Assembly (NCBI RefSeq): GCF_900109555.1
Contig: NZ_FNZV01000001.1
Coordinates: 124,001-188,000 of the forward strand
Length of the DNA stretch: 64,000 bases
Reading direction: 5' to 3'
DNA from: Pacificibacter marinus
Lineage (GTDB): Bacteria; Pseudomonadota; Alphaproteobacteria; Rhodobacterales; Rhodobacteraceae
Below the pieces are notes generated by a model, which saw only the letters and a list, made by a program, of their open reading frames with translations, searched no databases and was not told the DNA's origin. This document shows, piece after piece, positions 1 through 64,000 of the stretch (its first letter is position 1; each line of letters begins with the position of its first letter). The position numbers and the translations under genes were made by a program.

Positions 1-26
1 AAAATTCTCTTGGACTGACAAAACGA

Positions 27-500
27 TCACTCGTCTTTCAGTGTCATCAAGTAGGCCACCACATCTTCGACCTGCTGCGCAGACAAAAGAGGGGGCAAAT
101 CACCCTCGGCAGCTTTGCCAGTGTAGGCATTGCCCGGACGGATGTAGCCGTTGGTTTTGTAAAAAGCGGGCATCATTGTGCCCTCGAAGATCATCTTGGC
201 GTTAGCCACGATGCCGCGCAATTGCGCCTCTTCCCAGCGAGAACCTGCACCATCTAGCATAGGGCCGATTTCGCCGTGGAACGGAACATCCGCATAAGCT
301 TCGGCGGCGTGACAAGAAACGCAGTTTCCGAGACTTTTAGTGGTTGCGATTTTGCGACCGTTTTCAGCATTGCCAGCTGTGCCAGACAAAGATTGTTCGA
401 TTGCGCCATCTTCAAAAGCGACGTCATTTGGCGCCACCTCTGCGAGTGCAGCACCGGCGGTTAGGCCAAGTACGACGAGTGTCGTTGCGATGCGTTTCAT
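27..500 (-). CDS. soxX: SoxX, monohaem c-type cytochrome of the SoxAX complex
   Basis: SoxX is the small cytochrome subunit of periplasmic SoxAX, which couples thiosulfate to the carrier SoxYZ. The 157-residue product has a signal peptide (about residues 1-20, ending in ALA), one haem-binding CVSCH motif at 60-64, and a TMMPAF segment whose Met110 is the expected distal haem ligand. I start it at the ATG at 500, preceded by GGGAGGAGA, rather than at an in-frame TTG four codons upstream that lies inside that ribosome site. It is the last sox gene before the left edge and is transcribed toward that edge, so soxYZAB and the rest probably lie just outside. A SqrR-type operator lies about 70 bp upstream. 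The neighbouring soxW, soxV and soxS make the assignment firm. Confidence 0.93.
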   Translation of the reverse strand: MKRIATTLVVLGLTAGAALAEVAPNDVAFEDGAIEQSLSGTAGNAENGRKIATTKSLGNCVSCHAAEAYADVPFHGEIGPMLDGAGSRWEEAQLRGIVANAKMIFEGTMMPAFYKTNGYIRPGNAYTGKAAEGDLPPLLSAQQVEDVVAYLMTLKDE

Positions 501-569
501 GTCTCCTCCCAAGAAAGACTTGTTTATTATGGTGTACCGTAGCCCACCGTTTCGGTTTCGCGCAAGAAC

Positions 570-589
570 AAATTCAAAAAATGGAATTT
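570..589. promoter_or_regulatory. Candidate ArsR-type (SqrR/SoxR) operator in the soxX promoter
   Basis: A perfect inverted repeat, AAATTC (570-575), an 8-nt A-rich spacer, then GAATTT (584-589). Its core is ATTC-N8-GAAT, which from memory is the motif reported for the persulfide-sensing repressor SqrR of Rhodobacter. It lies between soxW and soxX, 70 bp upstream of the soxX start. The likely ligand is the ArsR protein encoded at 3124-3489. Binding is inferred. Confidence 0.65.
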
Positions 590-642
590 TTTATGTGTTC
601 GGGCAGTTTAGCAAAGCTTTACCCACTCGCGTTACCTTAGAA

Positions 643-1248
643 TCATTCGACATTAACCTTGAGTGTACCAGTTTCTTGCTGCTGAACCACTTGCTGTGCA
701 TGATATTTTTGAAATGGTAGCGCATCATCGTAGCCATGCTCTAAAACCCACGTCATCATATTATAGGTGGTCAGTCGACCAAAGGCACCGGGCACGGTGG
801 ACACTGCGGCTTGTGGTGCGCTGAGCCCCTGTTCAACGGTTTCGGGAAAGAAAAACGTGGTGGGCGTGAACAAGACACGCCACTTTTGCACCATCTCTTT
901 TTCAGGCAAAACCTCGCCATCAAAATCGGTCACTTCGATGTCACCAAACATGTTGATCTGCACAACGAAAAAGTTGTCTTCGATCAATTGCGTGATTTCA
1001 GGATCAGGAAACACCTGTTCGTGCATTTTGGTACAATAGATGCATCCACGCTGTTCAATCATCACCATCAAGCGTTTGCCCTCGGCCGTGGCTTCGGCCA
1101 GATCTTCGCGCAAATCTTTGAACGTATCACGCTGCCACGAGGTTTTGTGCAGACCGTCATCGCCCAACTCGACCGCCCCCGCAGACACAAGCCCACAAGT
1201 CATGATAAAAGCAGCAAGGCCCAAGGCCCGTCGTGTGAATTTAAACAT
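643..1248 (-). CDS. soxW: SoxW, periplasmic thioredoxin-like protein
   Basis: A 201-residue secreted thioredoxin-fold protein. An N-terminal signal segment (about 1-25) is followed by a thioredoxin-like domain with the redox pair CIYC at residues 69-72 and the cis-proline region FTPTTFFF near 130. SoxW proteins receive electrons from the membrane protein SoxV and are thought to keep periplasmic Sox thiols, notably the SoxY cysteine, reduced. The gene lies 3 bp downstream of soxV on the same strand, so the pair is almost certainly co-transcribed. A second thioredoxin of the same type, with an identical CIYC motif, is encoded divergently at 2142-2582. Confidence 0.88.
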   Translation of the reverse strand: MFKFTRRALGLAAFIMTCGLVSAGAVELGDDGLHKTSWQRDTFKDLREDLAEATAEGKRLMVMIEQRGCIYCTKMHEQVFPDPEITQLIEDNFFVVQINMFGDIEVTDFDGEVLPEKEMVQKWRVLFTPTTFFFPETVEQGLSAPQAAVSTVPGAFGRLTTYNMMTWVLEHGYDDALPFQKYHAQQVVQQQETGTLKVNVE

Positions 1249-1251
1249 CGA

Positions 1252-2007
1252 TCAAAGACTCCCTGTTGATCCGATTTTGGTAAATGCAGGAAAGGTTTCC
1301 AGCATCCAAGCCGCGATCATGTTGACGGAATTTGTGAGAATAAGAATGGCAAAGACAATCAAGAACACGCCCATTAGCTTTTCAACTTTAGGCAAATGAC
1401 GGCGGAACTTGGCCGCAAAGCGCAAGAAAGGCTTGATGAAAATGGCCGAGATCACGAATGGCAAAGTCATCCCGACACCAAAGACAAGCATCAGAATCAA
1501 TCCTTTAACCGCCGTTTCTTCGATAGAGGCCGTAAACACAACAGCCGTCAAAACGCCGCCCACACAAGGCGTCCATCCCGCAGCGAACGCAAGCCCGACC
1601 ACATAAGAGCCAAGCACGCTCATGTTAGACGTATCGCCAGCGTCCATCTGAAACTGTCGGTTTAAAAAGCCGATCCGAATAACGCCTAAGAAATGCAGCC
1701 CCATGATGAAAACAATCGCACTGGCAAGGATGCGAAACACGTCTTGTTGGCCGCGAAACACCTGACTGAATGAAAAAGCGGCAGCGCCAAGCCCCACAAA
1801 CACGGTGATAATCCCCAGTGAAAACATGATGGACGACACCACAGCACGACGCCGCACACCGGCAGCAAGTTCGCCATCTTCATTGATTTCGCCCATGGAC
1901 GTGCCTGCCATATACGACAGGTAAAACGGCACAATCGGCAAAATACACGGGGAAAAAAACACGATCAACCCGCCTATAAAAGCGGAAATCACGGTTACAT
2001 CTAGCAT
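1252..2007 (-). CDS. soxV: SoxV, CcdA-family membrane thiol-disulfide electron carrier
   Basis: A 251-residue polytopic membrane protein of the CcdA/DsbD-beta family with about six hydrophobic segments. The two redox cysteines sit in the expected settings: FFSPCILP (Cys21, first helix) and GWTPCVGG (Cys148, fourth helix). It carries reductant from cytoplasmic thioredoxin across the membrane to SoxW. The ATG at 2007 follows GGAAGGG at good spacing, so the longer reading to 2079 is rejected. CcdA of cytochrome c maturation is the main alternative. The sox setting and the adjacent soxW favour SoxV. Confidence 0.9.
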   Translation of the reverse strand: MLDVTVISAFIGGLIVFFSPCILPIVPFYLSYMAGTSMGEINEDGELAAGVRRRAVVSSIMFSLGIITVFVGLGAAAFSFSQVFRGQQDVFRILASAIVFIMGLHFLGVIRIGFLNRQFQMDAGDTSNMSVLGSYVVGLAFAAGWTPCVGGVLTAVVFTASIEETAVKGLILMLVFGVGMTLPFVISAIFIKPFLRFAAKFRRHLPKVEKLMGVFLIVFAILILTNSVNMIAAWMLETFPAFTKIGSTGSL

Positions 2008-2085
2008 CTTAACCCTTCCCTGCTTGCACGAATATGTGGCTTTAACCTTTGGTTCGGCAAGCTTGTATTTCGAACACATTCAAAT

Positions 2086-2115
2086 TATGTTGATTGTTAA
2101 CGACCCGTCAACATA
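2086..2115. promoter_or_regulatory. Inverted repeat between soxV and soxS
   Basis: TATGTTGA (2086-2093) and TCAACATA (2108-2115) form perfect 8-bp arms around a 14-nt spacer in the 134-bp divergent promoter region of soxV and soxS. It differs from the ATTC-N8-GAAT site near soxX, so it may be a second operator class for the same ArsR repressor or belong to another regulator. Confidence 0.5.
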
Positions 2116-2141
2116 TCATTGCGCAATGGCCAGAAATACAT

Positions 2142-2582
2142 ATGCACACACGCCGCCAAATCCTAGTCAATATGGCATCTGTCCTGCTTGCGGGCGCTCT
2201 GAGCGTGATCGCGGTTGCGACACAAGCTGAAAACGCCTCATTGCAAAGCGGCGCACAACACGGTGCCGCTTTGATTATGGTTGAACAACAAGGGTGCATC
2301 TATTGTGCCCGTTGGAATGCTGAAATTGCGCCAATTTACCCTAAAACGCCCGAAGGACATTTCGCGCCGCTGCGCCGGATTGATTTACACGATCCACGCC
2401 CAGACGACCTAACATTCGACGGCCCTCTGGTCATCACGCCGACCTTTGTTCTGACCATCGACGGACAGGAAACCGCACGCATTGAGGGCTACGGCGGTGA
2501 TGAATTGTTTTGGGCCATGCTGACTGTCACTTTGCGAAATCACAGTGATTTTGCCGCATATATGATTGACGAAAAACAATAA
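2142..2582 (+). CDS. soxS: SoxS-type periplasmic thioredoxin
   Basis: A 146-residue secreted thioredoxin-fold protein. A twin-Arg-containing basic N-terminus and hydrophobic stretch (residues 4-28) precede a domain with the redox motif CIYC at 52-55 and a cis-proline segment VITPTFVLT. In Paracoccus-type clusters SoxS is a thioredoxin that reactivates the SoxYZ carrier; soxS, soxR, soxV and soxW form the accessory part of the locus, as here. I chose the ATG at 2142 because it gives a normal signal peptide. Upstream in-frame starts (2094) add a poor leader and overlap the promoter repeat, and no strong ribosome site decides it. It heads a four-gene plus-strand operon. Confidence 0.8.
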   Translation: MHTRRQILVNMASVLLAGALSVIAVATQAENASLQSGAQHGAALIMVEQQGCIYCARWNAEIAPIYPKTPEGHFAPLRRIDLHDPRPDDLTFDGPLVITPTFVLTIDGQETARIEGYGGDELFWAMLTVTLRNHSDFAAYMIDEKQ

Positions 2583-2604
2583 ACCGAAACGGGAGGAAAC
2601 TGAT

Positions 2605-3105
2605 ATGAACCGGATTTTGACAGGGCTTGCCCTTTTGATTGCAACCGCAGCACCCAGCTTTGCCGATGAAGACGACGCGTTCGTGTCCTTCAAAGTGCTC
2701 AAACCAGAAATCGCCCGCGTTGCGGCTGTGGCGGCCATGGAAAGCTGCCGCGCGCAAGGCTACCAAGTCGGCGTGATGGTGGTGGATCGCTTTGGCATCC
2801 CCCAAGTTTACGTGCGCGATCGCTTTGCTGGACTGCATGTATTTGAAACAGCGCGGCGCAAAGCATGGACCGCCGTTTCCTTTCGCACATCGACGCTTGA
2901 TCTTGGTGCTATCACGGCCCCCGGCGAGATGATGGCAGGTATCCGAGAGCTGACAGAACCGCTCGCACTTGGGGGCGGACTTATGATTGAAGCTGCGGGT
3001 TCTATTGTCGCTGGAATCGGTGTATCAGGGGCACCGGGCCCCGATATTGATGAGCGCTGTGCTCAGGACGGGATTGATGCGATTATCGATGATATCGCAT
3101 TTTAA
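2605..3105 (+). CDS. GlcG/HbpS-type haem-binding-family protein, secreted
   Basis: A 166-residue protein with a signal peptide (residues 1-20, ending in SFA) and a GlcG/HbpS-like domain. The typical features are a VGVMVVDRFGIPQVYVRDR strand pair, an ETARRKAWTA helix and a glycine-rich LALGGGLMIE...GIGVSG C-terminal half. HbpS of Streptomyces is an extracellular haem-binding redox sensor. GlcG is an orphan of the glycolate operon. The start at 2605 has a strong GGGAGGA site. It sits between soxS and the ArsR gene, 18 bp upstream of the latter, so it is in the sox accessory operon. A role in periplasmic redox or haem handling during sulfur oxidation is inference. Confidence 0.7.
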   Translation: MNRILTGLALLIATAAPSFADEDDAFVSFKVLKPEIARVAAVAAMESCRAQGYQVGVMVVDRFGIPQVYVRDRFAGLHVFETARRKAWTAVSFRTSTLDLGAITAPGEMMAGIRELTEPLALGGGLMIEAAGSIVAGIGVSGAPGPDIDERCAQDGIDAIIDDIAF

Positions 3106-3123
3106 TGATGAGGGACTGGGGCG

Positions 3124-3489
3124 ATGAATTCTCCTTTGCCAGTATTTTCGGACGATCTGTCTGAGGCGGAACTCGACAAAATGATGTCGAACGCTTGTGA
3201 GGCGTCAAACTTGCTTAAGGCGCTGTCACACGAGGGCCGCTTGATGATTTTGTGTCATCTTGTCACTGGGGAAAAATCTGTCACGGAGCTTGAGGATCTT
3301 TTGTCTGCGCGCCAAGCCGCCGTCAGCCAACAACTGGCTCGGTTGCGACTTGAGGGGCTTGTGACGCCTCGGCGCGATGGCAAGGCGATTTATTATTCCT
3401 TGACCGATGATCGTCCCAAACGCATCCTTGAAGTTATCTACGAGCTGTTTTGCAACGTGGCTGATGGTGCGGAAAAGCGCGGCGACTAG
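3124..3489 (+). CDS. soxR: SoxR/SqrR-type ArsR repressor, likely persulfide sensor
   Basis: A 121-residue ArsR-family winged-helix regulator. The helix-turn-helix spans about 52-76 (VTELEDLLSARQAAVSQQLA), followed by the wing (RRDGKAIYYSL). Cys44 (MILCHL) and Cys110 (ELFCN) sit in the positions of the Cys pair that forms a tetrasulfide bridge in SqrR and BigR of alphaproteobacteria. A third cysteine, Cys25, lies in the N-terminal helix, as in SqrR. The classical metal-binding CVC motif of ArsR/SmtB is absent. It probably represses sox promoters until reactive sulfur species appear; the site at 570-589 fits its expected motif. SqrR, BigR and SoxR are the same family, so the symbol follows context. 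Confidence 0.87.
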   Translation: MNSPLPVFSDDLSEAELDKMMSNACEASNLLKALSHEGRLMILCHLVTGEKSVTELEDLLSARQAAVSQQLARLRLEGLVTPRRDGKAIYYSLTDDRPKRILEVIYELFCNVADGAEKRGD

Positions 3490-3521
3490 CCCCTGTTCTC
3501 CCACCATGAGGGAGGTTCTAC

Positions 3522-4586
3522 ATGCTTGATACTCTAAGCTTTGACAATTTAAGTCCGGGCGCGATTGCGGCTGCACTGGGCTGTGCTGGCGGCATTGGTT
3601 TGGGCCTTGCCGCACGCCTTGGGCGTTTTTGTTCATTGGGGGCGATTGAAGATGTCCTTTATCAAGGCTCAAACACCCGCGCACGCCAATGGGGCGTCGC
3701 GATTGGTGTCGCTGTCATTGGCGTTTTTGCCCTTGTCAGTTTGGGATTATTTGATCCGCGCCAAACCTTATACCTTGCCAAACAGTGGTCCCCCACCGCG
3801 TCCATTCTGGGCGGGCTGATGTTCGGCTATGGCATGGCGTTGGCTGGCAATTGCGGCTTTGGCGCTTTGGCGCGGCTTGGCGGCGGCGATCTGCGTAATT
3901 TTGTCATCGTCATTGTTATGGGCTTGGCAAGTTACATGACGTTGAATGGCCCGCTGGCGGCCTTGCGCGTGGCGATATTTCCACCGCAACCAGCCGAAAG
4001 TCCCGCTGGCGCAGCGCATTGGCTTCACGCCCATGGGATGCCATTGGGCGCTTCAGGCATGATCATAGGACTGGTGATTTTGGCCATTGCGCTTGCCTCG
4101 AAACACTATCGTCAAGAGCACAAGTCTATCGCTTGGGGCGCAGTCGTCGGGGCTGTGATTGTGGCTGGCTGGGCCAGCACATCTTGGGTGTCTTATGCCA
4201 CATTTGACGCCTTGCCCGTCGAGTCGCACAGTTTTGCCGCCCCAATCGGTGACACACTGTTTTACATCATGACCTCCTCTGCAACATCGCTCACATTCGG
4301 GGTTGGGTCCGTGATTGGCGTGCTTATTGGTGCGGCCATCGGCGCACTGATCAAAGGTCATTTCAGATGGGAATCTTGCGATGACCCGCGTGAATTGAAA
4401 CGTCAAATCGGTGGCGCTGTACTGATGGGAATCGGGGCGGTTTTGGCCTTTGGATGCACCATCGGCCAAGGTATTTCCGCCTTTTCTGTCCTTGCGTTTT
4501 CGGCACCAATCACCGCAGCCTCAATCATCGTTGGGGCTGCCGTGGGATTGCACCAGTTGATTTATGGCTTTTCGATCAAAGCCTAA
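3522..4586 (+). CDS. YeeE/YedE (TsuA-like) sulfur or thiosulfate transporter
   Basis: A 354-residue membrane protein with nine or more hydrophobic segments and the internal two-fold repeat of the YeeE/YedE family. Three conserved cysteine motifs are present: GRFCSLG (Cys37), AGNCGFGALARLGGG (Cys111) and FGCTIGQG (Cys312). In the thiosulfate channel TsuA the equivalent cysteines line the pore and pass thiosulfate by transient S-H...S contacts. The gene is 32 bp downstream of the ArsR gene with GGGAGG before the ATG, as last gene of the soxS operon. It may move thiosulfate or sulfane sulfur across the inner membrane; the direction cannot be read from sequence. It is full length, not split into PmpA/PmpB halves. 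Confidence 0.82.
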   Translation: MLDTLSFDNLSPGAIAAALGCAGGIGLGLAARLGRFCSLGAIEDVLYQGSNTRARQWGVAIGVAVIGVFALVSLGLFDPRQTLYLAKQWSPTASILGGLMFGYGMALAGNCGFGALARLGGGDLRNFVIVIVMGLASYMTLNGPLAALRVAIFPPQPAESPAGAAHWLHAHGMPLGASGMIIGLVILAIALASKHYRQEHKSIAWGAVVGAVIVAGWASTSWVSYATFDALPVESHSFAAPIGDTLFYIMTSSATSLTFGVGSVIGVLIGAAIGALIKGHFRWESCDDPRELKRQIGGAVLMGIGAVLAFGCTIGQGISAFSVLAFSAPITAASIIVGAAVGLHQLIYGFSIKA

Positions 4587-5861
4587 TCAATTTAAGATAA
4601 ACACCTGAAGGTCCGCTACGTTTGTGCCTGTCGCGCCTATTTTCAACAGATCACCCGCAGCTTCCAAGCCATGATAGCTGTCGTTTTGGTCCAAGATTGC
4701 ATCCAGATCGACGCCCGCATTTTCGAGACGGTCCAATGTGGTTGCATCAACAAGCCCGCCCGCTGCGTCGGTGGGACCATCACGCCCATCAGTGCCGCCA
4801 GACAAAAAGACATAGTCGCTTAGACCACGCTCTTTCGCCAACTTAGCCACGCGTAAAGCAAGCTCTTGATTGCGCCCGCCAAGCCCCTGCCCTGTCACCT
4901 TAACTGTGGTTTCACCACCGAAAAGATAGACGCCCTTTTCACGCACACATTCCAAAATGGCATGCGCGGCACGATCCACATCGCCCACCAAAGGCGCGGG
5001 AAACACGTGAACGCCCTGCGCCACACCGCCACCAGCAGCGCGCGCCATAGCAGATACGGACCGACGGTTGGACCCAACAAGGAACGTATCACTTGGCGGC
5101 AAAGGGCCAAGTTCAGGTTCGGGCATTTGTAAATGAGCGCGGACAGAATGAGGCACACTGTCCCAAATATTCAAGGCTTTCAAAGCGTCAGCCGCGTCTT
5201 CTCTGCTGCCAATGGGCGACACAGAAGGACCAGATGCGATCGCACGCAAATCATCATCCACCACATCAGACAACACCAAAGTGGTCACATGCGATGGGGC
5301 GGCTGCACGCAAAAAACCACCGCCTTTGAGGCGCGACAATTGCTGGCGAATAAGGTTCATCATCACGATATCTGCCCCAGACGCCAAAAGCAGCGCATTC
5401 ACAGCGGCTTTGTCTTCAAGACTGACGCCCATGACGGGCGCGGGCAGCAAGGCCGATCCACCGCCAGAAATGAGAGCAATCACATCGCCCTTAGCCATAC
5501 TCAGCGCCCCTTCCACACGAAGTGCCGCGCGCGCGCCTTCGGCGTCGGGCACAGGGTGGGCCGCGGCCAGCACCTCAGCTCCGTCAATAGGGCACGCATT
5601 TTCATAATTGGTGACAACGACGACTTTTTCAGCATTGATATGTCGCATCGCAGCTTGCGCCATGCTGCACGCCGCTTTGCCAACAGCTATGATCGTTGGA
5701 CGCGAAAACGTCTTGTTTTTCAGCGCCTCTTCAACGCCGCGCGCAGGATCTGCGGCACGGACGCCTGCCATAAATATATCAAGAGCGCGCTGTTTCATGT
5801 CGGGGGAATTCGATGTCTCGGTCGGTTCGGTCATATCAATATGCATATGTAATCGTCGCAT
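4587..5861 (-). CDS. Glycerate 2-kinase (GckA/TtuD, MOFRL family)
   Basis: A 424-residue protein of the glycerate kinase/TtuD family. It has an N-terminal Rossmann-like domain with TIIAVGKAACSMAQAA (about 58-73), a glycine-rich LISGGGSALLPAP loop (about 130-142), and a C-terminal MOFRL domain with FGGETTVKV, GGRNQELALR and SGGTDGRDGPTDAAGG. It phosphorylates D-glycerate to 2-phosphoglycerate, a step of the serine cycle, photorespiration-like and tartrate routes. Older annotations call it hydroxypyruvate reductase TtuD. The gene ends 1 bp from the sulfur transporter stop (convergent) and is divergent from the next gene. The start is uncertain: ATGs at 5861, 5846 and 5837 all lack a clear ribosome site. 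Confidence 0.85.
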   Translation of the reverse strand: MRRLHMHIDMTEPTETSNSPDMKQRALDIFMAGVRAADPARGVEEALKNKTFSRPTIIAVGKAACSMAQAAMRHINAEKVVVVTNYENACPIDGAEVLAAAHPVPDAEGARAALRVEGALSMAKGDVIALISGGGSALLPAPVMGVSLEDKAAVNALLLASGADIVMMNLIRQQLSRLKGGGFLRAAAPSHVTTLVLSDVVDDDLRAIASGPSVSPIGSREDAADALKALNIWDSVPHSVRAHLQMPEPELGPLPPSDTFLVGSNRRSVSAMARAAGGGVAQGVHVFPAPLVGDVDRAAHAILECVREKGVYLFGGETTVKVTGQGLGGRNQELALRVAKLAKERGLSDYVFLSGGTDGRDGPTDAAGGLVDATTLDRLENAGVDLDAILDQNDSYHGLEAAGDLLKIGATGTNVADLQVFILN

Positions 5862-5921
5862 GTCGACGACAAGACGTCCAGCTTACTTGCAAAACGAATT
5901 GTCACACGGCACTTTAAATTT

Positions 5922-6497
5922 ATGACTGATGACATCAACGCACCACATCCGACAGACCTTGCACAGGTTTTGAACTTTGCTTGGGCTGCCTTGGCGCCGC
6001 AAATCGTGCAAGATAGGCGTAAATCGCAGGTCGTCACGCTGTCCACCATTGATGCCAGCGGTGCCCCTGCTGCGCGCAGTGTGATTTTGCGCGACAGTGA
6101 TAGACCCCGTGGATCAATCGATATATTTACGGATGCCGCTACACCCAAATGTACTGAAATCGCGAATGATCCGCGTGTTGCTCTGACGCTTTGGCGGGCA
6201 GATATGGAACTTCAGTTGCGCATAACTGGCTTGATGGACATCATCGAAGGGGCTGCTGCCCACGTGGCATGGTCTAAGCTACCGGAGCATGCTTTGCCCA
6301 ACTATGGTGTAACCCCTGCCCCCGGTGCGCAGATTGCGTCAGCCACATCTTACCAACGCAGTCCTGATGCCGCGCGCTTTGCGATTTTACGACTGACGAT
6401 TGCAGACTTGGATGTTGTCTCACTCAAGTCTCCCACACATACACGCGCACGTTTCGAGCGCCGTGATGGTTGGCGTGGGGTCTGGCGAGCGCCATAA
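5922..6497 (+). CDS. Pyridoxamine 5'-phosphate oxidase-like FMN-binding protein
   Basis: A 191-residue split-barrel flavoprotein-family member of the Alr4036/PNPOx_2 type. The segments RKSQVVTLSTIDASGAPAAR, SVILRD and IDIFTDAATPKCTEIANDPRVALTLW follow the order of the FMN-binding barrel, and a C-terminal FERRDGWRGVWRAP end is typical of the family. It lacks the full pyridoxal-phosphate site of PdxH, so the substrate is open. It is a lone gene divergent from the glycerate kinase and tail-to-tail, 9 bp apart, with the response regulator. No clear ribosome site precedes the ATG. Confidence 0.75.
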   Translation: MTDDINAPHPTDLAQVLNFAWAALAPQIVQDRRKSQVVTLSTIDASGAPAARSVILRDSDRPRGSIDIFTDAATPKCTEIANDPRVALTLWRADMELQLRITGLMDIIEGAAAHVAWSKLPEHALPNYGVTPAPGAQIASATSYQRSPDAARFAILRLTIADLDVVSLKSPTHTRARFERRDGWRGVWRAP

Positions 6498-6506
6498 GTC
6501 AGCCGC

Positions 6507-7157
6507 CTAAATCAAGCATTTTTGACGTGCGACCATCACTGCATGAGTGCGATTTTTAGCATTAAGCTTGTTACAAACCGTGCGCATCTTCATTTTAATG
6601 GCCCCCTCGGTGCTGTTCATTTCCAAAGCAATCACTTTGTTGGTTTTTCCCTCGGCCACAAATTGTAAAATGTGTCGTTCGCGATCGTCAATTTGAGATT
6701 GTATTTTTGAATTCAATGCGCCGCGCCGTGACAGTGATAACGGAATAAATTCATGACCATCAGCAATCAAACGCAGGATTGTGGTAAAGCTTTTAAAGGG
6801 GTGTTGTTTGGATATAAATCCTTTCGCCCCCAGTTCTATCGCCTGCCACACAAAGTCATCATCTGCGGTACCTGAAAACACGACCACAGCCGCGCCTTGA
6901 GCCGCATCAATGACCCGTTTTACGGATACAAGCCCCTCCATACCCGGCATCGAGATATCAAGCATAACAATGTCAAATGTGCTCGACCCATGCTGAAGCA
7001 ACTCAAGCGTCGTGCCCAGAGTGCCGCAAACTTCAGCGACAAGATCAGGTTCTGAACTTAAAACAACACTCAAAGCATCAGCCAGAAGACTGTGATCGTC
7101 AGCGATCAAGATTGATATTTTTTTGTTTATTTCAATATTTTCAAGCGATAGAGGCAC
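6507..7157 (-). CDS. NarL/LuxR-type response regulator
   Basis: A 216-residue two-domain response regulator. The receiver domain covers residues 13-130, with the acidic pair Asp20-Asp21, phosphoacceptor Asp67 (IVMLDISMPG), the switch Ser in VVFSGT and Lys in FISKQ. A LuxR-type helix-turn-helix covers about 150-212 (DDRERHILQFVAEGKTNKVIAL...GAIKMKMRTVCNKL). Translation starts at a GTG preceded by AAAGGG. The gene is divergent from the Moco-fold protein and hybrid kinase genes, which suggests that they form one phosphorelay. The target genes are unknown. Confidence 0.87.
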   Translation of the reverse strand: MPLSLENIEINKKISILIADDHSLLADALSVVLSSEPDLVAEVCGTLGTTLELLQHGSSTFDIVMLDISMPGMEGLVSVKRVIDAAQGAAVVVFSGTADDDFVWQAIELGAKGFISKQHPFKSFTTILRLIADGHEFIPLSLSRRGALNSKIQSQIDDRERHILQFVAEGKTNKVIALEMNSTEGAIKMKMRTVCNKLNAKNRTHAVMVARQKCLI

Positions 7158-7364
7158 AGCATCCCTTTGGATAAGATTGGTTATTTACGCATTCAGCAAG
7201 CGAAGCCAAACGCCAAGAAGACGCATTGACTGGTCGTGAACAAATACACAATTTGTACGATCCGCATAGCCCTTGAAGTGCTAAATTTTGAGGCAAGTCC
7301 TAAAAATTGGCCGAAAACCTGTCGCCTTTAACCATCCTTAACCTCATTGGTGCATATTTATCGA

Positions 7365-7937
7365 ATGATGAAACTGCTTATCCCTTTTACGCGCCCCCTG
7401 CGCCTGTGCCCTATACGAAACAAAAAACGGGCGTCCCACGTGCGGATTTTCACGACCCTTATCTTTTCGTTCTTCATGGGGCTTTTTCTGCCTGCATCAT
7501 CTTTTTCTGCGGCGACGGAGAACTATATTTTGACACTGCGAAACAGTGCTACTGCCATAGAAACTTATCTGACATATCAAGATATTGAAGCGCTTGAACA
7601 AGTGTCATTCGAAACCTCCACGCACTGGAATGACGGCATTATGACCTATACAGGGCCGTCTTTGGCATCCGTACTTGCCTTGGCTGGCCCTTACGATAAA
7701 TCTGCCCGTATAAAAATCACTGCCGCCAATGACTATTCACATATCGCAACACCAGATTTGATTTCAAAGACCTATCCAATCCTTGCGAATAAAATCAATG
7801 GTGAACCGTTTTCTTTGCGTGAAAAAGGCCCTCTTTGGGTCATGTACCCATTTGATAGGCATGCAAAATTCAAGACAGAATCACATTTTTCTGCTTCTGT
7901 TTGGCAAGTGGTTGAGATTGAAATCTTACCTAAATGA
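7365..7937 (+). CDS. Periplasmic sulfite-oxidase-fold (oxidoreductase molybdopterin-binding-like) protein without cysteine
   Basis: A 190-residue secreted protein. A long basic N-terminus and hydrophobic stretch (about 28-50, ending in SFSA) precede a domain resembling the small PF00174-type proteins: DIEALEQVSFETSTHW, GPSLASVLALAG, and a GEPFSLREKGPLWVMYPFD motif. Enzymes of this fold hold molybdenum through a cysteine. The mature part here has no cysteine at all, so redox catalysis is unlikely. The stop overlaps the start of the hybrid kinase by 4 bp (ATGA), so the two are translationally coupled. A ligand-binding or accessory role for the kinase sensor is inferred. Start uncertain among ATG 7365, ATG 7368 and TTG 7347. 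Confidence 0.7.
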   Translation: MMKLLIPFTRPLRLCPIRNKKRASHVRIFTTLIFSFFMGLFLPASSFSAATENYILTLRNSATAIETYLTYQDIEALEQVSFETSTHWNDGIMTYTGPSLASVLALAGPYDKSARIKITAANDYSHIATPDLISKTYPILANKINGEPFSLREKGPLWVMYPFDRHAKFKTESHFSASVWQVVEIEILPK

Positions 7938-10561
7938 ATCCCTTTTCTCACGCACCACTTGATGAAAAAAACATAGACGATAGCCCCGTCCGGGGGATCG
8001 TCTTTGTCCTTATCGGTTGCGCGTTCATTCTTGCACTGCTTACCATGTCAGTTTTCTTATCAAACAAAGTGCGCGAATTTTCTTTTGCCCGCTCAGATAG
8101 TCTGGCTTGGAATTTATCACAAACGGAAGTTGCTTTTCGTAGATATCAAGTAGAGTTGGCGACAGCGATAGATCTCACTCCTGCTTACGGCAACACTCCA
8201 ATAGAAGCCTTGAAAGCGACGGCTTTAAAATTTGATCTTTTTTATGCGCGTACAGAAACAATTTTAGGCCGTTCAAAAAGCTATCCATCATCCGCTGAAA
8301 TGTCTGCCCAGCTTGAGGATATTCTGTCATTTAGAACAAAAACTGCAGCTATTTTAGACAGATCTAGCCCCCTAGCGCTTGTTGATCTAAGAAGAATGCA
8401 GCAGCAGGCATACGGCATAAGTAATACCATCCGAATATTTACCCTGAACGCTTTAAGTGAAACGGTGTCATTCCAAGAGACTGCACGCGCAAATCTACAT
8501 ATCGCGCTGGAACGTTATTTTTTGGTATCATTGGCCCTATTGGTTTCCACAAGCGCAACAGCGCTCATCATGGTGTACTTAAGACGGCAAGTCAGTAGAA
8601 GTGCTAAACGTCAAAAGAGAATTTCATCTTACCTTTTCAAAGTATTAAAAGCATCCCAAGACGCTATATTCGTACTCGACAAAGATTTTAATATCTCTGA
8701 AGCAAACCCCGCAGCACAGAACATGTTTGAATGCCCGCGCAGTGAAATCATCGGCGCCTCAATCATAAACATGTATACACCACGCAAGTTGCGCACTCCA
8801 TTTCGCAAGCTATTGCAGGACACCCTGAACAATGTTTCGATACATGACAGTACCGATTTGCATAGGTCTGTTTGGGCACAAACACGCAAAGGGATCGTCT
8901 TTCCAGTTGAATTAACCCTTGTTCGAGATCGCGGACTGCACGGAGAACCAATATTGATTGGCTTTTTGCGCAATACATCACATGAAATGAAAGCGCGTCG
9001 ACGCGTGCGGCGCGCATTGATCCGTGCGAAAAGCGATGCCTCAGCCAAGAGCCGCTTTTTGGCGACCATGAGTCACGAAATGCGGACACCGTTGCACAGT
9101 GTCATAGCCGCACTTGATATGATCGAATTAGACGCTGTTGAAGCAAACGCAGCAAACCTTATAAATCTTGCAAAAACGGCAAGTGAATTTGCACTCACTC
9201 AAACCAACAATATATTAGATATTACGAAAAATGCGGCGCAATCGAAATATGCCCATCCGGAAAGCTTTAGCCCCAAGGCCATCATTCAAAACATCTGCGA
9301 TCAAGTCAGTGCCCTGTCACAAGGACGCGGAAATACCTTTAAAATTGAATGGAGTGGCCCAAGCAGCAACTTTGGATTAAAAGATGCATTTTCAAAATCG
9401 GCGTCTAATCTTATCTCAAATGCAATCAAATTCACCCAAAATGGTCAAATCACAGTGTCAGGATGCAACGTACTGATTGACCATAGGTTAACCACTCGCA
9501 TCACTGTGACCGATACGGGAACGGGTATCACTTCCGATGATCAAGAGCGCATCTTTGAAGACTTTTACTCAAACACTTCAAAAACGGATGGCACTCTGCC
9601 AGGAACCGGGCTGGGCTTAGGAATTGTGCGCCGTTCAGTCGAAGCCATGGGGGGCACCATCGGGTTTAGTTCAAAACACAACGAGGGCAGCCAGTTTTGG
9701 TTTTCAATGCCTGCACAAATAGAACAAACCGTCCCTAAAAATATAAACCAAGACACACGAAATGAGACACACGAGGGTCAGAAATTGGACAAGCTCACTC
9801 AACCACAAGTAATGACCAAAACCGCCTTAAACGTTCTGATTATAGAGGATCATCCAACCAACATACTCTTGCTTCAACAGATGCTTGAACGCATGGGCCA
9901 TCGCGTGACCACTGCGCAAAATGGCCTTGCTGGTTTACAAAAAGCGTATCACTCCGCCTATGATCTTATTCTCAGTGATGTCAACATGCCGCAACTGAAC
10001 GGGCTAGACACAGCCCTTTGTATCCGTCTGTTCTCGCTTAGTAAATCGGCATGCATTATTGCCGTCACCGCGCACCCAGAGATGGAAGTCAAAGAAAGTA
10101 TCGAAATATTCGAACACGGTATCGATGGCATTATCTCAAAACCATTTACCCAAGATCAACTGCGCCTTCGTATCGCGGAAATCCAAAAAGAAAAACATGA
10201 AGCCGCGCCAGACATACCCAAACGACGAGAGGATAAAGCTGCACAAACGGCTTTGGAGCTTGCAGAGTTAGGCATGCAGCCGTCTGAAATATCAAACCTT
10301 ATTGAAAGATCCTTCGGAGATGCAACAAACATAAAAACACTACTCAACTTGGCATTTAACACCATAGACACAGTAAACTGGGCAGAACTGGGCGCTGCGG
10401 CACATTACGCTGCAGGCGGGCTATATGCCCTTGGCCATGTTGGACTTGGCGATCTGTTAATTGCAATCGAAACGGCCTGTGCACGCACAGACAAACAGCG
10501 TTTAAACGCCCTAAATTGGGTTCTAAATGCCGAGTTGACGCGACATGAACAAGCCGCTTGA
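7934..10561 (+). CDS. Hybrid sensor histidine kinase (TM-PAS-HisKA-HATPase-REC-Hpt-like)
   Basis: An 875-residue membrane kinase. Transmembrane helix 1 (about 21-43) and helix 2 (about 195-216) flank a helical periplasmic region of about 150 residues. Then come a PAS domain (about 235-350, with SQDAIFVLDKDFNISEANPA), HisKA with phosphorylation site His381 (ATMSHEMRTPLH), and HATPase with an N box near SNLISNAIKF (491-500), a G1 box at TDTGTG and a G2 box at PGTGLGLGI. A receiver follows with Asp682 (LILSDVNMP) and switch Lys736 (ISKPF). The tail (about 775-870) resembles an Hpt domain with His824 in AAAHYAAGGLYALG. The likely output partner is the regulator at 6507-7157. Confidence 0.9.
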   Translation: MNPFSHAPLDEKNIDDSPVRGIVFVLIGCAFILALLTMSVFLSNKVREFSFARSDSLAWNLSQTEVAFRRYQVELATAIDLTPAYGNTPIEALKATALKFDLFYARTETILGRSKSYPSSAEMSAQLEDILSFRTKTAAILDRSSPLALVDLRRMQQQAYGISNTIRIFTLNALSETVSFQETARANLHIALERYFLVSLALLVSTSATALIMVYLRRQVSRSAKRQKRISSYLFKVLKASQDAIFVLDKDFNISEANPAAQNMFECPRSEIIGASIINMYTPRKLRTPFRKLLQDTLNNVSIHDSTDLHRSVWAQTRKGIVFPVELTLVRDRGLHGEPILIGFLRNTSHEMKARRRVRRALIRAKSDASAKSRFLATMSHEMRTPLHSVIAALDMIELDAVEANAANLINLAKTASEFALTQTNNILDITKNAAQSKYAHPESFSPKAIIQNICDQVSALSQGRGNTFKIEWSGPSSNFGLKDAFSKSASNLISNAIKFTQNGQITVSGCNVLIDHRLTTRITVTDTGTGITSDDQERIFEDFYSNTSKTDGTLPGTGLGLGIVRRSVEAMGGTIGFSSKHNEGSQFWFSMPAQIEQTVPKNINQDTRNETHEGQKLDKLTQPQVMTKTALNVLIIEDHPTNILLLQQMLERMGHRVTTAQNGLAGLQKAYHSAYDLILSDVNMPQLNGLDTALCIRLFSLSKSACIIAVTAHPEMEVKESIEIFEHGIDGIISKPFTQDQLRLRIAEIQKEKHEAAPDIPKRREDKAAQTALELAELGMQPSEISNLIERSFGDATNIKTLLNLAFNTIDTVNWAELGAAAHYAAGGLYALGHVGLGDLLIAIETACARTDKQRLNALNWVLNAELTRHEQAA

Positions 10562-10566
10562 TACAA

Positions 10567-12225
10567 TTACCGTTGTGCCGTTTTCCAGTCAGGGTGTTCC
10601 CACGGTATGGAATGATCTTGTTCCAACATTGGTTTTCCCAAAATATGGTCTGCAGCCTTTTCACCGGTCATGATTGATGGCGCATTCAGGTTACCATTGG
10701 TTATTTGTGGAAAAATTGAACTGTCGGCGACACGCAAATTCTGCACCCCTATGACACGACACTGAGGGTCGACAACGGCCATCGGGTCATCCACTGCGCC
10801 CATTTTACAAGTGCCGCAAGGATGGTACGCGCTTTCAACATGCTCACGCACAAACGCATCAAGATCGGCATCTGTAGTCACAGATGAACCGGGCTGTATT
10901 TCATCACCTCGATACGGCGCAAAAGCATCTTGTCCCAGAACTTCGCGCGTCAGCCGAATACAGGTGCGGAATTCTTGCCAATCTTGATCTGTAGACATGT
11001 AATTAAATTCAATTTTGGGCGCATCCGCAGGATCACTTGAGCACAATGAAATTTGCCCGCGTGAGGTTGAGCGCATCGGACCAACATGTGCCTGATATCC
11101 GTGCCCTTCGGCGGCGACTTTACCGTCGTATCGCACCGCTATCGGCAGAAAATGGAACTGAATATCGGGGTAATCAATACCCGCTTTGGACCGAATAAAC
11201 CCAGCGCTTTCAAATTGGTTTGAAGCGCCAAGCCCCGTGCGGGTGAACAACCATTGCGCACCGATCAAAGCTTTTCCAAATAGGTTCCAATACTTATACA
11301 AAGACACCGGTTTTATCGCAGCTTGTTGAATATACAATTCAAGGTGGTCTTGCAGGTTTTGACCGACGCCGGCACGGTCAGCGACCACATCAATGCCATG
11401 CTCAGCCAAGTGCTTGGCTGGACCAATCCCTGAAAGCATCAACAATTTTGGTGAATTGATAGAGCTTGCGGATATGATCACTTCAGCGTTCGCGTGAATG
11501 CATTCACGTTTGCCGCCCCGTTCAATTTCAACACCTATAGCGCGCCCGTTTTCGATCACAATTTTATGCGCAAGTGCACGAACAACCCGACAGTGGGCAT
11601 GCTTTAATGCAGGCTTAAGATAGGCCTTATAAGCGGACCAACGCGTGCCTTTATAAATAGTCGCATCAAAGGGGCCAAAGCCCTCTTGCTGCTGACCGTT
11701 GTAATCGTCGGTTACGCAATAGCCAGCTTGACGCCCCGCTTCGACAAAGGCTTTGGTCAATGGATTTTTACGTTTACCGCGTGTCACATGCAGCGGGCCA
11801 TTTTTGCCGCGCCATGCAGGATCGCCCCCGTGACCGCCCGAATGCCAATGTTCCATACGTTTGAAATAAGGCAACACATCGGCGAAACTCCAGCCTTTGG
11901 CACCCATCTCATCCCATGTGTCAAAATCACGAGCGTGACCGCGCACATAGATCATCCCATTGATTGAGGACGAGCCCCCCAGCACTTTCCCGCGAGGCGT
12001 CGCCATGCAGCGGCCGCCCAAATGCGGCTCTGGTTCTGACTGGAACCCCCAATCATAGCGGCGCATGTTCATCGGGTAGGACAATGCAGCGGGCATTTGA
12101 ATAAACGGCCCTGCATCCGTGCCGCCATGCTCAATGACAATGACGGATTTACCAGCTTCAGCCAAACGATATGCAATCGCACATCCTGCAGACCCAGCCC
12201 CTACAATAACATAATCTGCTTGCAT
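10567..12225 (-). CDS. betA: BetA, choline dehydrogenase (GMC flavoprotein)
   Basis: A 552-residue GMC-family oxidoreductase close in length to BetA of E. coli. It has an N-terminal FAD-binding [17 protein letters not shown], the GMC signature [18 protein letters not shown] around residues 79-96, and the C-terminal active-site [10 protein letters not shown] followed by [11 protein letters not shown]. It oxidises choline to betaine aldehyde at the membrane. Its ATG overlaps the betB stop by one base (TGATG), so betB and betA are translationally coupled; a TTG one codon upstream is rejected. It is last in betI-betB-betA and convergent with the hybrid kinase gene, 5 bp apart. Confidence 0.93.
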
Positions 12226-13697
12226 CAAAACGGCGCTTCCGTGCTGCTTAGGGCCACATAGATGGACTTAATTTGACTGTAATGTTCGATCGCGGCTTTT
12301 GAATTTTCACGCCCAAGACCGGATGATTTCATCCCCCCAAAAGGGGCCTCGACGGGGGTTAAATTATAGGTGTTGATATAGCATGTTCCCGCCTCAAAGG
12401 CTTGCGCGACACGGTGTGCACGGGTCAAATCACGCGTAAACACGCCCGCAGCCAAGCCAAATTCCGTGTCATTGGCGCGCTGCACAACTTCGTCTTCGCA
12501 AGTGAATGTAAGCACAGACATCACAGGCCCAAAAATTTCTTCGCGGGCGATGGCCATGTCATCGGTGACGCCATCAAACAGTGCCGGTTCAACATAAAAC
12601 CCAGCGCGATCAATACGTTTACCGCCTTTGACCAAACGCGCGCCCTGCGCAATGCCTTTGGCAACATAGCCTTCGACAATATCGCACTGCGCAGCGGACA
12701 CCATGGGGCCAATGGTGGTGGTCTCGTCCATCGGATCGCCAATCACGGCATTGTCCATACGCTCGGCCACGCGGGCCACGAAAGCCTCGGCAATAGTTTC
12801 ATGCACAAAAACGCGCGTACCGTTTGAGCAAATCTGGCCTGTGGAATAAAAGTTGCCATTGATCGCGCAAGACACCGCGTTTTCCAAATCGGCATCCTCG
12901 AACACAACAATCGGAGACTTACCACCAAGTTCAAGTGTCGCGTGCTTCATCCCCGCAGCAGCGGCAGCGTAGACTTTGCGCCCTGTCGGAACTGACCCCG
13001 TCAAAGACACTTTTGCAACGCGCGGATCATCGATCAAAGCAGCGCCAACATCACCGTAGCCTTGGATCACATTGAAAATTCCAGCGGGCACGCCTGCCTC
13101 GATCAAAATTTCGGCAAACTTAAGCGCGCTTAGAGTGGTCATTTCGGATGGTTTGAAAATCATCGCATTGCCGCAAGCCAAGGCGGGTGCCGCTTTCCAT
13201 GCCGCAATTTGGATCGGATAATTCCATGCACCAATGCCGACACAAACACCCAAAGCTTCGCGGCGGGTGTAAACAAAATCACCGCCCGCCACAGGAATTT
13301 GTTCGCCTGTAAGCGTGCCAGCCAGACCGCCAAAGTATTCAAGCGCGTCAGCAGCAGATGCGGCATCCGCCACCAGAGTTTCCGACAAAGGTTTACCTGT
13401 GTCGTAGCTTTCTAGCACTGAAAGTTCGCGATTTTTGTCACGCATAATATGCGCCGCACGCGTCAAGACCCTGCCCCGCTCAGTGCCAGACAAAGCCGCC
13501 CAAGCCTTTTGCGCACTGGCGGCGGCACACAAAGCTTGTTCAATAATCGCAGGCGTCGCGCTGTGAAGCTCAGCGATTTGCATCCCCGTTGCAGGGTATA
13601 CTGACGTAATCACTTGCCCCGCAGCGTCTTCAACATAGCCCCCATTGATGAAATGGCTTGCGATGGGTTGCTGGTTTGGAGTGGTAATAAAAGTCAT
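12225..13697 (-). CDS. betB: BetB, betaine aldehyde dehydrogenase
   Basis: A 490-residue NAD-dependent aldehyde dehydrogenase of BetB length. The substrate-loop asparagine is in IGAWNYPIQ, the general-base Glu256 in LELGGKSP, and the catalytic Cys290 in [11 protein letters not shown]. It converts betaine aldehyde to glycine betaine, the osmoprotectant end product. The ATG at 13697 gives the family length; a longer open frame to 13865 runs into betI on the same strand and is rejected. The ribosome site is weak, consistent with coupling to betI 28 bp upstream. The gene pairs with betA and the divergent choline importer. Confidence 0.93.
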
Positions 13698-13725
13698 TTG
13701 GGGCCGTCCTAACGTGTAAAAATTG

Positions 13726-14334
13726 TCATATCGCGTGGGTCTTTGGGGCTGCAAAGAGGCAAGTATCTTGGCACTCGGCCTCGATCGCTTGCAACACTTC
13801 TGCAGCACCATCAAAGGCAACCACGGCATGGCTTTCCAGCGCACAGCGCAAGTAAAGCCCATCAATCAACCCAGCAATTCGCCGTGCTGCCGGATCAGCT
13901 TGCGCCCCAATCAAGGGACGTAAATTGTGCACAAGGTTGCTGTGCAAGCGTCGCTGATAAACATTCAAAAGCCGCTTGGCGCGACTGGATTTTAGCGCAA
14001 GCGCATAAAACACCACCCAAGCAGACATGGTATTGCGGTCCAGACTGCTGGCACCGAAACAGGCCTTTGCGATCGCGGTCAATCGATCTTGTGGGCTTTG
14101 TGCCGATTTCATCATCCGCGAAACATCATCGCTATAGCTCGACAAAATCGCCCGCATCGCAGCCAAGAACAAACTGTCTTTGTCTTTGAAATAGTGAAAC
14201 GCCAACCCCGAAGACACCCCTGCCCGCTTGGCGATTTGCACAGTCGTCACGTCAAGTGATCTGGCCGCACCGATTTCAAGAATCGTTGCGTTGATAAGAT
14301 CGGCGCGGCGTTCGCGTTCTGGTCTGCGTTGCAT
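13726..14334 (-). CDS. betI: BetI, TetR-family choline-responsive repressor
   Basis: A 202-residue TetR-family repressor. The N-terminal helix-turn-helix spans about 25-48 ([31 protein letters not shown]), followed by a helical ligand domain with the BetI-like [19 protein letters not shown] segment. BetI represses bet and choline-uptake genes and is released by choline. The ATG at 14334 has GAGG six bases upstream and matches the usual 195-200-residue length; 14394 would extend the protein into the operator. It is first in betI-betB-betA and divergent from choX. Confidence 0.9.
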
Positions 14335-14381
14335 TGTATGCCTCGTGTCGGCTGTTGTCTTTTTTTCGAACCATGTTATGA

Positions 14382-14399
14382 ATTGACTGATCAATCAAT
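14382..14399. promoter_or_regulatory. Candidate BetI operator between betI and choX
   Basis: The 18-bp ATTGACTGATCAATCAAT is a near-perfect palindrome around TGATCA (16 of 18 positions symmetric). It lies 48 bp upstream of betI and 47 bp upstream of choX, the position expected for one TetR-type site controlling both divergent operons. Assignment to BetI is inferred from position. Confidence 0.65.
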
Positions 14400-14445
14400 A
14401 GGCGGAAAGCATTTTCCGCTGTCAAAGTCCAAATCGGGGTCTAGC

Positions 14446-15366
14446 ATGAAATTCGCTCTTACAACATCCATCATCGCTCTCACAGCCACAACCGCTTTTG
14501 CTGACTGTACGTCAGTTTCGTTTTCAGACGTTGGCTGGACAGACATCACAGCGACCACAGCAGCCACAACCACAGTCCTAGACGCATTGGGCTATGAAAC
14601 AAACGTCAGCGTCTTGGCTGTGCCCGTGACCTATGTGTCGCTCGAAAAAGGTGACATCGACGTTTTCTTGGGCAACTGGATGCCCACTATGGAAGCCGAC
14701 ATCGCGCCCTACCGCGAACGTGGCACAGTCGACACCGTACGCACCAACTTGGAAGGCGCGAAATACACACTTGCGACCAACGCAGCTGGCGCCGCTTTGG
14801 GCCTGACAACATTTGCAGATATCGTGGCACAATCAGATGCGCTTGACGACACGATCTATGGCATCGAGCCAGGCAATGATGGCAACCGCTTGATCATGGA
14901 TATGATTGCAGACAACGCATTTGATCTCAAAGAATTTGACGTCAAAGAAAGCTCTGAACAAGGCATGCTCAGCCAGGTGTCTCGCCTGTCGAAAAAAGAC
15001 GAACCTATCGTATTTCTTGCGTGGGAACCCCACCCAATGAACGCCAACTTTGACCTGACATACTTGGATGGTGGCGATGATTGGTTTGGCCCGAACTTTG
15101 GCGGCGCGACAGTGCACACCAACACCCGTGCAGGATACGTCGATGAGTGTCCAAACGTTGGTAAACTATTGCAAAACCTAGAGTTTTCACTTGCCATGGA
15201 AAACGAAATCATGGGCGCGATCTTGAACGATGGCGTTGAAGCAAATGAGGCCGCAAAAGCATGGCTCACAAGCAACCCACAGGTTCTCGGCGCTTGGTTG
15301 GACGGTGTCACAACTGTAGACGGCGGAGATTCAATGACAGCCGTTAAAGGCGCGCTTGGTCTTTAA
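14446..15366 (+). CDS. choX: ChoX, choline ABC transporter substrate-binding protein
   Basis: A 306-residue periplasmic binding protein of the OpuAC/ChoX type. It has a signal peptide (1-19, ending in AFA), then CTSVSFSDVGWTDITATTAAT at the mature N-terminus and aromatic binding-pocket segments such as FLGNWMPTME and FLAWEPHPMNANFDL. ChoX delivers choline, and weakly acetylcholine, to the ChoWV membrane complex. It lies first in choXWV and divergent from betI, so import and conversion to betaine are probably induced together. The ATG at 14446 is chosen because it begins a clean signal peptide; a longer frame from 14329 crosses the operator. Confidence 0.92.
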   Translation: MKFALTTSIIALTATTAFADCTSVSFSDVGWTDITATTAATTTVLDALGYETNVSVLAVPVTYVSLEKGDIDVFLGNWMPTMEADIAPYRERGTVDTVRTNLEGAKYTLATNAAGAALGLTTFADIVAQSDALDDTIYGIEPGNDGNRLIMDMIADNAFDLKEFDVKESSEQGMLSQVSRLSKKDEPIVFLAWEPHPMNANFDLTYLDGGDDWFGPNFGGATVHTNTRAGYVDECPNVGKLLQNLEFSLAMENEIMGAILNDGVEANEAAKAWLTSNPQVLGAWLDGVTTVDGGDSMTAVKGALGL

Positions 15367-15387
15367 TCTGCATTCGAAATGACAGAG

Positions 15388-15413
15388 GCCCCGTGCAGTG
15401 TACGGGGCTTTTT
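15388..15413 (+). terminator. Partial terminator or attenuator hairpin between choX and choW
   Basis: GCCCCGT (15388-15394) pairs with ACGGGGC (15402-15408) across a 7-nt loop and is followed by five T residues. It is a compact Rho-independent terminator shape inside the choXWV operon, and would leave more binding-protein than permease message. Confidence 0.75.
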
Positions 15414-15461
15414 CTATGCCCTCGCAAATGCGGGCAAACACCATAACAAAGGAGTGGATTT

Positions 15462-16298
15462 TTGGACTGGCTCACATCGCAAAAGATCCCCGTTGGTAAA
15501 ACAGCGAGTGCCATTTTTGATTGGATTCAATCACGTGCAGAGGGGCCCCTTGATGCGATCAGCGTCGGATTGGAAGCACTGATTGACGGTATTTTGTGGC
15601 TACTTCAAACCCCGCATCCGCTTGTGATCATACTGGCCTTTGCCGCGCTGACATGGATCATTCAGCGCAATTGGAAAACCAGCGTTCTTGTGGCTGTCGG
15701 ATTTTTGTTCATTCTCAATCAAGACTACTGGGAAGAAACAACAGAAAGCCTGACCTTGGTTCTATCGGCCTGTGTTGTGTGCATGTCGATTGGTGTGCCC
15801 ATTGGTATTGCAGCCGCGCATCGGCCCCGATTGTACGCGGCAATGCGCCCTGTTTTGGATTTGATGCAAACTCTGCCTACGTTTGTCTATCTCATTCCAG
15901 CTATTATATTTTTCGGCATTGGCATGGTCCCGGGCTTGATCGCAACCGTTGTGTTTGTTTTGCCCGCCCCCATTCGCCTGACACAGCTTGGGATCGCATC
16001 AACGCCCAAGCCTTTGACCGAAGCCGTGCGTGCCTTTGGCGGCAGTGAACGCGATGTTTTGATCAAATCCGAACTGCCACACGCAATGCCCCAAATCATG
16101 GCCGGCCTAAACCAAACCATTATGCTTGCGCTTTCAATGGTGGTGATCGCGGCCCTTGTGGGTGCGGATGGGTTGGGTGTCCCTGTCGTGCGCGCGCTGA
16201 ATCAAGTGAACACAAGCCTTGGATTTGAAAGTGGATTTGTCATCGTTGTGGTATCGATCATTCTGGACCGCATGCTCAACAAAGGAGCAAAATCATGA
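15462..16298 (+). CDS. choW: ChoW, choline ABC transporter permease
   Basis: A 278-residue integral membrane permease of the ProW/OpuAB family with about six helices. The coupling-loop segment is EAVRAFGGSERDVLIKSELPHAMPQIMAGLNQTIMLALSM, read in two parts around residues 188-228. It forms the translocation path for choline with ChoV. I start it at a TTG because AAAGGAG lies 7 bp upstream and no ATG fits; the next Met is far inside the protein. It lies 95 bp after choX, behind a terminator-like hairpin, and overlaps choV by 4 bp (ATGA). Confidence 0.88.
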   Translation: MDWLTSQKIPVGKTASAIFDWIQSRAEGPLDAISVGLEALIDGILWLLQTPHPLVIILAFAALTWIIQRNWKTSVLVAVGFLFILNQDYWEETTESLTLVLSACVVCMSIGVPIGIAAAHRPRLYAAMRPVLDLMQTLPTFVYLIPAIIFFGIGMVPGLIATVVFVLPAPIRLTQLGIASTPKPLTEAVRAFGGSERDVLIKSELPHAMPQIMAGLNQTIMLALSMVVIAALVGADGLGVPVVRALNQVNTSLGFESGFVIVVVSIILDRMLNKGAKS

Positions 16299-17344
16299 AC
16301 GCTATAAACATAGACGCGTCCAAAATTGCTGTCAAAATTGATGCAGTTTCCATCGCATTTGGGAATGATCCAGCAAGCGCTTTGCCGATGATGGACGCAG
16401 GGCACGACCGTACAGAAATCCAAGAGGCCACGGATCAAGTATTGGGGGTGCATGACTGCTCACTCGAAGTGCAAGACGGCGAGATTTTGGTTTTGATGGG
16501 CCTGTCTGGCTCTGGAAAATCAACGCTTTTGCGGGCACTGAATGGGTTAAATCCTGTCGTACGCGGCAGCGTGTCGATCAAAGATGGCACGGGCATGACC
16601 GAAGTCACCGGCGCCCCGGTACAAGAGTTGCGCCGCTTGCGCCGCGAACGCATTGCAATGGTGTTTCAGCATTTTGGACTTTTGCCATGGCGCAATGTGG
16701 CAGACAATGTTGGTCTGGGACTTGAACTTGGCGGAATGTCAAAAACCGAACGGCGCGCGAAAGTAATGGACGTTTTGGGACTTGTGGGCCTGCAAGATTG
16801 GGCCGACAATAAAGTCAGTGAGCTGTCTGGCGGCATGCAGCAACGCGTTGGTTTGGCGCGCGCTTTTGTTACGGAAGCGCCAATTTTGCTAATGGACGAG
16901 CCATTTTCGGCGCTTGATCCTTTGATCCGCACCAAGCTGCAAGACGAACTTTTGGATCTGCAATCCAAGCTGAACCGCACCATCGTTTTTGTCAGTCACG
17001 ATCTGGATGAAGCCTTTAAACTTGGCAATCGCATCGCGATTATGGATGGCGGGCGGATCATACAATGCGGCGCTCCGCATGACATCGCCACCCAGCCGAA
17101 GAATGATTATGTCGCGGATTTCGTCGCTCATTCAAACCCGTTGTCGTATCTTGCGGTGGGCGATGTGATGGAAGACATCACACCAAATGCACAGGGCGAA
17201 ATAGATATTGAAACGCCCGTCTCAGCAGCGCTCGATCAGATTGTTGATCAAAAAACACCGCTCATCATTATGAAAAGCGGCGCTCCTGTCGGGCAAATCA
17301 GCGCCAATGGGTTGCTCAAACGATTGGCGCAACGCAGGCTTTAA
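16295..17344 (+). CDS. choV: ChoV, choline ABC transporter ATP-binding protein
   Basis: A 349-residue ATPase of the ProV/OpuAA type. It has a long N-terminal extension (1-50), Walker A GLSGSGKS at 69-76, signature LSGGMQQRVGLARA, Walker B ILLMDEPFSALDP and switch histidine in FVSHDLDEA. A short C-terminal part (about 290-345) is in the place of the CBS regulatory region of ProV. It powers choline import through ChoW. Its ATG overlaps the choW stop by 4 bp. A bidirectional terminator follows at 17374-17413. Confidence 0.92.
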   Translation: MNAINIDASKIAVKIDAVSIAFGNDPASALPMMDAGHDRTEIQEATDQVLGVHDCSLEVQDGEILVLMGLSGSGKSTLLRALNGLNPVVRGSVSIKDGTGMTEVTGAPVQELRRLRRERIAMVFQHFGLLPWRNVADNVGLGLELGGMSKTERRAKVMDVLGLVGLQDWADNKVSELSGGMQQRVGLARAFVTEAPILLMDEPFSALDPLIRTKLQDELLDLQSKLNRTIVFVSHDLDEAFKLGNRIAIMDGGRIIQCGAPHDIATQPKNDYVADFVAHSNPLSYLAVGDVMEDITPNAQGEIDIETPVSAALDQIVDQKTPLIIMKSGAPVGQISANGLLKRLAQRRL

Positions 17345-17373
17345 GATGTGATTATGCCCCCTTAGTTCGCAAA

Positions 17374-17413
17374 AAAACGGCGGCCCCAACATATCATTGG
17401 GCCGCCGTTTTCA
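17374..17413. terminator. Bidirectional Rho-independent terminator
   Basis: A GC-rich stem (AAACGGCGGCC against GGCCGCCGTTT, with a one-base bulge in the flanking CCAA/TTGG pairs) around a short AT-rich loop. It has a T-run on the plus strand and seven T residues on the minus strand. It serves choV from the left and the RND operon from the right. Confidence 0.88.
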
Positions 17414-17414
17414 T

Positions 17415-20400
17415 TTAGTCTGGGCGTTTGACCCTAAACACGGCTAAGTACAAGGCAGGCACAAACACCAGCGTGATGACCGTTCCTGCGATAATCCCGC
17501 CCATCATTGCAAAGGCCATTGGCCCCCAGAACACCTGACGTGAGATCGGGATCAGCGCCAAACTGGCCGCAGCTGCGGTCAGCAAAATGGGTCGTGCTCG
17601 CGCATCACTGGCATCAAATACAGCGGTCCAAGCATCGCGCCCCTTACCGCGCAAGACTTCGATTTCGGTGACCAGAATGATCGAGTTGCGGATCAAAATA
17701 CCCACCAGAGCTAGAACACCAAGGATGGCCACGAAACCAAGCGGCGCGCCAGATGGCAACAAGGCCGCGACGACACCGATCAAACCCAAAGGTGCTACAC
17801 AGAATACAATGAACCCCAATCGGAACCCTTGCATCTGCACCATGATCAGCGTCAGCATGATCAGCAACATAACCGGAACGACCGCAACGATTGGTGCTTG
17901 GCTTTCTTCACTCGATTCAACAGATCCGCCAACCACAACTTCATAACCAAACGGCAAATCTTGGTTGAAGGCTGCGATTTTTTCAGACAACGCCGCGACA
18001 ATTGTAGCAGGTTGATCTGAGGTTATAATCGCTGCTTTGACGGTGATGGTGGGCGCACGATCCCTTTGGTGAATCACGGGCTGCTCCGTGTCATATCCAA
18101 AGGTCGCGATAGAGCGCAGCGGGATCGACCGCCCCTCAGATGTTGCGAGCTGCAAGTTGGACAATGCTTCAACAGACTGGCGATCCTCTTTGTCACCACG
18201 GGCACGAATATCGACCAAATAGTTTTCATCGCGCAAGGACGTCACGGATTTACCATTGTAAATAGTGTTCAGCGTTGCAGCAATATCGCTGGACGACAGT
18301 CCAAGCTGGCGGGCTTTGTCTTGCAAAATATCAATGCGGACCACGCGTGCAGGTTCATTCCAATCCATAACAATGCCGCCCAAACGGTCATCCGTTGAGA
18401 TCAAGGCCGCCAATTCACGCCCACGATCACGCACAACATCCAGATCAGATCCACTCAGCCTATATTGCACAGGCCGCCCGACAGGTGGGCCAATTTCCAA
18501 AAGCTTGATAAAGATATCAGCACTCGGAAATTTGGTGAGCGCAATGTCATTCAATTTCACACGCAAAGCATCACGGGCTTCAATCGAAGGTGTTTGGATC
18601 ACAATTTGCCCCGTGTGTGGACCAGGGGTAGGCACGTCATATGACAACAAGAAACGCGGTGCACCACGGCCAACATAAGATGTCCAAAACAGAGTGTTTT
18701 CATCATCCGCTAAGTAGGTTTCAAAACGATCCATTTGCGCTTGGGTTTCTGAAATCGACGTATTTTGCGCCAGAGCTATATCAACGATCAACTCAGGGCG
18801 ATCAGAGTTTGGAAAGAACTGCTGTTCCACAAACCGCAGCCCGTAAATGGAGACTGCAAAAACAATCAGCGTGGCACCGATTGTGACCCAGCGAAACCGC
18901 ATCGCGCGCAACAATACAGCATGAAACCCGCGACGGAATCGCCCGGGTTTCGCATCATGATGCTTCATCTTTTTGGGCAGCAATGTCACCCCGATCAACG
19001 GCGCGAACAGCACAGCCACGACCCAAGACACAGTCAAGGAAACCGCAATTACAACGAACAGCGAAAAGGTAAATTCACCCGCCGCTGAAGTGTTCAACCC
19101 AATCGGGATAAACCCGGCCACAGTGATCAGCGTGCCCGTCAACATCGGAAAGGCAATCGACGTCCACGCGTATGAGGCAGACGCGATACGACTTTCACCC
19201 TTTTCCATCCGCGAAATCATCGTTTCAATCGCAATCATGGCGTCGTCCACGAGCAGCCCCAAAGCGATGATCAACGCCCCTAGAGAAATGCGCTGCAAGG
19301 TCAGCCCCATGTAATCAATGATCACAAATGTAATCGCCAAAACAAGCGGAATGGTCAGCGCCACGGCCAAACCAGCGCGCATCCCAAGACTAACAAAACT
19401 CACGGCAAGCACGATCAAAACGGCTTCGATAAGCGCCTGAATGAAATGGCCGACAGCTTCGTCCACCACATGCGGTTGGTTGGCAACTTGGTGAATTTCG
19501 ATCCCAATCGGCAACTCTGTAATCGCATGATCAATCACTTGATCCAGCGCGACGCCAAAGTCCACAATGTTGGCCCCTTGGCGCATGCCCACAGACAGCC
19601 CAATGGCGGCTTGGCCATTAAAGCGGAACAGTTCAGAGGGCGGATCTTGATACCCACGTTGAATATCTGCCACGTCGGTCAGGGGGAAAAATTGATCCCC
19701 GACCCGCAAGTTAATATCTGCAAGGCTGTCCGCATCCGAAAACTGCCCAGCCACGCGCACCAAAATTTGTTCTGGTCCCGCTTTGATCACCCCCGAGGGC
19801 AAGATCGCATTTTGCGCGGCAAGCGTTCCCATCACGGCATCGTGATTTAAGCCAAGAGCAGCCATACGTTCGGTTGAGAAATCAAGATAGATCACCTCAT
19901 CCTGAACACCGTAAATGTCAACTTTACCTGAATCATCAAGAGCTTGGACTTCTCGGCGCACCTCTTCGACAAAATCGCGCACTTCGCGTGGCGAAAACCC
20001 GTCATAGGTAAAAGCGTAAAGGTTGCCGAACACATCCCCAAAATTATCATTGAACTGAAAGCCGGAAAATTCTTCGGGGAACTCTCCACGAATGTCGCTC
20101 ATCATACTGCGCACACGCTGCCAAATACGTGGTAGTTCCCCCGCATCGGTTGAGGCCAAAAGTTCAATATAAACAACGGATTGCCCAGCGGCGGTCACAG
20201 AGCGCGTGAAATCAAGTTCGGGCAGTTCTTCGAGCTTTTTCTCAATTCTATCGGTGACTTGAGACAGTGTTTGTTCAACATCCGCCCCCGGCAACGCGCC
20301 TGAGACGATCATGGTTTTGATCGCAAAATTGGGATCTTCTTCACGGCCGATGTTCATGTATGAAATCGTGCCAGCAACGATGGAAACGATCATTAAGAAC

Positions 20401-20453
20401 CAAACAAACGATCTATGTGAAAGCGCCCAATCGGACAGATTAAAACGGTTCAT
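17415..20453 (-). CDS. RND-family efflux pump inner-membrane transporter
   Basis: A 1012-residue RND permease of the HAE1/AcrB superfamily. It has about twelve transmembrane helices in two repeats with two large periplasmic loops. The proton-relay aspartate pair lies in GLLVDDAMIAIETM in the fourth helix. It is shorter than AcrB (1049). It starts 4 bp inside the end of the second adaptor gene and is the last gene of a three-gene minus-strand operon. No outer-membrane channel gene is present, so a TolC-like protein must come from elsewhere. The substrate cannot be read from sequence. Confidence 0.9.
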   Translation of the reverse strand: MNRFNLSDWALSHRSFVWFLMIVSIVAGTISYMNIGREEDPNFAIKTMIVSGALPGADVEQTLSQVTDRIEKKLEELPELDFTRSVTAAGQSVVYIELLASTDAGELPRIWQRVRSMMSDIRGEFPEEFSGFQFNDNFGDVFGNLYAFTYDGFSPREVRDFVEEVRREVQALDDSGKVDIYGVQDEVIYLDFSTERMAALGLNHDAVMGTLAAQNAILPSGVIKAGPEQILVRVAGQFSDADSLADINLRVGDQFFPLTDVADIQRGYQDPPSELFRFNGQAAIGLSVGMRQGANIVDFGVALDQVIDHAITELPIGIEIHQVANQPHVVDEAVGHFIQALIEAVLIVLAVSFVSLGMRAGLAVALTIPLVLAITFVIIDYMGLTLQRISLGALIIALGLLVDDAMIAIETMISRMEKGESRIASASYAWTSIAFPMLTGTLITVAGFIPIGLNTSAAGEFTFSLFVVIAVSLTVSWVVAVLFAPLIGVTLLPKKMKHHDAKPGRFRRGFHAVLLRAMRFRWVTIGATLIVFAVSIYGLRFVEQQFFPNSDRPELIVDIALAQNTSISETQAQMDRFETYLADDENTLFWTSYVGRGAPRFLLSYDVPTPGPHTGQIVIQTPSIEARDALRVKLNDIALTKFPSADIFIKLLEIGPPVGRPVQYRLSGSDLDVVRDRGRELAALISTDDRLGGIVMDWNEPARVVRIDILQDKARQLGLSSSDIAATLNTIYNGKSVTSLRDENYLVDIRARGDKEDRQSVEALSNLQLATSEGRSIPLRSIATFGYDTEQPVIHQRDRAPTITVKAAIITSDQPATIVAALSEKIAAFNQDLPFGYEVVVGGSVESSEESQAPIVAVVPVMLLIMLTLIMVQMQGFRLGFIVFCVAPLGLIGVVAALLPSGAPLGFVAILGVLALVGILIRNSIILVTEIEVLRGKGRDAWTAVFDASDARARPILLTAAAASLALIPISRQVFWGPMAFAMMGGIIAGTVITLVFVPALYLAVFRVKRPD

Positions 20454-21523
20454 TGGGACATACTCCGTCCAATATTTTGTCCTTCATGCAAAGAATGGAT
20501 GCCGCGCAAAACGACCTCATCCCCAACAGCGATACCTTTGGTCACGCGCACGCGATCACCAAAGCGCGCACCTAAAGTCACAGGTTGCAGTGAAACAGTG
20601 TTTTGCGCCCGCGAAACCAGCCACACGGCAGACGTGCCGTTTTGGGTCAACACGGCATCATACGGCACGCTTACAACCAATGCGTCATCGGCAATGGCAT
20701 TCATTTGCACAAGCGCCCCAAAGCGAAACTCTTGGGGGGGCGACGACAATAGAAAATGTGCGCGCCGCGTACGTGTCGTGCTTTCGGCGACGGGATCAAT
20801 CCGAAACAATGTGGCCGTTGTTGTGCTGTTCGGGTTGGCCACCAAAGCGACATCAAAGCGCATGCCAATGTCCAGATCCGCCAGCCCCTGTTCGCTGACG
20901 TCCACAACAGCCTCACGTTCATCCGTGCTGGCAAGTCTGAGCACTTCAAGCCCCTGAGAGACAGATGCGCCAGTATCCAAAAACGCCCCTGTGATCACCC
21001 CGTCTTGCGGAGCACGTAATATGCCAAGGTCGAGTTTATCTTGCGCGCGCGCCAAATTGGCTTGTGCTTGTTCTAAACCCGCTTGGGCCGCGACCAAAGC
21101 ACGCTGTGCGTCTTCTTGACGTGTGATTGAATCCACCCCACGCGTGGCCAATTCCGTCGCACGATTGGCCGCTTGTTGCGCGGCACCAAGATTGGTTTCT
21201 GCCACCAAAACACCCGCTTGCGCACTGCGCAGCTCGGCTTGAAAATCTTTCGGATCAAGGCGGGCCAGCTCATCCCCTTTGAACACAAGCGCACCAAGGT
21301 CAACACGGCGCTCAACCAAAGTTCCGCTGAGTGGAAACCCCAGTGATACTTCATTTCCAGCCGCAACAGTTCCAATATAAGTGATTTCATCCAACACGCC
21401 TGCGCCCACAATTTGTGTCACAACGGGGCGCGGAACAGTTGATACAATTTCAAAAGATAGATCGGATTCAGCCAGTGCAGGTGTCGCCAACATCAAGGCA
21501 GATAAAAAGATAAAACGGTTCAT
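20450..21523 (-). CDS. RND efflux periplasmic adaptor (MFP) 2
   Basis: A 357-residue HlyD/AcrA-type adaptor. It has a signal peptide (1-18), a lipoyl half-motif (GTVAAGNEVSLGFPLSGTLVER), a coiled-coil hairpin (about 95-165, rich in Ala, Gln and Glu), the second lipoyl half (RAPQDGVITGAFLDTGASVSQG), and beta-barrel and membrane-proximal domains. It bridges the RND pump to an outer-membrane channel. Start and stop overlap the flanking genes by 4 bp on each side, which shows tight coupling. There is no lipobox cysteine. Confidence 0.87.
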   Translation of the reverse strand: MNRFIFLSALMLATPALAESDLSFEIVSTVPRPVVTQIVGAGVLDEITYIGTVAAGNEVSLGFPLSGTLVERRVDLGALVFKGDELARLDPKDFQAELRSAQAGVLVAETNLGAAQQAANRATELATRGVDSITRQEDAQRALVAAQAGLEQAQANLARAQDKLDLGILRAPQDGVITGAFLDTGASVSQGLEVLRLASTDEREAVVDVSEQGLADLDIGMRFDVALVANPNSTTTATLFRIDPVAESTTRTRRAHFLLSSPPQEFRFGALVQMNAIADDALVVSVPYDAVLTQNGTSAVWLVSRAQNTVSLQPVTLGARFGDRVRVTKGIAVGDEVVLRGIHSLHEGQNIGRSMSQ

Positions 21524-22602
21524 TGATCAACCTCTTCTGCGGCTTGCACAAGACGCCCAGGGAACAACAACTGCGTACCCGCAACGATGACCAAAGTCCC
21601 TTCTGCAATCCCATCTTTCACAACAATGCGCCCCGTTTCAAATCGCTCCACGGTGATCACTTGTGCGGAAACCGTCATCGTTTCAGGGTCGACGACCCAC
21701 ACAGCAGGCCCTTGAGATGTGGCGCTCATTGCACTGTAAGGCACGACGATGCCCGCGCCTGCCGACACAATCGTACTGCCACGCACCGCATCACCATACT
21801 CAACACCAGCAGGCCGTTGTTCGACACTCACCTTGACCGCCACAGTGCCTTTGGTCGGATCAATTAACGGTGATATTTCGCGAACCGTGCCCGTAAAAGC
21901 CTGATCAGGGTGCCGCAAAGGCGTCATTTCCATTGTCTTAAATCCACCCGCAGTGGTCAGCAAACTTTCAGGTGCGTCAAACAGTGCGTCAACCGCGTTT
22001 CCCAAGGCCAATTCGACAACGGGTTGCACCGCGCCGATCACCTGCCCGGGCTCCACATGACGCGCAATAACAGTTGCCGCGTCGGGGGCCGTCACGACCG
22101 TATCCTCAAGCGCCTTTTGCGCCAAATCAAGATCAGCACGGGCTTGGGCCAACCCGCCTTCTTTCACGCGGGCCTGATCGGCTGCGGCATCGCGCGCCAC
22201 ACGCGTCGTTGCCCCGCGTTCCAGCAAAGAATCTTGGCGACGCAAATCTTCTAACGCTTGATCAAGATCAGCGGACGCAGTCGACACAGCGGCACGTGCG
22301 GCCCGTAAAGCTTGCTCTTGCTGAATAGCATTTATGCGCGCCAAAACGGTCCCTGCGGCAACAAAATCGCCCTCTTGTACATCAACGCTATCGACCCGCC
22401 CCCCGCTGGGGAATGAAACGCTTAGCGAATCTCGGGCAACAATTTCGCCCGTCAATGAAATGCTGCGTTCGATAACCGTGGATTGCGCTGTCACCATTTC
22501 CACCACCAAAGGTGTTTCGGCCATGGCGGAACTCGCTGTCGCACTGGCCAAAATCAACAGGCGCAGCGGCACTGTTATTTTCTTAACATATCTAAAGTAC
22601 AT
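21520..22602 (-). CDS. RND efflux periplasmic adaptor (MFP) 1
   Basis: A 360-residue HlyD/AcrA-type adaptor, first in the efflux operon. An N-terminal hydrophobic leader (about residues 8-28, ending in AMA) precedes the lipoyl half (GEIVARDSLSVSFPSGGRVDSV), a coiled-coil hairpin (about 85-160), the second lipoyl half (VTAPDAATVIARHVEPGQVIGA) and barrel domains. It is clearly diverged from the adaptor encoded next to it, so the pair is not a recent duplicate. The ATG at 22602 gives the best leader; the frame remains open to 22668. Two inverted repeats lie between it and the divergent TetR gene. Confidence 0.85.
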   Translation of the reverse strand: MYFRYVKKITVPLRLLILASATASSAMAETPLVVEMVTAQSTVIERSISLTGEIVARDSLSVSFPSGGRVDSVDVQEGDFVAAGTVLARINAIQQEQALRAARAAVSTASADLDQALEDLRRQDSLLERGATTRVARDAAADQARVKEGGLAQARADLDLAQKALEDTVVTAPDAATVIARHVEPGQVIGAVQPVVELALGNAVDALFDAPESLLTTAGGFKTMEMTPLRHPDQAFTGTVREISPLIDPTKGTVAVKVSVEQRPAGVEYGDAVRGSTIVSAGAGIVVPYSAMSATSQGPAVWVVDPETMTVSAQVITVERFETGRIVVKDGIAEGTLVIVAGTQLLFPGRLVQAAEEVDQ

Positions 22603-22674
22603 CAACTCACGCGAACCTTCTACTATGCGGTCTATCGCGTGGACCAGAAGGTCAATACGAAATATCAATTCTAA

Positions 22675-22688
22675 ATAGCGACCGCTAT
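22675..22688. promoter_or_regulatory. Inverted repeat upstream of the RND operon
   Basis: ATAGCG-AC-CGCTAT, perfect 6-bp arms with a 2-nt spacer, 73 bp upstream of the first adaptor gene. It is a typical TetR-type operator shape. Confidence 0.5.
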
Positions 22689-22712
22689 CTGCACCGGATA
22701 TAAAGCTGGCAC

Positions 22713-22738
22713 ATTCAGATTACAACTGATATCTGAAT
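22713..22738. promoter_or_regulatory. Inverted repeat directly before the TetR gene
   Basis: ATTCAGAT (22713-22720) and ATCTGAAT (22731-22738) form perfect 8-bp arms around a 10-nt spacer, ending 3 bp before the TetR start codon. It probably mediates autoregulation and control of the divergent efflux operon. Confidence 0.6.
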
Positions 22739-22741
22739 TAT

Positions 22742-23380
22742 ATGAATACAATACTAAAACCAGCAACGTCCCGTGCAAAATCACAACAAAAAACCCGCAA
22801 AGCTCTGCTTAAAGCGGGTGCGACTCTTATTGCGCGAAATGGATTTTCCGGCGCATCTGTACGCGATATCGCGAGTCTGGCGGGCTATACTCAAGGAGCT
22901 TTTTACTCCAATTTTCAAAGCAAGGATGACTTGGTTTTTGCCATCATGCGCGACATGTTTCAGCAAGCCTATGAAACAATCACATCCGCCGAAAAATCAA
23001 ATTCCACGTCGCCTGCGGACCTCGCACAAGACATCACGACTTGGCTGAATGATCTTTGCAGCTCGAATGAAAAAGCGCAGCTTGAAACCGAAATCAGCCT
23101 GCACGCCATGCGCGACGAAAAATTCGCCCTCAGCTTTTATGCCCTTCTGGACGATCACTCACTTAAAATGACGCAAATTTTAGAGAAAATCGCACATGAA
23201 CGACAGCTAGAGCTCTGCGTCCCTGTCGAAAAAATTGGTAAAGGCATGATTGCTATGGCGCGCGGTTTTAACCTGATGATGCCGCACCGCGACCCAAAAG
23301 TCGTCTCGGACACTTTGCAGATTTTCCTCGAAGCCGTTTTGCAAGCTCGGACAAAACCCAAAGTGCACAGCAAGCCGTAA
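22742..23380 (+). CDS. TetR-family regulator of the RND operon
   Basis: A 212-residue TetR/AcrR-family repressor. The helix-turn-helix lies at about 37-60 (SGASVRDIASLAGYTQGAFYSNFQSKDDL), followed by an all-helical effector domain similar to the C-terminal type of MexZ/AcrR relatives. It diverges from the two-adaptor RND operon across 139 bp that hold two inverted repeats, so it very likely represses that operon and itself. The ATG lies only 3 bp after the second repeat and has a weak ribosome site. Confidence 0.85.
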   Translation: MNTILKPATSRAKSQQKTRKALLKAGATLIARNGFSGASVRDIASLAGYTQGAFYSNFQSKDDLVFAIMRDMFQQAYETITSAEKSNSTSPADLAQDITTWLNDLCSSNEKAQLETEISLHAMRDEKFALSFYALLDDHSLKMTQILEKIAHERQLELCVPVEKIGKGMIAMARGFNLMMPHRDPKVVSDTLQIFLEAVLQARTKPKVHSKP

Positions 23381-23907
23381 GGACAAGCAGCTGAACACTA
23401 TATCCTCAATAGAAAATGATACATCAAACCGACGCGACTGAATAAGGCAGAAAGCTTTGACCTCCTACGCATCTGACCTAAGCGCATTTCGCATGCCATT
23501 CTCATCAGCGGCTCTAGAAATCATTGATCACGCCGGAAGCCATCGTGTACGGCATCAAAGTTCCGCAAGGCGAAACCAATCACATCTAATTTGCATCTTT
23601 CCTTGCGAAGGTTGCGCGCAAAAGAACGTAACAAACTGCGATAAGATCAGTCGCAGACTACAGCTCAACCGCCACAATTCTAGCGCGCCTCCACCCCACT
23701 GACCGCCCGTTTCTTAAGCTAAATGTCGCACCTTGCCACCGCCCAGCCCCATTTTGAGCGAAGCGCCGCCGATTTTGTTTAGCCAAACCCCAATTCACGC
23801 CAATCTCAGGTTTCGCGACTTGAAATTCCTACATCTCAGTATTGTACTTGCTGCAGCATGTCAGTAATTACAGTGTCTTGTCAGGAAGTTAAGGGAATTT
23901 ATTTCTT
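23381..23907. other. 527-bp stretch without a recognisable gene
   Basis: Between the TetR gene and opgG. It holds only short open frames; the longest on the plus strand (23457-23702, 81 codons) has no ribosome site and a composition unlike a real protein here. No strong hairpin, repeat or tRNA is visible. It presumably contains the opg promoter. Confidence 0.5.
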
Positions 23908-25506
23908 ATGCTCAAATGTGAAATACGCGGGTCCATCACGCGCCGCCATGCCATCACTGGTTTGCTGTCCACGGTCGCTGCAACAGCGCTCGCGGCGCCT
24001 ATGTCTGCGCTGGCCCAAGAATTAGCAGAGGTGCCTGAAAAGACACCATTCAACTTTGATTTACTCACCGAGCAAATGCGCGCGGCGGCACTCCAACCAC
24101 CAAAACCAGCAGACGCCATCGAAGGCTTTTTGACAAAACTTTCCTATGACGACTATCAACGCGTGCGTTTTGATCGCAAACGGACCCGCTGGGCCGATGC
24201 AGAAAACATGCCTTTCCACCTGAATGCCTTTCACCCTGGCTGGCTGTTCAACGAACCTGTCCTTCTCAATGAAGTCGTCGATGGCATCGCAACACCGATG
24301 GGCTTCTCGACTGCGGATTTCGATTACTCCGATGTAAAGGCCGAAATTCCGGCCAACTTTGAAATGCCCGGCGTCGCTGGCTTTCGGTTGATGGCCCCCC
24401 TTAATCGCGCTGATCATTATGACGAGCTTGTTGCGTTTTTGGGCGCGAGCTATTTTCGCGCTCTTGGGCGTGACAATCGTTACGGCCTGTCGGCACGGGG
24501 CTTGGCGGTCAATACCGGCATGCCCAATGGGGAAGAATTCCCTCGTTTCACAGACTTCTGGCTTGAGCGCCCGACACAAAATTCTGACAGGGTTGTACTG
24601 TATGCCGCGCTTAAATCAACATCCGTCACAGGGGCATATAAGTTTGTCATAAAGCCCAGCCAAACCACAGTTATGGAAGTCACCGCACGACTGTTTATGC
24701 GCAAAAATGTGCAGCAATTGGGGATCGCCCCGCTGACGTCAATGTTCTTGTTCGGCGGCGCAGATCCTGGGGATTTCAACGACTTTCGCCCCGCCGTACA
24801 CGACAGCGACCATTTGGTCCTGAATACGCAAAACGGTGACACGTTCGTGCGGCCTTTAACCAACCCGGGCCAGCTTGGGCATTCTTATCTGACGGCGCAA
24901 AACCCGATGTCTTTCGGTTTGATACAGCGGCAGCGCGACTTTGACCAATACCTCGACGCACAAGCGCACTACGAACGACGCCCGTCACTAATGGTCGAAC
25001 CGATTGGTGAATGGGGTCAAGGCTCTGTGCGTCTGATGGAAATTCCATCCGATCTAGAAGGCAATGACAACATAGTGGCCTACTGGGTGCCTGAAACGCC
25101 CCCAGCCAAGGGGGAAAGCCTAGAGGTTTCGTATCGTTTGCATTGGGGCATGTCGCCAAGCGGTGACAGATCATCTGATCGCGCCCAAATCGTGCGAACC
25201 CGTATCGGCGATGGCGGCGTTGCAGGCGTACAAAAAGAAACTGACAGAATAAAATTTGTCGTGGACTTTAAGGGCGGTGCTCTTTCAAAGCTGCCGGACG
25301 ACGCGGATGTCGTGCCGCAGGTCACTGTTTTGCGCGGCAAACTTGCCCAAGCAATCTTTTCGCGTGTTGACGGGACTGATTTGTGGCGCCTTGTCATAGA
25401 AGCCGTGCCCGATAATTCTGAAACTTCGATGGAACTTCAGGCCGCCATCAATGGTTATGGTCACATCCTGACCGAAACATGGCTGTACCAATGGAAAGCG
25501 TTATGA
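23908..25506 (+). CDS. opgG: OpgG/OpgD-type periplasmic glucan biosynthesis protein
   Basis: A 532-residue MdoG-family protein. The N-terminus carries a twin-arginine pattern (TRRHAITGLLSTVAATALAA) ending in ALA near residue 36. The MdoG domain follows (FNFDLLTEQMRAAALQPP, LSYDDYQRVRF, GASYFRALGRDNRYGLSARGLAV). OpgG acts in the periplasm on beta-1,2-glucan backbones that OpgH makes and exports. In E. coli the Tat-exported paralogue is OpgD, so the name follows operon position. It is followed, with a 4-bp overlap, by a small gene and then opgH and opgC, the opgGIHC order described for Rhodobacter sphaeroides. Confidence 0.9.
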   Translation: MLKCEIRGSITRRHAITGLLSTVAATALAAPMSALAQELAEVPEKTPFNFDLLTEQMRAAALQPPKPADAIEGFLTKLSYDDYQRVRFDRKRTRWADAENMPFHLNAFHPGWLFNEPVLLNEVVDGIATPMGFSTADFDYSDVKAEIPANFEMPGVAGFRLMAPLNRADHYDELVAFLGASYFRALGRDNRYGLSARGLAVNTGMPNGEEFPRFTDFWLERPTQNSDRVVLYAALKSTSVTGAYKFVIKPSQTTVMEVTARLFMRKNVQQLGIAPLTSMFLFGGADPGDFNDFRPAVHDSDHLVLNTQNGDTFVRPLTNPGQLGHSYLTAQNPMSFGLIQRQRDFDQYLDAQAHYERRPSLMVEPIGEWGQGSVRLMEIPSDLEGNDNIVAYWVPETPPAKGESLEVSYRLHWGMSPSGDRSSDRAQIVRTRIGDGGVAGVQKETDRIKFVVDFKGGALSKLPDDADVVPQVTVLRGKLAQAIFSRVDGTDLWRLVIEAVPDNSETSMELQAAINGYGHILTETWLYQWKAL

Positions 25507-25697
25507 CCAAAACGACACTTCAAAATGATGCTGGAACAGCTTGTATCTCTGATAATCCAGAGGCATGGGGTCCGCCCGAGGCCCCACTTGATATGCCACT
25601 CCAAAACCTGACCCCTGCCCCTATTGATCTTAAAATAGCGAACCAGATACGCCATCTGTTGGCAGGTCTGCGTATCGGACTTCGACACGAGATATAA
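25503..25697 (+). CDS. Small opgI-like gene between opgG and opgH
   Basis: A 64-residue open frame whose ATG overlaps the opgG stop (ATGA) and whose TAA ends one base before the opgH TTG. The product has no signal peptide or membrane helix. It contains a Pro-rich PPEAPLDMPLQNLTPAP stretch and a basic C-terminus. The opgGIHC operon of R. sphaeroides, as I recall it, also has a small gene (opgI) at this place. The DMPLQ stretch is reminiscent of the short cytoplasmic N-terminus of OpgH proteins, so an alternative is that this is the N-terminal part of OpgH separated by a frameshift or by design. Tight coupling on both sides supports translation. Confidence 0.6.
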   Translation: MTKTTLQNDAGTACISDNPEAWGPPEAPLDMPLQNLTPAPIDLKIANQIRHLLAGLRIGLRHEI

Positions 25698-25698
25698 T

Positions 25699-27495
25699 TT
25701 GAAAACGCACACGGATCTTTCGCCAGACCCAGCGACGGTTGTGGCACGGACCTCTGCCATCTCATTCGCCGTCGTCGCTGCCGTCGCCGCATGCTTGCTC
25801 GTGGTCGATGCTGACCGTCAGGATGGCTTTCAAATATGGGATGTCTTTCGCGCAGGCTTGATCTTTTTGACCACATGCTGGCTGGCATGGGGCGCCGCGC
25901 TGGGGTTGATCGGGCTGTCACCAAGACACCAAACACGGGCTCAACAACCGACAGATTTGACGGCAAAATCGCTGTCCGCCACAGTTGTGCTTGTTCCGAT
26001 CTGTAACGAAGACCCCATTGCAACCTTTGCAAGGATCGCGGCGATGGATCACTCCATTCGTGCAGCGGGCCTAGGTCTGGACATCGTGATCCTGTCGGAC
26101 ACGCGTGCCGAAGACAAACAAGCAACTGAGCATGCCGCGTTTCGGATGCTGATTGCAGAAACCCATGGATCAGACCACATCTATTACCGCAACCGCAAAG
26201 ACAATCGCGGGCGCAAGGCGGGCAACGTCGAGGACTTTATCGTCAAATCTGGTGGCGCATATAAGTATGCCGTGACGCTTGATGCAGACAGCCTGATGTC
26301 GGGGGCCGCCTTGCACACCATGATCTTGCGCATGGATGCGGACCCCAAGCTGGGATTGCTTCAAACCTTACCGCAGATCACGGGTGCAAGCAGTTTCTTT
26401 GCCCGCGCGATGCAGTTTGCCGCGGCGTTTCACGGGCCGATTTTTACCAAAGGACTTGAACGGATGCAGGGGGCTGTCGGGCCATACTGGGGCCACAACG
26501 CCATCATCCGCATCGACGCCTTCGCGCAATCGTGCCGTTTGCCCGAACTTGCTGGCAAAGCACCTTTTGGTGGTCATATCCTGTCACATGACTATGTCGA
26601 GGCGGCTCTTTTGGCGCGCAACGGCTGGCGTGTGATTGCCGACCACAGCATCGATGGATCCTATGAAGAAGGTCCAGAAAACGTTTTGGCATATGCGAAA
26701 CGTGACCGCCGTTGGTGTCAGGGCAACCTGCAACACATGAGGCTGCTTTTTGCTCCGGGCCTTGCGAATTGGAGCCGGCTTGTTTTTGTCCAAGGCATCT
26801 CTGCATATCTCGTGTCACTGTTTTGGGCAGTTTTCCTTGTTAGCACAGTCAGCGGCACCATTTTTGCGCCCGAACCCGATTACTTTCCAGAACCCAACCA
26901 ACTTTTCCCAGTATTCCCATCCGATCGCAGTCGGGAAATCTTTGCCTTGGCGCTTGGGATTATCGGGCTGCTGATCTTGCCAAAAATTGCCATTCTGGTG
27001 AACGCCGCGATGACGACACGCACACGCAACTTTGGCGGAACAGCGCGGGCATTGTCGTCAGTCCTGTTTGAAATACTGCTCACCTCGCTGCTGGCACCAG
27101 TTATGCTTGCGTATCAAACGCGCGCCGTGTTGCAGGTGCTGTTGCGCCAAGATGGTGGTTGGCCAGCAAATGCGCGTGGCGAAGGCCCCCTGACCGTGGC
27201 AGAGGCCGCGCGATCCTCTCTTTGGATCGTCACCATTGGCGCGCTCTCGTTGTTGGCAATCTGGTACCTTGCGCCAAACCTGATGATCTGGCTGCTTCCC
27301 GTGACATTGCCGATGATCGCCGCGCCATTTTTAATTTCGTGGTCGTCCCAACCCGTCGCGGCGCATCACTTTACCGTTCCCGAGGACATGAACATGCCGC
27401 CAGTCGTCAGCGCGTTTCATGCCATCCACGCCAAGTGGCGCACCGACACGCACGGCTCAATGTCGGCAGAAAAGGCATCCAATGTCCCAGCCTGA
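25699..27495 (+). CDS. opgH: OpgH, glucan glucosyltransferase
   Basis: A 598-residue membrane glycosyltransferase of family GT2. Two N-terminal helices (about 20-70) precede the catalytic domain with VLVPICNEDP, VTLDADSLMSG, GHILSHDYVEAALL and the processive RDRRWCQGN motif; four to six helices follow. It polymerises glucose from UDP-glucose into periplasmic glucan backbones and exports them. It is shorter than E. coli OpgH (847), mostly at both ends. The only start in frame before the first helix is a TTG at 25699; a stop at 25636-25638 closes the frame upstream. It overlaps opgC by 14 bp. Confidence 0.9.
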   Translation: MKTHTDLSPDPATVVARTSAISFAVVAAVAACLLVVDADRQDGFQIWDVFRAGLIFLTTCWLAWGAALGLIGLSPRHQTRAQQPTDLTAKSLSATVVLVPICNEDPIATFARIAAMDHSIRAAGLGLDIVILSDTRAEDKQATEHAAFRMLIAETHGSDHIYYRNRKDNRGRKAGNVEDFIVKSGGAYKYAVTLDADSLMSGAALHTMILRMDADPKLGLLQTLPQITGASSFFARAMQFAAAFHGPIFTKGLERMQGAVGPYWGHNAIIRIDAFAQSCRLPELAGKAPFGGHILSHDYVEAALLARNGWRVIADHSIDGSYEEGPENVLAYAKRDRRWCQGNLQHMRLLFAPGLANWSRLVFVQGISAYLVSLFWAVFLVSTVSGTIFAPEPDYFPEPNQLFPVFPSDRSREIFALALGIIGLLILPKIAILVNAAMTTRTRNFGGTARALSSVLFEILLTSLLAPVMLAYQTRAVLQVLLRQDGGWPANARGEGPLTVAEAARSSLWIVTIGALSLLAIWYLAPNLMIWLLPVTLPMIAAPFLISWSSQPVAAHHFTVPEDMNMPPVVSAFHAIHAKWRTDTHGSMSAEKASNVPA

Positions 27496-28621
27496 TATCG
27501 CCCCCCCTATGCGACGCCCCCGCGACACTAAGATCGATGCATTTCGGGGATTGCTTTTGGTGATGATCTTTATCGATCACGTGCCGGGAAATTGGTACGA
27601 AAACCTCACATTGCGCAACTTGGGTTTCTCTGATGCCGCCGAAAGCTTTTTTCTTATGTCAGGCATAGCAGCCGGATTGGCCTATACGGCGGGCTTAACG
27701 CGCGCACGCGACGTTGGGCTTTGGGCTGGTATTGCACCGATCTGGAAACGCGCTTGGGTTCTTTATCTGTCCCATATTTTTCTAACCGTGGCAGGAATTG
27801 CGATCTTTGCCTTCAGCGCAGAATTTTTTGGCCTGACCGGACTTTTGGCGAAAAACAACCTGCGGCAAGTCTTTGAAAACACCGGCCCTGCCATCATTGG
27901 TATCGTGACGCTGGGACATCAGATTGGCTACGTTAATATCCTTCCTGCCTACTCAGTTCTTTTACTTGCAGCGCCATTTGCGATCCTTGTGGGGCGACGT
28001 AGGCCCTATATTCTACTCACTGTATCTGTGCTGCTTTGGTTTTTCATAGGACTGTTTCGCCTGAATATTCCGGCCTACCCAAACTCTGGCGGCTGGTTCT
28101 TTAATCCGCTCGCTTGGCAGCTTATCTTTGTCATCGGCTTGCTAACGGGAATGGCCCTGCGCGACGGAAAACGGTTTATTCCCAAAAGCCGGGTACTGTT
28201 TGTGGTGGCCGTTGGATGGCTCGTGTTCGTTTTGGCATGGCGCTACGTTCCGGGCTGGGGGGCGACCTTAAATCATGGAATGGCAAAGCTTTCGTCATTA
28301 GGCCTGCCATTTCATTTTACGTCACATGACAAGGCGTTTCTGCCACTGCTGCGCTTACTTCATGTTTTAGCGCTGGCCTATGTGATGTCGTATCTACCGT
28401 TCGTTACCCGCATCAGCGCCCACCCCTACGCCGAGCCTCTGCGCGTGATGGGCCGCCAAGGGCTGCTGGTCTTTTCCGCAGGGGCCTTGATGTCCCTAGC
28501 AGGTCAGGCTGCCCTCGTGTATTTCAAAGGGGTGACTATCGTGCCATGGCTTCTGGTGCCTATCGGCGTCCTAGCCCTATGGGGTCTTGCTTGGATCGGG
28601 GACTGGAAACGTCGAACGTGA
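27482..28621 (+). CDS. opgC: OpgC, periplasmic glucan succinyl/acyl-transferase
   Basis: A 379-residue polytopic membrane protein with about ten helices. The N-terminal DTKIDAFRGLLLVMIFIDHVPGNWYE is the OpgC-family acyltransferase motif (Arg and the His of IDH). It also has FFLMSGIAAGLAY and a C-terminal MGRQGLLVFSAGALMSLAGQ. OpgC transfers succinyl groups to periplasmic glucans, giving them negative charge. The ATG at 27482 overlaps the opgH end by 14 bp. It is the last gene of the opg operon. The other membrane acyltransferases (family 3) are the alternative, but position and motif favour OpgC. Confidence 0.88.
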   Translation: MSQPDIAPPMRRPRDTKIDAFRGLLLVMIFIDHVPGNWYENLTLRNLGFSDAAESFFLMSGIAAGLAYTAGLTRARDVGLWAGIAPIWKRAWVLYLSHIFLTVAGIAIFAFSAEFFGLTGLLAKNNLRQVFENTGPAIIGIVTLGHQIGYVNILPAYSVLLLAAPFAILVGRRRPYILLTVSVLLWFFIGLFRLNIPAYPNSGGWFFNPLAWQLIFVIGLLTGMALRDGKRFIPKSRVLFVVAVGWLVFVLAWRYVPGWGATLNHGMAKLSSLGLPFHFTSHDKAFLPLLRLLHVLALAYVMSYLPFVTRISAHPYAEPLRVMGRQGLLVFSAGALMSLAGQAALVYFKGVTIVPWLLVPIGVLALWGLAWIGDWKRRT

Positions 28622-28763
28622 CAACACGCAACCACATGGTCAAATTACCGATGCCGTTTCGATCTTGAAGCGCCCTGCTGTGGTTGAGGATCGCGCAATG
28701 CCAGAACATTAGGAAGGCGACTTGATCTTCGATTCAAGAAATACGCATATTTCACATGTCGCT

Positions 28764-29816
28764 TCACGCTTTACCTTGACGATTAAAGCGCAATGACGAC
28801 AGCAATGACGTCCCGATAATGGCGGCACCGATCAGTCCAGTTATAACCTCAGGCACATGAACCGCGCTTTGAGCAAACATGATCAGCGACAGCGCAAGAA
28901 TAGAATAGAACGCGCCGTGTTCGAGATAACGAAATGCGTTGAGCGTTTTTTTCTCGACGAGCATGATTGTCATCGACCGCACGTACATCGCGCCAACCCC
29001 CAGACCGATAGCGATCAGAAAAAGGTTCTGCGTCAGGGCAAATGCGCCGATGACCCCATCGAACGAAAAGCTTGCATCAAGGACTTCAAGATACAAGAAG
29101 GCACCAAAAGTCCCCTGCCGCGCCCCCCCCATCGCGGCACCACTGTCCACAACATCACTTGAATCCAAAATATGACTTAACCCGTCAACGCACAAAAACA
29201 CGACCGCGCCCACCAAAGCAGGTACAAAGAATTCACTTTGTTTGGCCTCGGGTAGGAAGCTGCCGAAAATTAAAATCGCAAACAACACCATGCCATAGCC
29301 AAGCCCTTTGATCGCCGCGCCTTTTTTAAGGTTCTTTTCGATTGAACACAGCCAGTCGATGTCTTTTTCATGGTCGATAAAAAAATCCAACGCCACCAAC
29401 ATCAAAAACGTTCCACCAAAGGCTGAGATCGACAGGTGGCTTTCTTGCATCAAGCGCGCGTATTCTTGCGGCTCTGAAATCGCAAGGTGCAGGGCCTCAA
29501 AAGGGCCGACCCAAGCGGCAATGGCGACAATCACAAGCGGAAAAATGATCCGCATTCCAAACACCGCAATCAGAATGCCCCAAGTTAAAAAACGGCGCTG
29601 CCACAGAGGCGACATGGTTTTCAATTTGTTCGCGTTCACGATTGCATTGTCAAAGCTCAGCGAAATTTCCAAGACGACAAGAACGGCCCCGATCAACAAA
29701 AACGTCACCGCGCCTGACGCCGTTCCTTCGGTTTTCCAGCCCAACCAATAAGCAGCAATCAAGCCAAGGACCGTGATCAAAAAAGACCATCTGAAATAAT
29801 GCATTGTCGTCTTCAT
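28764..29816 (-). CDS. DUF475 TerC-like integral membrane protein
   Basis: A 350-residue protein with about nine hydrophobic helices, of the DUF475 family related to TerC. Signature stretches are LEISLSFDNAIVNANKL near 50-66 and a repeat-like EVLDASFSFDGVIGAFALT near 250, acidic Asp/Asn sites embedded in helices as in TerC metal-transport-like proteins. A role in metal ion handling or exoenzyme metallation is known only for TerC relatives; for this family the function is open. It lies 56 bp after the ABC ATPase on the same strand, so read-through is possible, but nothing in the protein fits peptide uptake. Confidence 0.75.
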   Translation of the reverse strand: MKTTMHYFRWSFLITVLGLIAAYWLGWKTEGTASGAVTFLLIGAVLVVLEISLSFDNAIVNANKLKTMSPLWQRRFLTWGILIAVFGMRIIFPLVIVAIAAWVGPFEALHLAISEPQEYARLMQESHLSISAFGGTFLMLVALDFFIDHEKDIDWLCSIEKNLKKGAAIKGLGYGMVLFAILIFGSFLPEAKQSEFFVPALVGAVVFLCVDGLSHILDSSDVVDSGAAMGGARQGTFGAFLYLEVLDASFSFDGVIGAFALTQNLFLIAIGLGVGAMYVRSMTIMLVEKKTLNAFRYLEHGAFYSILALSLIMFAQSAVHVPEVITGLIGAAIIGTSLLSSLRFNRQGKA

Positions 29817-29872
29817 GGTGTTCTTTCATCTGTGTGGTTTAAGCGGTTGGCGTGGTGCATCGGCCCAATGGC

Positions 29873-31486
29873 CTAAAGGGCCAATCGGGCGTCGCGGCGT
29901 TGTTTTTGCACGGCGGGATCAGGATCAAGCCCTGCCGCCAAAAGACGCTTGGTATAGGGTTTGCGCGGCGCTTCGAAAATCTGTTCGACAGAACCGTCCT
30001 CAACAATTTCACCTGACTTCATCACCAAAACACGATCGGCAAAATCACGTACGACGGGCAGATCATGCGCAATGAAAATAAAGGCAATCCCCAGATCATC
30101 CCGAAGCTTTCCCAACAGCTCAATCACTTGGGCTTGGATCGACACATCCAGTGCGGAAACCGCTTCGTCACAGATGATTAATTCTGGTTCAAGCGCAAGA
30201 GCGCGGGCAATGGCGATACGTTGACGTTGACCGCCAGAAAATTGATGCGGATAGCGTTCTGCATGACCAGCCTCTAGCCCGACTTGGTCCAAAAGTTCCT
30301 CGACACGCGCGCGCCATTTGTCTTTTGGCAAAACATCGCGATGTATCGCCCATGCTTCTGAAATAATTTGGAAAACCGTCATTTTTGGGTTCAAGGATTG
30401 TGTCGGGTCCTGAAACACCATTTGAATTTCACGACGGACTTTCGACATTTCTTTTGGCGTCTTTGTCAGCAGGTCTTCCCCCTTCCAAAGGGCTTTGCCG
30501 CCGCTTGAGCTTTCAAGACGTAAAACAAGCCGCGCAATGGTAGATTTCCCTGATCCGCTTTCCCCAACAACCGCCAAAGTTTCTCCTCGACGCACGTCGA
30601 ACGTCACACCTGACAAGGCATGAAAAGTGCCGTAACTTTTCTGCAATCCCTGTACGCAAAGAATAGGCGCGGCGGAAGGGTCAGGCTGGCGCATCACCCC
30701 TTTGCCCGGCGCGGCCGCGATCAGCTTTCGCGTATAGGGATGTTGCGCATTATGGTAAATGTCATGGGGGCGACCCGTTTCAACGATGCAGCCTTTTTCC
30801 ATCACCACAAGCCTGTCAGCGACATCAGCCACAACACCAAGGTCATGGGTGATCAGCACAAGCCCCATGCCTGTCTCATCTTGAAGCTCATGCAAAAGGG
30901 TCAGCACCTCGGCCTGCACCGTCACATCTAGCGCCGTCGTGGGTTCATCAGCGATCAAGATGTCAGGCTTTAACGCAAGCGCCATCGCGATCATCAAGCG
31001 TTGCCGCTGACCACCAGAAAATTCATGTGGGTATTTGTTCAAGGCCCCTTCGGGATCAGGAATGCCAACCCGTTTGACCAATTCCAAAGCACGCGCGCGG
31101 GCTTGCGCCGCGGGGCGTCCATGCGCCGTTACGGTTTCTTCAATCTGCCAGCCAACGGTGTAGACTGGGTTGAAATGGCTCATCGGGTCTTGGAAAATCA
31201 TCGCAATCCGTTTGCCGTTCAACGCACGGCGCGCCTCATTGTCCAGCTGCAATAAATCCTGCCCATCAAACAGAATCTCGCCAGATGTGATTTCCCCCGG
31301 AGGGCAATCAATCAAGTTCATGATGGCCGATGACGACACCGATTTACCAGAGCCAGATTCCCCCAAGATCGCCAGTGTTTCACCGCGATCAAGGTGCCAT
31401 GACACATCATTCACAGCATTCACAAAACCCTGTGCAGTGTGAAAGCGAACCGATAGATTACGGACTTCTAAAAGATGATCAGTCAT
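29873..31486 (-). CDS. Peptide-type ABC transporter, fused double ATPase (DppD-DppF type)
   Basis: A 537-residue protein with two complete oligopeptide-type nucleotide-binding domains. Domain 1 (about 5-260) has Walker A GESGSGKSVSS, signature FSGGQRQRLMIA and Walker B ILIADEPTTALD. Domain 2 (about 280-525) has Walker A GESGSGKSTIA, signature FSGGQRQRIAIA and Walker B LIICDEAVSALD. Each carries the short Dpp/Opp C-terminal tail. The ATG at 31486 follows GGAGGAAA and overlaps the upstream permease by 8 bp. It is last in the SBP-permease-permease-ATPase operon. Fused ATPases of this kind serve peptides and also nickel, glutathione and oligosaccharides. Confidence 0.92.
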   Translation of the reverse strand: MTDHLLEVRNLSVRFHTAQGFVNAVNDVSWHLDRGETLAILGESGSGKSVSSSAIMNLIDCPPGEITSGEILFDGQDLLQLDNEARRALNGKRIAMIFQDPMSHFNPVYTVGWQIEETVTAHGRPAAQARARALELVKRVGIPDPEGALNKYPHEFSGGQRQRLMIAMALALKPDILIADEPTTALDVTVQAEVLTLLHELQDETGMGLVLITHDLGVVADVADRLVVMEKGCIVETGRPHDIYHNAQHPYTRKLIAAAPGKGVMRQPDPSAAPILCVQGLQKSYGTFHALSGVTFDVRRGETLAVVGESGSGKSTIARLVLRLESSSGGKALWKGEDLLTKTPKEMSKVRREIQMVFQDPTQSLNPKMTVFQIISEAWAIHRDVLPKDKWRARVEELLDQVGLEAGHAERYPHQFSGGQRQRIAIARALALEPELIICDEAVSALDVSIQAQVIELLGKLRDDLGIAFIFIAHDLPVVRDFADRVLVMKSGEIVEDGSVEQIFEAPRKPYTKRLLAAGLDPDPAVQKQRRDARLAL

Positions 31487-32402
31487 TGGATTTTCCTCCA
31501 ATTTCAAGACGCCAGCGTTGCGTCGGATCAAGGGCGGTGCGCATCCAAGAGGACAATAAATTCAAAGACATCGTCGTCAAAATGATGATCAGACCCGGCC
31601 AGAACGCCAACCACCAAGCAGACGTCAAATACTGTCGACCTTGGCTGACCATCAAACCCCAAGTGATTTCAGGGGGTTGGATGCCAATTCCAAGAAATGA
31701 AAGCGCACTTTCGGCCAGCATGACAAATGCAAAATCGAGCGTCGCGATGGTGACAAGTGTTGGAAAAATCATCGGCAGGATATGACGAAAAATGATCCGC
31801 CCAGAGGAGGCTCCCATCACTTGGGCCGCTTGCACGAACATGCGTTCGCGAACTTCTAAGACTTCGGCGCGCGTGGTGCGCAGGTAAATCGGGATACGCG
31901 TGATGGCGAGGACGATGATCAAATTCCCCACGGACGGTTCTAAAATATACAGAACGATCACAGCCAACAAAAGCGATGGAAAGGACATGATAACATCCGC
32001 AAAGCGCATGATGATTTCACTCGGCCAACGGCCAAGGTACCCAGCAATAAGCCCAAGCGTGGCTCCAATCGTGATCGACAGCGCAACAGCACCCGCAGCA
32101 ACCATCATCGTGTTTTGCGCTGCCACAACGATGCGTGCAAAAAGTGGGCGACCCAAGGCGTCTCCGCCAAGAAAATAAACCCAGCCACGGTCCAATACAA
32201 ACGGCGGCGCATTGCGCGCCCGCAGGTTTTGTTTGCCCGCAACATCTTCAAGCAAGCTTGGCCCAATCAGCGCGCACAGGACAACAAGCAGCAAAAATGT
32301 GGTGGCAAAAAAGGCAAACTTATCAGCCCAAAGCATGGAAATGAAACGCCCAAAAACGGTTTTACGATGTGGGCGAACGGTGGCGGCAACGTGTTCTGAC
32401 AT
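31479..32402 (-). CDS. Peptide-type ABC transporter permease (DppC family)
   Basis: A 307-residue permease. An N-terminal cytoplasmic segment and first helix (about 25-45) come before a long periplasmic loop, which includes GDALGRPLFARIVVAAQNTMMVA. A five-helix core follows with the coupling motif QAAQVMGASSGRIIFRHILPM. It pairs with the DppB-type permease encoded upstream. The ATG at 32402 has AGGAG 9 bp upstream. It overlaps the ATPase gene by 8 bp. Confidence 0.9.
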   Translation of the reverse strand: MSEHVAATVRPHRKTVFGRFISMLWADKFAFFATTFLLLVVLCALIGPSLLEDVAGKQNLRARNAPPFVLDRGWVYFLGGDALGRPLFARIVVAAQNTMMVAAGAVALSITIGATLGLIAGYLGRWPSEIIMRFADVIMSFPSLLLAVIVLYILEPSVGNLIIVLAITRIPIYLRTTRAEVLEVRERMFVQAAQVMGASSGRIIFRHILPMIFPTLVTIATLDFAFVMLAESALSFLGIGIQPPEITWGLMVSQGRQYLTSAWWLAFWPGLIIILTTMSLNLLSSWMRTALDPTQRWRLEIGGKSND

Positions 32403-32413
32403 GACCAAAGCTC

Positions 32414-33328
32414 CTAGGTGCGAATACGTGGATCAAGGATGGCATAGGCCAAGTCGATCAACAGATTCATGATGAAGATAGCCAAAGCTGTGACCATGAT
32501 TGCGGCAAGAATGACATTGAAATCGCGCTGTAAAATGGCATCGATCATCAACTTGCCGACCCCCGGAAACCCAAAGATCGTTTCAACGATCACCGCACCA
32601 TTCAACAAAGCTGCGGCTTGATCGCCGATCACTGTGATGACGGGCAACATGGCGTTGCGCAACGTATGGACAAAGATCAGACGATTGTTTTTCACACCCT
32701 TAGCGCGCGCGGTTTTAACATAGGCTGATCCAAGCGCGGTCAACATCGATCCGCGCACCACTTGAAGGATCAAGCCAAAAGGCCGCAAGAATAGGATCGT
32801 GATGGGCAAAACCCAGTGCCAAACGGTGCCCGTACCAGAGGTCGGCAACCAGCCCAGCTGTAGCGAAAAGACAACGATCGCCACAATGGCAATCCAAAAA
32901 TCAGGGGCAGATGCACCGATCAGCGACAGCAACGAGGCCGCGCGATCAAAGAGCGACCCAACTTTAAAGGCTGCGATGGAACCGACAACGATTGCTGCGA
33001 TTGTCACTAAAGTCATCGTGATCGCGGCAAGCTGTAACGTCCAAACAAAGGCTTCCAACACAACATCAAGTGCGGGGCGTGCGCGTCGCAAGCTGTCGCC
33101 AAAATCACCGCGCAGCAGATCTCCAACATAGTGACCAAATTGCACAAGAAGCGGATCATTCAACCCATGAAGTTCGCGAAAGTTTTCGCGCATGCTTTCC
33201 GACGCATCCACAGGCAAGAACAAAGCCGAAGGATCCCCCGTCAAACGGGACAAAAAGAACACGAGGATCACAAGCCCGAACAGTGAAATAAGACTGGAAA
33301 TCGCACGTTGGCCGATCCGGTTTTTCAT
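32414..33328 (-). CDS. Peptide-type ABC transporter permease (DppB family)
   Basis: A 304-residue permease with six helices. The first (about 10-30) is followed by the periplasmic loop with RENFRELHGLNDPLLVQFGHYV, typical of DppB/OppB proteins. The coupling segment is YVKTARAKGVKNNRLIFVHTLRNAMLPV. The end is DLAYAILDPRIR, the usual C-terminus of this family. It is separated from the substrate-binding gene by 87 bp that include a 12-bp stem-loop, and from the DppC-type gene by 11 bp. Confidence 0.9.
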   Translation of the reverse strand: MKNRIGQRAISSLISLFGLVILVFFLSRLTGDPSALFLPVDASESMRENFRELHGLNDPLLVQFGHYVGDLLRGDFGDSLRRARPALDVVLEAFVWTLQLAAITMTLVTIAAIVVGSIAAFKVGSLFDRAASLLSLIGASAPDFWIAIVAIVVFSLQLGWLPTSGTGTVWHWVLPITILFLRPFGLILQVVRGSMLTALGSAYVKTARAKGVKNNRLIFVHTLRNAMLPVITVIGDQAAALLNGAVIVETIFGFPGVGKLMIDAILQRDFNVILAAIMVTALAIFIMNLLIDLAYAILDPRIRT

Positions 33329-33365
33329 GAAAATGCCCTGTATGTTTTGGTAGGAATTCAAGGAT

Positions 33366-33397
33366 GACTTTGCGCGGATCACGGCCCGCGCAAAGTC
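33366..33397 (-). other. Stem-loop between binding-protein and permease genes
   Basis: GACTTTGCGCGG (33366-33377) and CCGCGCAAAGTC (33386-33397) form a perfect 12-bp stem with an 8-nt loop in the gap after the substrate-binding gene. There is no T-run on the coding strand, so it is more likely an mRNA-stabilising hairpin than a terminator, raising binding-protein yield over permease. Confidence 0.75.
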
Positions 33398-33415
33398 GTT
33401 TTCTATCAACTGGGT

Positions 33416-34927
33416 TTAGTTGAATGTAATGTCAGCCAATTGCAAAGCGCCATTTGTGGCGATTGTTGGTGTGAAATTCACATTCTCGCCGACACGGGCA
33501 AAGCCAACCATGTGGAACAACAAACCATCTGACGCGATTTCATCGTGCAAGTAGGCAAATGTATCTTGCCACAATGCCACACGTTCGTCGCCTGTTGCGG
33601 CTGTCGCGCTGTCGATCAAAGCGTCCAGTTTAGGATCCATGATGCCAGACTGGCGGCCTTCTGAATGGTATTTGAAGAACATGGAAAACACAGGATCGCC
33701 ACGTGAATTGTCATGTTGCGCGCCAACCAAGTAAGGCGTGCCATCTACGAATGGACGTGAATAAAACTGTTCATGCTCAGCCACTTCCACCATTTGCAAA
33801 CGGGCGTTAAAGCCAGCATCGCCAAGCATAGATGTGATCGCTTCATAGACCTCAGTCGCCCCTGGGAAGTTGCCAGTACGGCCAACAACAAGGAATTCAG
33901 TATCCACAGGCACACCATCTGCAGCCGCTTCAGCCAGCAATTCTTTGGCGCGTTCAAGATCGTATGTTGGTGCTGCGATATCTGGGTTCCAGCCCAATGT
34001 GGATGGTGGAACAATCGCAACGGCGGGGATCACACCCTCGGACAAGATCGTGCCGATAAAGGCCTCGCGATCAATCGCAAGGTTCAGCGCTTGACGCACA
34101 CGCAGATCATCAAACGGCGCAGTGCCATGATCTATGCGCAAGTAAGTGGTTTCTGAGTTGGGATAAGACGCATCTGTTGCCGCATTGCTTGCCTCGATTG
34201 CAGAAATTGAGGGCGCGATATCAGCTTCGCCCGCTGCAACCATAGCTGCCCGCACTGCAGGTTCAGACCGGAACACATATGTTGCTGTTTCAACAGCTGG
34301 CGCTTCGCCCCAGTAATCGTCGCGGCGTTCCAAAGTGATGTTTTGACCCACATTCCATTCGGCCAACGTGTAAGGACCAGTGCCGATAGGGTCGCGGGTA
34401 AATTCCATCGCTGTTTCAGATGGCACGATGGTCAAAAGCGAAATCAACAATGGCATGATAGGCTGCGCTGGCACGGATTTGATGTCGAGTGTGTTGTCAT
34501 CAACGGCCGTAAACGTCAGATCGATCCCTTCGTAATACCGCGAGATTTCACAGGTGTTCGCATCGCTTTGTGTGCGTTCAAACGAATGGATCACGTCAGC
34601 AGCATCAAAAGCGGTGCCGTCTGAGAATTTCACACCTTGGCGCAGATTGAAACGCCATGTATTGTCATCCACCATGTCCCAGCTTTCGGCCAAGCGGGGC
34701 ATAACGCCCTTATCGCCGCGCACGTCAAGTTCGGTCAGGGTTTCTGAAATATTTTGCAGCACAACGCGGCCAATGTTTGACCGTGTCGCCATACATGGAT
34801 CAACAAGATCAAGTTCTTCGCTGAGAACGATGGTCACGCCCTTGTCTTGTGCAAATGCCGCGCCGCTGAGCGCGGGCACCATTGCGGCAGCCAGCACCAA
34901 GCCAGCAGTTAGGTTAGTCGTTTTCAT
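33416..34927 (-). CDS. ABC transporter substrate-binding protein, family 5 (peptide/nickel/oligosaccharide type)
   Basis: A 503-residue periplasmic binding protein. It has a signal peptide (about 1-26, ending in AFA), then SBP family 5 features: ETLTELDVRGDKGVMPRLAESWDMVDDNTWRF (split over residues 57-90), LRQGVKFSDGTAFDAADV, and GTAPFDDLRVRQALNLAIDREAFI. The ATG at 34927 follows GGGAGGATATC. It heads the importer operon. Family 5 proteins bind peptides but also sugars and acidic oligosaccharides. The neighbouring sugar-acid enzymes suggest a non-peptide ligand here, which is inference. Confidence 0.9.
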   Translation of the reverse strand: MKTTNLTAGLVLAAAMVPALSGAAFAQDKGVTIVLSEELDLVDPCMATRSNIGRVVLQNISETLTELDVRGDKGVMPRLAESWDMVDDNTWRFNLRQGVKFSDGTAFDAADVIHSFERTQSDANTCEISRYYEGIDLTFTAVDDNTLDIKSVPAQPIMPLLISLLTIVPSETAMEFTRDPIGTGPYTLAEWNVGQNITLERRDDYWGEAPAVETATYVFRSEPAVRAAMVAAGEADIAPSISAIEASNAATDASYPNSETTYLRIDHGTAPFDDLRVRQALNLAIDREAFIGTILSEGVIPAVAIVPPSTLGWNPDIAAPTYDLERAKELLAEAAADGVPVDTEFLVVGRTGNFPGATEVYEAITSMLGDAGFNARLQMVEVAEHEQFYSRPFVDGTPYLVGAQHDNSRGDPVFSMFFKYHSEGRQSGIMDPKLDALIDSATAATGDERVALWQDTFAYLHDEIASDGLLFHMVGFARVGENVNFTPTIATNGALQLADITFN

Positions 34928-35272
34928 GATATCCTCCCAAATGTATGAAACCCGCAGACAGAGGCTTATGGACACTCCCCCCAATAAACAGAACCCTGCG
35001 GCGACGATCATTTGCGATCAACAAAAGAATACAATCTTTTGAAACGCCGCCAACAATTGCCAACCCGATATTGGTAAAGTTGTATCAGGATGTCAAATAC
35101 CGTTTCCATATATCGTAATATTATTTTTAAATTATTGTTTTTAAAGTAATTATTACGCAACCACCGCCCTACAACCCACAGCGTAGCGTTATAACTTCTT
35201 GACAACTTTACATGTTTGAAATCAATTAAGGCGACTCGATAAGCAAAACGAACAAACCCATAGGAGAGCAGC
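34928..35272. promoter_or_regulatory. 345-bp divergent promoter region, AT-rich
   Basis: It separates the importer operon (minus) from the sialidase-fold gene (plus). Its contents are: the TATTGGTAAAGT motif at 35069-35080; GTAAAGTTGT at 35075-35084, repeated inverted at 35201-35210; an AT-rich tract 35090-35160 with CGTAATA (35114) and TATTACG (35151) as a 7-bp inverted pair; and TTGACA at 35199-35204, a possible -35 element without a good -10. No gene is visible. Confidence 0.6.
35069..35085. promoter_or_regulatory. Candidate FadR-type regulator site, importer/sialidase promoter
   Basis: TATTGGTAAAGTTGTAT. The first 12 bases are identical to 40424-40435 in the promoter of the DUF1537 kinase, and the TATTGGTAAA core also occurs inverted at 40519-40538. 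The shared word suggests common control by the GntR/FadR protein at 38542-39276. Confidence 0.55.
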
Positions 35273-36493
35273 GTGAAGCCAGATGAGATTGCCAGCCAGA
35301 TGACTGGTCTTGTAACACCACAGGGTGATACTCAGTCCGCAATTCTGCGATCCCCTGCCATTCAAAACCACGCCGCATTTCTTGCGCCCCTTGCTGGCGG
35401 AGACTTGGCCTGTGCGTGGTTTGGCGGCTCGCTTGAAGGCAAATCAGACATTTCGATTTACGCATCAATCTTACCTGAAGGCGCAGACACATGGTCGCCC
35501 CCATCACAACTGTCCGACCAATCAGATCGCTCTGAACAAAACCCCGTCATTTTCACCGCACCTGATGGTCAAATTTGGCTTTTCAACACAGCGCAACCCC
35601 ATGGAAACCAAGACGAATCTCGCGTTTACATGCGAAAAATCACCCGCGCGGGGACCGCGTTGCAATCAGGGGCAGCACGCGACATCGGACTGCCCCTAGG
35701 AACCTTTATTCGCGCGCCCATCACAGTGCGAGATGATGGGGCGTGGATGTTGCCTCTTTTCATCTGCAACCCGCGCGATGGCCTGCGCTGGACAGGTGCT
35801 TTTGACACTGCCGCCTTAGCCATATCCACTGACAGCGGCGCGACATGGACCGTGACCCACGTCCCTGCCTCAACCGGATCGGTCCACATGACCCCTGTAC
35901 CGCTGAACGATGGCAATATGGCAGCTTTCTATCGTCGCCGTCAGTCGGATTGGGTTCACAGGTCTGAAAGCACGGACGACGGGCGCACATGGTCTACCCC
36001 GCAGCCCACGGATGTTCCAAATAACAACAGCTCAATTGGTGTTTGCACCCTTGCAGACGGGACTTTGGCAATGGTCTGCAACCCTATTTCGGCGGCCCAA
36101 TCCCAATCTCGACGCACCTCCTTGTATGACGAACTGGAAGATGTGGATGACCGCCCTGATACCCAGCCAAATGACGCAGAGGGCCAGATCGCACCAGAGG
36201 GATGCACACCGATTTGGGGCGTTGAACGCGCACCCTTATCCCTGTGCCTCTCATCTGACGGCGGAAAAACATTCACCCGGCGCCATGTTATCGAAACCAG
36301 CACAGGTGCTTGCCTGACGAACGACTCGATTGATGGAAAAAACCAAGAATTATCCTATCCGATGATCCTGCCCCGCAAAGATGGCGGTCTCGACATCGCA
36401 TTCACGCTCCACCGCCGCGCAATCAAACACATTCGAATTTCGCCACAGGCGCTGGCCGACATCCGCGCAACGCGCACCCAAGAGGGGACCTAA
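35273..36493 (+). CDS. Cytoplasmic sialidase-fold (BNR_2) protein
   Basis: A 406-residue protein of the sialidase-like BNR_2 family. Three Asp-box motifs are visible: STDSGATW (185-192), STDDGRTW (233-240) and SSDGGKTF (327-334). The C-terminal YPMILPRKDGGLDIAFTLHRRAIKH resembles the family end in which Tyr and Arg form part of the active site. There is no signal peptide, so the substrate must be imported first. A GTG start follows AGGAG at 6 bp. It is first in an operon with an alcohol dehydrogenase and a DapA-type aldolase, and is divergent from the importer. The substrate is unknown; a sialic acid is not implied by the fold alone, and no nan genes are nearby. Confidence 0.75.
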   Translation: MKPDEIASQMTGLVTPQGDTQSAILRSPAIQNHAAFLAPLAGGDLACAWFGGSLEGKSDISIYASILPEGADTWSPPSQLSDQSDRSEQNPVIFTAPDGQIWLFNTAQPHGNQDESRVYMRKITRAGTALQSGAARDIGLPLGTFIRAPITVRDDGAWMLPLFICNPRDGLRWTGAFDTAALAISTDSGATWTVTHVPASTGSVHMTPVPLNDGNMAAFYRRRQSDWVHRSESTDDGRTWSTPQPTDVPNNNSSIGVCTLADGTLAMVCNPISAAQSQSRRTSLYDELEDVDDRPDTQPNDAEGQIAPEGCTPIWGVERAPLSLCLSSDGGKTFTRRHVIETSTGACLTNDSIDGKNQELSYPMILPRKDGGLDIAFTLHRRAIKHIRISPQALADIRATRTQEGT

Positions 36494-36494
36494 T

Positions 36495-37610
36495 ATGAGC
36501 ACCATGGATCGCAAAATCACACTGCACCAACCCAAACGCCTTGAGATTGGTCAGGGTACTGCAGCATTGCTGGGCACTTGGGCCTCAGGGGCAAAGCGCC
36601 CATTGATCATCGCCAGCGCCCCAACAGCACACTATGCGGATCGACTTGGACTAACAGGCGACGTGAAAACCTACAGTGACGTGCCGCCAGAACCCGCAGT
36701 TGGGGATCTTGAAGCCGTCTTGGCCGTTGCGCGAGAGGTTAAGCCCGATCTTGTTGTGGGACTTGGCGGCGGGTCTGTCATGGATCTCGCCAAATTGGTG
36801 GCCGTTTTGTGGGATGGCACGGATACGCTTTACGATGTCGCGGGCCCCAACAAGGTTAAAGGGCGCAAAACTGCCTTGGCGCAGATATCGACCACAGCGG
36901 GAACAGGATCAGAAGCAGGCATTCGCGCCCTTGTGACGGACCCTGCAACTAAAGCTAAGATCGCTGTAGAAAGCCCGCATATGCTGGCGGACATCGCTAT
37001 CCTTGATCCCGAATTGACCTATTCTGTACCAGCAGCCATTACGGCAGCGACAGGAATTGATGCGATGGCACATTGCGTTGAAGCCTTTACCAATATCAAC
37101 GCCCATGACCTGATCGATGGCTATGCGCGTATGGGATTTAACTTGGTGGGCAAATACCTTGCACGGGCGGTTGAAAACGGCAAAGACACCGAAGCGCGCG
37201 CGGGCATGATGTTGGCATCATACTATGGCGGCATCTGTTTGGGACCAGTGAACACCGCCGCTGGGCATGCTTTGGCCTATCCGCTTGGAACAAGATTGTC
37301 TTTGCCCCACGGGCTGGCAAACGCTATCATTTTCCCGCATGTCTTGGCCTTTAATGAATCTGCCTGCACGCATAAAACAGCCGAAGTCAGCGCCGCGCTT
37401 GGCCTGAATTCCGGCACAGACCTCACCCAAAGTGCTCATAAGTTTTGTGCAGACCTTGGCGTGGAAATGCGCCTCTCGCACCATGGCGCCAAGCAAGCAG
37501 ATCTGGCAGATTGGGCCGCCGAAGCCCACGCCATTCGCCGCCTGATGGACAACAACCCACGCGAGATGAGCGTCGATGACGTCACCGCAATTTACAACGC
37601 GGCCTATTAA
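36495..37610 (+). CDS. Iron-containing alcohol dehydrogenase family protein
   Basis: A 371-residue group III alcohol dehydrogenase. The NAD-binding GGGSVMDLAK lies at 91-100, TTAGTGSEAG at 133-142, and the metal ligands are Asp189 and His193 (GIDAMAHCVEAF), His258 (AAGHALAYPLG) and His272 (LPHGLAN). Members interconvert aldehydes and alcohols or act on hydroxy acids and maleylacetate. It starts 1 bp after the sialidase-fold stop and precedes the aldolase by 33 bp, so the three are one operon. A likely job is to reduce or oxidise the aldehyde released by the aldolase. Confidence 0.87.
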   Translation: MSTMDRKITLHQPKRLEIGQGTAALLGTWASGAKRPLIIASAPTAHYADRLGLTGDVKTYSDVPPEPAVGDLEAVLAVAREVKPDLVVGLGGGSVMDLAKLVAVLWDGTDTLYDVAGPNKVKGRKTALAQISTTAGTGSEAGIRALVTDPATKAKIAVESPHMLADIAILDPELTYSVPAAITAATGIDAMAHCVEAFTNINAHDLIDGYARMGFNLVGKYLARAVENGKDTEARAGMMLASYYGGICLGPVNTAAGHALAYPLGTRLSLPHGLANAIIFPHVLAFNESACTHKTAEVSAALGLNSGTDLTQSAHKFCADLGVEMRLSHHGAKQADLADWAAEAHAIRRLMDNNPREMSVDDVTAIYNAAY

Positions 37611-37643
37611 GTTACTGCCCTATTTGGCACAGAAGGAAACCCT

Positions 37644-38525
37644 ATGACCTCAACAGCTTTTGTAGCGCTCGTCACCTGTTTTGATAACGACGAAAACCTT
37701 GATCTCAAAGCAACACGGGCACAAGTGCGCCGTCAGGTCGCCGCAGGAAACGCGATTATGGCCGCAGGCACCAATGGTGATTTCTCAGCGCTCACCTTTG
37801 ACGAAAAGGTGCGATTGCTGGATGCCGTGAAAGACGAAGCAGGTGATAAAGTGCCCGTTTTTGCCAATGCAGGCATGCCCGCGACCTATGAGACCGAACG
37901 CCTTGCCAAGGAATTCGACCGCATTGGACTGGATGGCATTGCGGTCATCACGCCCTATTTCATTGACTGCACTCAAGACGGAATGGAACGGCATTTTGCA
38001 CGTGTGGCCGATGCCGTGCAGGCGCCCGTTTACCTGTATGACATCCCCGCACGGACACAAAACCACATCGAGCCCCAAACCGCCGCGCGACTTGCGAAGC
38101 ACGGCAATATCAAAGGCATCAAGGATTCAGGTGGTGCGCAAGACACCCTTGCGGCTTATCTGGAAGTGGGGCGCAATGCTGCGGATTTTGAGGTGTATTC
38201 CGGGCCTGACCATCTGGTTCTTTGGGCACTTCAAAACGGCGCTGCGGGGTGTATTTCCGGCCTTGGGAATGTGCTGCCAGACACTTTGGCAGAGCTTATC
38301 GCAGCCTTTGATGCAAATGACTTAGCCCGCGCCGAAGCCGCGCAGGCCCGCTACACTGCGTTTCGCACCGACCTTTATAAGCTTGGCTATCCGCCCGCCT
38401 TGGTCAAGCGCGCGCTTTGGTGCATGGACCCATCCGTCGGGGCCAGCCGCCAGCCAGCCTTGGTGCCAAATGCAGATCAAGATAAAGCCATTCGCCACGT
38501 CTTGGCAAAATACGATATTGCGTAA
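37644..38525 (+). CDS. DapA/NanA-family aldolase (class I, Schiff-base)
   Basis: A 293-residue TIM-barrel protein of the dihydrodipicolinate synthase/N-acetylneuraminate lyase family. The Schiff-base Lys160 is in IKGIKDSGG, the catalytic Tyr132 in VYLYDIPART, and the carboxylate-binding loop reads GTNGDFSAL (42-50) in place of GTTGE. Catabolic members cleave 2-keto-3-deoxy sugar acids to pyruvate and an aldehyde. The ATG follows AAGGAAA. It is last in the plus-strand operon and convergent with the regulator gene. True DapA is unlikely given the setting. Confidence 0.82.
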   Translation: MTSTAFVALVTCFDNDENLDLKATRAQVRRQVAAGNAIMAAGTNGDFSALTFDEKVRLLDAVKDEAGDKVPVFANAGMPATYETERLAKEFDRIGLDGIAVITPYFIDCTQDGMERHFARVADAVQAPVYLYDIPARTQNHIEPQTAARLAKHGNIKGIKDSGGAQDTLAAYLEVGRNAADFEVYSGPDHLVLWALQNGAAGCISGLGNVLPDTLAELIAAFDANDLARAEAAQARYTAFRTDLYKLGYPPALVKRALWCMDPSVGASRQPALVPNADQDKAIRHVLAKYDIA

Positions 38526-38541
38526 ATTCAACGTGCTGGGC

Positions 38542-39276
38542 TTACAGCTTTAGGTCCAGCATACTGCCGCCAAACAGCCGCTCGCGCGAGTGACTGATAT
38601 GGTTAAACATGACCTCGCGGGCGCGTGGTGCATCTTGTGTGTAAATAGCATCATAGATTGCGTGATGTTCGGCCAACACATCTTCCAATGCAGCCGCGCC
38701 ATCAGACATCAACGATTCCCCATGCATTTTCATCCCCACATGGATGTGCTCGCGTAGAGCCTTCAGCGTTTCGACGTAATATGAATTGTTCGCTCCGCCA
38801 GCCACAGCAACATGAAACGCGAAATCGGCGTCTTCTCGGTGCAATTGCGATCCTGTTGCCTCTGACAACATCGAAAGAGCGGCCTTCAGATCTTTCAACA
38901 CAGCATCGTTACGGCGCAGCGCGGCAAGGCCCGCGGCCTCGACTTCAATCGTCAGACGAAATTCATAGCACCGTTGAATATCGGCAATCGTTTCCACCTT
39001 GGCAAATCCCAAAGCATTACCTTTTTTGATGCGCACAAAGTTTCCCGCCCCTTGGCGAGAATAAATCAGCCCTTGTTCACGCAGCCGTTCCAAGGCCACG
39101 CGCAACACGGGACGCGACACACCAAATTGCGCAGAAAGTTCATTTTCGGCGGGCAGTTTTTCATTGACGTTATAATCGCCATTGTTGATCCGCGCATGCA
39201 TCAAGTCATAGACCTTGTCAGCCAACAGAGGGCGAGACCGGTTTTCCGGCTGCGAAGTTTCGACGGACTGGGACAT
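38542..39276 (-). CDS. GntR-family regulator, FadR (FCD) subgroup
   Basis: A 244-residue regulator. The winged helix-turn-helix lies at about 25-85 (LPAENELSAQFGVSRPVLRVALERLREQGLI). A helical FCD effector domain follows with the usual metal-binding histidines in DADFAFHVAVAGG, ALEDVLAEHHAIYDAI and VMFNHISHSRE. FCD regulators mostly sense sugar acids or other organic acids. The ATG overlaps the stop of the kinase gene (TAATG), so the kinase and its regulator are co-translated. The palindromes at 40519-40538 and related sites are its probable operators. Confidence 0.88.
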   Translation of the reverse strand: MSQSVETSQPENRSRPLLADKVYDLMHARINNGDYNVNEKLPAENELSAQFGVSRPVLRVALERLREQGLIYSRQGAGNFVRIKKGNALGFAKVETIADIQRCYEFRLTIEVEAAGLAALRRNDAVLKDLKAALSMLSEATGSQLHREDADFAFHVAVAGGANNSYYVETLKALREHIHVGMKMHGESLMSDGAAALEDVLAEHHAIYDAIYTQDAPRAREVMFNHISHSRERLFGGSMLDLKL

Positions 39277-40409
39277 TACAGGCTTTCTGAATTTGCTGAC
39301 TTAGGTAAATCATCTTGCTCACATTCGACCAAATGCGCAAGCCGAGTAAGCAGATTTACATCCCCAAAGCCTCCGGATTTTGTGACGATATCAATTGGTC
39401 CCCATGGGGCAATCCCACGACACAGCGGCAAGCCCTCGCAGACTTCGGTGATAACATCAAAGGTATTAATCTCAAGACGATCGAGAATGGCATTTGCGGT
39501 TTCACCACCGCAGACCAAAAGCGTTCGCGGCCGATACTGACCTAGCGCGGCGCAAAGACTCGTTGAAAGTTGCCGTCCCGCCTCATAGCCAGAGATGTCG
39601 AACGCCCCCTTCGTGAGCTGAAGTGTCGTGACCGCCCCTGTTTGATGGACCTCGGAATTGACGCCATTGGGGGCCATTTGGATAGGATGCGTTCTCGCGA
39701 GCTGTTCGGCCTGCGCCACCGTGATCGGATCGCGCGACCCAACCGCAACCCAAAGCGGACCATGCAAAGACGTGAACTCGGACTTTTGAGGGTCAGTTTT
39801 TTTATGCGCCGATGGCCGTTCCAATGACTGAGCCGATAACCGCGCCATTACCCGTGCCAGCGCAAACGCCAACCCACGCGCCCCAACCCACAAAGAAGCC
39901 TTGGGCGCTAAAGCGATCAAGCGGTCAAGGTCATCAAGATCATCGACATCAGGGATCACACTGTCATCGGGAAATTTGTCCGTCATAGTGCAAGGGTTTG
40001 CGAGGCCAGAACCAGATCCGACACCAACCAAAAACCCATTTTTTTGAATGCGCCCCATGTCAGGTATAGCGGGAACTGCGATGATATCAGTCCGGCCAGA
40101 CAGATCTGCAAGCGCAGCTGTTTCAGCTTTAATATGCCCCTTTAGGCGGGAATCGACCTTTTTGATAAGGGTAGGAATGCTGGCCAGATCAAGGCGCTGA
40201 GCGATGGTCCTGATTTTATCGACGGCCTGCGCAGCACTGCCTTCGCGACTGTTGGTATTGATGCACAAAACATCAACGCCCGCAGTCACATCAGCGGTCA
40301 AATGATCAACATCGCGCAACACACGCACCACTGCACCAGGATGCGCAAAAGCAACGGCGCTATCCAAAGCCCCTGTCAGGTCGTCTGCGATGATAAGGAT
40401 ATCAACCAA
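39276..40409 (-). CDS. Four-carbon acid sugar kinase (DUF1537 family)
   Basis: A 377-residue kinase of the DUF1537 family. The N-terminal half opens with ILIIADDLTGALDSAVAFA (5-23) and has INTNSREGSAAQA and TLIKKVDSRLKGHI. The C-terminal nucleotide-binding half has LLVCGGETANAILDRL and GPIDIVTKSGGFGD. Family members (DtnK, LtnD-linked kinases, OtnK) phosphorylate D-threonate, L-threonate or 3-oxo-tetronate. The start must be a TTG at 40409, since the N-terminal family motif begins four codons later. It is divergent from pdxA, the partner enzyme in threonate pathways. Confidence 0.87.
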   Translation of the reverse strand: MVDILIIADDLTGALDSAVAFAHPGAVVRVLRDVDHLTADVTAGVDVLCINTNSREGSAAQAVDKIRTIAQRLDLASIPTLIKKVDSRLKGHIKAETAALADLSGRTDIIAVPAIPDMGRIQKNGFLVGVGSGSGLANPCTMTDKFPDDSVIPDVDDLDDLDRLIALAPKASLWVGARGLAFALARVMARLSAQSLERPSAHKKTDPQKSEFTSLHGPLWVAVGSRDPITVAQAEQLARTHPIQMAPNGVNSEVHQTGAVTTLQLTKGAFDISGYEAGRQLSTSLCAALGQYRPRTLLVCGGETANAILDRLEINTFDVITEVCEGLPLCRGIAPWGPIDIVTKSGGFGDVNLLTRLAHLVECEQDDLPKSANSESL

Positions 40410-40422
40410 GAGATCACCCGCC

Positions 40423-40440
40423 TTATTGGTAAAGTAATAA
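40423..40440. promoter_or_regulatory. Regulator-site candidate upstream of the kinase gene
   Basis: TTATTGGTAAAGTAATAA has 5-bp TTATT/AATAA arms and contains the 12-base word TATTGGTAAAGT found again at 35069-35080. It starts 14 bp upstream of the kinase TTG, a position suited to repression. Confidence 0.58.
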
Positions 40441-40518
40441 ATTACTCACTTTTATCGATTAAACCTATATTTAATAGCATATTTTTCAAACATCAAGCTT
40501 TACAAGCCCATCATAATG

Positions 40519-40538
40519 AACTTATTTACCAATAAGTT
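40519..40538. promoter_or_regulatory. Perfect 20-bp palindromic operator upstream of pdxA
   Basis: AACTTATT-TACC-AATAAGTT has perfect 8-bp arms around a 4-nt centre, 35 bp upstream of the pdxA start. Read on the minus strand it contains CTTATTGGTAAA, identical to 40422-40433. It is the best-formed operator in the island. Confidence 0.68.
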
Positions 40539-40573
40539 ATATTTTACAATATTGCAGTATTTTGGAGACTCGC

Positions 40574-41548
40574 ATGCCCAGATCAATCGTCATCACCATG
40601 GGTGATCCGTCAGGCGTAGGTGCCGAAGTCACAGCCAAGGCCCTAGCCCAAGCCAGCATTAAAGATCGCGCGCGCACTGTTGTCATCGGGGACCGCCCGA
40701 CAATGGAACTTGCCGCCTCTATTTGCGGTGTTGATCTGCCCATTATAGGGCCTGACGATACGGAAGACGGGATTTGCGTCGAACATATCGAAGTCGCCGG
40801 CCTGCCCCGCCAGTTCGGTCTGCTTGATCCGGCCTGCGGCGAAGCATCGTTTCGCTACATTGAACGCGCGGTCGAAATCACCAGCGCCCTACCGGGCAGT
40901 TGCATTGTCACCGCCCCGATCAACAAAGAGGCACTGAATGCCGCAGGTCACCATTATGACGGCCATACAGGCATGTTAGCCCATCTCACAAAGTCAAAAT
41001 CATCGTGGATGTTGTTGGCTTCGGAAAAGCTATCGGTCGTGCATGTCTCGACCCATGTGTCCTTGCGCGATGCCATTGAACGCGCGACGATTGAGCGGGT
41101 TTTAGAAACCATTCGCACTGGCAACACACACCTAAAGCGTATGGGGGTTGCAGCCCCGCGCATTGCCGTTGCTGGCATCAACCCACATTGTGGTGAAAAC
41201 GGCCTATTCGGTACTGATGACGACACAGCACTGCGCCCCGCGGTTGCCGCCGCACAGGCAGAGGGCATTGATGTTGTCGGGCCTATATCTGCAGATACGG
41301 TTTACTATCGCGCCTATCAGGGGGCCTTTGATTTGGTGATTGCCCAGTACCACGATCAGGGTCACATTCCGATCAAACTGGTCGCCTTTGACACAGCCGT
41401 CAACGTGTCATTGGGATTACCGATTGATCGTTGCTCTGTCGATCACGGAACAGCTTTTGATATCGCAGGGAAAAATATTGCGGACCATACAAATATGATG
41501 TCAGCCCTAAGCTATGCATCACGCATGGTATCGGCAGGGAAAAAATAG
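40574..41548 (+). CDS. PdxA-family 4-phospho-hydroxy-acid dehydrogenase (catabolic PdxA2 type by context)
   Basis: A 324-residue protein of the PdxA family. It has [12 protein letters not shown] (8-19), the metal-binding His161 ([12 protein letters not shown]), His205 ([13 protein letters not shown]) and His260 ([11 protein letters not shown]), and ends on a helix typical of the family. PdxA oxidises 4-phosphohydroxythreonine for vitamin B6 synthesis. The PdxA2 branch oxidises threonate or erythronate 4-phosphate to dihydroxyacetone phosphate with loss of CO2, next to a DUF1537 kinase, exactly this setting. The ATG at 40574 follows GGAG; a TTG four codons upstream is rejected. Confidence 0.87.
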
Positions 41549-41721
41549 CGCCAACCTGCGCGGCCACCTAAGCCGCCTGTCCTGCGCCATATGAAATGTC
41601 AGGCATAACGCTCGAACATTTGGTTGGGCAACGTGAACATCAAGAGGCACGCAAACGAACTCTAAGATTTCTGCTCAACCGTGCGAACGTTGGACACGGA
41701 AAAACGATCTGTTGATTGCGC

Positions 41722-41750
41722 TTTGCGGCCCCTGAAACAAGCGCCGCAAA
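41722..41750 (-). other. Hairpin downstream of the ABM-fold gene
   Basis: TTTGCGGC (41722-41729) and GCCGCAAA (41743-41750) form a perfect 8-bp stem with a 13-nt loop, 42 bp after the last gene of the deoxyribose operon. There is no T-run, so terminator function is uncertain. The rest of the 243-bp gap (41549-41791) shows nothing recognisable. Confidence 0.4.
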
Positions 41751-41791
41751 ACTATCATCTGTCTCTAAGTGTTCACGTGCCGCAAAGTGGC

Positions 41792-42202
41792 TTACCGCGT
41801 CAAGTAATAGCCCGCCCGTACAGGGGCAAAGGTCAAAGACCCACCAAGGCGCGCGTTCCAGATCGCCTTTTCATCGTCGGACCAGCTCGTGTACAAAACC
41901 AAATCCGTTGGCTTCACAAGAATGCTTTCGCTGACTTTAGCGATATGTGCTTTCACCGCGGGATTGTCGAAATGCGATACCAAAGCGTCTGCGCCGTCAA
42001 AAATCTCAAGCCACCGATAAACGACAGCATCAGGGCCTTCGGACACGCGGGTCAAAGCGTGCACCACCATTCCCGGTTCGGTTTCTTTCACCTTGTTGTC
42101 AATCTCGATGCCCGCAGCTTCGTATTCAGCACACCGATCAGGGTGGACGTGTTCGAAAGCTTCAAGCACCACAAAAGCAGCGGCATTGGGGGTATCTGTC
42201 AT
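41792..42202 (-). CDS. ABM-like dimeric alpha/beta-barrel protein
   Basis: A 136-residue soluble protein with the layout of antibiotic-biosynthesis-monooxygenase (ABM/YgiN-like) domains: FVVLEAFEHVHPDRCAEYEAA, a central PGMVVHALTRVSEGPDAVVYRWLEIFDGADALVSHFDNPAVKAHIAKV, and a short C-terminal extension. Such proteins act as small oxygenases, isomerases or dimerisation modules. It is 14 bp downstream of the sugar ABC ATPase with AAGGAG before the ATG, so it is probably the last gene of the deoxyribose operon. A role there is unknown. Confidence 0.65.
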   Translation of the reverse strand: MTDTPNAAAFVVLEAFEHVHPDRCAEYEAAGIEIDNKVKETEPGMVVHALTRVSEGPDAVVYRWLEIFDGADALVSHFDNPAVKAHIAKVSESILVKPTDLVLYTSWSDDEKAIWNARLGGSLTFAPVRAGYYLTR

Positions 42203-42216
42203 GTTGGCTCCTTGAG

Positions 42217-43305
42217 TTAGCGAATGGCGCGCCCATCGCCGGCGCGAAAGAAATGTAGCTTGTCCAAATCGAAATGGATCTGACGGCGCTCGCCCGGCTC
42301 GGCGCGTGTGCCCGCAGCCACTTGGCCTGTAAATTTCGCCCCTGCCGCAAGACCAATCAACATGGTGTGCGGGCCCAAAGGTTCGATATCGACCACTTCA
42401 ATCTCGACAGATGGCCCTGTGCCGCCCGTGTCAAACGTATGCTCAGGACGAATACCCATAACGCAAGGCTGCCCCACGTATGAGATCAAGGCAGGCACAC
42501 GGTCTTTTGGCAAAGCAAACTGTACGCCAGCAGGTCCGCAAAAATGCAAAGTGCCGTCGATGTCTTCGATCTGCCCATCCAACATATTCATGCTGGGCGC
42601 TCCGATAAAGCCAGCTACAAACTGGTTTGCGGGGCGTTCATACAGCGTGATCGGATCTGCGGCTTGTTCAATCACACCATCGCGCAGCACAACCACGCGG
42701 TCCGCCATAGTCATCGCTTCGACCTGATCGTGGGTGACATAAACCATCGTGGTTTTAAGACGGCGGTGAAGTTGCTTGATCTCAACCCGCATCTCGACCC
42801 GCAGCTTGGCATCCAGATTGGACAGCGGTTCGTCGAACAAAAACACATCGGGGTCACGCACAATCGCGCGGCCAATGGCGACACGTTGACGTTGGCCACC
42901 AGACAGTGCTCCAGGCTTGCGGTCTAGGTAATCGGTCAGGTTCAAAATACGGGCAGCATTGGCGATGGCAGCCTCGGCTTCGGGTTTGGCGACACCGCGC
43001 ACTTTCATGCCATAGCCGATATTATCGCGCACACTCATATGCGGGTAAAGCGCGTAGCTTTGGAAGACCATGGCACAGTTGCGCAAACCGGGGCGCAAGG
43101 TGGTGACATCACGATCACCGATTTTCATTGTGCCGCCCGATTGGGTTTCCAATCCGGCAATCATACGCAGCGTTGTTGACTTGCCACAACCCGATGGGCC
43201 GACAAGCACAACGAACTCCCCCTCTTCAATCTCAAGGTCCATGGGCGGGATCACTTCAACGGCCCCGTAGGATTTTGTCACGCTGCTCAGTGTTATATTT
43301 GCCAT
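42217..43305 (-). CDS. Sugar ABC transporter ATP-binding protein (UgpC/MsmK type)
   Basis: A 362-residue ATPase. Walker A GPSGCGKS lies at 36-43, with the Q-loop MVFQSYALYPHMSV, signature LSGGQRQRVAIGRA, Walker B VFLFDEPLSNLDAKLR and switch YVTHDQVEAMT. A C-terminal TOBE/OB domain follows (about 240-355, with VMGIRPEHTF). It energises a carbohydrate importer of the CUT1 class. The ATG at 43305 is taken from homology of the N-terminus. It lies after the binding-protein gene, behind a stem-loop at 43343-43374. Confidence 0.92.
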   Translation of the reverse strand: MANITLSSVTKSYGAVEVIPPMDLEIEEGEFVVLVGPSGCGKSTTLRMIAGLETQSGGTMKIGDRDVTTLRPGLRNCAMVFQSYALYPHMSVRDNIGYGMKVRGVAKPEAEAAIANAARILNLTDYLDRKPGALSGGQRQRVAIGRAIVRDPDVFLFDEPLSNLDAKLRVEMRVEIKQLHRRLKTTMVYVTHDQVEAMTMADRVVVLRDGVIEQAADPITLYERPANQFVAGFIGAPSMNMLDGQIEDIDGTLHFCGPAGVQFALPKDRVPALISYVGQPCVMGIRPEHTFDTGGTGPSVEIEVVDIEPLGPHTMLIGLAAGAKFTGQVAAGTRAEPGERRQIHFDLDKLHFFRAGDGRAIR

Positions 43306-43342
43306 TGGGATGTCTCTTTTATTCGGTAAGCATGTCGGGAAA

Positions 43343-43374
43343 GTACCGCCCGCCCCGCGAAAGGCGGACGGCAC
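43343..43374 (-). other. Stem-loop after the sugar-binding-protein gene
   Basis: GTACCGCCCGCC (43343-43354) pairs with GGCGGACGGCAC (43363-43374), ten Watson-Crick pairs of twelve, around an 8-nt loop. No T-run follows on the coding strand. Same place and size as the hairpin at 33366-33397. Confidence 0.65.
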
Positions 43375-43393
43375 CAGTTGTCTTGCCTCTGCG

Positions 43394-44845
43394 TTACTGT
43401 ACAGGCAAGCCCATAGAGGCGCGGTATGCAGCAAGCTGGGTGTCACGACCGAATGTTTCGGTCAATTCATTCCAACCTTCGGCAACGATATCCAGAGCTT
43501 CTTGAGCACTCACATCGCCAGCAAGGGCGCGTGACAATTCGATTTCAAGAATTTCTGTGTACGAGAAATACCCCGGCAAACGCATGTCCAATGCAACGTT
43601 GTCAGCTGTGACAGCATCGCGTTGAGCACCCAAGTATTCTTTGGCTTCGCGGTCTGAGAACAACTCAGACCAACGATCCAAATTGGTGGTGTGCGAAATA
43701 CGATAAGGGTTTACGCCTGTGCCGCCTGTGACCGCAGCAACACCTGACACGTCTGGGCTCGACAGGTATGAGATGAAATCCCATGCGGCCTCTTGGTTTT
43801 TCGAACTTTTAGGCACAGCCGCCTGCCAGCCACCAAAGGCCATGAAAGACGTATCAACGGGGGCATCAAAGCTGTCCCATGCGCCTGTCTTGTAGTTGTA
43901 GACCTCGGTCGAGGATGGCAACACCGCCGATCCCACATTGCCTGATACAGTCGATTGCTTTGGATCTGCCGCGATCACGCCCGTGTCACCCCAGCCGATA
44001 GATTGCGCCACTTGACCGCCAGCAAAGGCCGCGTTGACTTCGCCAAACGAAAAGTTAAGCGCGGATGGCGGTGCCAATTTTGACGTGCGGATGTATTCCT
44101 CAAGGCCGCGCACCCATGCTGGGTTGTTGACTTGGGCGTCCATCGTTTCAGGGTCAAAGAACATCGCCCCTGGCAGATCGGGGTGTGATGCATACGCGGC
44201 AACGTGGCTGAACAAGAACCAGAATTGTTGCCCCCCACGACGGTACGCTTCGGCTGTGCCGTACACACCATCCACGTCATTTTGGAAGAACTCGGCGATA
44301 TCCAAGTACTCATCCCATGTCGCAGGAACAGCCAGATCGTGACCGTATTTTTCTTTGAACGCTGCTTTGTTGGCTTCGTCTTCGAACAGATCGATCCGGT
44401 ACGTGTATGTGTGAACGTCGCCGTCCATCGTTTGTGACAACACTTCGCCGTTCCAAACCATCAAGGCTTCGCGGTATACAGGCGCGATGTCCATCCAGTC
44501 TTCGCCTTCTTGATACTTCGCAGGCATCGGGGTCAAATACGGCGTGAAATCAGGCGCCCATGCCGGTGCAAACGCGATGACGTCAAACGCGCTGTCGCCG
44601 GCAACCAAAGTGGTCACGATTTTTGGGTAAAGCTCGGACCATGGGAATTCCACGACCTTTACAGAGCCACATGTTTTTTCCGCCCAACCTTCAGCAGCCA
44701 ATGCCAGCGCCGACGCGATGTAGGGGCCGGTTTGTGTGGTCGCCGTAATTTCGACGCCTGTGTAATCTGGGGAACAGGCCATCGCCGTTCCCGCAGCCAT
44801 GATCAGCGCAGCTGCGCCCACCGTTGTTTTAAGTTTGTTGGTCAT
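43394..44845 (-). CDS. Sugar ABC transporter substrate-binding protein (family 1)
   Basis: A 483-residue periplasmic binding protein with a signal peptide (1-23, ending in AMA) and the family 1 (MalE/UgpB-like) layout: ALAAEGWAEKTCGSVKVVEFPWSELYPKI, FDVIAFAPAWAPDF, LFEDEANKAAFKEKYGHDLAVPATWDEYLDIAEFFQ (split around 150-190), and AFGGWQAAVPKSSKNQEAAWDFISYL. GAGGAGGAG precedes the ATG. The ligand is not readable; the deoC and kinase neighbours suggest a pentose, deoxyribose or a nucleoside. Confidence 0.9.
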   Translation of the reverse strand: MTNKLKTTVGAAALIMAAGTAMACSPDYTGVEITATTQTGPYIASALALAAEGWAEKTCGSVKVVEFPWSELYPKIVTTLVAGDSAFDVIAFAPAWAPDFTPYLTPMPAKYQEGEDWMDIAPVYREALMVWNGEVLSQTMDGDVHTYTYRIDLFEDEANKAAFKEKYGHDLAVPATWDEYLDIAEFFQNDVDGVYGTAEAYRRGGQQFWFLFSHVAAYASHPDLPGAMFFDPETMDAQVNNPAWVRGLEEYIRTSKLAPPSALNFSFGEVNAAFAGGQVAQSIGWGDTGVIAADPKQSTVSGNVGSAVLPSSTEVYNYKTGAWDSFDAPVDTSFMAFGGWQAAVPKSSKNQEAAWDFISYLSSPDVSGVAAVTGGTGVNPYRISHTTNLDRWSELFSDREAKEYLGAQRDAVTADNVALDMRLPGYFSYTEILEIELSRALAGDVSAQEALDIVAEGWNELTETFGRDTQLAAYRASMGLPVQ

Positions 44846-44894
44846 CTTATTTCTCCTCCTCGAGAAAGCCCCTCCCTAGGGCCGTTGCAATAAA

Positions 44895-45923
44895 CTATTT
44901 CACAGCGCCGCTCAGCAGCCCTGATCGCATGAGCCGTCCCAACAGCCCCGCGACGATGATCATCGGAACAATCGCAACAAGTGCAGCGGCTGAAATGGCC
45001 CACCACTCATCACCGCGCTGGCTGTTTTGACCCGCAATCAGCACGGGCAAGGTTTGCCATTCCGAGTTGGTCAAAAAGAGCGCGAACAAAAATTCGTTCC
45101 ATGTAAAAGCCAAGGTGATCACAAAGGTGGCGATCAAACCGGGGCGTGACATTGGCAAGACAATGCCAAAAAAGATCCGCCAATGTGGTACGTTGTCGAC
45201 CATGGCAGCCTCTTCCACCTCAAGTGGCAGTGCCGATATAAAATCGCGCATCAACCAGACCACGATGGGCAGGGAAAAGGCGACATACGCCAGCGTCAGC
45301 CCCAAATAGGTGTCGGTCATTTTAAAGCCAAGTTTGCCCATTTCCGTGTAGAGCAGGAACAGCGCAAAAGCGACGACGATAGGCGGAAACAACCGCTGAC
45401 TGACGAACCAAAACACGATGTCATCATTGCCCAAAACCTTGCCCGGCAATGGGAATCTATTGGCAAACACCGACAGCGCCAGCGCACCTGTAAAGGCGAT
45501 AATCGACGCGCTTGCAGGGGCAATGCCCAAGACATCACGCCCCAGTAAAAAGCCGCCCATCGCAACGACAAAGAACAATACGCCAGACAACAACCGCACT
45601 TTGAACGGAAAACGCACCAGCGCATAAGCCGCCATCGCGCCCAGCAAAGTGGCAAACATCGCAGAGGACACCGCGACAATGGCCGAAGACCAAAAGTTTG
45701 AATAAAACTCGCCACGCAGGCCAGACAAAAGATCGGTCCACGCCTTTATCGTTGGCTGAAAATCAACAAAGGGCAGATACGTCGGCCCGCCCACAACATC
45801 AGGCGGCGCTTTGAACGATGTAATGGCGACCCAATACAGCGGAAAAATGGTGAATAAAAACCAAAGGCACAAAGCCCCAAAAGCAAGCCAGCGGCGGTTT
45901 CCAGACAGATCACGAACGCTCAT
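44895..45923 (-). CDS. Sugar ABC transporter permease (MalG type)
   Basis: A 342-residue permease, longer than MalG (296). It has an N-terminal helix (about 12-34), a periplasmic segment, and a core with an extra hydrophobic stretch around 125-150. The coupling motif is EEAAMVDNVPHWRIFFGIVLPMSRPGLIATFVITLAFTWNEFLFAL, read near 235-280. GGAGAAG precedes the ATG, which overlaps the upstream permease stop by 4 bp. Confidence 0.9.
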   Translation of the reverse strand: MSVRDLSGNRRWLAFGALCLWFLFTIFPLYWVAITSFKAPPDVVGGPTYLPFVDFQPTIKAWTDLLSGLRGEFYSNFWSSAIVAVSSAMFATLLGAMAAYALVRFPFKVRLLSGVLFFVVAMGGFLLGRDVLGIAPASASIIAFTGALALSVFANRFPLPGKVLGNDDIVFWFVSQRLFPPIVVAFALFLLYTEMGKLGFKMTDTYLGLTLAYVAFSLPIVVWLMRDFISALPLEVEEAAMVDNVPHWRIFFGIVLPMSRPGLIATFVITLAFTWNEFLFALFLTNSEWQTLPVLIAGQNSQRGDEWWAISAAALVAIVPMIIVAGLLGRLMRSGLLSGAVK

Positions 45924-46795
45924 TTGTACTTCTCCAAGTAAGGTTTTAACAGAGCGAGATACACAAGGCTCAGGATCAAAACGACAGCAAGGAACAAGAA
46001 ACTCAGTGCCGAAGTGTAGCCAAGGTTGAATTTCTTAAAGCCCTCTTGATAGGCAAACAAAGTCAGGGTTTCCGTGGCGATCCCCGGCCCCCCGCCTGTC
46101 ATCACAAACACCGTGTCGATGATTTTAAAGCTCTCAACGATGCGAATGAAAATGACCGCGGCAGAAATCGGCAACATCATCGGAAATGTGATCGACCAAA
46201 ACTGCTGCCAAGACGACGCGCCTTCAAGTTCGGCGGCCTCATACACATCATCAGGTAGGCCTTGCAGACCCGCCAAAATCAATAGGATGACAAAGGGTGT
46301 CCACTGCCAAATCTCAACGGCAATCAACGATCCCATCGCCCAGTTTGCTTCTGTCAAATAGGGTAAATTTGGAAAACCAAAAAATGTCGCAACCTGATTG
46401 AGCGGCCCCATCGAAGGGTTCAAAATTTGCCGCGCCACCAGTGCCACTGCGACAGGTGCGACCAACATTGGCAACAAAAATGCTGTGCGGAAAAAATCAG
46501 CGCCACGCACTCTTTTCACCAAAGCCAGCGCCACGCCAAACCCAATCACGAATTGAAAGGCAACCGATATAAACGCGATGATAGACGTGGTTTTCACCGT
46601 TTGCCAAAATCGTGGATTGCTTAACAAATCAGCGTAATTATCCAACCCGACAAACCGCGCAGGCATCGGCGGGACCAACCGCAACGACATGAAACTGTTG
46701 GCCAAAGAATAGATCAGCGGAAAAATGGCCATAGCCAAAACCACCAAGAAAGCTGGCCACAAAAAGAAATACTTAATCGGGTCATCGCGGTTCAT
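45920..46795 (-). CDS. Sugar ABC transporter permease (MalF/UgpA type)
   Basis: A 291-residue permease with six helices. It opens with FFLWPAFLVVLAMAIFPLIYSLANSF, and the coupling segment is YEAAELEGASSWQQFWSITFPMMLPISAAVIFIR near 195-228. It pairs with the MalG-type protein. GGAGGG precedes the ATG, and it overlaps both neighbours by 4 bp, so kinase, permease and permease genes are translationally coupled. Confidence 0.9.
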   Translation of the reverse strand: MNRDDPIKYFFLWPAFLVVLAMAIFPLIYSLANSFMSLRLVPPMPARFVGLDNYADLLSNPRFWQTVKTTSIIAFISVAFQFVIGFGVALALVKRVRGADFFRTAFLLPMLVAPVAVALVARQILNPSMGPLNQVATFFGFPNLPYLTEANWAMGSLIAVEIWQWTPFVILLILAGLQGLPDDVYEAAELEGASSWQQFWSITFPMMLPISAAVIFIRIVESFKIIDTVFVMTGGGPGIATETLTLFAYQEGFKKFNLGYTSALSFLFLAVVLILSLVYLALLKPYLEKYK

Positions 46796-47754
46796 GCGCG
46801 GCCCTCCGATATGCGCAAAAGGGCGTCGATTTCATCACGGGTGGGCATGGCAGGTGCCGTGCCACGGCGCGTGACCGCGATCCCCGCTGTGGCACAGCCG
46901 AACTGCACCGCGGCTTCGACTTCTAGCCCTTCTGAAAGGGCCGTGGCAAATCCGCCGATAAACGCGTCCCCTGCCCCAGAAGTATCAATCGCTGGCGCAT
47001 TTGAAATCGCAGGGATCAAGCGGCTTAAAGTGGGCGAATGGATGTAGACGCCCTTTTCGCCCAACGTGATCAACGCGGTTTTTACACCCAGTTTTAGGAA
47101 CTCTTCGCCTGCGCGACGCGCGTCTTGTTCGGTTTCAATCTCGAATCCGACAATCGCGGCGGCTTCGCTTTCATTGGGCACGAAATAGTCGGTCAAACCA
47201 TAGCACGCCGCATCAAATGGATTGGCTGGCGCAGGGTTGAAAACAGTTGTCACCCCTGCAGTCCGTGCGATTTGCAACGCTTTCAATGCCGCCTCGGCAG
47301 GTTGTTCTAGCTGCGTGACAAACACGTTCGCCGCTTCAATCACATCGCGGTGCTTTTCGACATCCGCTATGGAAATTGTGCCCGCTGCCCCCGGATAAAC
47401 GATGATGGCATTGTCGCCTGTTTCGTCATTTACAAAAATAAACGCCGCCCCAGATGGCATATCGTCCATCACTTCGATCTCGGCGGTCACGCCGGTTTGT
47501 TCATAAATCTCAAGTGCCATCTTGCCGAAAGGATCATTGCCGATCTTCGAGATAAAGTGCACGTCAGCGCCCGCACGGCCCGCTGCAACAGCTTGGTTTG
47601 ATCCTTTGCCGCCGGGGCCTAGCGAAAAGCCACTGCCAGAAATCGTTTCGCCAATTTTCGGCATCCGGCTTGCGAGATACGCCGTGTCTGCGACATAAAT
47701 TCCAAGGATCGCAATCCCCGTGCCTCGTGCTTGTGTTTGTGTTTGCTTGTCCAT
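46792..47754 (-). CDS. PfkB-family sugar kinase (ribokinase/deoxyribokinase type)
   Basis: A 320-residue ribokinase-like protein. An N-terminal GIYVADTAYLASRMPKIGETI is followed by SLGPGGKGSNQAVAAGRAGADV (PfkB signature 1, about 46-67), and the C-terminal signature 2 DTSGAGDAFIGGFATAL contains the catalytic aspartate. It phosphorylates a pentose at the 5-position. With deoC in the same operon, deoxyribose is the favoured substrate; ribose is the alternative. GGGGAGGAGGG precedes the ATG. It is 44 bp downstream of the ALDH gene and overlaps the first permease gene by 4 bp. Confidence 0.87.
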   Translation of the reverse strand: MDKQTQTQARGTGIAILGIYVADTAYLASRMPKIGETISGSGFSLGPGGKGSNQAVAAGRAGADVHFISKIGNDPFGKMALEIYEQTGVTAEIEVMDDMPSGAAFIFVNDETGDNAIIVYPGAAGTISIADVEKHRDVIEAANVFVTQLEQPAEAALKALQIARTAGVTTVFNPAPANPFDAACYGLTDYFVPNESEAAAIVGFEIETEQDARRAGEEFLKLGVKTALITLGEKGVYIHSPTLSRLIPAISNAPAIDTSGAGDAFIGGFATALSEGLEVEAAVQFGCATAGIAVTRRGTAPAMPTRDEIDALLRISEGRA

Positions 47755-47788
47755 AACGTCCCTCCTCCCCTAGGTGCGTTTAAATGAG

Positions 47789-47816
47789 GTGCCTTAAATT
47801 ATGCTCCGTAAGGCAC
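47789..47816 (-). other. Hairpin across the 3' end of the aldehyde dehydrogenase gene
   Basis: GTGCCTTA (47789-47796) and TAAGGCAC (47809-47816) are perfect 8-bp arms with a 12-nt loop that includes the stop codon of the ALDH gene. It may be a weak intra-operon terminator or a processing site before the kinase-transporter genes. Confidence 0.45.
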
Positions 47817-50171
47817 CCAAATATTTTTGACCTGAGTGGCATGCCGCAAGAAATGCTCGCCCTCAGCATCTGGACTGTTCCAGTCCCATGCGCGGCCATT
47901 GTCCGTAAACGTCCGTTTCAGATTGCTGACAGACAACTGTTCAACAGTCCGCGCCAGTTCCGCCGACCCAAACGCCCAAAGCGCGTTGACGTCATTGTGC
48001 TTGGCCAACTCGGCCCCCAATGCGTTTGGATCACCCGTGACAATGTTCAAAACGCCTGCAGGCAAATCGGATGTTTCCGCGACTTGATAAAAATCGGTCA
48101 CAGAAAACGGATGCGGCTCTGACGGGATCGCGACAACGCGGTTGCCAGTGGCAATCAAAGGCGCCACGGCGGATACGAATCCCAACAAAGGCGCCTCTGG
48201 TGGGCAAATAACCCCGGCGACGCCAATCGCCTCAGGCACAGCCAAAGCCAAACCCCGCATCGGCGGCATATGCACCGTGCCCTCATATTTGTCGGCCCAC
48301 GCGCCATAGCTGAACAGGCGCGCGATGGATGCAGCAACTTCGGCCTTGGCTTTATCGGCTTTCACACCGGTCATATCGCGCAGACGGTCGGCAAATTCAT
48401 CGGCACGCGCCGATAGGTTTTCACCTAAGTAAAACAAGATTTGCGCACGGTTGTGTTGTGACTTCCCACCCCAGCTTGCAGCCGCACGTGCCGCCTCAAC
48501 CGCGTTGCGAATGTCTTTGCGGTTGCCCAGACCAACAGCACCCAAAACCTGCCCATTGGCCCCCACAACTGATGTGGAATGATTGCCATCAGGGCGTGCC
48601 TGTTTGCCGCCGATAAACAGCTTGGCGGTGCGATCAACCGCATCCAGAGCAAAGCCTTTAGGTTTGGCGGGTGCGACTGTTTTGCGTAGTGCAGCTTTGG
48701 CAAACGCACGTGGGCGCAAGTAATCATAGCACCCTTCACGGCCGCCCTCGCGACCAAAGCCGCTTTCTTTGACGCCACCGAAACCAACGCCTGCATCCAT
48801 GACATTTGTGCAATTGACCCAGACGATACCCGCCTCAACGGACGCGGCTAAATCCAAGGCTTGGTTGATGTTTTCGCTCCAGATACTCGCGGACAACCCA
48901 TAGCGTGAATGGTTCGCCAACAGCACAGCTTCGTCTGGTGTGCGGAATGTCATCGACACAGCGACAGGGCCGAAAATCTCTTCGCTTGCTGCCTCTGCAG
49001 TGGATGGCACATTGCACAAAACAGTCGGCGGATAATACGTACCGCCCTCTGGCAGCGCGACATCAGCTTGCAAAAGCTGCGCGCCCTGTGCGACGGCACG
49101 GTCCACCATGCCTGAAATGCGCGCCCGTTGATCGGCGTCGATCACTGCCCCCATATCGATGGTTTTGTCGAGAGACGTCCCAACGCGCAACCCCTGCATC
49201 CGTGTGTTCAAACGGGCGTAGAAATCGGCTGCGATGCCTTCTTGCACCAAAATACGTGAGCCTGCACAGCACACCTGACCTTGGTTGAACCAGATCGCAT
49301 CAACGACGCCTTCAACTGCGGCATCCAAATCTGCATCTTCGAACACGATAAAGGGCGACTTGCCGCCCAACTCAAGCGTCAAAGACTTGCCACTGCCCGC
49401 AGTTGCAGCGCGGATTTTGCGCCCCACGTCAGTTGAACCTGTAAAGGCAACCTTATCAATCCCCTCATGACCCGCCAAAAACGCGCCAGTTTCGCCCTCG
49501 CCCGTCACGATGTTGAGCACACCGTCAGGCAGCCCAGCGGCCTGCGCCAATTCGGCAAACAAGAGCGCTGTCAGCGGTGTGGATTCTGCGGGCTTCAAAA
49601 CAACAGTGTTGCCAAGCGCTAATGCAGGCGCGATTTTCCACGACAACATCAAGAACGGGAAGTTCCAAGGAATAACCTGACCAATCACACCCAAAGGATC
49701 GTGGTTGGGGAATTGGCTGTCTTGCAACTGCGCCCAACCCGCGTGGTGATAGAAATGACGCGCGGCCAAAGGAATGTCGATATCGCGGGTCTCGCGGATC
49801 GGCTTGCCATTATCAAGCGCCTCGACCACGGCAATCAAACGCGCGTTGCGCTGAATGATCCGCGCCAAAGCGTAGAGTTTCAAAGCACGTTCATGCCCTG
49901 ACAAAGCCGCCCAACCTTTTTGAGCTTTGCGTGCGGCTGCAATCGCAATGCCTACATCGGCCGACGTGCCGCGTGATACCTGTGCCAGAACCTTGCCTGT
50001 GGCAGGCTCAAACGTGTCAAACCCATCAGCAGGGTCCGTGAATTGCCCCCCAATAAAGTGGCCAAAACGGTGATCATGTGCGGCCAACCAATCGCGGGCA
50101 GCACTGTCGTCTTCGTTGCTTGGGGCATAATCCATAGTATCAAAATAGCTCGCTACACTCATTGTCATCAT
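47799..50171 (-). CDS. Two-module aldehyde dehydrogenase, ALDH16-like
   Basis: A 790-residue protein. The first module (about 30-500) is a complete aldehyde dehydrogenase with VIPWNFPFLM (Asn170), LELGGKSP (Glu267) and NQGQVCCAGSR, in which Cys301 is the expected nucleophile. The second module (about 520-790) resembles the N-terminal and cofactor-binding part of a second aldehyde dehydrogenase but has no catalytic cysteine motif. This is the ALDH16 plan; a bacterial ALDH16 from the roseobacter Loktanella has been solved. The ATG overlaps the deoC stop (ATGA). In this operon it would oxidise the acetaldehyde made by DeoC, an inference. Confidence 0.87.
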   Translation of the reverse strand: MMTMSVASYFDTMDYAPSNEDDSAARDWLAAHDHRFGHFIGGQFTDPADGFDTFEPATGKVLAQVSRGTSADVGIAIAAARKAQKGWAALSGHERALKLYALARIIQRNARLIAVVEALDNGKPIRETRDIDIPLAARHFYHHAGWAQLQDSQFPNHDPLGVIGQVIPWNFPFLMLSWKIAPALALGNTVVLKPAESTPLTALLFAELAQAAGLPDGVLNIVTGEGETGAFLAGHEGIDKVAFTGSTDVGRKIRAATAGSGKSLTLELGGKSPFIVFEDADLDAAVEGVVDAIWFNQGQVCCAGSRILVQEGIAADFYARLNTRMQGLRVGTSLDKTIDMGAVIDADQRARISGMVDRAVAQGAQLLQADVALPEGGTYYPPTVLCNVPSTAEAASEEIFGPVAVSMTFRTPDEAVLLANHSRYGLSASIWSENINQALDLAASVEAGIVWVNCTNVMDAGVGFGGVKESGFGREGGREGCYDYLRPRAFAKAALRKTVAPAKPKGFALDAVDRTAKLFIGGKQARPDGNHSTSVVGANGQVLGAVGLGNRKDIRNAVEAARAAASWGGKSQHNRAQILFYLGENLSARADEFADRLRDMTGVKADKAKAEVAASIARLFSYGAWADKYEGTVHMPPMRGLALAVPEAIGVAGVICPPEAPLLGFVSAVAPLIATGNRVVAIPSEPHPFSVTDFYQVAETSDLPAGVLNIVTGDPNALGAELAKHNDVNALWAFGSAELARTVEQLSVSNLKRTFTDNGRAWDWNSPDAEGEHFLRHATQVKNIWVPYGA

Positions 50172-51172
50172 CCAATCGGGTGGCGGTTGAGGGCACTGTA
50201 GGCGCCAGTTGTCCGGTGTTCGAGCTGACGCTCAATATCAGCCAACAGCGACGACGCGCCGATGCGAAACAGGTTTGGCTCTAGCCACTCACGGCCAAGC
50301 TCTTCTTTCATCAAGGCAAAATAGGTCAAAACATCTTTCGCCTTGGACACGCCTCCAGCAGGTTTGTACCCCACTTTGACGCCGGTCATGGCCTGATATT
50401 GACGGATCGCGCGCACCATTGTCAGAGACACGGGCAAGGTGGCATTCACCGCCTCTTTGCCTGTCGAGGTCTTGATAAAATCAGCCCCCCCCATCATGCA
50501 CACAAGACTGGCTTTCGCGACATTGCGCAGCGTTTTAAGATCGCCTGTGGCAAGGATCGCTTTGACATGCGCATCACCGCATGCAGCGCGGTACTCTTGC
50601 ATCTCAGTGTACAGCGCCTGCCAGTTTCCGGTCAGCACATGTTCGCGAGTGATAACGATATCGATTTCTTCGGCACCATCCGCCACCGATGCTTCGATTT
50701 CGGCCAACTTCGTGGCGTGCGGACTTAACCCTGCTGGAAATCCGGTAGACACCGCCGCGACAGGAATACCTGTGCCCTGCAGCGCATCAACAGCTGCAGC
50801 GACAAAACGGTGATACACACACACCGCGCCCGTGGTAATGCCACGATCGCTCATGCCAAGCATATTCAAAATATCGGGGCGTATGGGCTGCGCGGCCTTG
50901 GCACACAAGCGACGCACGCGCCCCTCAGTGTCATCGCCGCTCAACGTCGTCAGATCGATACAGGTCACAGCTTTCAGCAACCACGCGCTTTGCGCATCAC
51001 CTTTTACAGCACGACGCCCTGGCAGCGCAGCAGTGCGACGCTCAGACGCCGAGCGATTGACGCGCACAGCATTGATTGCACCAAGATCCAGCGGCATGCC
51101 GTCATTGCGACGCTCATGGGGGGCAACCGGAACCACATCTGTGGATACTCGGGTCAGTCTTGTTTCGGACAT
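50168..51172 (-). CDS. deoC: DeoC, deoxyribose-phosphate aldolase
   Basis: A 334-residue class I aldolase of the longer DeoC type, with about 65 extra N-terminal residues relative to E. coli. The Schiff-base Lys234 lies in DFIKTSTGKEAVNATLP and the proton-relay Lys270 in VGYKPAGGVS; Asp171 in EEIDIVITREHVLTG matches the catalytic aspartate. It cleaves 2-deoxyribose 5-phosphate to glyceraldehyde 3-phosphate and acetaldehyde. It is first in the operon and overlaps the ALDH gene by 4 bp. It is divergent from the DeoR-family regulator. Confidence 0.93.
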   Translation of the reverse strand: MSETRLTRVSTDVVPVAPHERRNDGMPLDLGAINAVRVNRSASERRTAALPGRRAVKGDAQSAWLLKAVTCIDLTTLSGDDTEGRVRRLCAKAAQPIRPDILNMLGMSDRGITTGAVCVYHRFVAAAVDALQGTGIPVAAVSTGFPAGLSPHATKLAEIEASVADGAEEIDIVITREHVLTGNWQALYTEMQEYRAACGDAHVKAILATGDLKTLRNVAKASLVCMMGGADFIKTSTGKEAVNATLPVSLTMVRAIRQYQAMTGVKVGYKPAGGVSKAKDVLTYFALMKEELGREWLEPNLFRIGASSLLADIERQLEHRTTGAYSALNRHPIG

Positions 51173-51245
51173 ATGATCCTCATCTCACCTCGCGTCCCAC
51201 AACTGCGGTTCGCTTCCTCTTACAAAAAGGTTATTATCGAATAGC

Positions 51246-51259
51246 GTTGCGATTGCAAC
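51246..51259. promoter_or_regulatory. Candidate DeoR-family operator
   Basis: GTTGC-GATT-GCAAC, a perfect 5-bp-arm palindrome in the 131-bp region between deoC and the regulator gene. TGTTA-N6-TAACA follows at about 51267-51282. Both are possible regulator sites; the arms are short. Confidence 0.4.
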
Positions 51260-51303
51260 TATTTTTTGTTATCTTTGTAACATTAACGTCGGAGCCTGAT
51301 CTA

Positions 51304-52068
51304 ATGACAAACGAACGCTCAACGGGCCGCGCACCCGCAAAGAAAGAAGCGCGGCTTCAACAGTTGCAAGAAGCGGTGCAACATAACAAAAGTTTGCACG
51401 TTCGCGATGCTGCAGAGCTGTTGGATGTCTCAGAAATGACGGTGCGCAGAGATCTGCGCGAGAATGAGAAAACCTTTCATTTCTTGGGCGGTCACATCGT
51501 TTTGGCCGATGCAGGACTGCGACGTGCACCTTATGATCTAACTGAGGCAGCAGATTTAAACGAGGCGGCAAAACGCGCCGCCTGTGCGGCCTGCATCCCA
51601 CTTTTACGTGCTGAAGAAACGCTTTTCATGGATTGCGGCACCACCCTGCCCCACCTTATCAGTTTGATTCCAAATGATATGAAGCTGACAATAATATGTT
51701 ACGCTCTTAACACTGCGGATATGGCGGTGCGCAAACCAAACGTCAAATTGGTGATGTTGGGCGGCGTCTACAATGAACCCACAGCCTCATTTTATCCGGT
51801 AGAAGAAGACGGCACGCTAGACGCCTTTGCCATCAACCGCGCCTTTATATCTGCCGCCGGCGTCGATCCGCGTCTTGGGGCGACCTGCACCACCTTTCGT
51901 GAAGCCGCATTGAAACGCGCGGCCATGGCGCGGGCGCAAGAAAATCTTCTAGTGGTCGACAGTTCAAAATTCGGCCAAGTGAAACCAGCCGCCATCGCCG
52001 CCTTGTCCGATTTCGACCAAATCGCCACCGAAGATGGTTTGATCAGGCCAAGCAGCCTGTTGTCATGA
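51304..52068 (+). CDS. DeoR-family transcriptional regulator
   Basis: A 254-residue DeoR-family repressor. The N-terminal helix-turn-helix spans about 20-60 (LHVRDAAELLDVSEMTVRRDLRE), followed by a ribose-phosphate-isomerase-like sensor domain with MDCGTTLPHLISLIP, MLGGVYNEPTASF and LLVVDSSKFGQVKPAAIAAL. It probably senses a sugar phosphate such as deoxyribose 5-phosphate and represses the divergent deoC operon. The ATG at 51304 has GGAG 9 bp upstream; the longer frame from 51076 overlaps deoC and is rejected. Confidence 0.88.
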   Translation: MTNERSTGRAPAKKEARLQQLQEAVQHNKSLHVRDAAELLDVSEMTVRRDLRENEKTFHFLGGHIVLADAGLRRAPYDLTEAADLNEAAKRAACAACIPLLRAEETLFMDCGTTLPHLISLIPNDMKLTIICYALNTADMAVRKPNVKLVMLGGVYNEPTASFYPVEEDGTLDAFAINRAFISAAGVDPRLGATCTTFREAALKRAAMARAQENLLVVDSSKFGQVKPAAIAALSDFDQIATEDGLIRPSSLLS

Positions 52069-52088
52069 TCTTTAAAACTTAAAATGCA

Positions 52089-52112
52089 AAAGCCGCCCCA
52101 AAGGACGGCTTT
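52089..52112. terminator. Bidirectional terminator between the DeoR gene and pcaF
   Basis: AAAGCCG-C-CC against GG-A-CGGCTTT, ten positions with one mismatch, closing a CAAA loop. A T-run follows on the minus strand, so it best serves pcaF; it also follows the DeoR-family gene by 20 bp. Confidence 0.75.
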
Positions 52113-52167
52113 CAAACTCAGACTTGCACTGCACGATCTGTGCGGTCAAAACCGCGAACGATCCGCT

Positions 52168-53373
52168 TTATACCGCCTCGATCGCCACAGCGATGCCTTG
52201 GCCGACGCCAATACACATCGTCGCCAAAGCGCGTTTACCGCCTTTAAGCTTTAATTCAAGCGCTGCAGTGCCCGCGATACGCGCGCCGGACATGCCCAAA
52301 GGATGCCCCAAAGCAATCGCGCCGCCATTTGGATTGACCCGAGGATCATCGTCCGCAATGCCCAGATCGCGCAGAGTGGCCAAGCCTTGTGACGCAAAGG
52401 CTTCATTCAACTCGATCACATCGAAATCATCAACGGTCAGATTCAAGCGCGCCATCAATTTTTTGGACGCGGGCGCAGGACCAAAACCCATGATACGTGG
52501 CGCGACGCCTGCTGTGGCCCCGCCCAAAACTTTCGCAATCGGTGTCAGTCCGTGCTTTTGCGCGGCCTCGCGTGTCGCCAAAATCAACGCAGCAGCCCCG
52601 TCATTCACACCAGACGCATTGCCTGCCGTCACAGTCCCGTCAGCTTTTACAAAGGTCTTGAGCTTTTGCAATTGCTCCAACGTGGTGCTGGGGCGCGGGT
52701 GTTCGTCTGTATCGACAACAATCGCGTCGCCACGGCGCTGCGCAATCGTCACGGGGGTGATTTCTTGCGCCAAGCGACCGCTTTGCATCGCCATGCCAGC
52801 TTTGACCTGCGATGCCAGAGCAAACACATCTTGATCCGCGCGATTGATGTTGAAATCCTCGGCTACGTTTTCCGCCGTCTCAGGCATGGAATCCACACCA
52901 TGCGCGGCCTTCATCAGCTTGTTGACAAACCGCCAACCGATGGTGGTGTCATGTACTTCCGCGCTGCGCGAATAGGCAGTCTCGGCCTTGGGCATCACAA
53001 ACGGCGCGCGCGACATGGATTCCACGCCGCCGACCACGACCAGTTCCATTTCGCCCGCCTTAATCGCCCGCGCGCCCGTGATCAGCGCATCCATGCCCGA
53101 ACCGCACAAACGGTTCATCGTTGTGCCTGGCACAGTGTCAGGATATCCCGCCAATAACAATGACATACGCGCCACGTTGCGGTTGTCTTCACCCGCTTGG
53201 TTGGCGCAACCAAAGATCACTTCGTCAATTGCTGACAGGTCCAAATCGGGGTTGCGCGCAGCCAAAGCTTTCAACGGCACAGCGCCCAAATCATCGGCGC
53301 GCACCGAAGCCAAAGCTCCACCAAAACGCCCAATTGGCGTGCGGATATAGTCGCAAATATAAACCTCAGTCAT
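52168..53373 (-). CDS. pcaF: PcaF, 3-oxoadipyl-CoA thiolase
   Basis: A 401-residue thiolase with the PcaF N-terminus EVYICDYIRTPIGRFGGALA. The nucleophile cysteine is in MNRLCGSGMDA (about 91), the catalytic His in NPNGGAIALGHPLGMSGAR, and the second Cys in ATMCIGVGQGIAVAIE. It splits 3-oxoadipyl-CoA into succinyl-CoA and acetyl-CoA, the last step of the beta-ketoadipate pathway. The ATG at 53373 follows GGAG; a TTG two codons upstream is rejected. It is third in pcaI-pcaJ-pcaF. A general acetyl-CoA acetyltransferase is excluded by context. Confidence 0.92.
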   Translation of the reverse strand: MTEVYICDYIRTPIGRFGGALASVRADDLGAVPLKALAARNPDLDLSAIDEVIFGCANQAGEDNRNVARMSLLLAGYPDTVPGTTMNRLCGSGMDALITGARAIKAGEMELVVVGGVESMSRAPFVMPKAETAYSRSAEVHDTTIGWRFVNKLMKAAHGVDSMPETAENVAEDFNINRADQDVFALASQVKAGMAMQSGRLAQEITPVTIAQRRGDAIVVDTDEHPRPSTTLEQLQKLKTFVKADGTVTAGNASGVNDGAAALILATREAAQKHGLTPIAKVLGGATAGVAPRIMGFGPAPASKKLMARLNLTVDDFDVIELNEAFASQGLATLRDLGIADDDPRVNPNGGAIALGHPLGMSGARIAGTAALELKLKGGKRALATMCIGVGQGIAVAIEAV

Positions 53374-53375
53374 GT

Positions 53376-54050
53376 TCAAAGCTCCGGTACACTTAAATCG
53401 GCTACAGGACCATCTGTGTGCAATGTAGCGCCTGTGAGCGCTTGCAATTCATCCATGGAAATATCGCTCAGTTTTTCACGTAACACGAATTTTCCACCCT
53501 CGATATCCACCACCGCAAGCGAGGTATAAACGCGTGTCACGCAACCCACACCCGTCAGCGGGAATGTGCAGGTCTCGACCAACTTGGGTTTGCCATCTTT
53601 GGTGACGTGATCTGTGATCACCGCCACGCGTTTGGCGCCGTGGACCAAATCCATCGCGCCCCCCACGGCTGGCACACCTTTTGATCCGACACGCCAATTG
53701 GCCAAATCGCCGTTTTGCGCAATCTGATACGCGCCCAAAATTGCCACGTCCAAATGCCCGCCACGCACCATTGCAAAACTATCGGCGTGGTGAAAAAAAC
53801 TAGCGCCGGGTTTGAGCGTGATCGCCTTTTTACCCGCATTAATCAGATCCCAATCCTCGGAACCCTCGGCTGGTGCTTGACCAAATCCAAGCACGCCGTT
53901 TTCCGTGTGAAACACAGCTTCGCGCCCCTCGGGTTGGAATTTCGCGACCATTTCAGGAAAGCCGATCCCAAGGTTTACATAAGCCCCATCTTCGATATCT
54001 TGCGCCGCGCGCCACGCGATTTGGGCATTGGTGAGTTTTGTATAGGTCAT
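53376..54050 (-). CDS. pcaJ: PcaJ, 3-oxoadipate CoA-transferase subunit B
   Basis: A 224-residue CoA-transferase beta subunit. It has the family segments GAYVNLGIGFPEMVAKF, the catalytic Glu in FHTENGVLGFG and GGAMDLVHGAKRVAVITDH. With PcaI it moves CoA from succinyl-CoA to 3-oxoadipate. Its ATG overlaps the pcaI stop by one base (TGATG), and it lies 2 bp before pcaF. Acetoacetate CoA-transferase (AtoA/ScoB) is the alternative family member; adjacency to pcaF decides it. Confidence 0.9.
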   Translation of the reverse strand: MTYTKLTNAQIAWRAAQDIEDGAYVNLGIGFPEMVAKFQPEGREAVFHTENGVLGFGQAPAEGSEDWDLINAGKKAITLKPGASFFHHADSFAMVRGGHLDVAILGAYQIAQNGDLANWRVGSKGVPAVGGAMDLVHGAKRVAVITDHVTKDGKPKLVETCTFPLTGVGCVTRVYTSLAVVDIEGGKFVLREKLSDISMDELQALTGATLHTDGPVADLSVPEL

Positions 54051-54769
54051 CAGTGAACGGCTCCTGTGCGCACGAGAATTTCTTCTTGTTGGGGTGATTT
54101 CACCTCGACCACGTGATCAACGAAAATACCGGGGGTGATCACCTGTTCGGGGTCAATGCCGCCAGCCTCGACCAGATCAGATACCTGTGCGATGGTCACA
54201 TCTGCGGCCATGCACATCAGCGGATTGAAATTGCGCCCTGCCAAACGGTAGGTGAGGTTGCCGTGTTTGTCCCCAAGCTGGCCTTTGACGATGGCAAAAT
54301 CAGCTTTCAACCAGCGTTCTTGCACGTAATGCTTGCCGTCGAATTCTTCAGTCGGCTTGCCGATCGCCAATTCGGTGCCAAAAGATGTGGGCGTGTAAAA
54401 AGCTGGAATGCCTGCCCCCGCCGCGCGAATGCGTTCGGCCAATGTGCCTTGGGGCACCAATTCCAATTCGATTTCGTCCGCAAGGAATTTTTCGTTAAAC
54501 GCTTCTGCATTGGATGAACGTGGAAAAGAACAAATCATCTTTTTGACCATGCCAGCTTTGATCATCGCTGCGATGCCAACAAAACCATTGCCCGCATTGT
54601 TGTTGATCACAGTCACGTCTTTGGGGCTTCCGGTTTCGCGAAACCGATCAATCAAGGTGTGGATCAACTCAATCGGGCTGCCAGAGCCACCAAAGCCGCC
54701 GATCATCAACACCGCGCCATCGTGAATATCTGCGACAGATTCGGTCAAAGTGGAAATGGATTTGTCCAT
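54050..54769 (-). CDS. pcaI: PcaI, 3-oxoadipate CoA-transferase subunit A
   Basis: A 239-residue CoA-transferase alpha subunit with DGAVLMIGGFGGSGSPIELIHTL, VINNNAGNGFVGIAAMIKAG, LVPQGTLAERIRAAGAGIPAFYTPTSFGT and an NPLMCMAADVTIAQV segment. It forms a heteromer with PcaJ. AGGAGA lies before the ATG. First gene of pcaIJF, divergent from the IclR-type regulator. Confidence 0.9.
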   Translation of the reverse strand: MDKSISTLTESVADIHDGAVLMIGGFGGSGSPIELIHTLIDRFRETGSPKDVTVINNNAGNGFVGIAAMIKAGMVKKMICSFPRSSNAEAFNEKFLADEIELELVPQGTLAERIRAAGAGIPAFYTPTSFGTELAIGKPTEEFDGKHYVQERWLKADFAIVKGQLGDKHGNLTYRLAGRNFNPLMCMAADVTIAQVSDLVEAGGIDPEQVITPGIFVDHVVEVKSPQQEEILVRTGAVH

Positions 54770-54870
54770 GCCGGTCTCCTGTAAAACAAGCGCCCAGACA
54801 GATTCTGGGCCTTGGACAAACCCTACCCCTATGGTGAAACACGCGACAGCAATTTGTTCGCATATTGACC

Positions 54871-54912
54871 TTTGTTCAAATAGAGTTAAATTCTGTGCGC
54901 ATGTTGAACAAA
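54871..54912. promoter_or_regulatory. Inverted repeat spanning the start of the pca IclR gene
   Basis: TTTGTTCAA (54871-54879) and TTGAACAAA (54904-54912) are perfect 9-bp arms 24 bp apart; the right arm lies in codons 2-4 of the regulator gene. A further TTTGTTC copy sits at 54853-54859, 18 bp before the left arm. Probably the IclR-family operator for pcaIJF and autoregulation. Confidence 0.6.
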
Positions 54913-55659
54913 CCCACAGATCATATCGCCTCTTTCGCCAAAGGCCTGCGCGTTATCGAATGTTTCGGTGCGGACAGCCCACGCTTGTCCATCGCTGAAG
55001 TCGCCCAGATAAGTACCCTTGACCGCGCCACTGCACGCCGTTGCTTGTTGACATTGCATCACGAAGGCTATGCGGATTATGACGGAAAATTCTTTACCCT
55101 GACGCCGAAAACCCTGCGGTTGGGCATGGGGGCGCTGGCGTCCCTGCCCTTGCCGCAAATCGTGCAACCTTGGCTCGATCAACTGGCAGAACAAATTGGG
55201 CAAAGCTGTTCTGTTTCCATTTTGGATGCAGGCGAAATCGTATATTTGGCACGTGCGGCACAAACCCGCGTGATGTCCATCGGGTTGATGCCCGGATCAC
55301 GCTTGCCCGCACATTGCACATCAATGGGGCGGGTTTTACTGGCGGCATTGCCTTTGCGAGATGCCTGCGCGGTGATTGATCAGGCAGATTTAAGCCCGCG
55401 CACCGCGCATAGCTTGACCGACCCGACCGAAATCATGGCGCGTGTGGCAGATGCCAAACGCGATGGCTATGCGGTGATAGATCAAGAGATTGAAATGGGC
55501 TTGCGGTCTATTGCGGTGCCCGTTTTCAATGCCCGCGGATTGGTCGTGGCCGCCCTCAACACTGGGATGGCCGCGACACAAAATTCAGCACAAAATTTGA
55601 TCGACACCTACCTGCCGGCATTGTTAAAAGTGCAAGCTGGCCTGCAACGCGTACTGTAA
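54901..55659 (+). CDS. pcaR: IclR-family regulator of pcaIJF (PcaR-type)
   Basis: A 252-residue IclR-family regulator. The N-terminal helix-turn-helix is at about 15-60 (LRVIECFGADSPRLSIAEVAQISTLDRATARRCLLTL, split), then an effector domain with AHCTSMGRVLLAAL and AVIDQEIEMGLRSIAVPVFNARG, the PcaR/PobR/CatR subgroup pattern. It is divergent from pcaIJF and very likely activates it in response to 3-oxoadipate. The start is uncertain: ATG 54901 gives the normal N-terminus; a TTG at 54865 would add 12 residues. Neither has a clear ribosome site. Confidence 0.85.
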   Translation: MLNKPTDHIASFAKGLRVIECFGADSPRLSIAEVAQISTLDRATARRCLLTLHHEGYADYDGKFFTLTPKTLRLGMGALASLPLPQIVQPWLDQLAEQIGQSCSVSILDAGEIVYLARAAQTRVMSIGLMPGSRLPAHCTSMGRVLLAALPLRDACAVIDQADLSPRTAHSLTDPTEIMARVADAKRDGYAVIDQEIEMGLRSIAVPVFNARGLVVAALNTGMAATQNSAQNLIDTYLPALLKVQAGLQRVL

Positions 55660-55669
55660 CGCGACAGAT

Positions 55670-56740
55670 TTAATCCGCTGCGCCAATCCGCTCAATCCGC
55701 GTGCATAAATCAATCGCAGCGGCCAATCCGCGCCCTGTGGCTTGCGCCATTTGAGGCAAGAGCATCCATTCCAAAGACCACGCAGCACCTGAGCGCTCTT
55801 GTTCATGGACAAGCGATTGATGCATCCCGCTGATTTGGGTCGCATTGAACCGCGCCAACGTGACCAAAAGTTCTGCCAAAACAGGGTTTTGTTTGTGCGG
55901 CATCGCAGATGACCCACCGCCGCCAGACATGCGCAATTCGTCAATGCCTTGCTGCGCCATCAGGCACATATCTTGGCCAATTTTGCCCAATGTGCCTGAT
56001 ACCAAAGACAAAAATGACGCGTATTCCGCCACGCTATCACGCATGGCATGCCACGCTTTGTCATTTGGCGCGAGGCCCAAGGCCTTAGCCACATCTGCAA
56101 CAACGGCATCAGCATGTGCGCCCAAAGCTTTGCGATCCCCAGACGCCCCTCCAATTTGCACCACCTCAACACGCGGGCGCAGTTGATCCAGACGTTCCAA
56201 GTGGGTCGCCACGGGACGACGCCATGCCTCAATACGATCACGCACAGTAATCGGCGTCGCGGCCTGCATCCGCGTGCGACCCATCATCGGGCGGTCACCG
56301 AATTTGGCCTCAAGCGTTTTCAAAGAAGTCTCAAGTTCCATCAAACGGCCCGCGATCAAAAATGATGTTTCGCGCAGGGTTAGAACCAGCGCTGTGTCCA
56401 CCACGTCTTGCGATGTCGCGCCTTTGTGAACCGCGCCGGCATCCGACACAGTCGTGCCCGCAGCAGCTTTCATCTGCGCGACCATACGCGGGATCGGAAC
56501 CCCGTCTTTGCCCAACCCAGCGCGAATGTCATCCACATCAAACGACATGGCTTCAATCGCTTTGGCGGCCGCTTCGCCCACATTTTTGTCGCCCAAAACA
56601 TGCTCGCCCAAAGCGCGGCTCCACGCAGCCTCAAAGGCAGTCATATGGGCCAGTTGTGTGTCGCTCGACCAAATATCAGCCATCGCATCATCAGCAAAAA
56701 GCCCGCCGAGCCAAGGGTGGTCAAAGGCGCTTGTGGTCAT
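55670..56740 (-). CDS. pcaB: PcaB, 3-carboxy-cis,cis-muconate cycloisomerase
   Basis: A 356-residue protein of the fumarase/aspartase superfamily. The flexible-loop signature GGGSSAMPHKQNPVLAELL contains the catalytic serine, with VHKGATSQDVVDTALVLTLRET and MMGRTRMQAATPITVRDRI upstream. It cyclises 3-carboxymuconate to 4-carboxymuconolactone. The length matches the short rhizobial PcaB rather than the 450-residue pseudomonad enzyme. It is last in pcaC-pcaH-pcaG-pcaB and ends 11 bp from the IclR gene (convergent). Confidence 0.9.
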   Translation of the reverse strand: MTTSAFDHPWLGGLFADDAMADIWSSDTQLAHMTAFEAAWSRALGEHVLGDKNVGEAAAKAIEAMSFDVDDIRAGLGKDGVPIPRMVAQMKAAAGTTVSDAGAVHKGATSQDVVDTALVLTLRETSFLIAGRLMELETSLKTLEAKFGDRPMMGRTRMQAATPITVRDRIEAWRRPVATHLERLDQLRPRVEVVQIGGASGDRKALGAHADAVVADVAKALGLAPNDKAWHAMRDSVAEYASFLSLVSGTLGKIGQDMCLMAQQGIDELRMSGGGGSSAMPHKQNPVLAELLVTLARFNATQISGMHQSLVHEQERSGAAWSLEWMLLPQMAQATGRGLAAAIDLCTRIERIGAAD

Positions 56741-56812
56741 GGATCATATCCTTAAATGGGGCGAAAGGGCGACCAAAGCCGCCCCTTTTCAATCACTACA
56801 CATCAGATGCGC

Positions 56813-57412
56813 TTAGATGTCGAGAAACACCGTTTCGCCGTCACCTTGCAGACGGATATCAAAGCGATATTTGCCCTCACCCGTCTTTTTCGCAATCAGC
56901 GTTTGCACGCGTGGGGTCTGTTCAATCCGCGACAAAAGCGGATCACCCGCGTTGTTTTCATCATCGAAATAGATGCGTGTTTGCAGACCAACATTGATGC
57001 CACGCGCGACGATCCAAAGCGAAATATGCGGTGCTTGCATCACGCCATACCGCGATCCAACACGACCCGGCTTTACAGTCCGCAACGTGAATTCGCCGGT
57101 TTCAGCATCGGCCGCAAACCGACAGTATCCGTGCACCTTAGGATCAGCACCATCCTGCTTGGAAAACTTGCCCTGCGCATCTGGCTGCCAACTTTCGATC
57201 AACGCATCGCGCAGCGCCCAGCCCGTGCCATCGTAAACAGACCCAGTAATTTCAATAACTTCGCCTAATGCACCCTCTTCAATCGGGCTTTGACCAAGTT
57301 CTTCGTCATAGTAATTTTCCATGCCAGCATGCGCTTGAATCAAACCGATATGCACATATGGACCAGCCGTTTGCGATGGCGTTTCTTGTAAAACATCGAG
57401 AGATTGTACCAT
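56813..57412 (-). CDS. pcaG: PcaG, protocatechuate 3,4-dioxygenase alpha subunit
   Basis: A 199-residue intradiol dioxygenase alpha subunit with ETPSQTAGPYVHIGL at the N-terminus, GSVYDGTGWALRDALIESWQPDAQGKF, GYCRFAADAETGEFTLRTVKPG and PHISLWIVARGINVGLQTRIYF. The alpha subunit builds the active-site cavity with PcaH but does not bind the iron. The ATG at 57412 has GGAGG upstream; a TTG two codons earlier is rejected. 2 bp after pcaH. Confidence 0.92.
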   Translation of the reverse strand: MVQSLDVLQETPSQTAGPYVHIGLIQAHAGMENYYDEELGQSPIEEGALGEVIEITGSVYDGTGWALRDALIESWQPDAQGKFSKQDGADPKVHGYCRFAADAETGEFTLRTVKPGRVGSRYGVMQAPHISLWIVARGINVGLQTRIYFDDENNAGDPLLSRIEQTPRVQTLIAKKTGEGKYRFDIRLQGDGETVFLDI

Positions 57413-57414
57413 TC

Positions 57415-58143
57415 TCAAAGCCCCTCCAACTTGTTTTCAAACATCGTTTGGCGACGCCCGCGCAACACGATATCAAATTTATACGCCAAGAAATCCAACG
57501 GTCGTGATTTGGAAAAATCAAGCGGCGCGACAAGGCGATCCAACTGACTGCGATCTTTGATCGTCGCCGCGATAGGACAGTGATTGATCAACGGATCACC
57601 TTCAAAGTACATCTGCGTGATCAAGCGCTGGCCAAAGCCAGACCCGAACACAGAAACGTGGATATGCATGGGGCGCCAATCGTTGCCACGGTTCGGCCAC
57701 GGGTACGCGCCAGGGCGAATGGTCAAAAATTCATAGTACCCGTTTTCGTCGGTCATCGTGCGACCGCACCCACCAAAATTCGGATCAAGCGGCGCAAGAT
57801 AACCGTCTTTTTTGTGACGATACCGCCCGCCTGCATTGGCCTGCCAAATCTCGACCAAAGTGTTGCGCACAGGACGATTGTTTTCGTCCAAAACGCGCCC
57901 ATGCATCAAGATGCGCTCACCAACAGCAGGTGCTTCGCCGCGTGTGTAATTCAAAATCAGATTGTTGTCGTGCGGGCCAAATTTGTTGTGACCGAATGCG
58001 GGCCCAAACTCTTCTGACGCAGAACTTTCCATCGACACCAACGCCCATTTCGGTGAGCGCGGCACAGATGTTTTATAGGCCGGATCATAGGGCACGGGGT
58101 GAATATCACGGTTGCGGGGCATCAAAGCGTCTTGATCACGCAT
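57415..58143 (-). CDS. pcaH: PcaH, protocatechuate 3,4-dioxygenase beta subunit
   Basis: A 242-residue intradiol dioxygenase beta subunit holding the ferric iron. The expected ligands are visible: Tyr in AGGRYRHKKDGYLAP, Tyr in RPGAYPWPNRGNDWRP, and the two His of PMHIHVSVFG. It opens protocatechuate between the hydroxyls to 3-carboxymuconate. The ATG at 58143 follows GGAGG by 9 bp and overlaps the end of pcaC by 8 bp; the longer frame from 58230 is rejected. Confidence 0.93.
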   Translation of the reverse strand: MRDQDALMPRNRDIHPVPYDPAYKTSVPRSPKWALVSMESSASEEFGPAFGHNKFGPHDNNLILNYTRGEAPAVGERILMHGRVLDENNRPVRNTLVEIWQANAGGRYRHKKDGYLAPLDPNFGGCGRTMTDENGYYEFLTIRPGAYPWPNRGNDWRPMHIHVSVFGSGFGQRLITQMYFEGDPLINHCPIAATIKDRSQLDRLVAPLDFSKSRPLDFLAYKFDIVLRGRRQTMFENKLEGL

Positions 58144-58522
58144 CAGATGAATCCTCCATTTCAGCGTAGGTAGCTTTCGCCAATTTGATCGCATGGTTCG
58201 CACGTGGGACGCCTGCGTAAATGGCAACATGTTGGAACGCTTCCATCACATCGCTTTGACTTGCGCCCGTGTTTGCTGTGGCGCGAATGTGCATCGGAAT
58301 CTCTTCGAAATTACCAGTCGCAGCCAACAAGGCCAGCGTTAACATCGATCTTTCGCGGCGTGAAATCGCATCAGACGACCATACAGTGCCCCACGCGCTT
58401 TCAGTAATAAGCGTTTGAAACCCAAGATCCAGCTCGGATTTATTGGCCTCTGCGCGATCCACATGAGCGTCCCCCAAAACCTCGCGGCGGGTCTTCATGC
58501 CTTGATCAAAACGTGATGTCAT
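58136..58522 (-). CDS. pcaC: PcaC, 4-carboxymuconolactone decarboxylase
   Basis: A 128-residue CMD-family protein. It opens with MTSRFDQGMKTRREVLGDAHVDRAEAN (split at residue 20), then AWGTVWSSDAISRRERSMLTLALLAATGNFEEIPMHIRATANTGASQSDVMEAFQHVAIYAGVPRAN, the helical core with the AhpD-like fold. It decarboxylates 4-carboxymuconolactone to the enol-lactone. The ATG at 58522 follows AAAGGAC and gives the normal length; the open frame to 58891 runs over pcaQ. It is first in this pca operon, where pcaD is normally found. Confidence 0.9.
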   Translation of the reverse strand: MTSRFDQGMKTRREVLGDAHVDRAEANKSELDLGFQTLITESAWGTVWSSDAISRRERSMLTLALLAATGNFEEIPMHIRATANTGASQSDVMEAFQHVAIYAGVPRANHAIKLAKATYAEMEDSSDA

Positions 58523-58670
58523 CAAGCGGTCCTTTTTAAAATCTGTCGTCAATTCAATTGCACCACACGCCGCATTACGGCGCTTTTGAAACGCATCTGC
58601 ATGACGTCCTCTTCTGAACTGTTTTGCCATAGCTTTCATGCAAATAAAAATATAATAATCATCAAATAAC

Positions 58671-58686
58671 ATAACCCACAGGTTAT
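58671..58686. promoter_or_regulatory. PcaQ-binding site
   Basis: ATAACC-CACA-GGTTAT, perfect 6-bp arms with a 4-nt spacer. It is close to the ATAACC-N4-GGTTAA site described for PcaQ of Sinorhizobium meliloti. It lies 2 bp before the pcaQ start codon and about 150 bp upstream of pcaC. Confidence 0.82.
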
Positions 58687-58688
58687 CA

Positions 58689-59603
58689 ATGATTGATCCA
58701 CGCATTCGCTTTCGCCACTTAAATTGCTTTTTGGAAACCGCGCGCCTTGGCTCTTTGTCGATGGCGGCCCAAGCATTGCATGTCTCGCAACCTGCCGCAT
58801 CCAAAAGCATCAAAGAGTTGGAAGACATTTTAAGCGTCAGCCTGTTTGACCGCTCTGGTCGCAGGCTGGTTTTGACCCATGCAGGCCGCACATTTCAACA
58901 ACACGCGGGCGCTGCCATGATCGATTTGGGCCGTGCCCAAGACATGATCCGCGACATCCCGCGCCAAAAAACCAAACTGGCCATTGGCGCTTTGCCCACC
59001 GCCGCTACAGACCTTTTGCCGCGTGCCTCTTTGCAGTTTCAGTCCGACAGACCCGATTGTTTGATCCGCGTCAGCACAGGTCCGAACTGGATGCTTTTAT
59101 CGCAACTGCGCGAAGGCATTTTGGATATGGTCGTGGGCCGTATGCCCCAAAGTGGCACGATGGACGGGCTGTCGTTTCGCCAGCTTTATTCCGAACGTGT
59201 TGTGCCCGTGGTGCGCCCTGATCACCCGCTTGATCGCGCCGATTGGTCCCCCCAAGACTTGCGGGATTTCCCGCTGATGTTACCCCCCTCTGGCGCGGTT
59301 ATATCGCCCATGGTGCGGGCCTATTTGTACAACAACGGGATTAGCAATCCTGATCCAGAATTTGAAAACGTATCTTTGGCCTTTGGCCGGCATGTGGTGC
59401 AAAACTCAGATGTGGTTTGGTTCATTTCACAAGGGGTTGTGCGCAATGACATTGCCGCAGGCACGTTAAAATCACTACCACTTCAAGATGTTATGCTGGG
59501 CGGGCCCGTTGGTGTATCGATGCGGGACAGCAGTTTGATTACACCAGAACAACGCCATCTTTTGGAATGCCTGGTGGATGCAGCCAGCGTGCCTCACCCT
59601 TAA
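58689..59603 (+). CDS. pcaQ: PcaQ, LysR-type activator of the pca operon
   Basis: A 304-residue LysR-type regulator. The helix-turn-helix is at about 10-45 (HLNCFLETARLGSLSMAAQALHVSQPAASKSIKELED, split), followed by a two-lobe sensor domain. PcaQ of rhizobia activates pcaDCHGB in response to 4-carboxymuconolactone and related acids. It is divergent from pcaCHGB, and an ATAACC-N4-GGTTAT box sits immediately before its ATG. The closeness of the box implies autoregulation and a very short leader. Convergent with pobA, 20 bp apart. Confidence 0.92.
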   Translation: MIDPRIRFRHLNCFLETARLGSLSMAAQALHVSQPAASKSIKELEDILSVSLFDRSGRRLVLTHAGRTFQQHAGAAMIDLGRAQDMIRDIPRQKTKLAIGALPTAATDLLPRASLQFQSDRPDCLIRVSTGPNWMLLSQLREGILDMVVGRMPQSGTMDGLSFRQLYSERVVPVVRPDHPLDRADWSPQDLRDFPLMLPPSGAVISPMVRAYLYNNGISNPDPEFENVSLAFGRHVVQNSDVVWFISQGVVRNDIAAGTLKSLPLQDVMLGGPVGVSMRDSSLITPEQRHLLECLVDAASVPHP

Positions 59604-59623
59604 GCGCCTTCAAAACTGCCCCA

Positions 59624-60793
59624 TCAGAACGGCAAACCAATATAGTTTTGCGCCAAATCTCGTCGCGCGGTTTCCGATGTTTTCAGGTGGCTAAAAGTCG
59701 CTTTGCGCATCTGCGCGGCAAAGCTGTCTTCGCCATCAAACTGATGCATCATTGTGGTCATCTGCCAGCTAAATCGCATGGCTTTCCAAATCCGCTCAAG
59801 CGCCTTTTCCGAATAACCATCGATGCCGCTGAGATCATTTTCTTTAAACACTTTGATCAGCGCGTCTTTCAAATAATGCACATCCGACACCGCCAAATTC
59901 AGTCCCTTAGCACCGGTTGGCGGCACAATATGGGCAGCGTCCCCGACCAAAAATAGATTGCCCCATTTCAAAGGCTCAGACACGAAAGAGCGCAACGGAG
60001 CGATGGATTTTTCAATGGACGGTGCCATGACAACTTTGTCCGCAACATGCGTAGGCAGGCGTTTTTTGAACTCTGTCCAAAAGCGTGCGTCGCTCCAATC
60101 TTCGACCTTATCGGTCAGCGGCACTTGTACATAATGGCGCACAAGATTTTCGTTGCGCATCGACGCAAGTGCAAATCCGTGCTTGGAATTGGCGTAAATC
60201 AACTCATCGGCAATTGGCGGCGTTTCAGATAAAATCCCAAGCCAACCAAAGGGATAGACCCGCTCAAACTCTTGGCGCACATCGGCAGGAATGGTTTTGC
60301 GCGACACCCCGTGAAACCCATCACAGCCAGCAACATAAGCGCACGTCACACGGTGACGCACCCCGTCGAGCGTGTAGTCCACATAAGATTCCGCCTCGTG
60401 CAAATCGTAGATTTCCACGTCCTCAACGCCATGAATGATCGTCGTGCCCATGGCGTCTTGGGCCGCGTAAAGATCGGTGGTGACCTCGGTTTGGCCGTAC
60501 ACCATCACCTGTTTGCCAGTCAGCGCATGAAAATCAATGTGCACAATCTCGTCATCATCCGACAAATAGCACCCATCATGCGGGTAACCTTGCGCATCCA
60601 TCCGCGCGCCAACACCCGCTTCACGCAGCAATTCAACGGTGCCCCATTCCAACATTCCGGCACGAATACGCGACAACACATGTTTACGGCTTGCGCGTTC
60701 CAAAACGACAGTCTCGATGCCATTTTTGTTCAACAATTGCGACAACAGCAGCCCAGATGGACCACCGCCGATGACTGCGACTTGCGTTTTCAT
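59624..60793 (-). CDS. pobA: PobA, 4-hydroxybenzoate 3-monooxygenase
   Basis: A 389-residue FAD-dependent aromatic hydroxylase. It has VIGGGPSGLLLSQLL (FAD Rossmann, 7-21), RIRAGMLEWGTVELL, the substrate-loop region YPFGWLGILSETPP, and the second FAD site FLVGDAAHIVPPTGAKGLNLAVSD. It hydroxylates 4-hydroxybenzoate to protocatechuate with NADPH, feeding PcaGH. A GAGGGAAGAGAG stretch precedes the ATG. Divergent from an AraC-family regulator. Confidence 0.94.
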   Translation of the reverse strand: MKTQVAVIGGGPSGLLLSQLLNKNGIETVVLERASRKHVLSRIRAGMLEWGTVELLREAGVGARMDAQGYPHDGCYLSDDDEIVHIDFHALTGKQVMVYGQTEVTTDLYAAQDAMGTTIIHGVEDVEIYDLHEAESYVDYTLDGVRHRVTCAYVAGCDGFHGVSRKTIPADVRQEFERVYPFGWLGILSETPPIADELIYANSKHGFALASMRNENLVRHYVQVPLTDKVEDWSDARFWTEFKKRLPTHVADKVVMAPSIEKSIAPLRSFVSEPLKWGNLFLVGDAAHIVPPTGAKGLNLAVSDVHYLKDALIKVFKENDLSGIDGYSEKALERIWKAMRFSWQMTTMMHQFDGEDSFAAQMRKATFSHLKTSETARRDLAQNYIGLPF

Positions 60794-60887
60794 AACTCTC
60801 TCTTCCCTCGGTGCGTAAATCCCACTTTATGCGCATCTCAGCGCCTAAGGAATGGACGCGCAAAGCAATAAATGGTACTAATCATGC

Positions 60888-61751
60888 ATGAACATTCCAA
60901 AACCTATCCCCGTTTTCACCCTATTTGGGGAACAAGGCAGCTTTCCCGATGTGGTACATTGCGAGCGCATTCACGCCCGTGCAGGACTGACAGATTGGGT
61001 CATATCCCCTCATCGACACGACCAAATGGCGCAAATATTTCAAATCGAAAGCGGCGCTGCCTCGGTGCAAATCGATGGTACAACGCTAACCCTTTCAGCC
61101 CATGAATTCCTATATATACCTGATAAAATCGTACACGGTTTCGACTTCACACGCGGGACTGAGGGACTTGTTCTCTCATTTCCCCTACCGGTCTTGACCT
61201 CACTTGCGCCGCGCACCCCCGCGCTGACACAGCTTTTATCAACCCCCAGCATGGGACAGGTTCCGAAACCCATGGCACAGTTGCTTGTTCAGCTTGCAAC
61301 CTGTTTTGACACCTCTGGTACATTTCGCACCCAAAGGCTTGTGGCGCTCAGCCATGCCATTTTAACCGAAGTTGCCGAAATAAGCGCAAAATCCACAACG
61401 CTCTCAGCAGGGCATCAAACATTGGAACAGTTCAACATGCTCCTGCAACGCCACCTCAACGATGGCTGGCGGCCCAGTGATTTCGCCAGCGCATTGTCGA
61501 TCACAACGGGCCATCTAAGCCGCATTTGCCGACAAACCACAGGGAAATCAGTGTCGGCATATATTGAAACAACCGTGATGACCGAAGCCAGCCGCCTGCT
61601 GGCATTCACGCGCCTGTCGGTGGCAGAGGTGGGCTACCGATTGGGCTACAATGATCCGCCCTATTTTTCACGCCGCTTTCGCAAGGTCTGCGGCATGACA
61701 CCAAGCGCCTATCGCGCTCGATTTTTGACCCAAACCAGCGCCGCCGATTAA
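60888..61751 (+). CDS. AraC-family regulator of pobA (PobR/PobC-type)
   Basis: A 287-residue AraC/XylS-family regulator. An N-terminal cupin-like domain (ISPHRHDQMAQIFQIESGAASVQIDG, TLSAHEFLYIPDKIVHGF) precedes a C-terminal double helix-turn-helix (about 180-280) ending SVAEVGYRLGYNDPPYFSRRFRKVCGMTPSAYRARF. It is divergent from pobA across 94 bp and very likely activates it with 4-hydroxybenzoate, as AraC-type PobR/PobC proteins do elsewhere. Its stop overlaps the acyl-CoA dehydrogenase stop by 4 bp, tail to tail. Confidence 0.85.
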   Translation: MNIPKPIPVFTLFGEQGSFPDVVHCERIHARAGLTDWVISPHRHDQMAQIFQIESGAASVQIDGTTLTLSAHEFLYIPDKIVHGFDFTRGTEGLVLSFPLPVLTSLAPRTPALTQLLSTPSMGQVPKPMAQLLVQLATCFDTSGTFRTQRLVALSHAILTEVAEISAKSTTLSAGHQTLEQFNMLLQRHLNDGWRPSDFASALSITTGHLSRICRQTTGKSVSAYIETTVMTEASRLLAFTRLSVAEVGYRLGYNDPPYFSRRFRKVCGMTPSAYRARFLTQTSAAD

Positions 61752-63322
61752 AACGGCAAAGCAACAGGCAAAGGACGCCGCGCAACCCGCGACGCCAAAC
61801 GGTCAATCCGATCAGCATCACCTGATTGCTGTGCAACTTCGGACATACGCACCCAAACAGCGCGAAAAAACAACTCGGCTGTCAGTGCCATAAACTCATA
61901 CCCAAACAAGGTTGGGTCATCAGCGGCCTCAACTGTGGCTCGTGCATTTTTCCATGTCTGGGTCAGTTTGTGCAGCTCGACTGTCTGACCAAGTTCGCCG
62001 ATCAAACATTCAAATGCATCGGCACCAGCACCGCCTTGCGCGCGCAATCCTCGCGTCACCAAACCCGCAGCATGAATGCCATTGGCGCCTTCATAAATGG
62101 ATGCGATGCGGGCATCGCGCCATGTTTGCGACACACGGTATTCGGTGAGATATCCATATCCCCCAAGCACTTGCAGTCCTAAATCCGCAGATGTGATCCC
62201 TGCTTCAGTGCAAAAGACTTTGCAAATCGGCGTTAAAAAATCGACCAACTCTGGGCGTGCCCCCAGCGCCAATTCGACTATCGCAACATGCGCCATCGCC
62301 CGCGCCCCAAGTGCAAGACTGTCTTGGGTTTCCAGCATCCGAATAACATCAGCATGGTCGCTCAATACGGCGTCATGCCCCTCAGATGTGCGCCCTTGCT
62401 TGCGTTCTTTCGCATAGGTTGCGGCAATATCATGGGCACGCGCGGCGTGGGCCACACCTTGCAATGCCACGTCCAAACGCGCGTGGTTCATCATGGTAAA
62501 CATGGCCTTTAGGCCCGCCCCCTGCGCGCCGATCAATTCTGCCTGCGCCCCGTCAAATGACATCTGACATGTGGGCGATGCGTGCAGGCCCAATTTTTCT
62601 TCGATCCGCGTGACCGTGATGGCATTTTTAGTGCCCCCGACATCGCTGGGACACAAGAACAATGACAGTCCCTTGACCCCGTCAGACACGTCACCCGTGC
62701 GGGCCAAAACCAGATGCAAAATACCGCTCGATAGGTCTTGATCTCCACCAGAGATAAATATCTTTTCACCGTGAATTTTCCAAGTCGCACCATCGGCCAC
62801 CGCTTTGGTGCGGATGCGTGACAAATCCGACCCTGCGCCAGATTCTGTCAAGCACATGGTCGACAGCACATCCCCCGATGCAAGGCGCGGAATCCAGTCG
62901 TTTTGCTGCGTCTCACTGCCAAATTTTAACAGGGTTGAAATAGCACCAGGCACAAGATTGCAGACCATTTGCAGCGCGTGATTACCGCCAGAAAACACTT
63001 CAGACACAGCTGCTGCCGTCAGCGTATCCATCTGCAGGCCTCCGAATTTTTCAGGCGCGGTCAGGCCTTGCCACCCGCCTTCGACCAGTTGTGCAAATGC
63101 GTCTTTATAACCATCGGGCATCAAGACTTTGCCATCTTGCAAACGACACCCTTGTGCATCGCCTTGTGCGTCAATGGGGGCCAAAACGCCCTCGGCAAAG
63201 CTTGCAAAGTGCGCAAGAATTTCACCCGTCATATCGCCATCAAACTGATCGATCCGCGCTGCCTCAGCCACATGAACCAAAGACCAAATAATGTCAGCAC
63301 TCGGGGATTTGAACGGAGTCAT
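61748..63322 (-). CDS. Acyl-CoA dehydrogenase, long type
   Basis: A 524-residue flavin acyl-CoA dehydrogenase. An N-terminal helical domain starts with an extra segment, then FAD and substrate motifs MCLTESGAGSDLS and GEKIFISGGDQDL. The helical C-domain has QVLGGYGYLTEYRVSQTWRDARIASIYEGANGIHA, whose Glu is the likely catalytic base, and an extra C-terminal helical domain. Long members include DmdC of dimethylsulfoniopropionate demethylation and aryl-propionyl-CoA dehydrogenases. AAAAGGA precedes the ATG. No other dmd gene is in view; the pob/pca and amidohydrolase setting hints at a hydroxycinnamate or phenylpropanoid side chain, an inference. Confidence 0.85.
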   Translation of the reverse strand: MTPFKSPSADIIWSLVHVAEAARIDQFDGDMTGEILAHFASFAEGVLAPIDAQGDAQGCRLQDGKVLMPDGYKDAFAQLVEGGWQGLTAPEKFGGLQMDTLTAAAVSEVFSGGNHALQMVCNLVPGAISTLLKFGSETQQNDWIPRLASGDVLSTMCLTESGAGSDLSRIRTKAVADGATWKIHGEKIFISGGDQDLSSGILHLVLARTGDVSDGVKGLSLFLCPSDVGGTKNAITVTRIEEKLGLHASPTCQMSFDGAQAELIGAQGAGLKAMFTMMNHARLDVALQGVAHAARAHDIAATYAKERKQGRTSEGHDAVLSDHADVIRMLETQDSLALGARAMAHVAIVELALGARPELVDFLTPICKVFCTEAGITSADLGLQVLGGYGYLTEYRVSQTWRDARIASIYEGANGIHAAGLVTRGLRAQGGAGADAFECLIGELGQTVELHKLTQTWKNARATVEAADDPTLFGYEFMALTAELFFRAVWVRMSEVAQQSGDADRIDRLASRVARRPLPVALPF

Positions 63323-63468
63323 TGCATATCCTTTTAGACGAAAGGGGCGAAAATTCTGCGCAGAAAACGGGTGGAAACGTGACAGGAGCCATACACAAAG
63401 CTGACAGACTGCCGACGCTGGCCCGACAGAAAACCGATAGATATCAGACGCTAGTTTTGGGGTTAATG

Positions 63469-64000
63469 TCAGGCAGACACACCCAGCAACCGCATGGCGT
63501 TTTCTTTCAAAATGAGCGGGCGTACGTCGTCGCGAAACTCTGCTTGATCAAACGCATTGAGCCATTTTTCGGGTGCAATCATCGGCCAATCAGATCCGAA
63601 CAACATTTTCTTTTTCAGCATCGTATTGGCGTAGCGGATCAAGATCGGCGGGAAGTATTTTGGCGACCAACCTGACAGGTCGATATAGACGTTTGGCTTA
63701 TGAGTGGCGATTGAAAGTGCTTCTTCTTGCCACGGGAAACTTGGATGTGCGAGCACGATAGGCATGTCGGGGAAATCGACGCAAATATCGTCTATATACA
63801 TAGGGTTAGAATACTTAAGGCGCATCCCATTACCGCCGCGCATGCCCGCCCCAACGCCTGTTTGACCGGTGTGAAATAGCGCGGGTTTGCCCGTTTCAGC
63901 TATGGCTTCGTACAGATCGTAGGCCATGCGATCATTAGGGTAGAACCCTTGCATGGTTGGGTGGAACTTAAAGCCTTGGACGCCGTGATTTTCGACCAAA
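63469..64000 (-). CDS. Amidohydrolase family protein (ACMSD-like), C-terminal part
   Basis: The 3' part of a gene that runs off the right edge; 176 residues are visible and the true start lies outside. It is a metal-dependent TIM-barrel hydrolase of the amidohydrolase-2 type: GVQGFKFHPTMQGFYPNDR, ALFHTGQTG, VLAHPSFPWQEEAL (metal His) and MLFGSDWP (catalytic Asp near the end). Relatives decarboxylate or hydrolyse aromatic-derived acids, and some are encoded with CoA-dependent hydroxycinnamate degradation genes. It is 146 bp upstream of the acyl-CoA dehydrogenase on the same strand. Confidence 0.82.
   Translation of the reverse strand, partial: LVENHGVQGFKFHPTMQGFYPNDRMAYDLYEAIAETGKPALFHTGQTGVGAGMRGGNGMRLKYSNPMYIDDICVDFPDMPIVLAHPSFPWQEEALSIATHKPNVYIDLSGWSPKYFPPILIRYANTMLKKKMLFGSDWPMIAPEKWLNAFDQAEFRDDVRPLILKENAMRLLGVSA

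Follow-up and report, generated by a model that had tools for sequence, protein, structure and literature searches.

The locus considered here raises the question of which compound could call, side by side, for a family 5 ABC importer, a protein of the sialidase fold, an Fe-type alcohol dehydrogenase (Fe-ADH), a DapA-type aldolase, and a DUF1537 kinase with a PdxA-family dehydrogenase. It lies in a 64 kb stretch of Pacificibacter marinus DNA, hereafter the window. The ten genes that a preliminary description had listed there with their coordinates and domains are all open and uninterrupted, and Pfam searches recovered the named domains above cut-off. These genes, together with three operator-like sites, are as follows:

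29873..31486, minus strand: double ATP-binding protein of an ABC importer of the peptide/nickel/opine class (ABC_tran, 221.7 bits in two stretches; oligo_HPY)
31479..32402, minus strand: ABC permease of the OppC/DppC type (BPD_transp_1, Pfam)
32414..33325, minus strand: ABC permease of the OppB/DppB type (BPD_transp_1, Pfam)
33416..34927, minus strand: family 5 solute-binding protein, signal peptide by eye (SBP_bac_5, 255.9 bits)
35069..35078, plus strand: operator-like TATTGGTAAA, between the importer and the sialidase-fold operon (motif search)
35273..36493, plus strand: sialidase-fold (BNR_2 propeller) protein (BNR_2, 205 bits; fold comparison)
36495..37610, plus strand: Fe-ADH (Fe-ADH N and C domains, Pfam)
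37644..38525, plus strand: DapA-type class I aldolase (DHDPS, PF00701, 184.3 bits)
38542..39276, minus strand: GntR/FCD regulator (GntR and FCD, Pfam)
39276..40409, minus strand: DUF1537 four-carbon acid sugar kinase (SBD_N 87.5 and NBD_C 60.6 bits, both over cut-off)
40424..40433, plus strand: operator-like TATTGGTAAA, near the kinase start (motif search)
40525..40534, minus strand: operator-like TATTGGTAAA, near the PdxA start (motif search)
40574..41548, plus strand: PdxA-family dehydrogenase (PdxA, 330.7 bits, Pfam; listed ORF start 40562)

The importer operon is divergent from the operon of the sialidase-fold, Fe-ADH and aldolase genes, and the GntR-kinase unit is convergent with the aldolase gene and divergent from PdxA. 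Elsewhere the genome encodes a separate true DapA (338 bits) and a second PdxA (398 bits), so that the cluster aldolase and PdxA are extra paralogues, and their interpretation as the copies that serve lysine synthesis (DapA) or vitamin B6 (PdxA) was rejected; the genome has four DUF1537 genes. With NCBIfam-type models no equivalog cut-off was reached by the solute-binding protein, the Fe-ADH or the GntR/FCD regulator, and for the latter two the family scores do not discriminate substrates.

Loci with the sialidase-fold gene and its flanks were gathered from two genome searches (5 and 20 loci) and from 14 plasmid regions, which were hand-picked from about 295-298 records and are not a random draw. 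The resulting 39 loci include near-duplicate sets (L052/L064/L065, L047/L048/L060 and L057/L058), three loci on short contigs (L008, L036 and L039), one counted despite a broken cluster (L043), one with its kinase in two pieces (L056) and one with its aldolase in two pieces (L058); a genome matched in the phylum search (G509) was left out, and two further carriers recovered via the Fe-ADH search (L077 and L078) stand outside the 39. In this partly redundant set the sialidase-fold gene is accompanied most often by the Fe-ADH (36/39), followed by the aldolase (35/39), PdxA (34/39) and the DUF1537 kinase, which is present in 28/39 of the first stretches and in 31/39 if three genes just outside them are counted. 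All four partner enzymes occur together in 26 of the 39 loci, or in 29 after these three loci were extended. Gene order varies, and the carriers are alpha-, beta- and gammaproteobacteria. An orthologue of the importer ATPase, 67-81% identical, is present in 19 of the 39 loci, and most of nine others have a different peptide-type importer (less than 50% identical). Two loci with full flanks, L046 and L062, have none of the four enzymes; no DUF1537 gene was found in the Pantoea plasmid records L062, L064 and L065, and G466, a whole genome whose sialidase-fold gene is almost the same as that of L064, has two DUF1537 genes elsewhere. In L035 PdxA was not found within reach of the locus.

Among 295 genomes of the family, that of the window included, the sialidase-fold gene occurs in 12 (E 1e-30), the Fe-ADH orthologue in 13 and that of PdxA in 11 (E 1e-100 for both), with sialidase-fold and Fe-ADH genes together in 11 and sialidase-fold and PdxA genes together in nine. 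The distribution is patchy, with the sialidase-fold gene in 11 of 398 genomes of the phylum and the Fe-ADH orthologue in 4 of 385 of the class; plasmid carriers, out of 295 records, include Rhizobium (128), Sinorhizobium (78), Pantoea (27) and Agrobacterium (17). This co-occurrence and the genome profile imply that the grouping is not due to chance, and the ten genes are one conserved system. The earlier proposal of a single catabolic island, with an importer, a cytoplasmic sialidase-fold protein, an aldolase of the keto-deoxy-acid type, a C4-acid kinase and a PdxA, is thereby borne out: the neighborhood search for which it had called finds its three units widely together, and the objection that they do not co-occur fails.

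The exact ten-base form TATTGGTAAA is found four times in the 64 kb, against 0.04 expected, and three of the four copies lie in the two divergent promoter regions. A looser pattern with two mismatches gives a weak signal (4 found, 1.2 expected, with as many in 5 of 100 shuffles). In the relatives, scanned at 16 loci in one check and at all 39 in another, TTGGTAAA is present upstream of the sialidase-fold gene in 7/39 (about 0.26 expected from the rate in the same loci), of the kinase in 2/24 and of PdxA in 1/33; since it is rare upstream of the relatives' genes, the shared site is demonstrated for the window and a few of its kin only. Through this putative site the GntR protein probably acts on the two divergent promoters, and with them on the whole island.

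With a probability of roughly 0.65, the island might be understood as a system that takes up a 2-keto-3-deoxy seven-carbon diacid and degrades it along a linear route to D-threonate; the chances that this diacid is Dha (3-deoxy-D-lyxo-hept-2-ulosaric acid) appear about even. A small Dha glycoside would be imported by the family 5 ABC importer, and free Dha, the keto-deoxy diacid, would be released from it by the cytoplasmic sialidase-fold protein. The aldolase would then cut Dha between C3 and C4 to give pyruvate and D-threuronate (2,3-dihydroxy-4-oxobutanoate), which the Fe-ADH might convert to D-threonate. The DUF1537 kinase would turn the latter into D-threonate 4-phosphate, from which the PdxA protein would produce dihydroxyacetone phosphate and CO2 by oxidation and decarboxylation; the Fe-ADH and PdxA steps would be redox-balanced if both dehydrogenases use NAD(H). 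The substrates of all the island enzymes are predictions, drawn for the release, cleavage and Fe-ADH steps from chemistry and context, and for the last two from relatives over curated cut-offs and from the D-threonate pathway. What the sequences themselves show are the genes present and their conservation, the enzyme families, the shared site, and the catalytic lysine and tyrosine.

The window kinase belongs to the DUF1537 family by its SBD_N and NBD_C domains, and its best NCBIfam model is that of D-threonate kinase (NF047819), at 105.3 bits against a cut-off of 450. The window PdxA passes TIGR00557 (349.2 against 290.35) and scores 284.8 with the model of D-threonate-4-phosphate dehydrogenase (PdxA2, NF002891), the cut-off of which is 583. 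That cut-off is passed by the PdxA of Pantoea ananatis (L064; 668.2), and the D-threonate kinase cut-off by the kinase of L050 (613.5), whose genome shares its family (f49) with a Pantoea-like genome. These features are reminiscent of the route to dihydroxyacetone phosphate via the DUF1537 kinase DtnK and PdxA2, reportedly described by Zhang et al. in 2016. The island shares with it the kinase and dehydrogenase families, including these two relatives over the curated cut-offs, but differs in that here the pair makes up the lower part of a longer set, which also has the aldolase and the Fe-ADH, and in that the window's own kinase and PdxA fall below the D-threonate cut-offs. DUF1537 kinases for D-threonate and D-erythronate, including DtnK, are described in PMC10971088, and PdxA2 is linked to organic-acid catabolism in PMC9997740.

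No feature of the sequences identifies Dha as such, and no Dha-specific gene was found for the island. The same linear logic might hence apply to a different 2-keto-3-deoxy seven-carbon diacid, such as a second stereoisomer, an anhydro or otherwise modified derivative, or a 2-hydroxy compound that is oxidized on entry. Indeed 2-hydroxyacid dehydrogenases recur in some versions of the cluster (by Pfam in L067, by eye in L068 and L051, and as an FAD type, again by eye, in L078 and L079), which suggests a reduced entry compound there. However, this alternative is unlikely, given that Dha is, to our knowledge, the only natural 2-keto-3-deoxy seven-carbon diacid, and that its stereochemistry, worked out by hand, yields after split and reduction D-threonate, the very acid named by the relatives over the curated cut-offs. 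The same rule was tried on Kdo, which gives D-arabinose, as a check.

The aldolase is a member of the DHDPS family (PF00701) of class I aldolases, in which a lysine forms the Schiff base and a tyrosine is catalytic; Lys160 and Tyr132 are present in all 35 cluster aldolases. It has both residues and the class I family in common with DapA (4-hydroxy-tetrahydrodipicolinate synthase), and in the window's type also an aligned arginine, but its score with the dapA model TIGR00674 (198.7 bits) is just under the cut-off of 206.15, and the true DapA is encoded elsewhere. This model is the nearest, as the HpaI-like, NanA, KDG and KdgD models give at most 143.5 bits, and the N-acetylneuraminate lyase models PRK04147 and TIGR00683 give 113.4 (cut-off 281) and 80.1 (cut-off 382). 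Arg137 of the window aldolase aligns with an arginine of solved DapA proteins, the role of which we take to be binding of the semialdehyde's carboxylate. The 35 cluster aldolases, window included, have at this position arginine (16), lysine (2) or a hydrophobic residue (16), with one misaligned. A second aldolase type, 26-32% identical, is devoid of this arginine and must therefore recognize its substrate differently; it also scores 89.5 bits against YagE, an aldolase of the 2-keto-3-deoxy-galactonate type. The proposed split into a C3 unit and a C4 semialdehyde acid is as in the reverse of the DapA reaction of pyruvate and aspartate-semialdehyde.

Three loci (L067, L068 and L079) have no sialidase-fold gene, yet keep the aldolase, Fe-ADH, kinase and PdxA, and in Caballeronia the aldolase, the Fe-ADH and a kinase-PdxA fusion (L063, 768 aa) are encoded consecutively; hence the four enzymes look like consecutive steps of one line. 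For this reason the working model of the preliminary description is retained in its import, sialidase-fold processing and keto-deoxy-acid cleavage to pyruvate, but not in its separate C4-acid branch. A two-branched scheme, in which splitting of a glycoside or ester yields on one side a keto-deoxy acid, going to pyruvate and a small aldehyde for the Fe-ADH, and on the other a C4 acid for the kinase and PdxA, might draw on the YagE match and on the Fe-ADH, for which the models of lactaldehyde reductase (196 bits) and 4-hydroxybutyrate dehydrogenase (201) score almost equally, both below cut-off. The same four-enzyme loci and the DapA-type arginine kept in the window's aldolase type argue against such a scheme, which is accordingly regarded as improbable.

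The accessory genes differ between versions. A YhcH/YjgK/YiaL protein, a type described as the anomerase that supplies the open substrate form to N-acetylneuraminate aldolase (PMC8141875), adjoins the sialidase-fold gene in three Pantoea loci (DUF386 in L064 by Pfam), and the Pantoea version has a sodium symporter gene. L067 encodes TctA/TctC and a D-isomer 2-hydroxyacid dehydrogenase (Pfam), and L068 has the same make-up by eye, giving two versions with a tricarboxylate-type transporter and without the sialidase-fold gene. No pectin- or RG-II-degrading gene was noticed in the annotated plasmid neighborhoods (L057 is unannotated).

The sialidase-fold protein has no signal peptide by eye, and a cytoplasmic location is a reasonable prediction. 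Its AlphaFold model (6 sequences) has a mean pLDDT of 82.4, with residues 286-314 poor. Foldseek comparisons recovered a sialidase, neuraminidase, trans-sialidase or NanH in 49 of the 50 matches listed, the best being 1wcq (E 9.4e-16, TM 0.67), and sialidase-type matches among those listed range from E 9.4e-16 to 5.7e-12. Together with three Asp-box motifs seen by eye, this propeller fold unites it with the GH33 sialidases and BNR_2 propellers. GH33 sialidases possess a catalytic Asp and Glu and a three-arginine cluster, the first arginine of which lies in an N-terminal RIP motif. In contrast, the island protein is only 10-15% identical, and over the 24 sequences compared the arginine cluster was not recovered, no arginine in residues 1-54 being at least 90% conserved; where sialidases B and C have a Glu, the island protein has an invariant His205 (in a stretch of 24-26 bits), and an Asp of sialidase B is perhaps matched by an invariant Glu55, in a stretch of 6 bits that is not significant. 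Arg221 falls opposite an Arg in sialidases B and C. The apparent departure from the usual sialidase residues counts against the proposed Dha pathway.

Sialic acid catabolism comprises a transporter, the YhcH anomerase, the NanA aldolase and NanR. The island resembles it in its keto-deoxy sugar acid logic, a YhcH-type protein in some versions, an aldolase of the DapA/NanA superfamily and a GntR regulator matching the NanR model (86.5 bits, cut-off 260), and these, along with the sialidase fold and the Pantoea sodium symporter, could be taken to indicate ordinary sialic acid, KDN or Kdo catabolism. However, the aldolase is DapA-like rather than NanA-like and far under the N-acetylneuraminate lyase cut-offs, and the propeller protein looks cytoplasmic and appears not to keep the sialidase residues. 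The kinase and PdxA belong to families that act on C4 acids, but the aldehydes arising from sialic acid, KDN and Kdo are of C5-C6 size. None of NanE, NanK, NagA and NagB is named among the annotated neighbors, and by this and the aldolase scores such catabolism was rejected as highly improbable. Least probable of all is the scavenging of D-threonate or erythronate with hitch-hiking sialidase-fold, aldolase and Fe-ADH genes: it could appeal to the described DUF1537 kinases and the kinase-PdxA2 pathway to dihydroxyacetone phosphate, but hitch-hiking is rejected by the co-occurrence, in which no partner is more constant than the Fe-ADH, and by the genome profiles, in which the Fe-ADH follows the sialidase-fold gene.

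Returning to linear Dha breakdown, RG-II degradation by Bacteroides would likewise free Dha, but is said to differ in using secreted or periplasmic glycosidases (Ndeh et al., 2017, reportedly), and we know of no described fate of the Dha so freed. Dha is reported from RG-II (PMC12168206, PMC12282258), from prasinophyte scales and the Tetraselmis theca (PMC10762512), and from the Rhizobiaceae LPS core (cited within PMC5713287). In its passages on Dha, a 2025 review (PMC12168206) gives the nucleotide form as undefined, the transferase as only putative and Dha standards as lacking. Open-access literature searches found no paper on this gene set, in line with the earlier remark that no described pathway is known to join these units.

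In tentative conclusion, and at less than even odds, the island could be the first catabolic pathway for Dha, patchy and often plasmid-borne, used by plant-, algae- and root-associated bacteria. It could also be a natural source of D-threonate, and its sialidase-fold enzyme could represent a novel kind of keto-sugar glycosidase whose catalytic residues have changed. Dha is among the rarest plant-wall sugars, and a defined operon would provide enzymes to detect, make (with the aldolase in reverse) and remove it, would suggest where D-threonate may arise in nature, and would connect a plasmid-borne trait that is common in rhizobia, agrobacteria and Pantoea with one particular carbon source at roots, on leaves and around green algae. 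If this is true, these bacteria would be feeding on a sugar found in RG-II, in prasinophyte scales and in the lipopolysaccharide of their neighbors.

The preliminary description had recognized a family 5 ABC importer, a sialidase-fold protein (SIAL), an Fe-type alcohol dehydrogenase (Fe-ADH), a DapA-type aldolase, a GntR protein, a DUF1537 kinase and PdxA at 29873-41548 of the window. Every one of these genes was found, with its reading frame open over the positions assigned to it, and each domain was confirmed by Pfam. SIAL, its two enzyme neighbors and the flanking genes are arranged as follows:

35273-36493, SIAL, a protein with a BNR_2 propeller
36495-37610, Fe-ADH
37644-38525, aldolase
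25699-28621, upstream of the island, a glycosyltransferase of family 2 together with an OpgC protein, likely involved in glucan synthesis
28764-29816, upstream, a DUF475/TerC membrane protein
42217-46795, downstream, another and separate ABC importer, of the sugar type (MalK-type ATPase, SBP_bac_1 and permeases, the second permease recognized by eye) with no obvious tie to the island

The window sits on a 674-kb contig of a 3.87 Mb genome that has its own DapA (338 bits against a cut-off of 206) and a second PdxA (398 bits), indicating that the DapA-type and PdxA proteins of the island are additional copies; DUF1537 genes number four in this genome.

Across 39 SIAL loci (5 from named genomes, 20 from other genomes and 14 hand-chosen plasmid regions, with one more SIAL genome, G509, left out), Fe-ADH occurs near SIAL in 36, a DapA-family aldolase in 35, PdxA in 34, the DUF1537 kinase in 31 and all four enzymes in 29, counts that include three loci on short contigs, several near-duplicates and one broken cluster (L043). 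The kinase and four-enzyme counts were 28 and 26 at first, the stretches of three loci (L040-L042) having ended just short of the kinase; their extension revealed both the kinase and a GntR gene. None of the four enzymes is found in L046 and L062, both with full flanks. The combination of varying gene order and constant content argues for a shared function: the gene set is real and conserved, and the island is one system rather than the three units into which it had been divided.

The gene set is also rare and patchy in its distribution. Among 295 genomes of the window's own family, that of the window included, SIAL is present in 12 (E 1e-30), an Fe-ADH orthologue in 13 (E 1e-100) and a PdxA orthologue in 11, with SIAL and Fe-ADH together in 11 and SIAL and PdxA in 9. 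The twelfth SIAL genome, G067, has the broken copy of L043, while the two Fe-ADH genomes beyond the SIAL set (G051 and G088) are those with SIAL-less clusters. In L043 decay has left the genes for SIAL, Fe-ADH, the window-type aldolase, PdxA, GntR and the importer in pieces, while those for the kinase and for another DapA paralogue appear whole. Wider afield, 11 of 398 genomes of the phylum have SIAL and 4 of 385 genomes of the class have the Fe-ADH orthologue; among 72,556 plasmid records, 295 match SIAL at E 1e-40, carried by Rhizobium (128), Sinorhizobium (78), Pantoea (27), Agrobacterium (17) and other genera. SIAL is also present in the laboratory strain Sinorhizobium meliloti 1021, the surrounding genes having been read in two other strains (L057 and L058).

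The promoters of the island contain an operator-like motif, TATTGGTAAA, of which there are four copies in 64 kb against 0.04 expected:

35069, 40424 and 40525, copies in the two divergent promoter regions
37086-37095, minus strand, inside the Fe-ADH gene, either a chance occurrence or an internal operator

This common motif suggests that the importer, the SIAL operon, the kinase and PdxA of the window are under one control, for which we infer the GntR protein to be the simplest candidate. Among the relatives, TTGGTAAA precedes SIAL in 7 of 39 (about 0.26 expected), but it precedes the kinase in just 2 of 24 and PdxA in 1 of 33.

The best-supported reading of the gene set, with a probability of about 0.65, is a linear route from a C7 diacid to D-threonate. 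The starting compound would be a 2-keto-3-deoxy C7 diacid, which the aldolase would split to pyruvate (C3) and a C4 semialdehyde acid, the latter then being reduced at the aldehyde by the alcohol dehydrogenase to give D-threonate. With respect to the C4 acid, PdxA of Pantoea ananatis (L064) scores 668.2 against the curated D-threonate-4-phosphate dehydrogenase cut-off of 583, and the kinase of L050 scores 613.5 against the curated D-threonate kinase cut-off of 450, both passing, whereas the window's own kinase and PdxA fall under both cut-offs. These scores point to D-threonate in at least some versions of the pathway, and probably here too. L050 shares its taxonomic family (f49) with L052, which has a SIAL 99.5% identical to that of Pantoea. 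No DUF1537 gene is present in three Pantoea plasmid records, although two such genes lie elsewhere in the L052 genome. On a plasmid of Caballeronia sp. SBC1 the kinase and PdxA are naturally fused into a protein of 768 aa (L063, 7043-9349), in the gene order aldolase, Fe-ADH, fusion.

The window aldolase is nearest the dapA model, falling below its cut-off (198.7 bits versus 206.15), and scores at most 143.5 bits with each of the HpaI-like, neuraminate lyase, KDG aldolase and KdgD models. Aspartate semialdehyde, the natural partner of DapA, likewise belongs to the C4 semialdehyde acids. An arginine of solved DapA proteins aligns with Arg137 of the window aldolase; in DapA this arginine (Arg138 of E. 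coli) binds the carboxylate of the semialdehyde. However, an argument from this arginine for a C4 semialdehyde acid is weakened by the 35 cluster aldolases, the window's included, of which 16 have Arg, 2 Lys and 16 a hydrophobic residue at this position, with 1 misaligned. The 16 with a hydrophobic residue constitute a second type, sharing 26-32% identity with the window enzyme. One type-2 protein was compared with solved structures, and its nearest match was 3b4u, which carries the label dihydrodipicolinate synthase (153 bits).

A sodium:solute symporter adjoins SIAL in the Pantoea and Caballeronia loci (Pfam SSF in L064), and the Pantoea loci further carry a YhcH/YjgK/YiaL protein and a short-chain dehydrogenase (SDR). 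YhcH is reported to provide the open form of the substrate to N-acetylneuraminate aldolase (PMC8141875), and by analogy it is natural to read the Pantoea cluster aldolase as an enzyme for an open-chain keto-sugar acid. An SDR recurs beside or near SIAL in L061-L065 (annotated or by Pfam) and in L046, L050 and L051 (by eye), and is thereby present also in L046 and L062, both without the aldolase set. Two clusters in the window's own family, L067 and L068, have no SIAL. In L067 its place is taken by a TctA/TctC transporter and a D-isomer 2-hydroxyacid dehydrogenase, both assigned by Pfam, while the aldolase, Fe-ADH, kinase, PdxA and GntR remain the same; L068 resembles it, its transporter and hydroxyacid dehydrogenase being judged by eye. 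A third SIAL-less cluster, from another family (L079), combines an aldolase of type 2 with the kinase, PdxA, Fe-ADH and what looks by eye like an FAD-type 2-hydroxyacid dehydrogenase, with no transporter found at the locus. The gene contents of these variants fit core enzymes taking a free 2-keto diacid, which might arise by glycoside cleavage in the SIAL versions, and in the SIAL-less versions from a free acid that would be taken up and perhaps oxidised at C2.

The predicted structure of SIAL (from a six-sequence alignment; mean pLDDT 82.4, with residues 286-314 poor) best matches sialidases, which make up 49 of 50 among the PDB matches listed. In the family alignment no arginine is conserved to 90% within the first 54 residues; the invariant His205 and Arg221 align respectively with a Glu and an Arg of the pneumococcal-type sialidases B and C, and the invariant Glu55 lies opposite an Asp of sialidase B in a non-significant stretch of 6 bits. 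As the conserved residues appear to differ from the set typical of sialidases, SIAL is treated as a sialidase-fold protein and not as a sialidase. Its simplest role would be that of a cytoplasmic enzyme acting on a small glycoside after import to release a keto-sugar acid; alternatively, the same fold might possibly serve a lyase, mutarotase or hydratase.

For the C7 diacid route, the best candidate substrate is 3-deoxy-D-lyxo-hept-2-ulosaric acid (Dha), to which we would give even odds. Working out its configuration by hand, D-lyxo places C4 left, C5 left and C6 right; cleavage leaves C5 left and C6 right, which, upon reduction and renumbering from the carboxylate, become C2 left and C3 right, i.e. 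D-threonate. Dha is reported in RG-II (PMC12168206, PMC12282258), in the scales of prasinophytes and the theca of Tetraselmis (PMC10762512) and, per the title of Russa et al. 1991 (cited in PMC5713287), in Rhizobiaceae LPS cores. Among the matches listed, many plasmid carriers are from nodules, roots, leaves or soil, and some are from saline or intertidal sites. Among the papers listed by searches covering mainly open-access literature, no title or abstract start dealt with Dha breakdown or the gene set of the island, and no paper combined three of sialidase, PdxA, iron-containing alcohol dehydrogenase and dihydrodipicolinate synthase; a description elsewhere is possible. The lower half of the proposed pathway is known chemistry; taken together, its steps would make up a new catabolic route assembled from known families.
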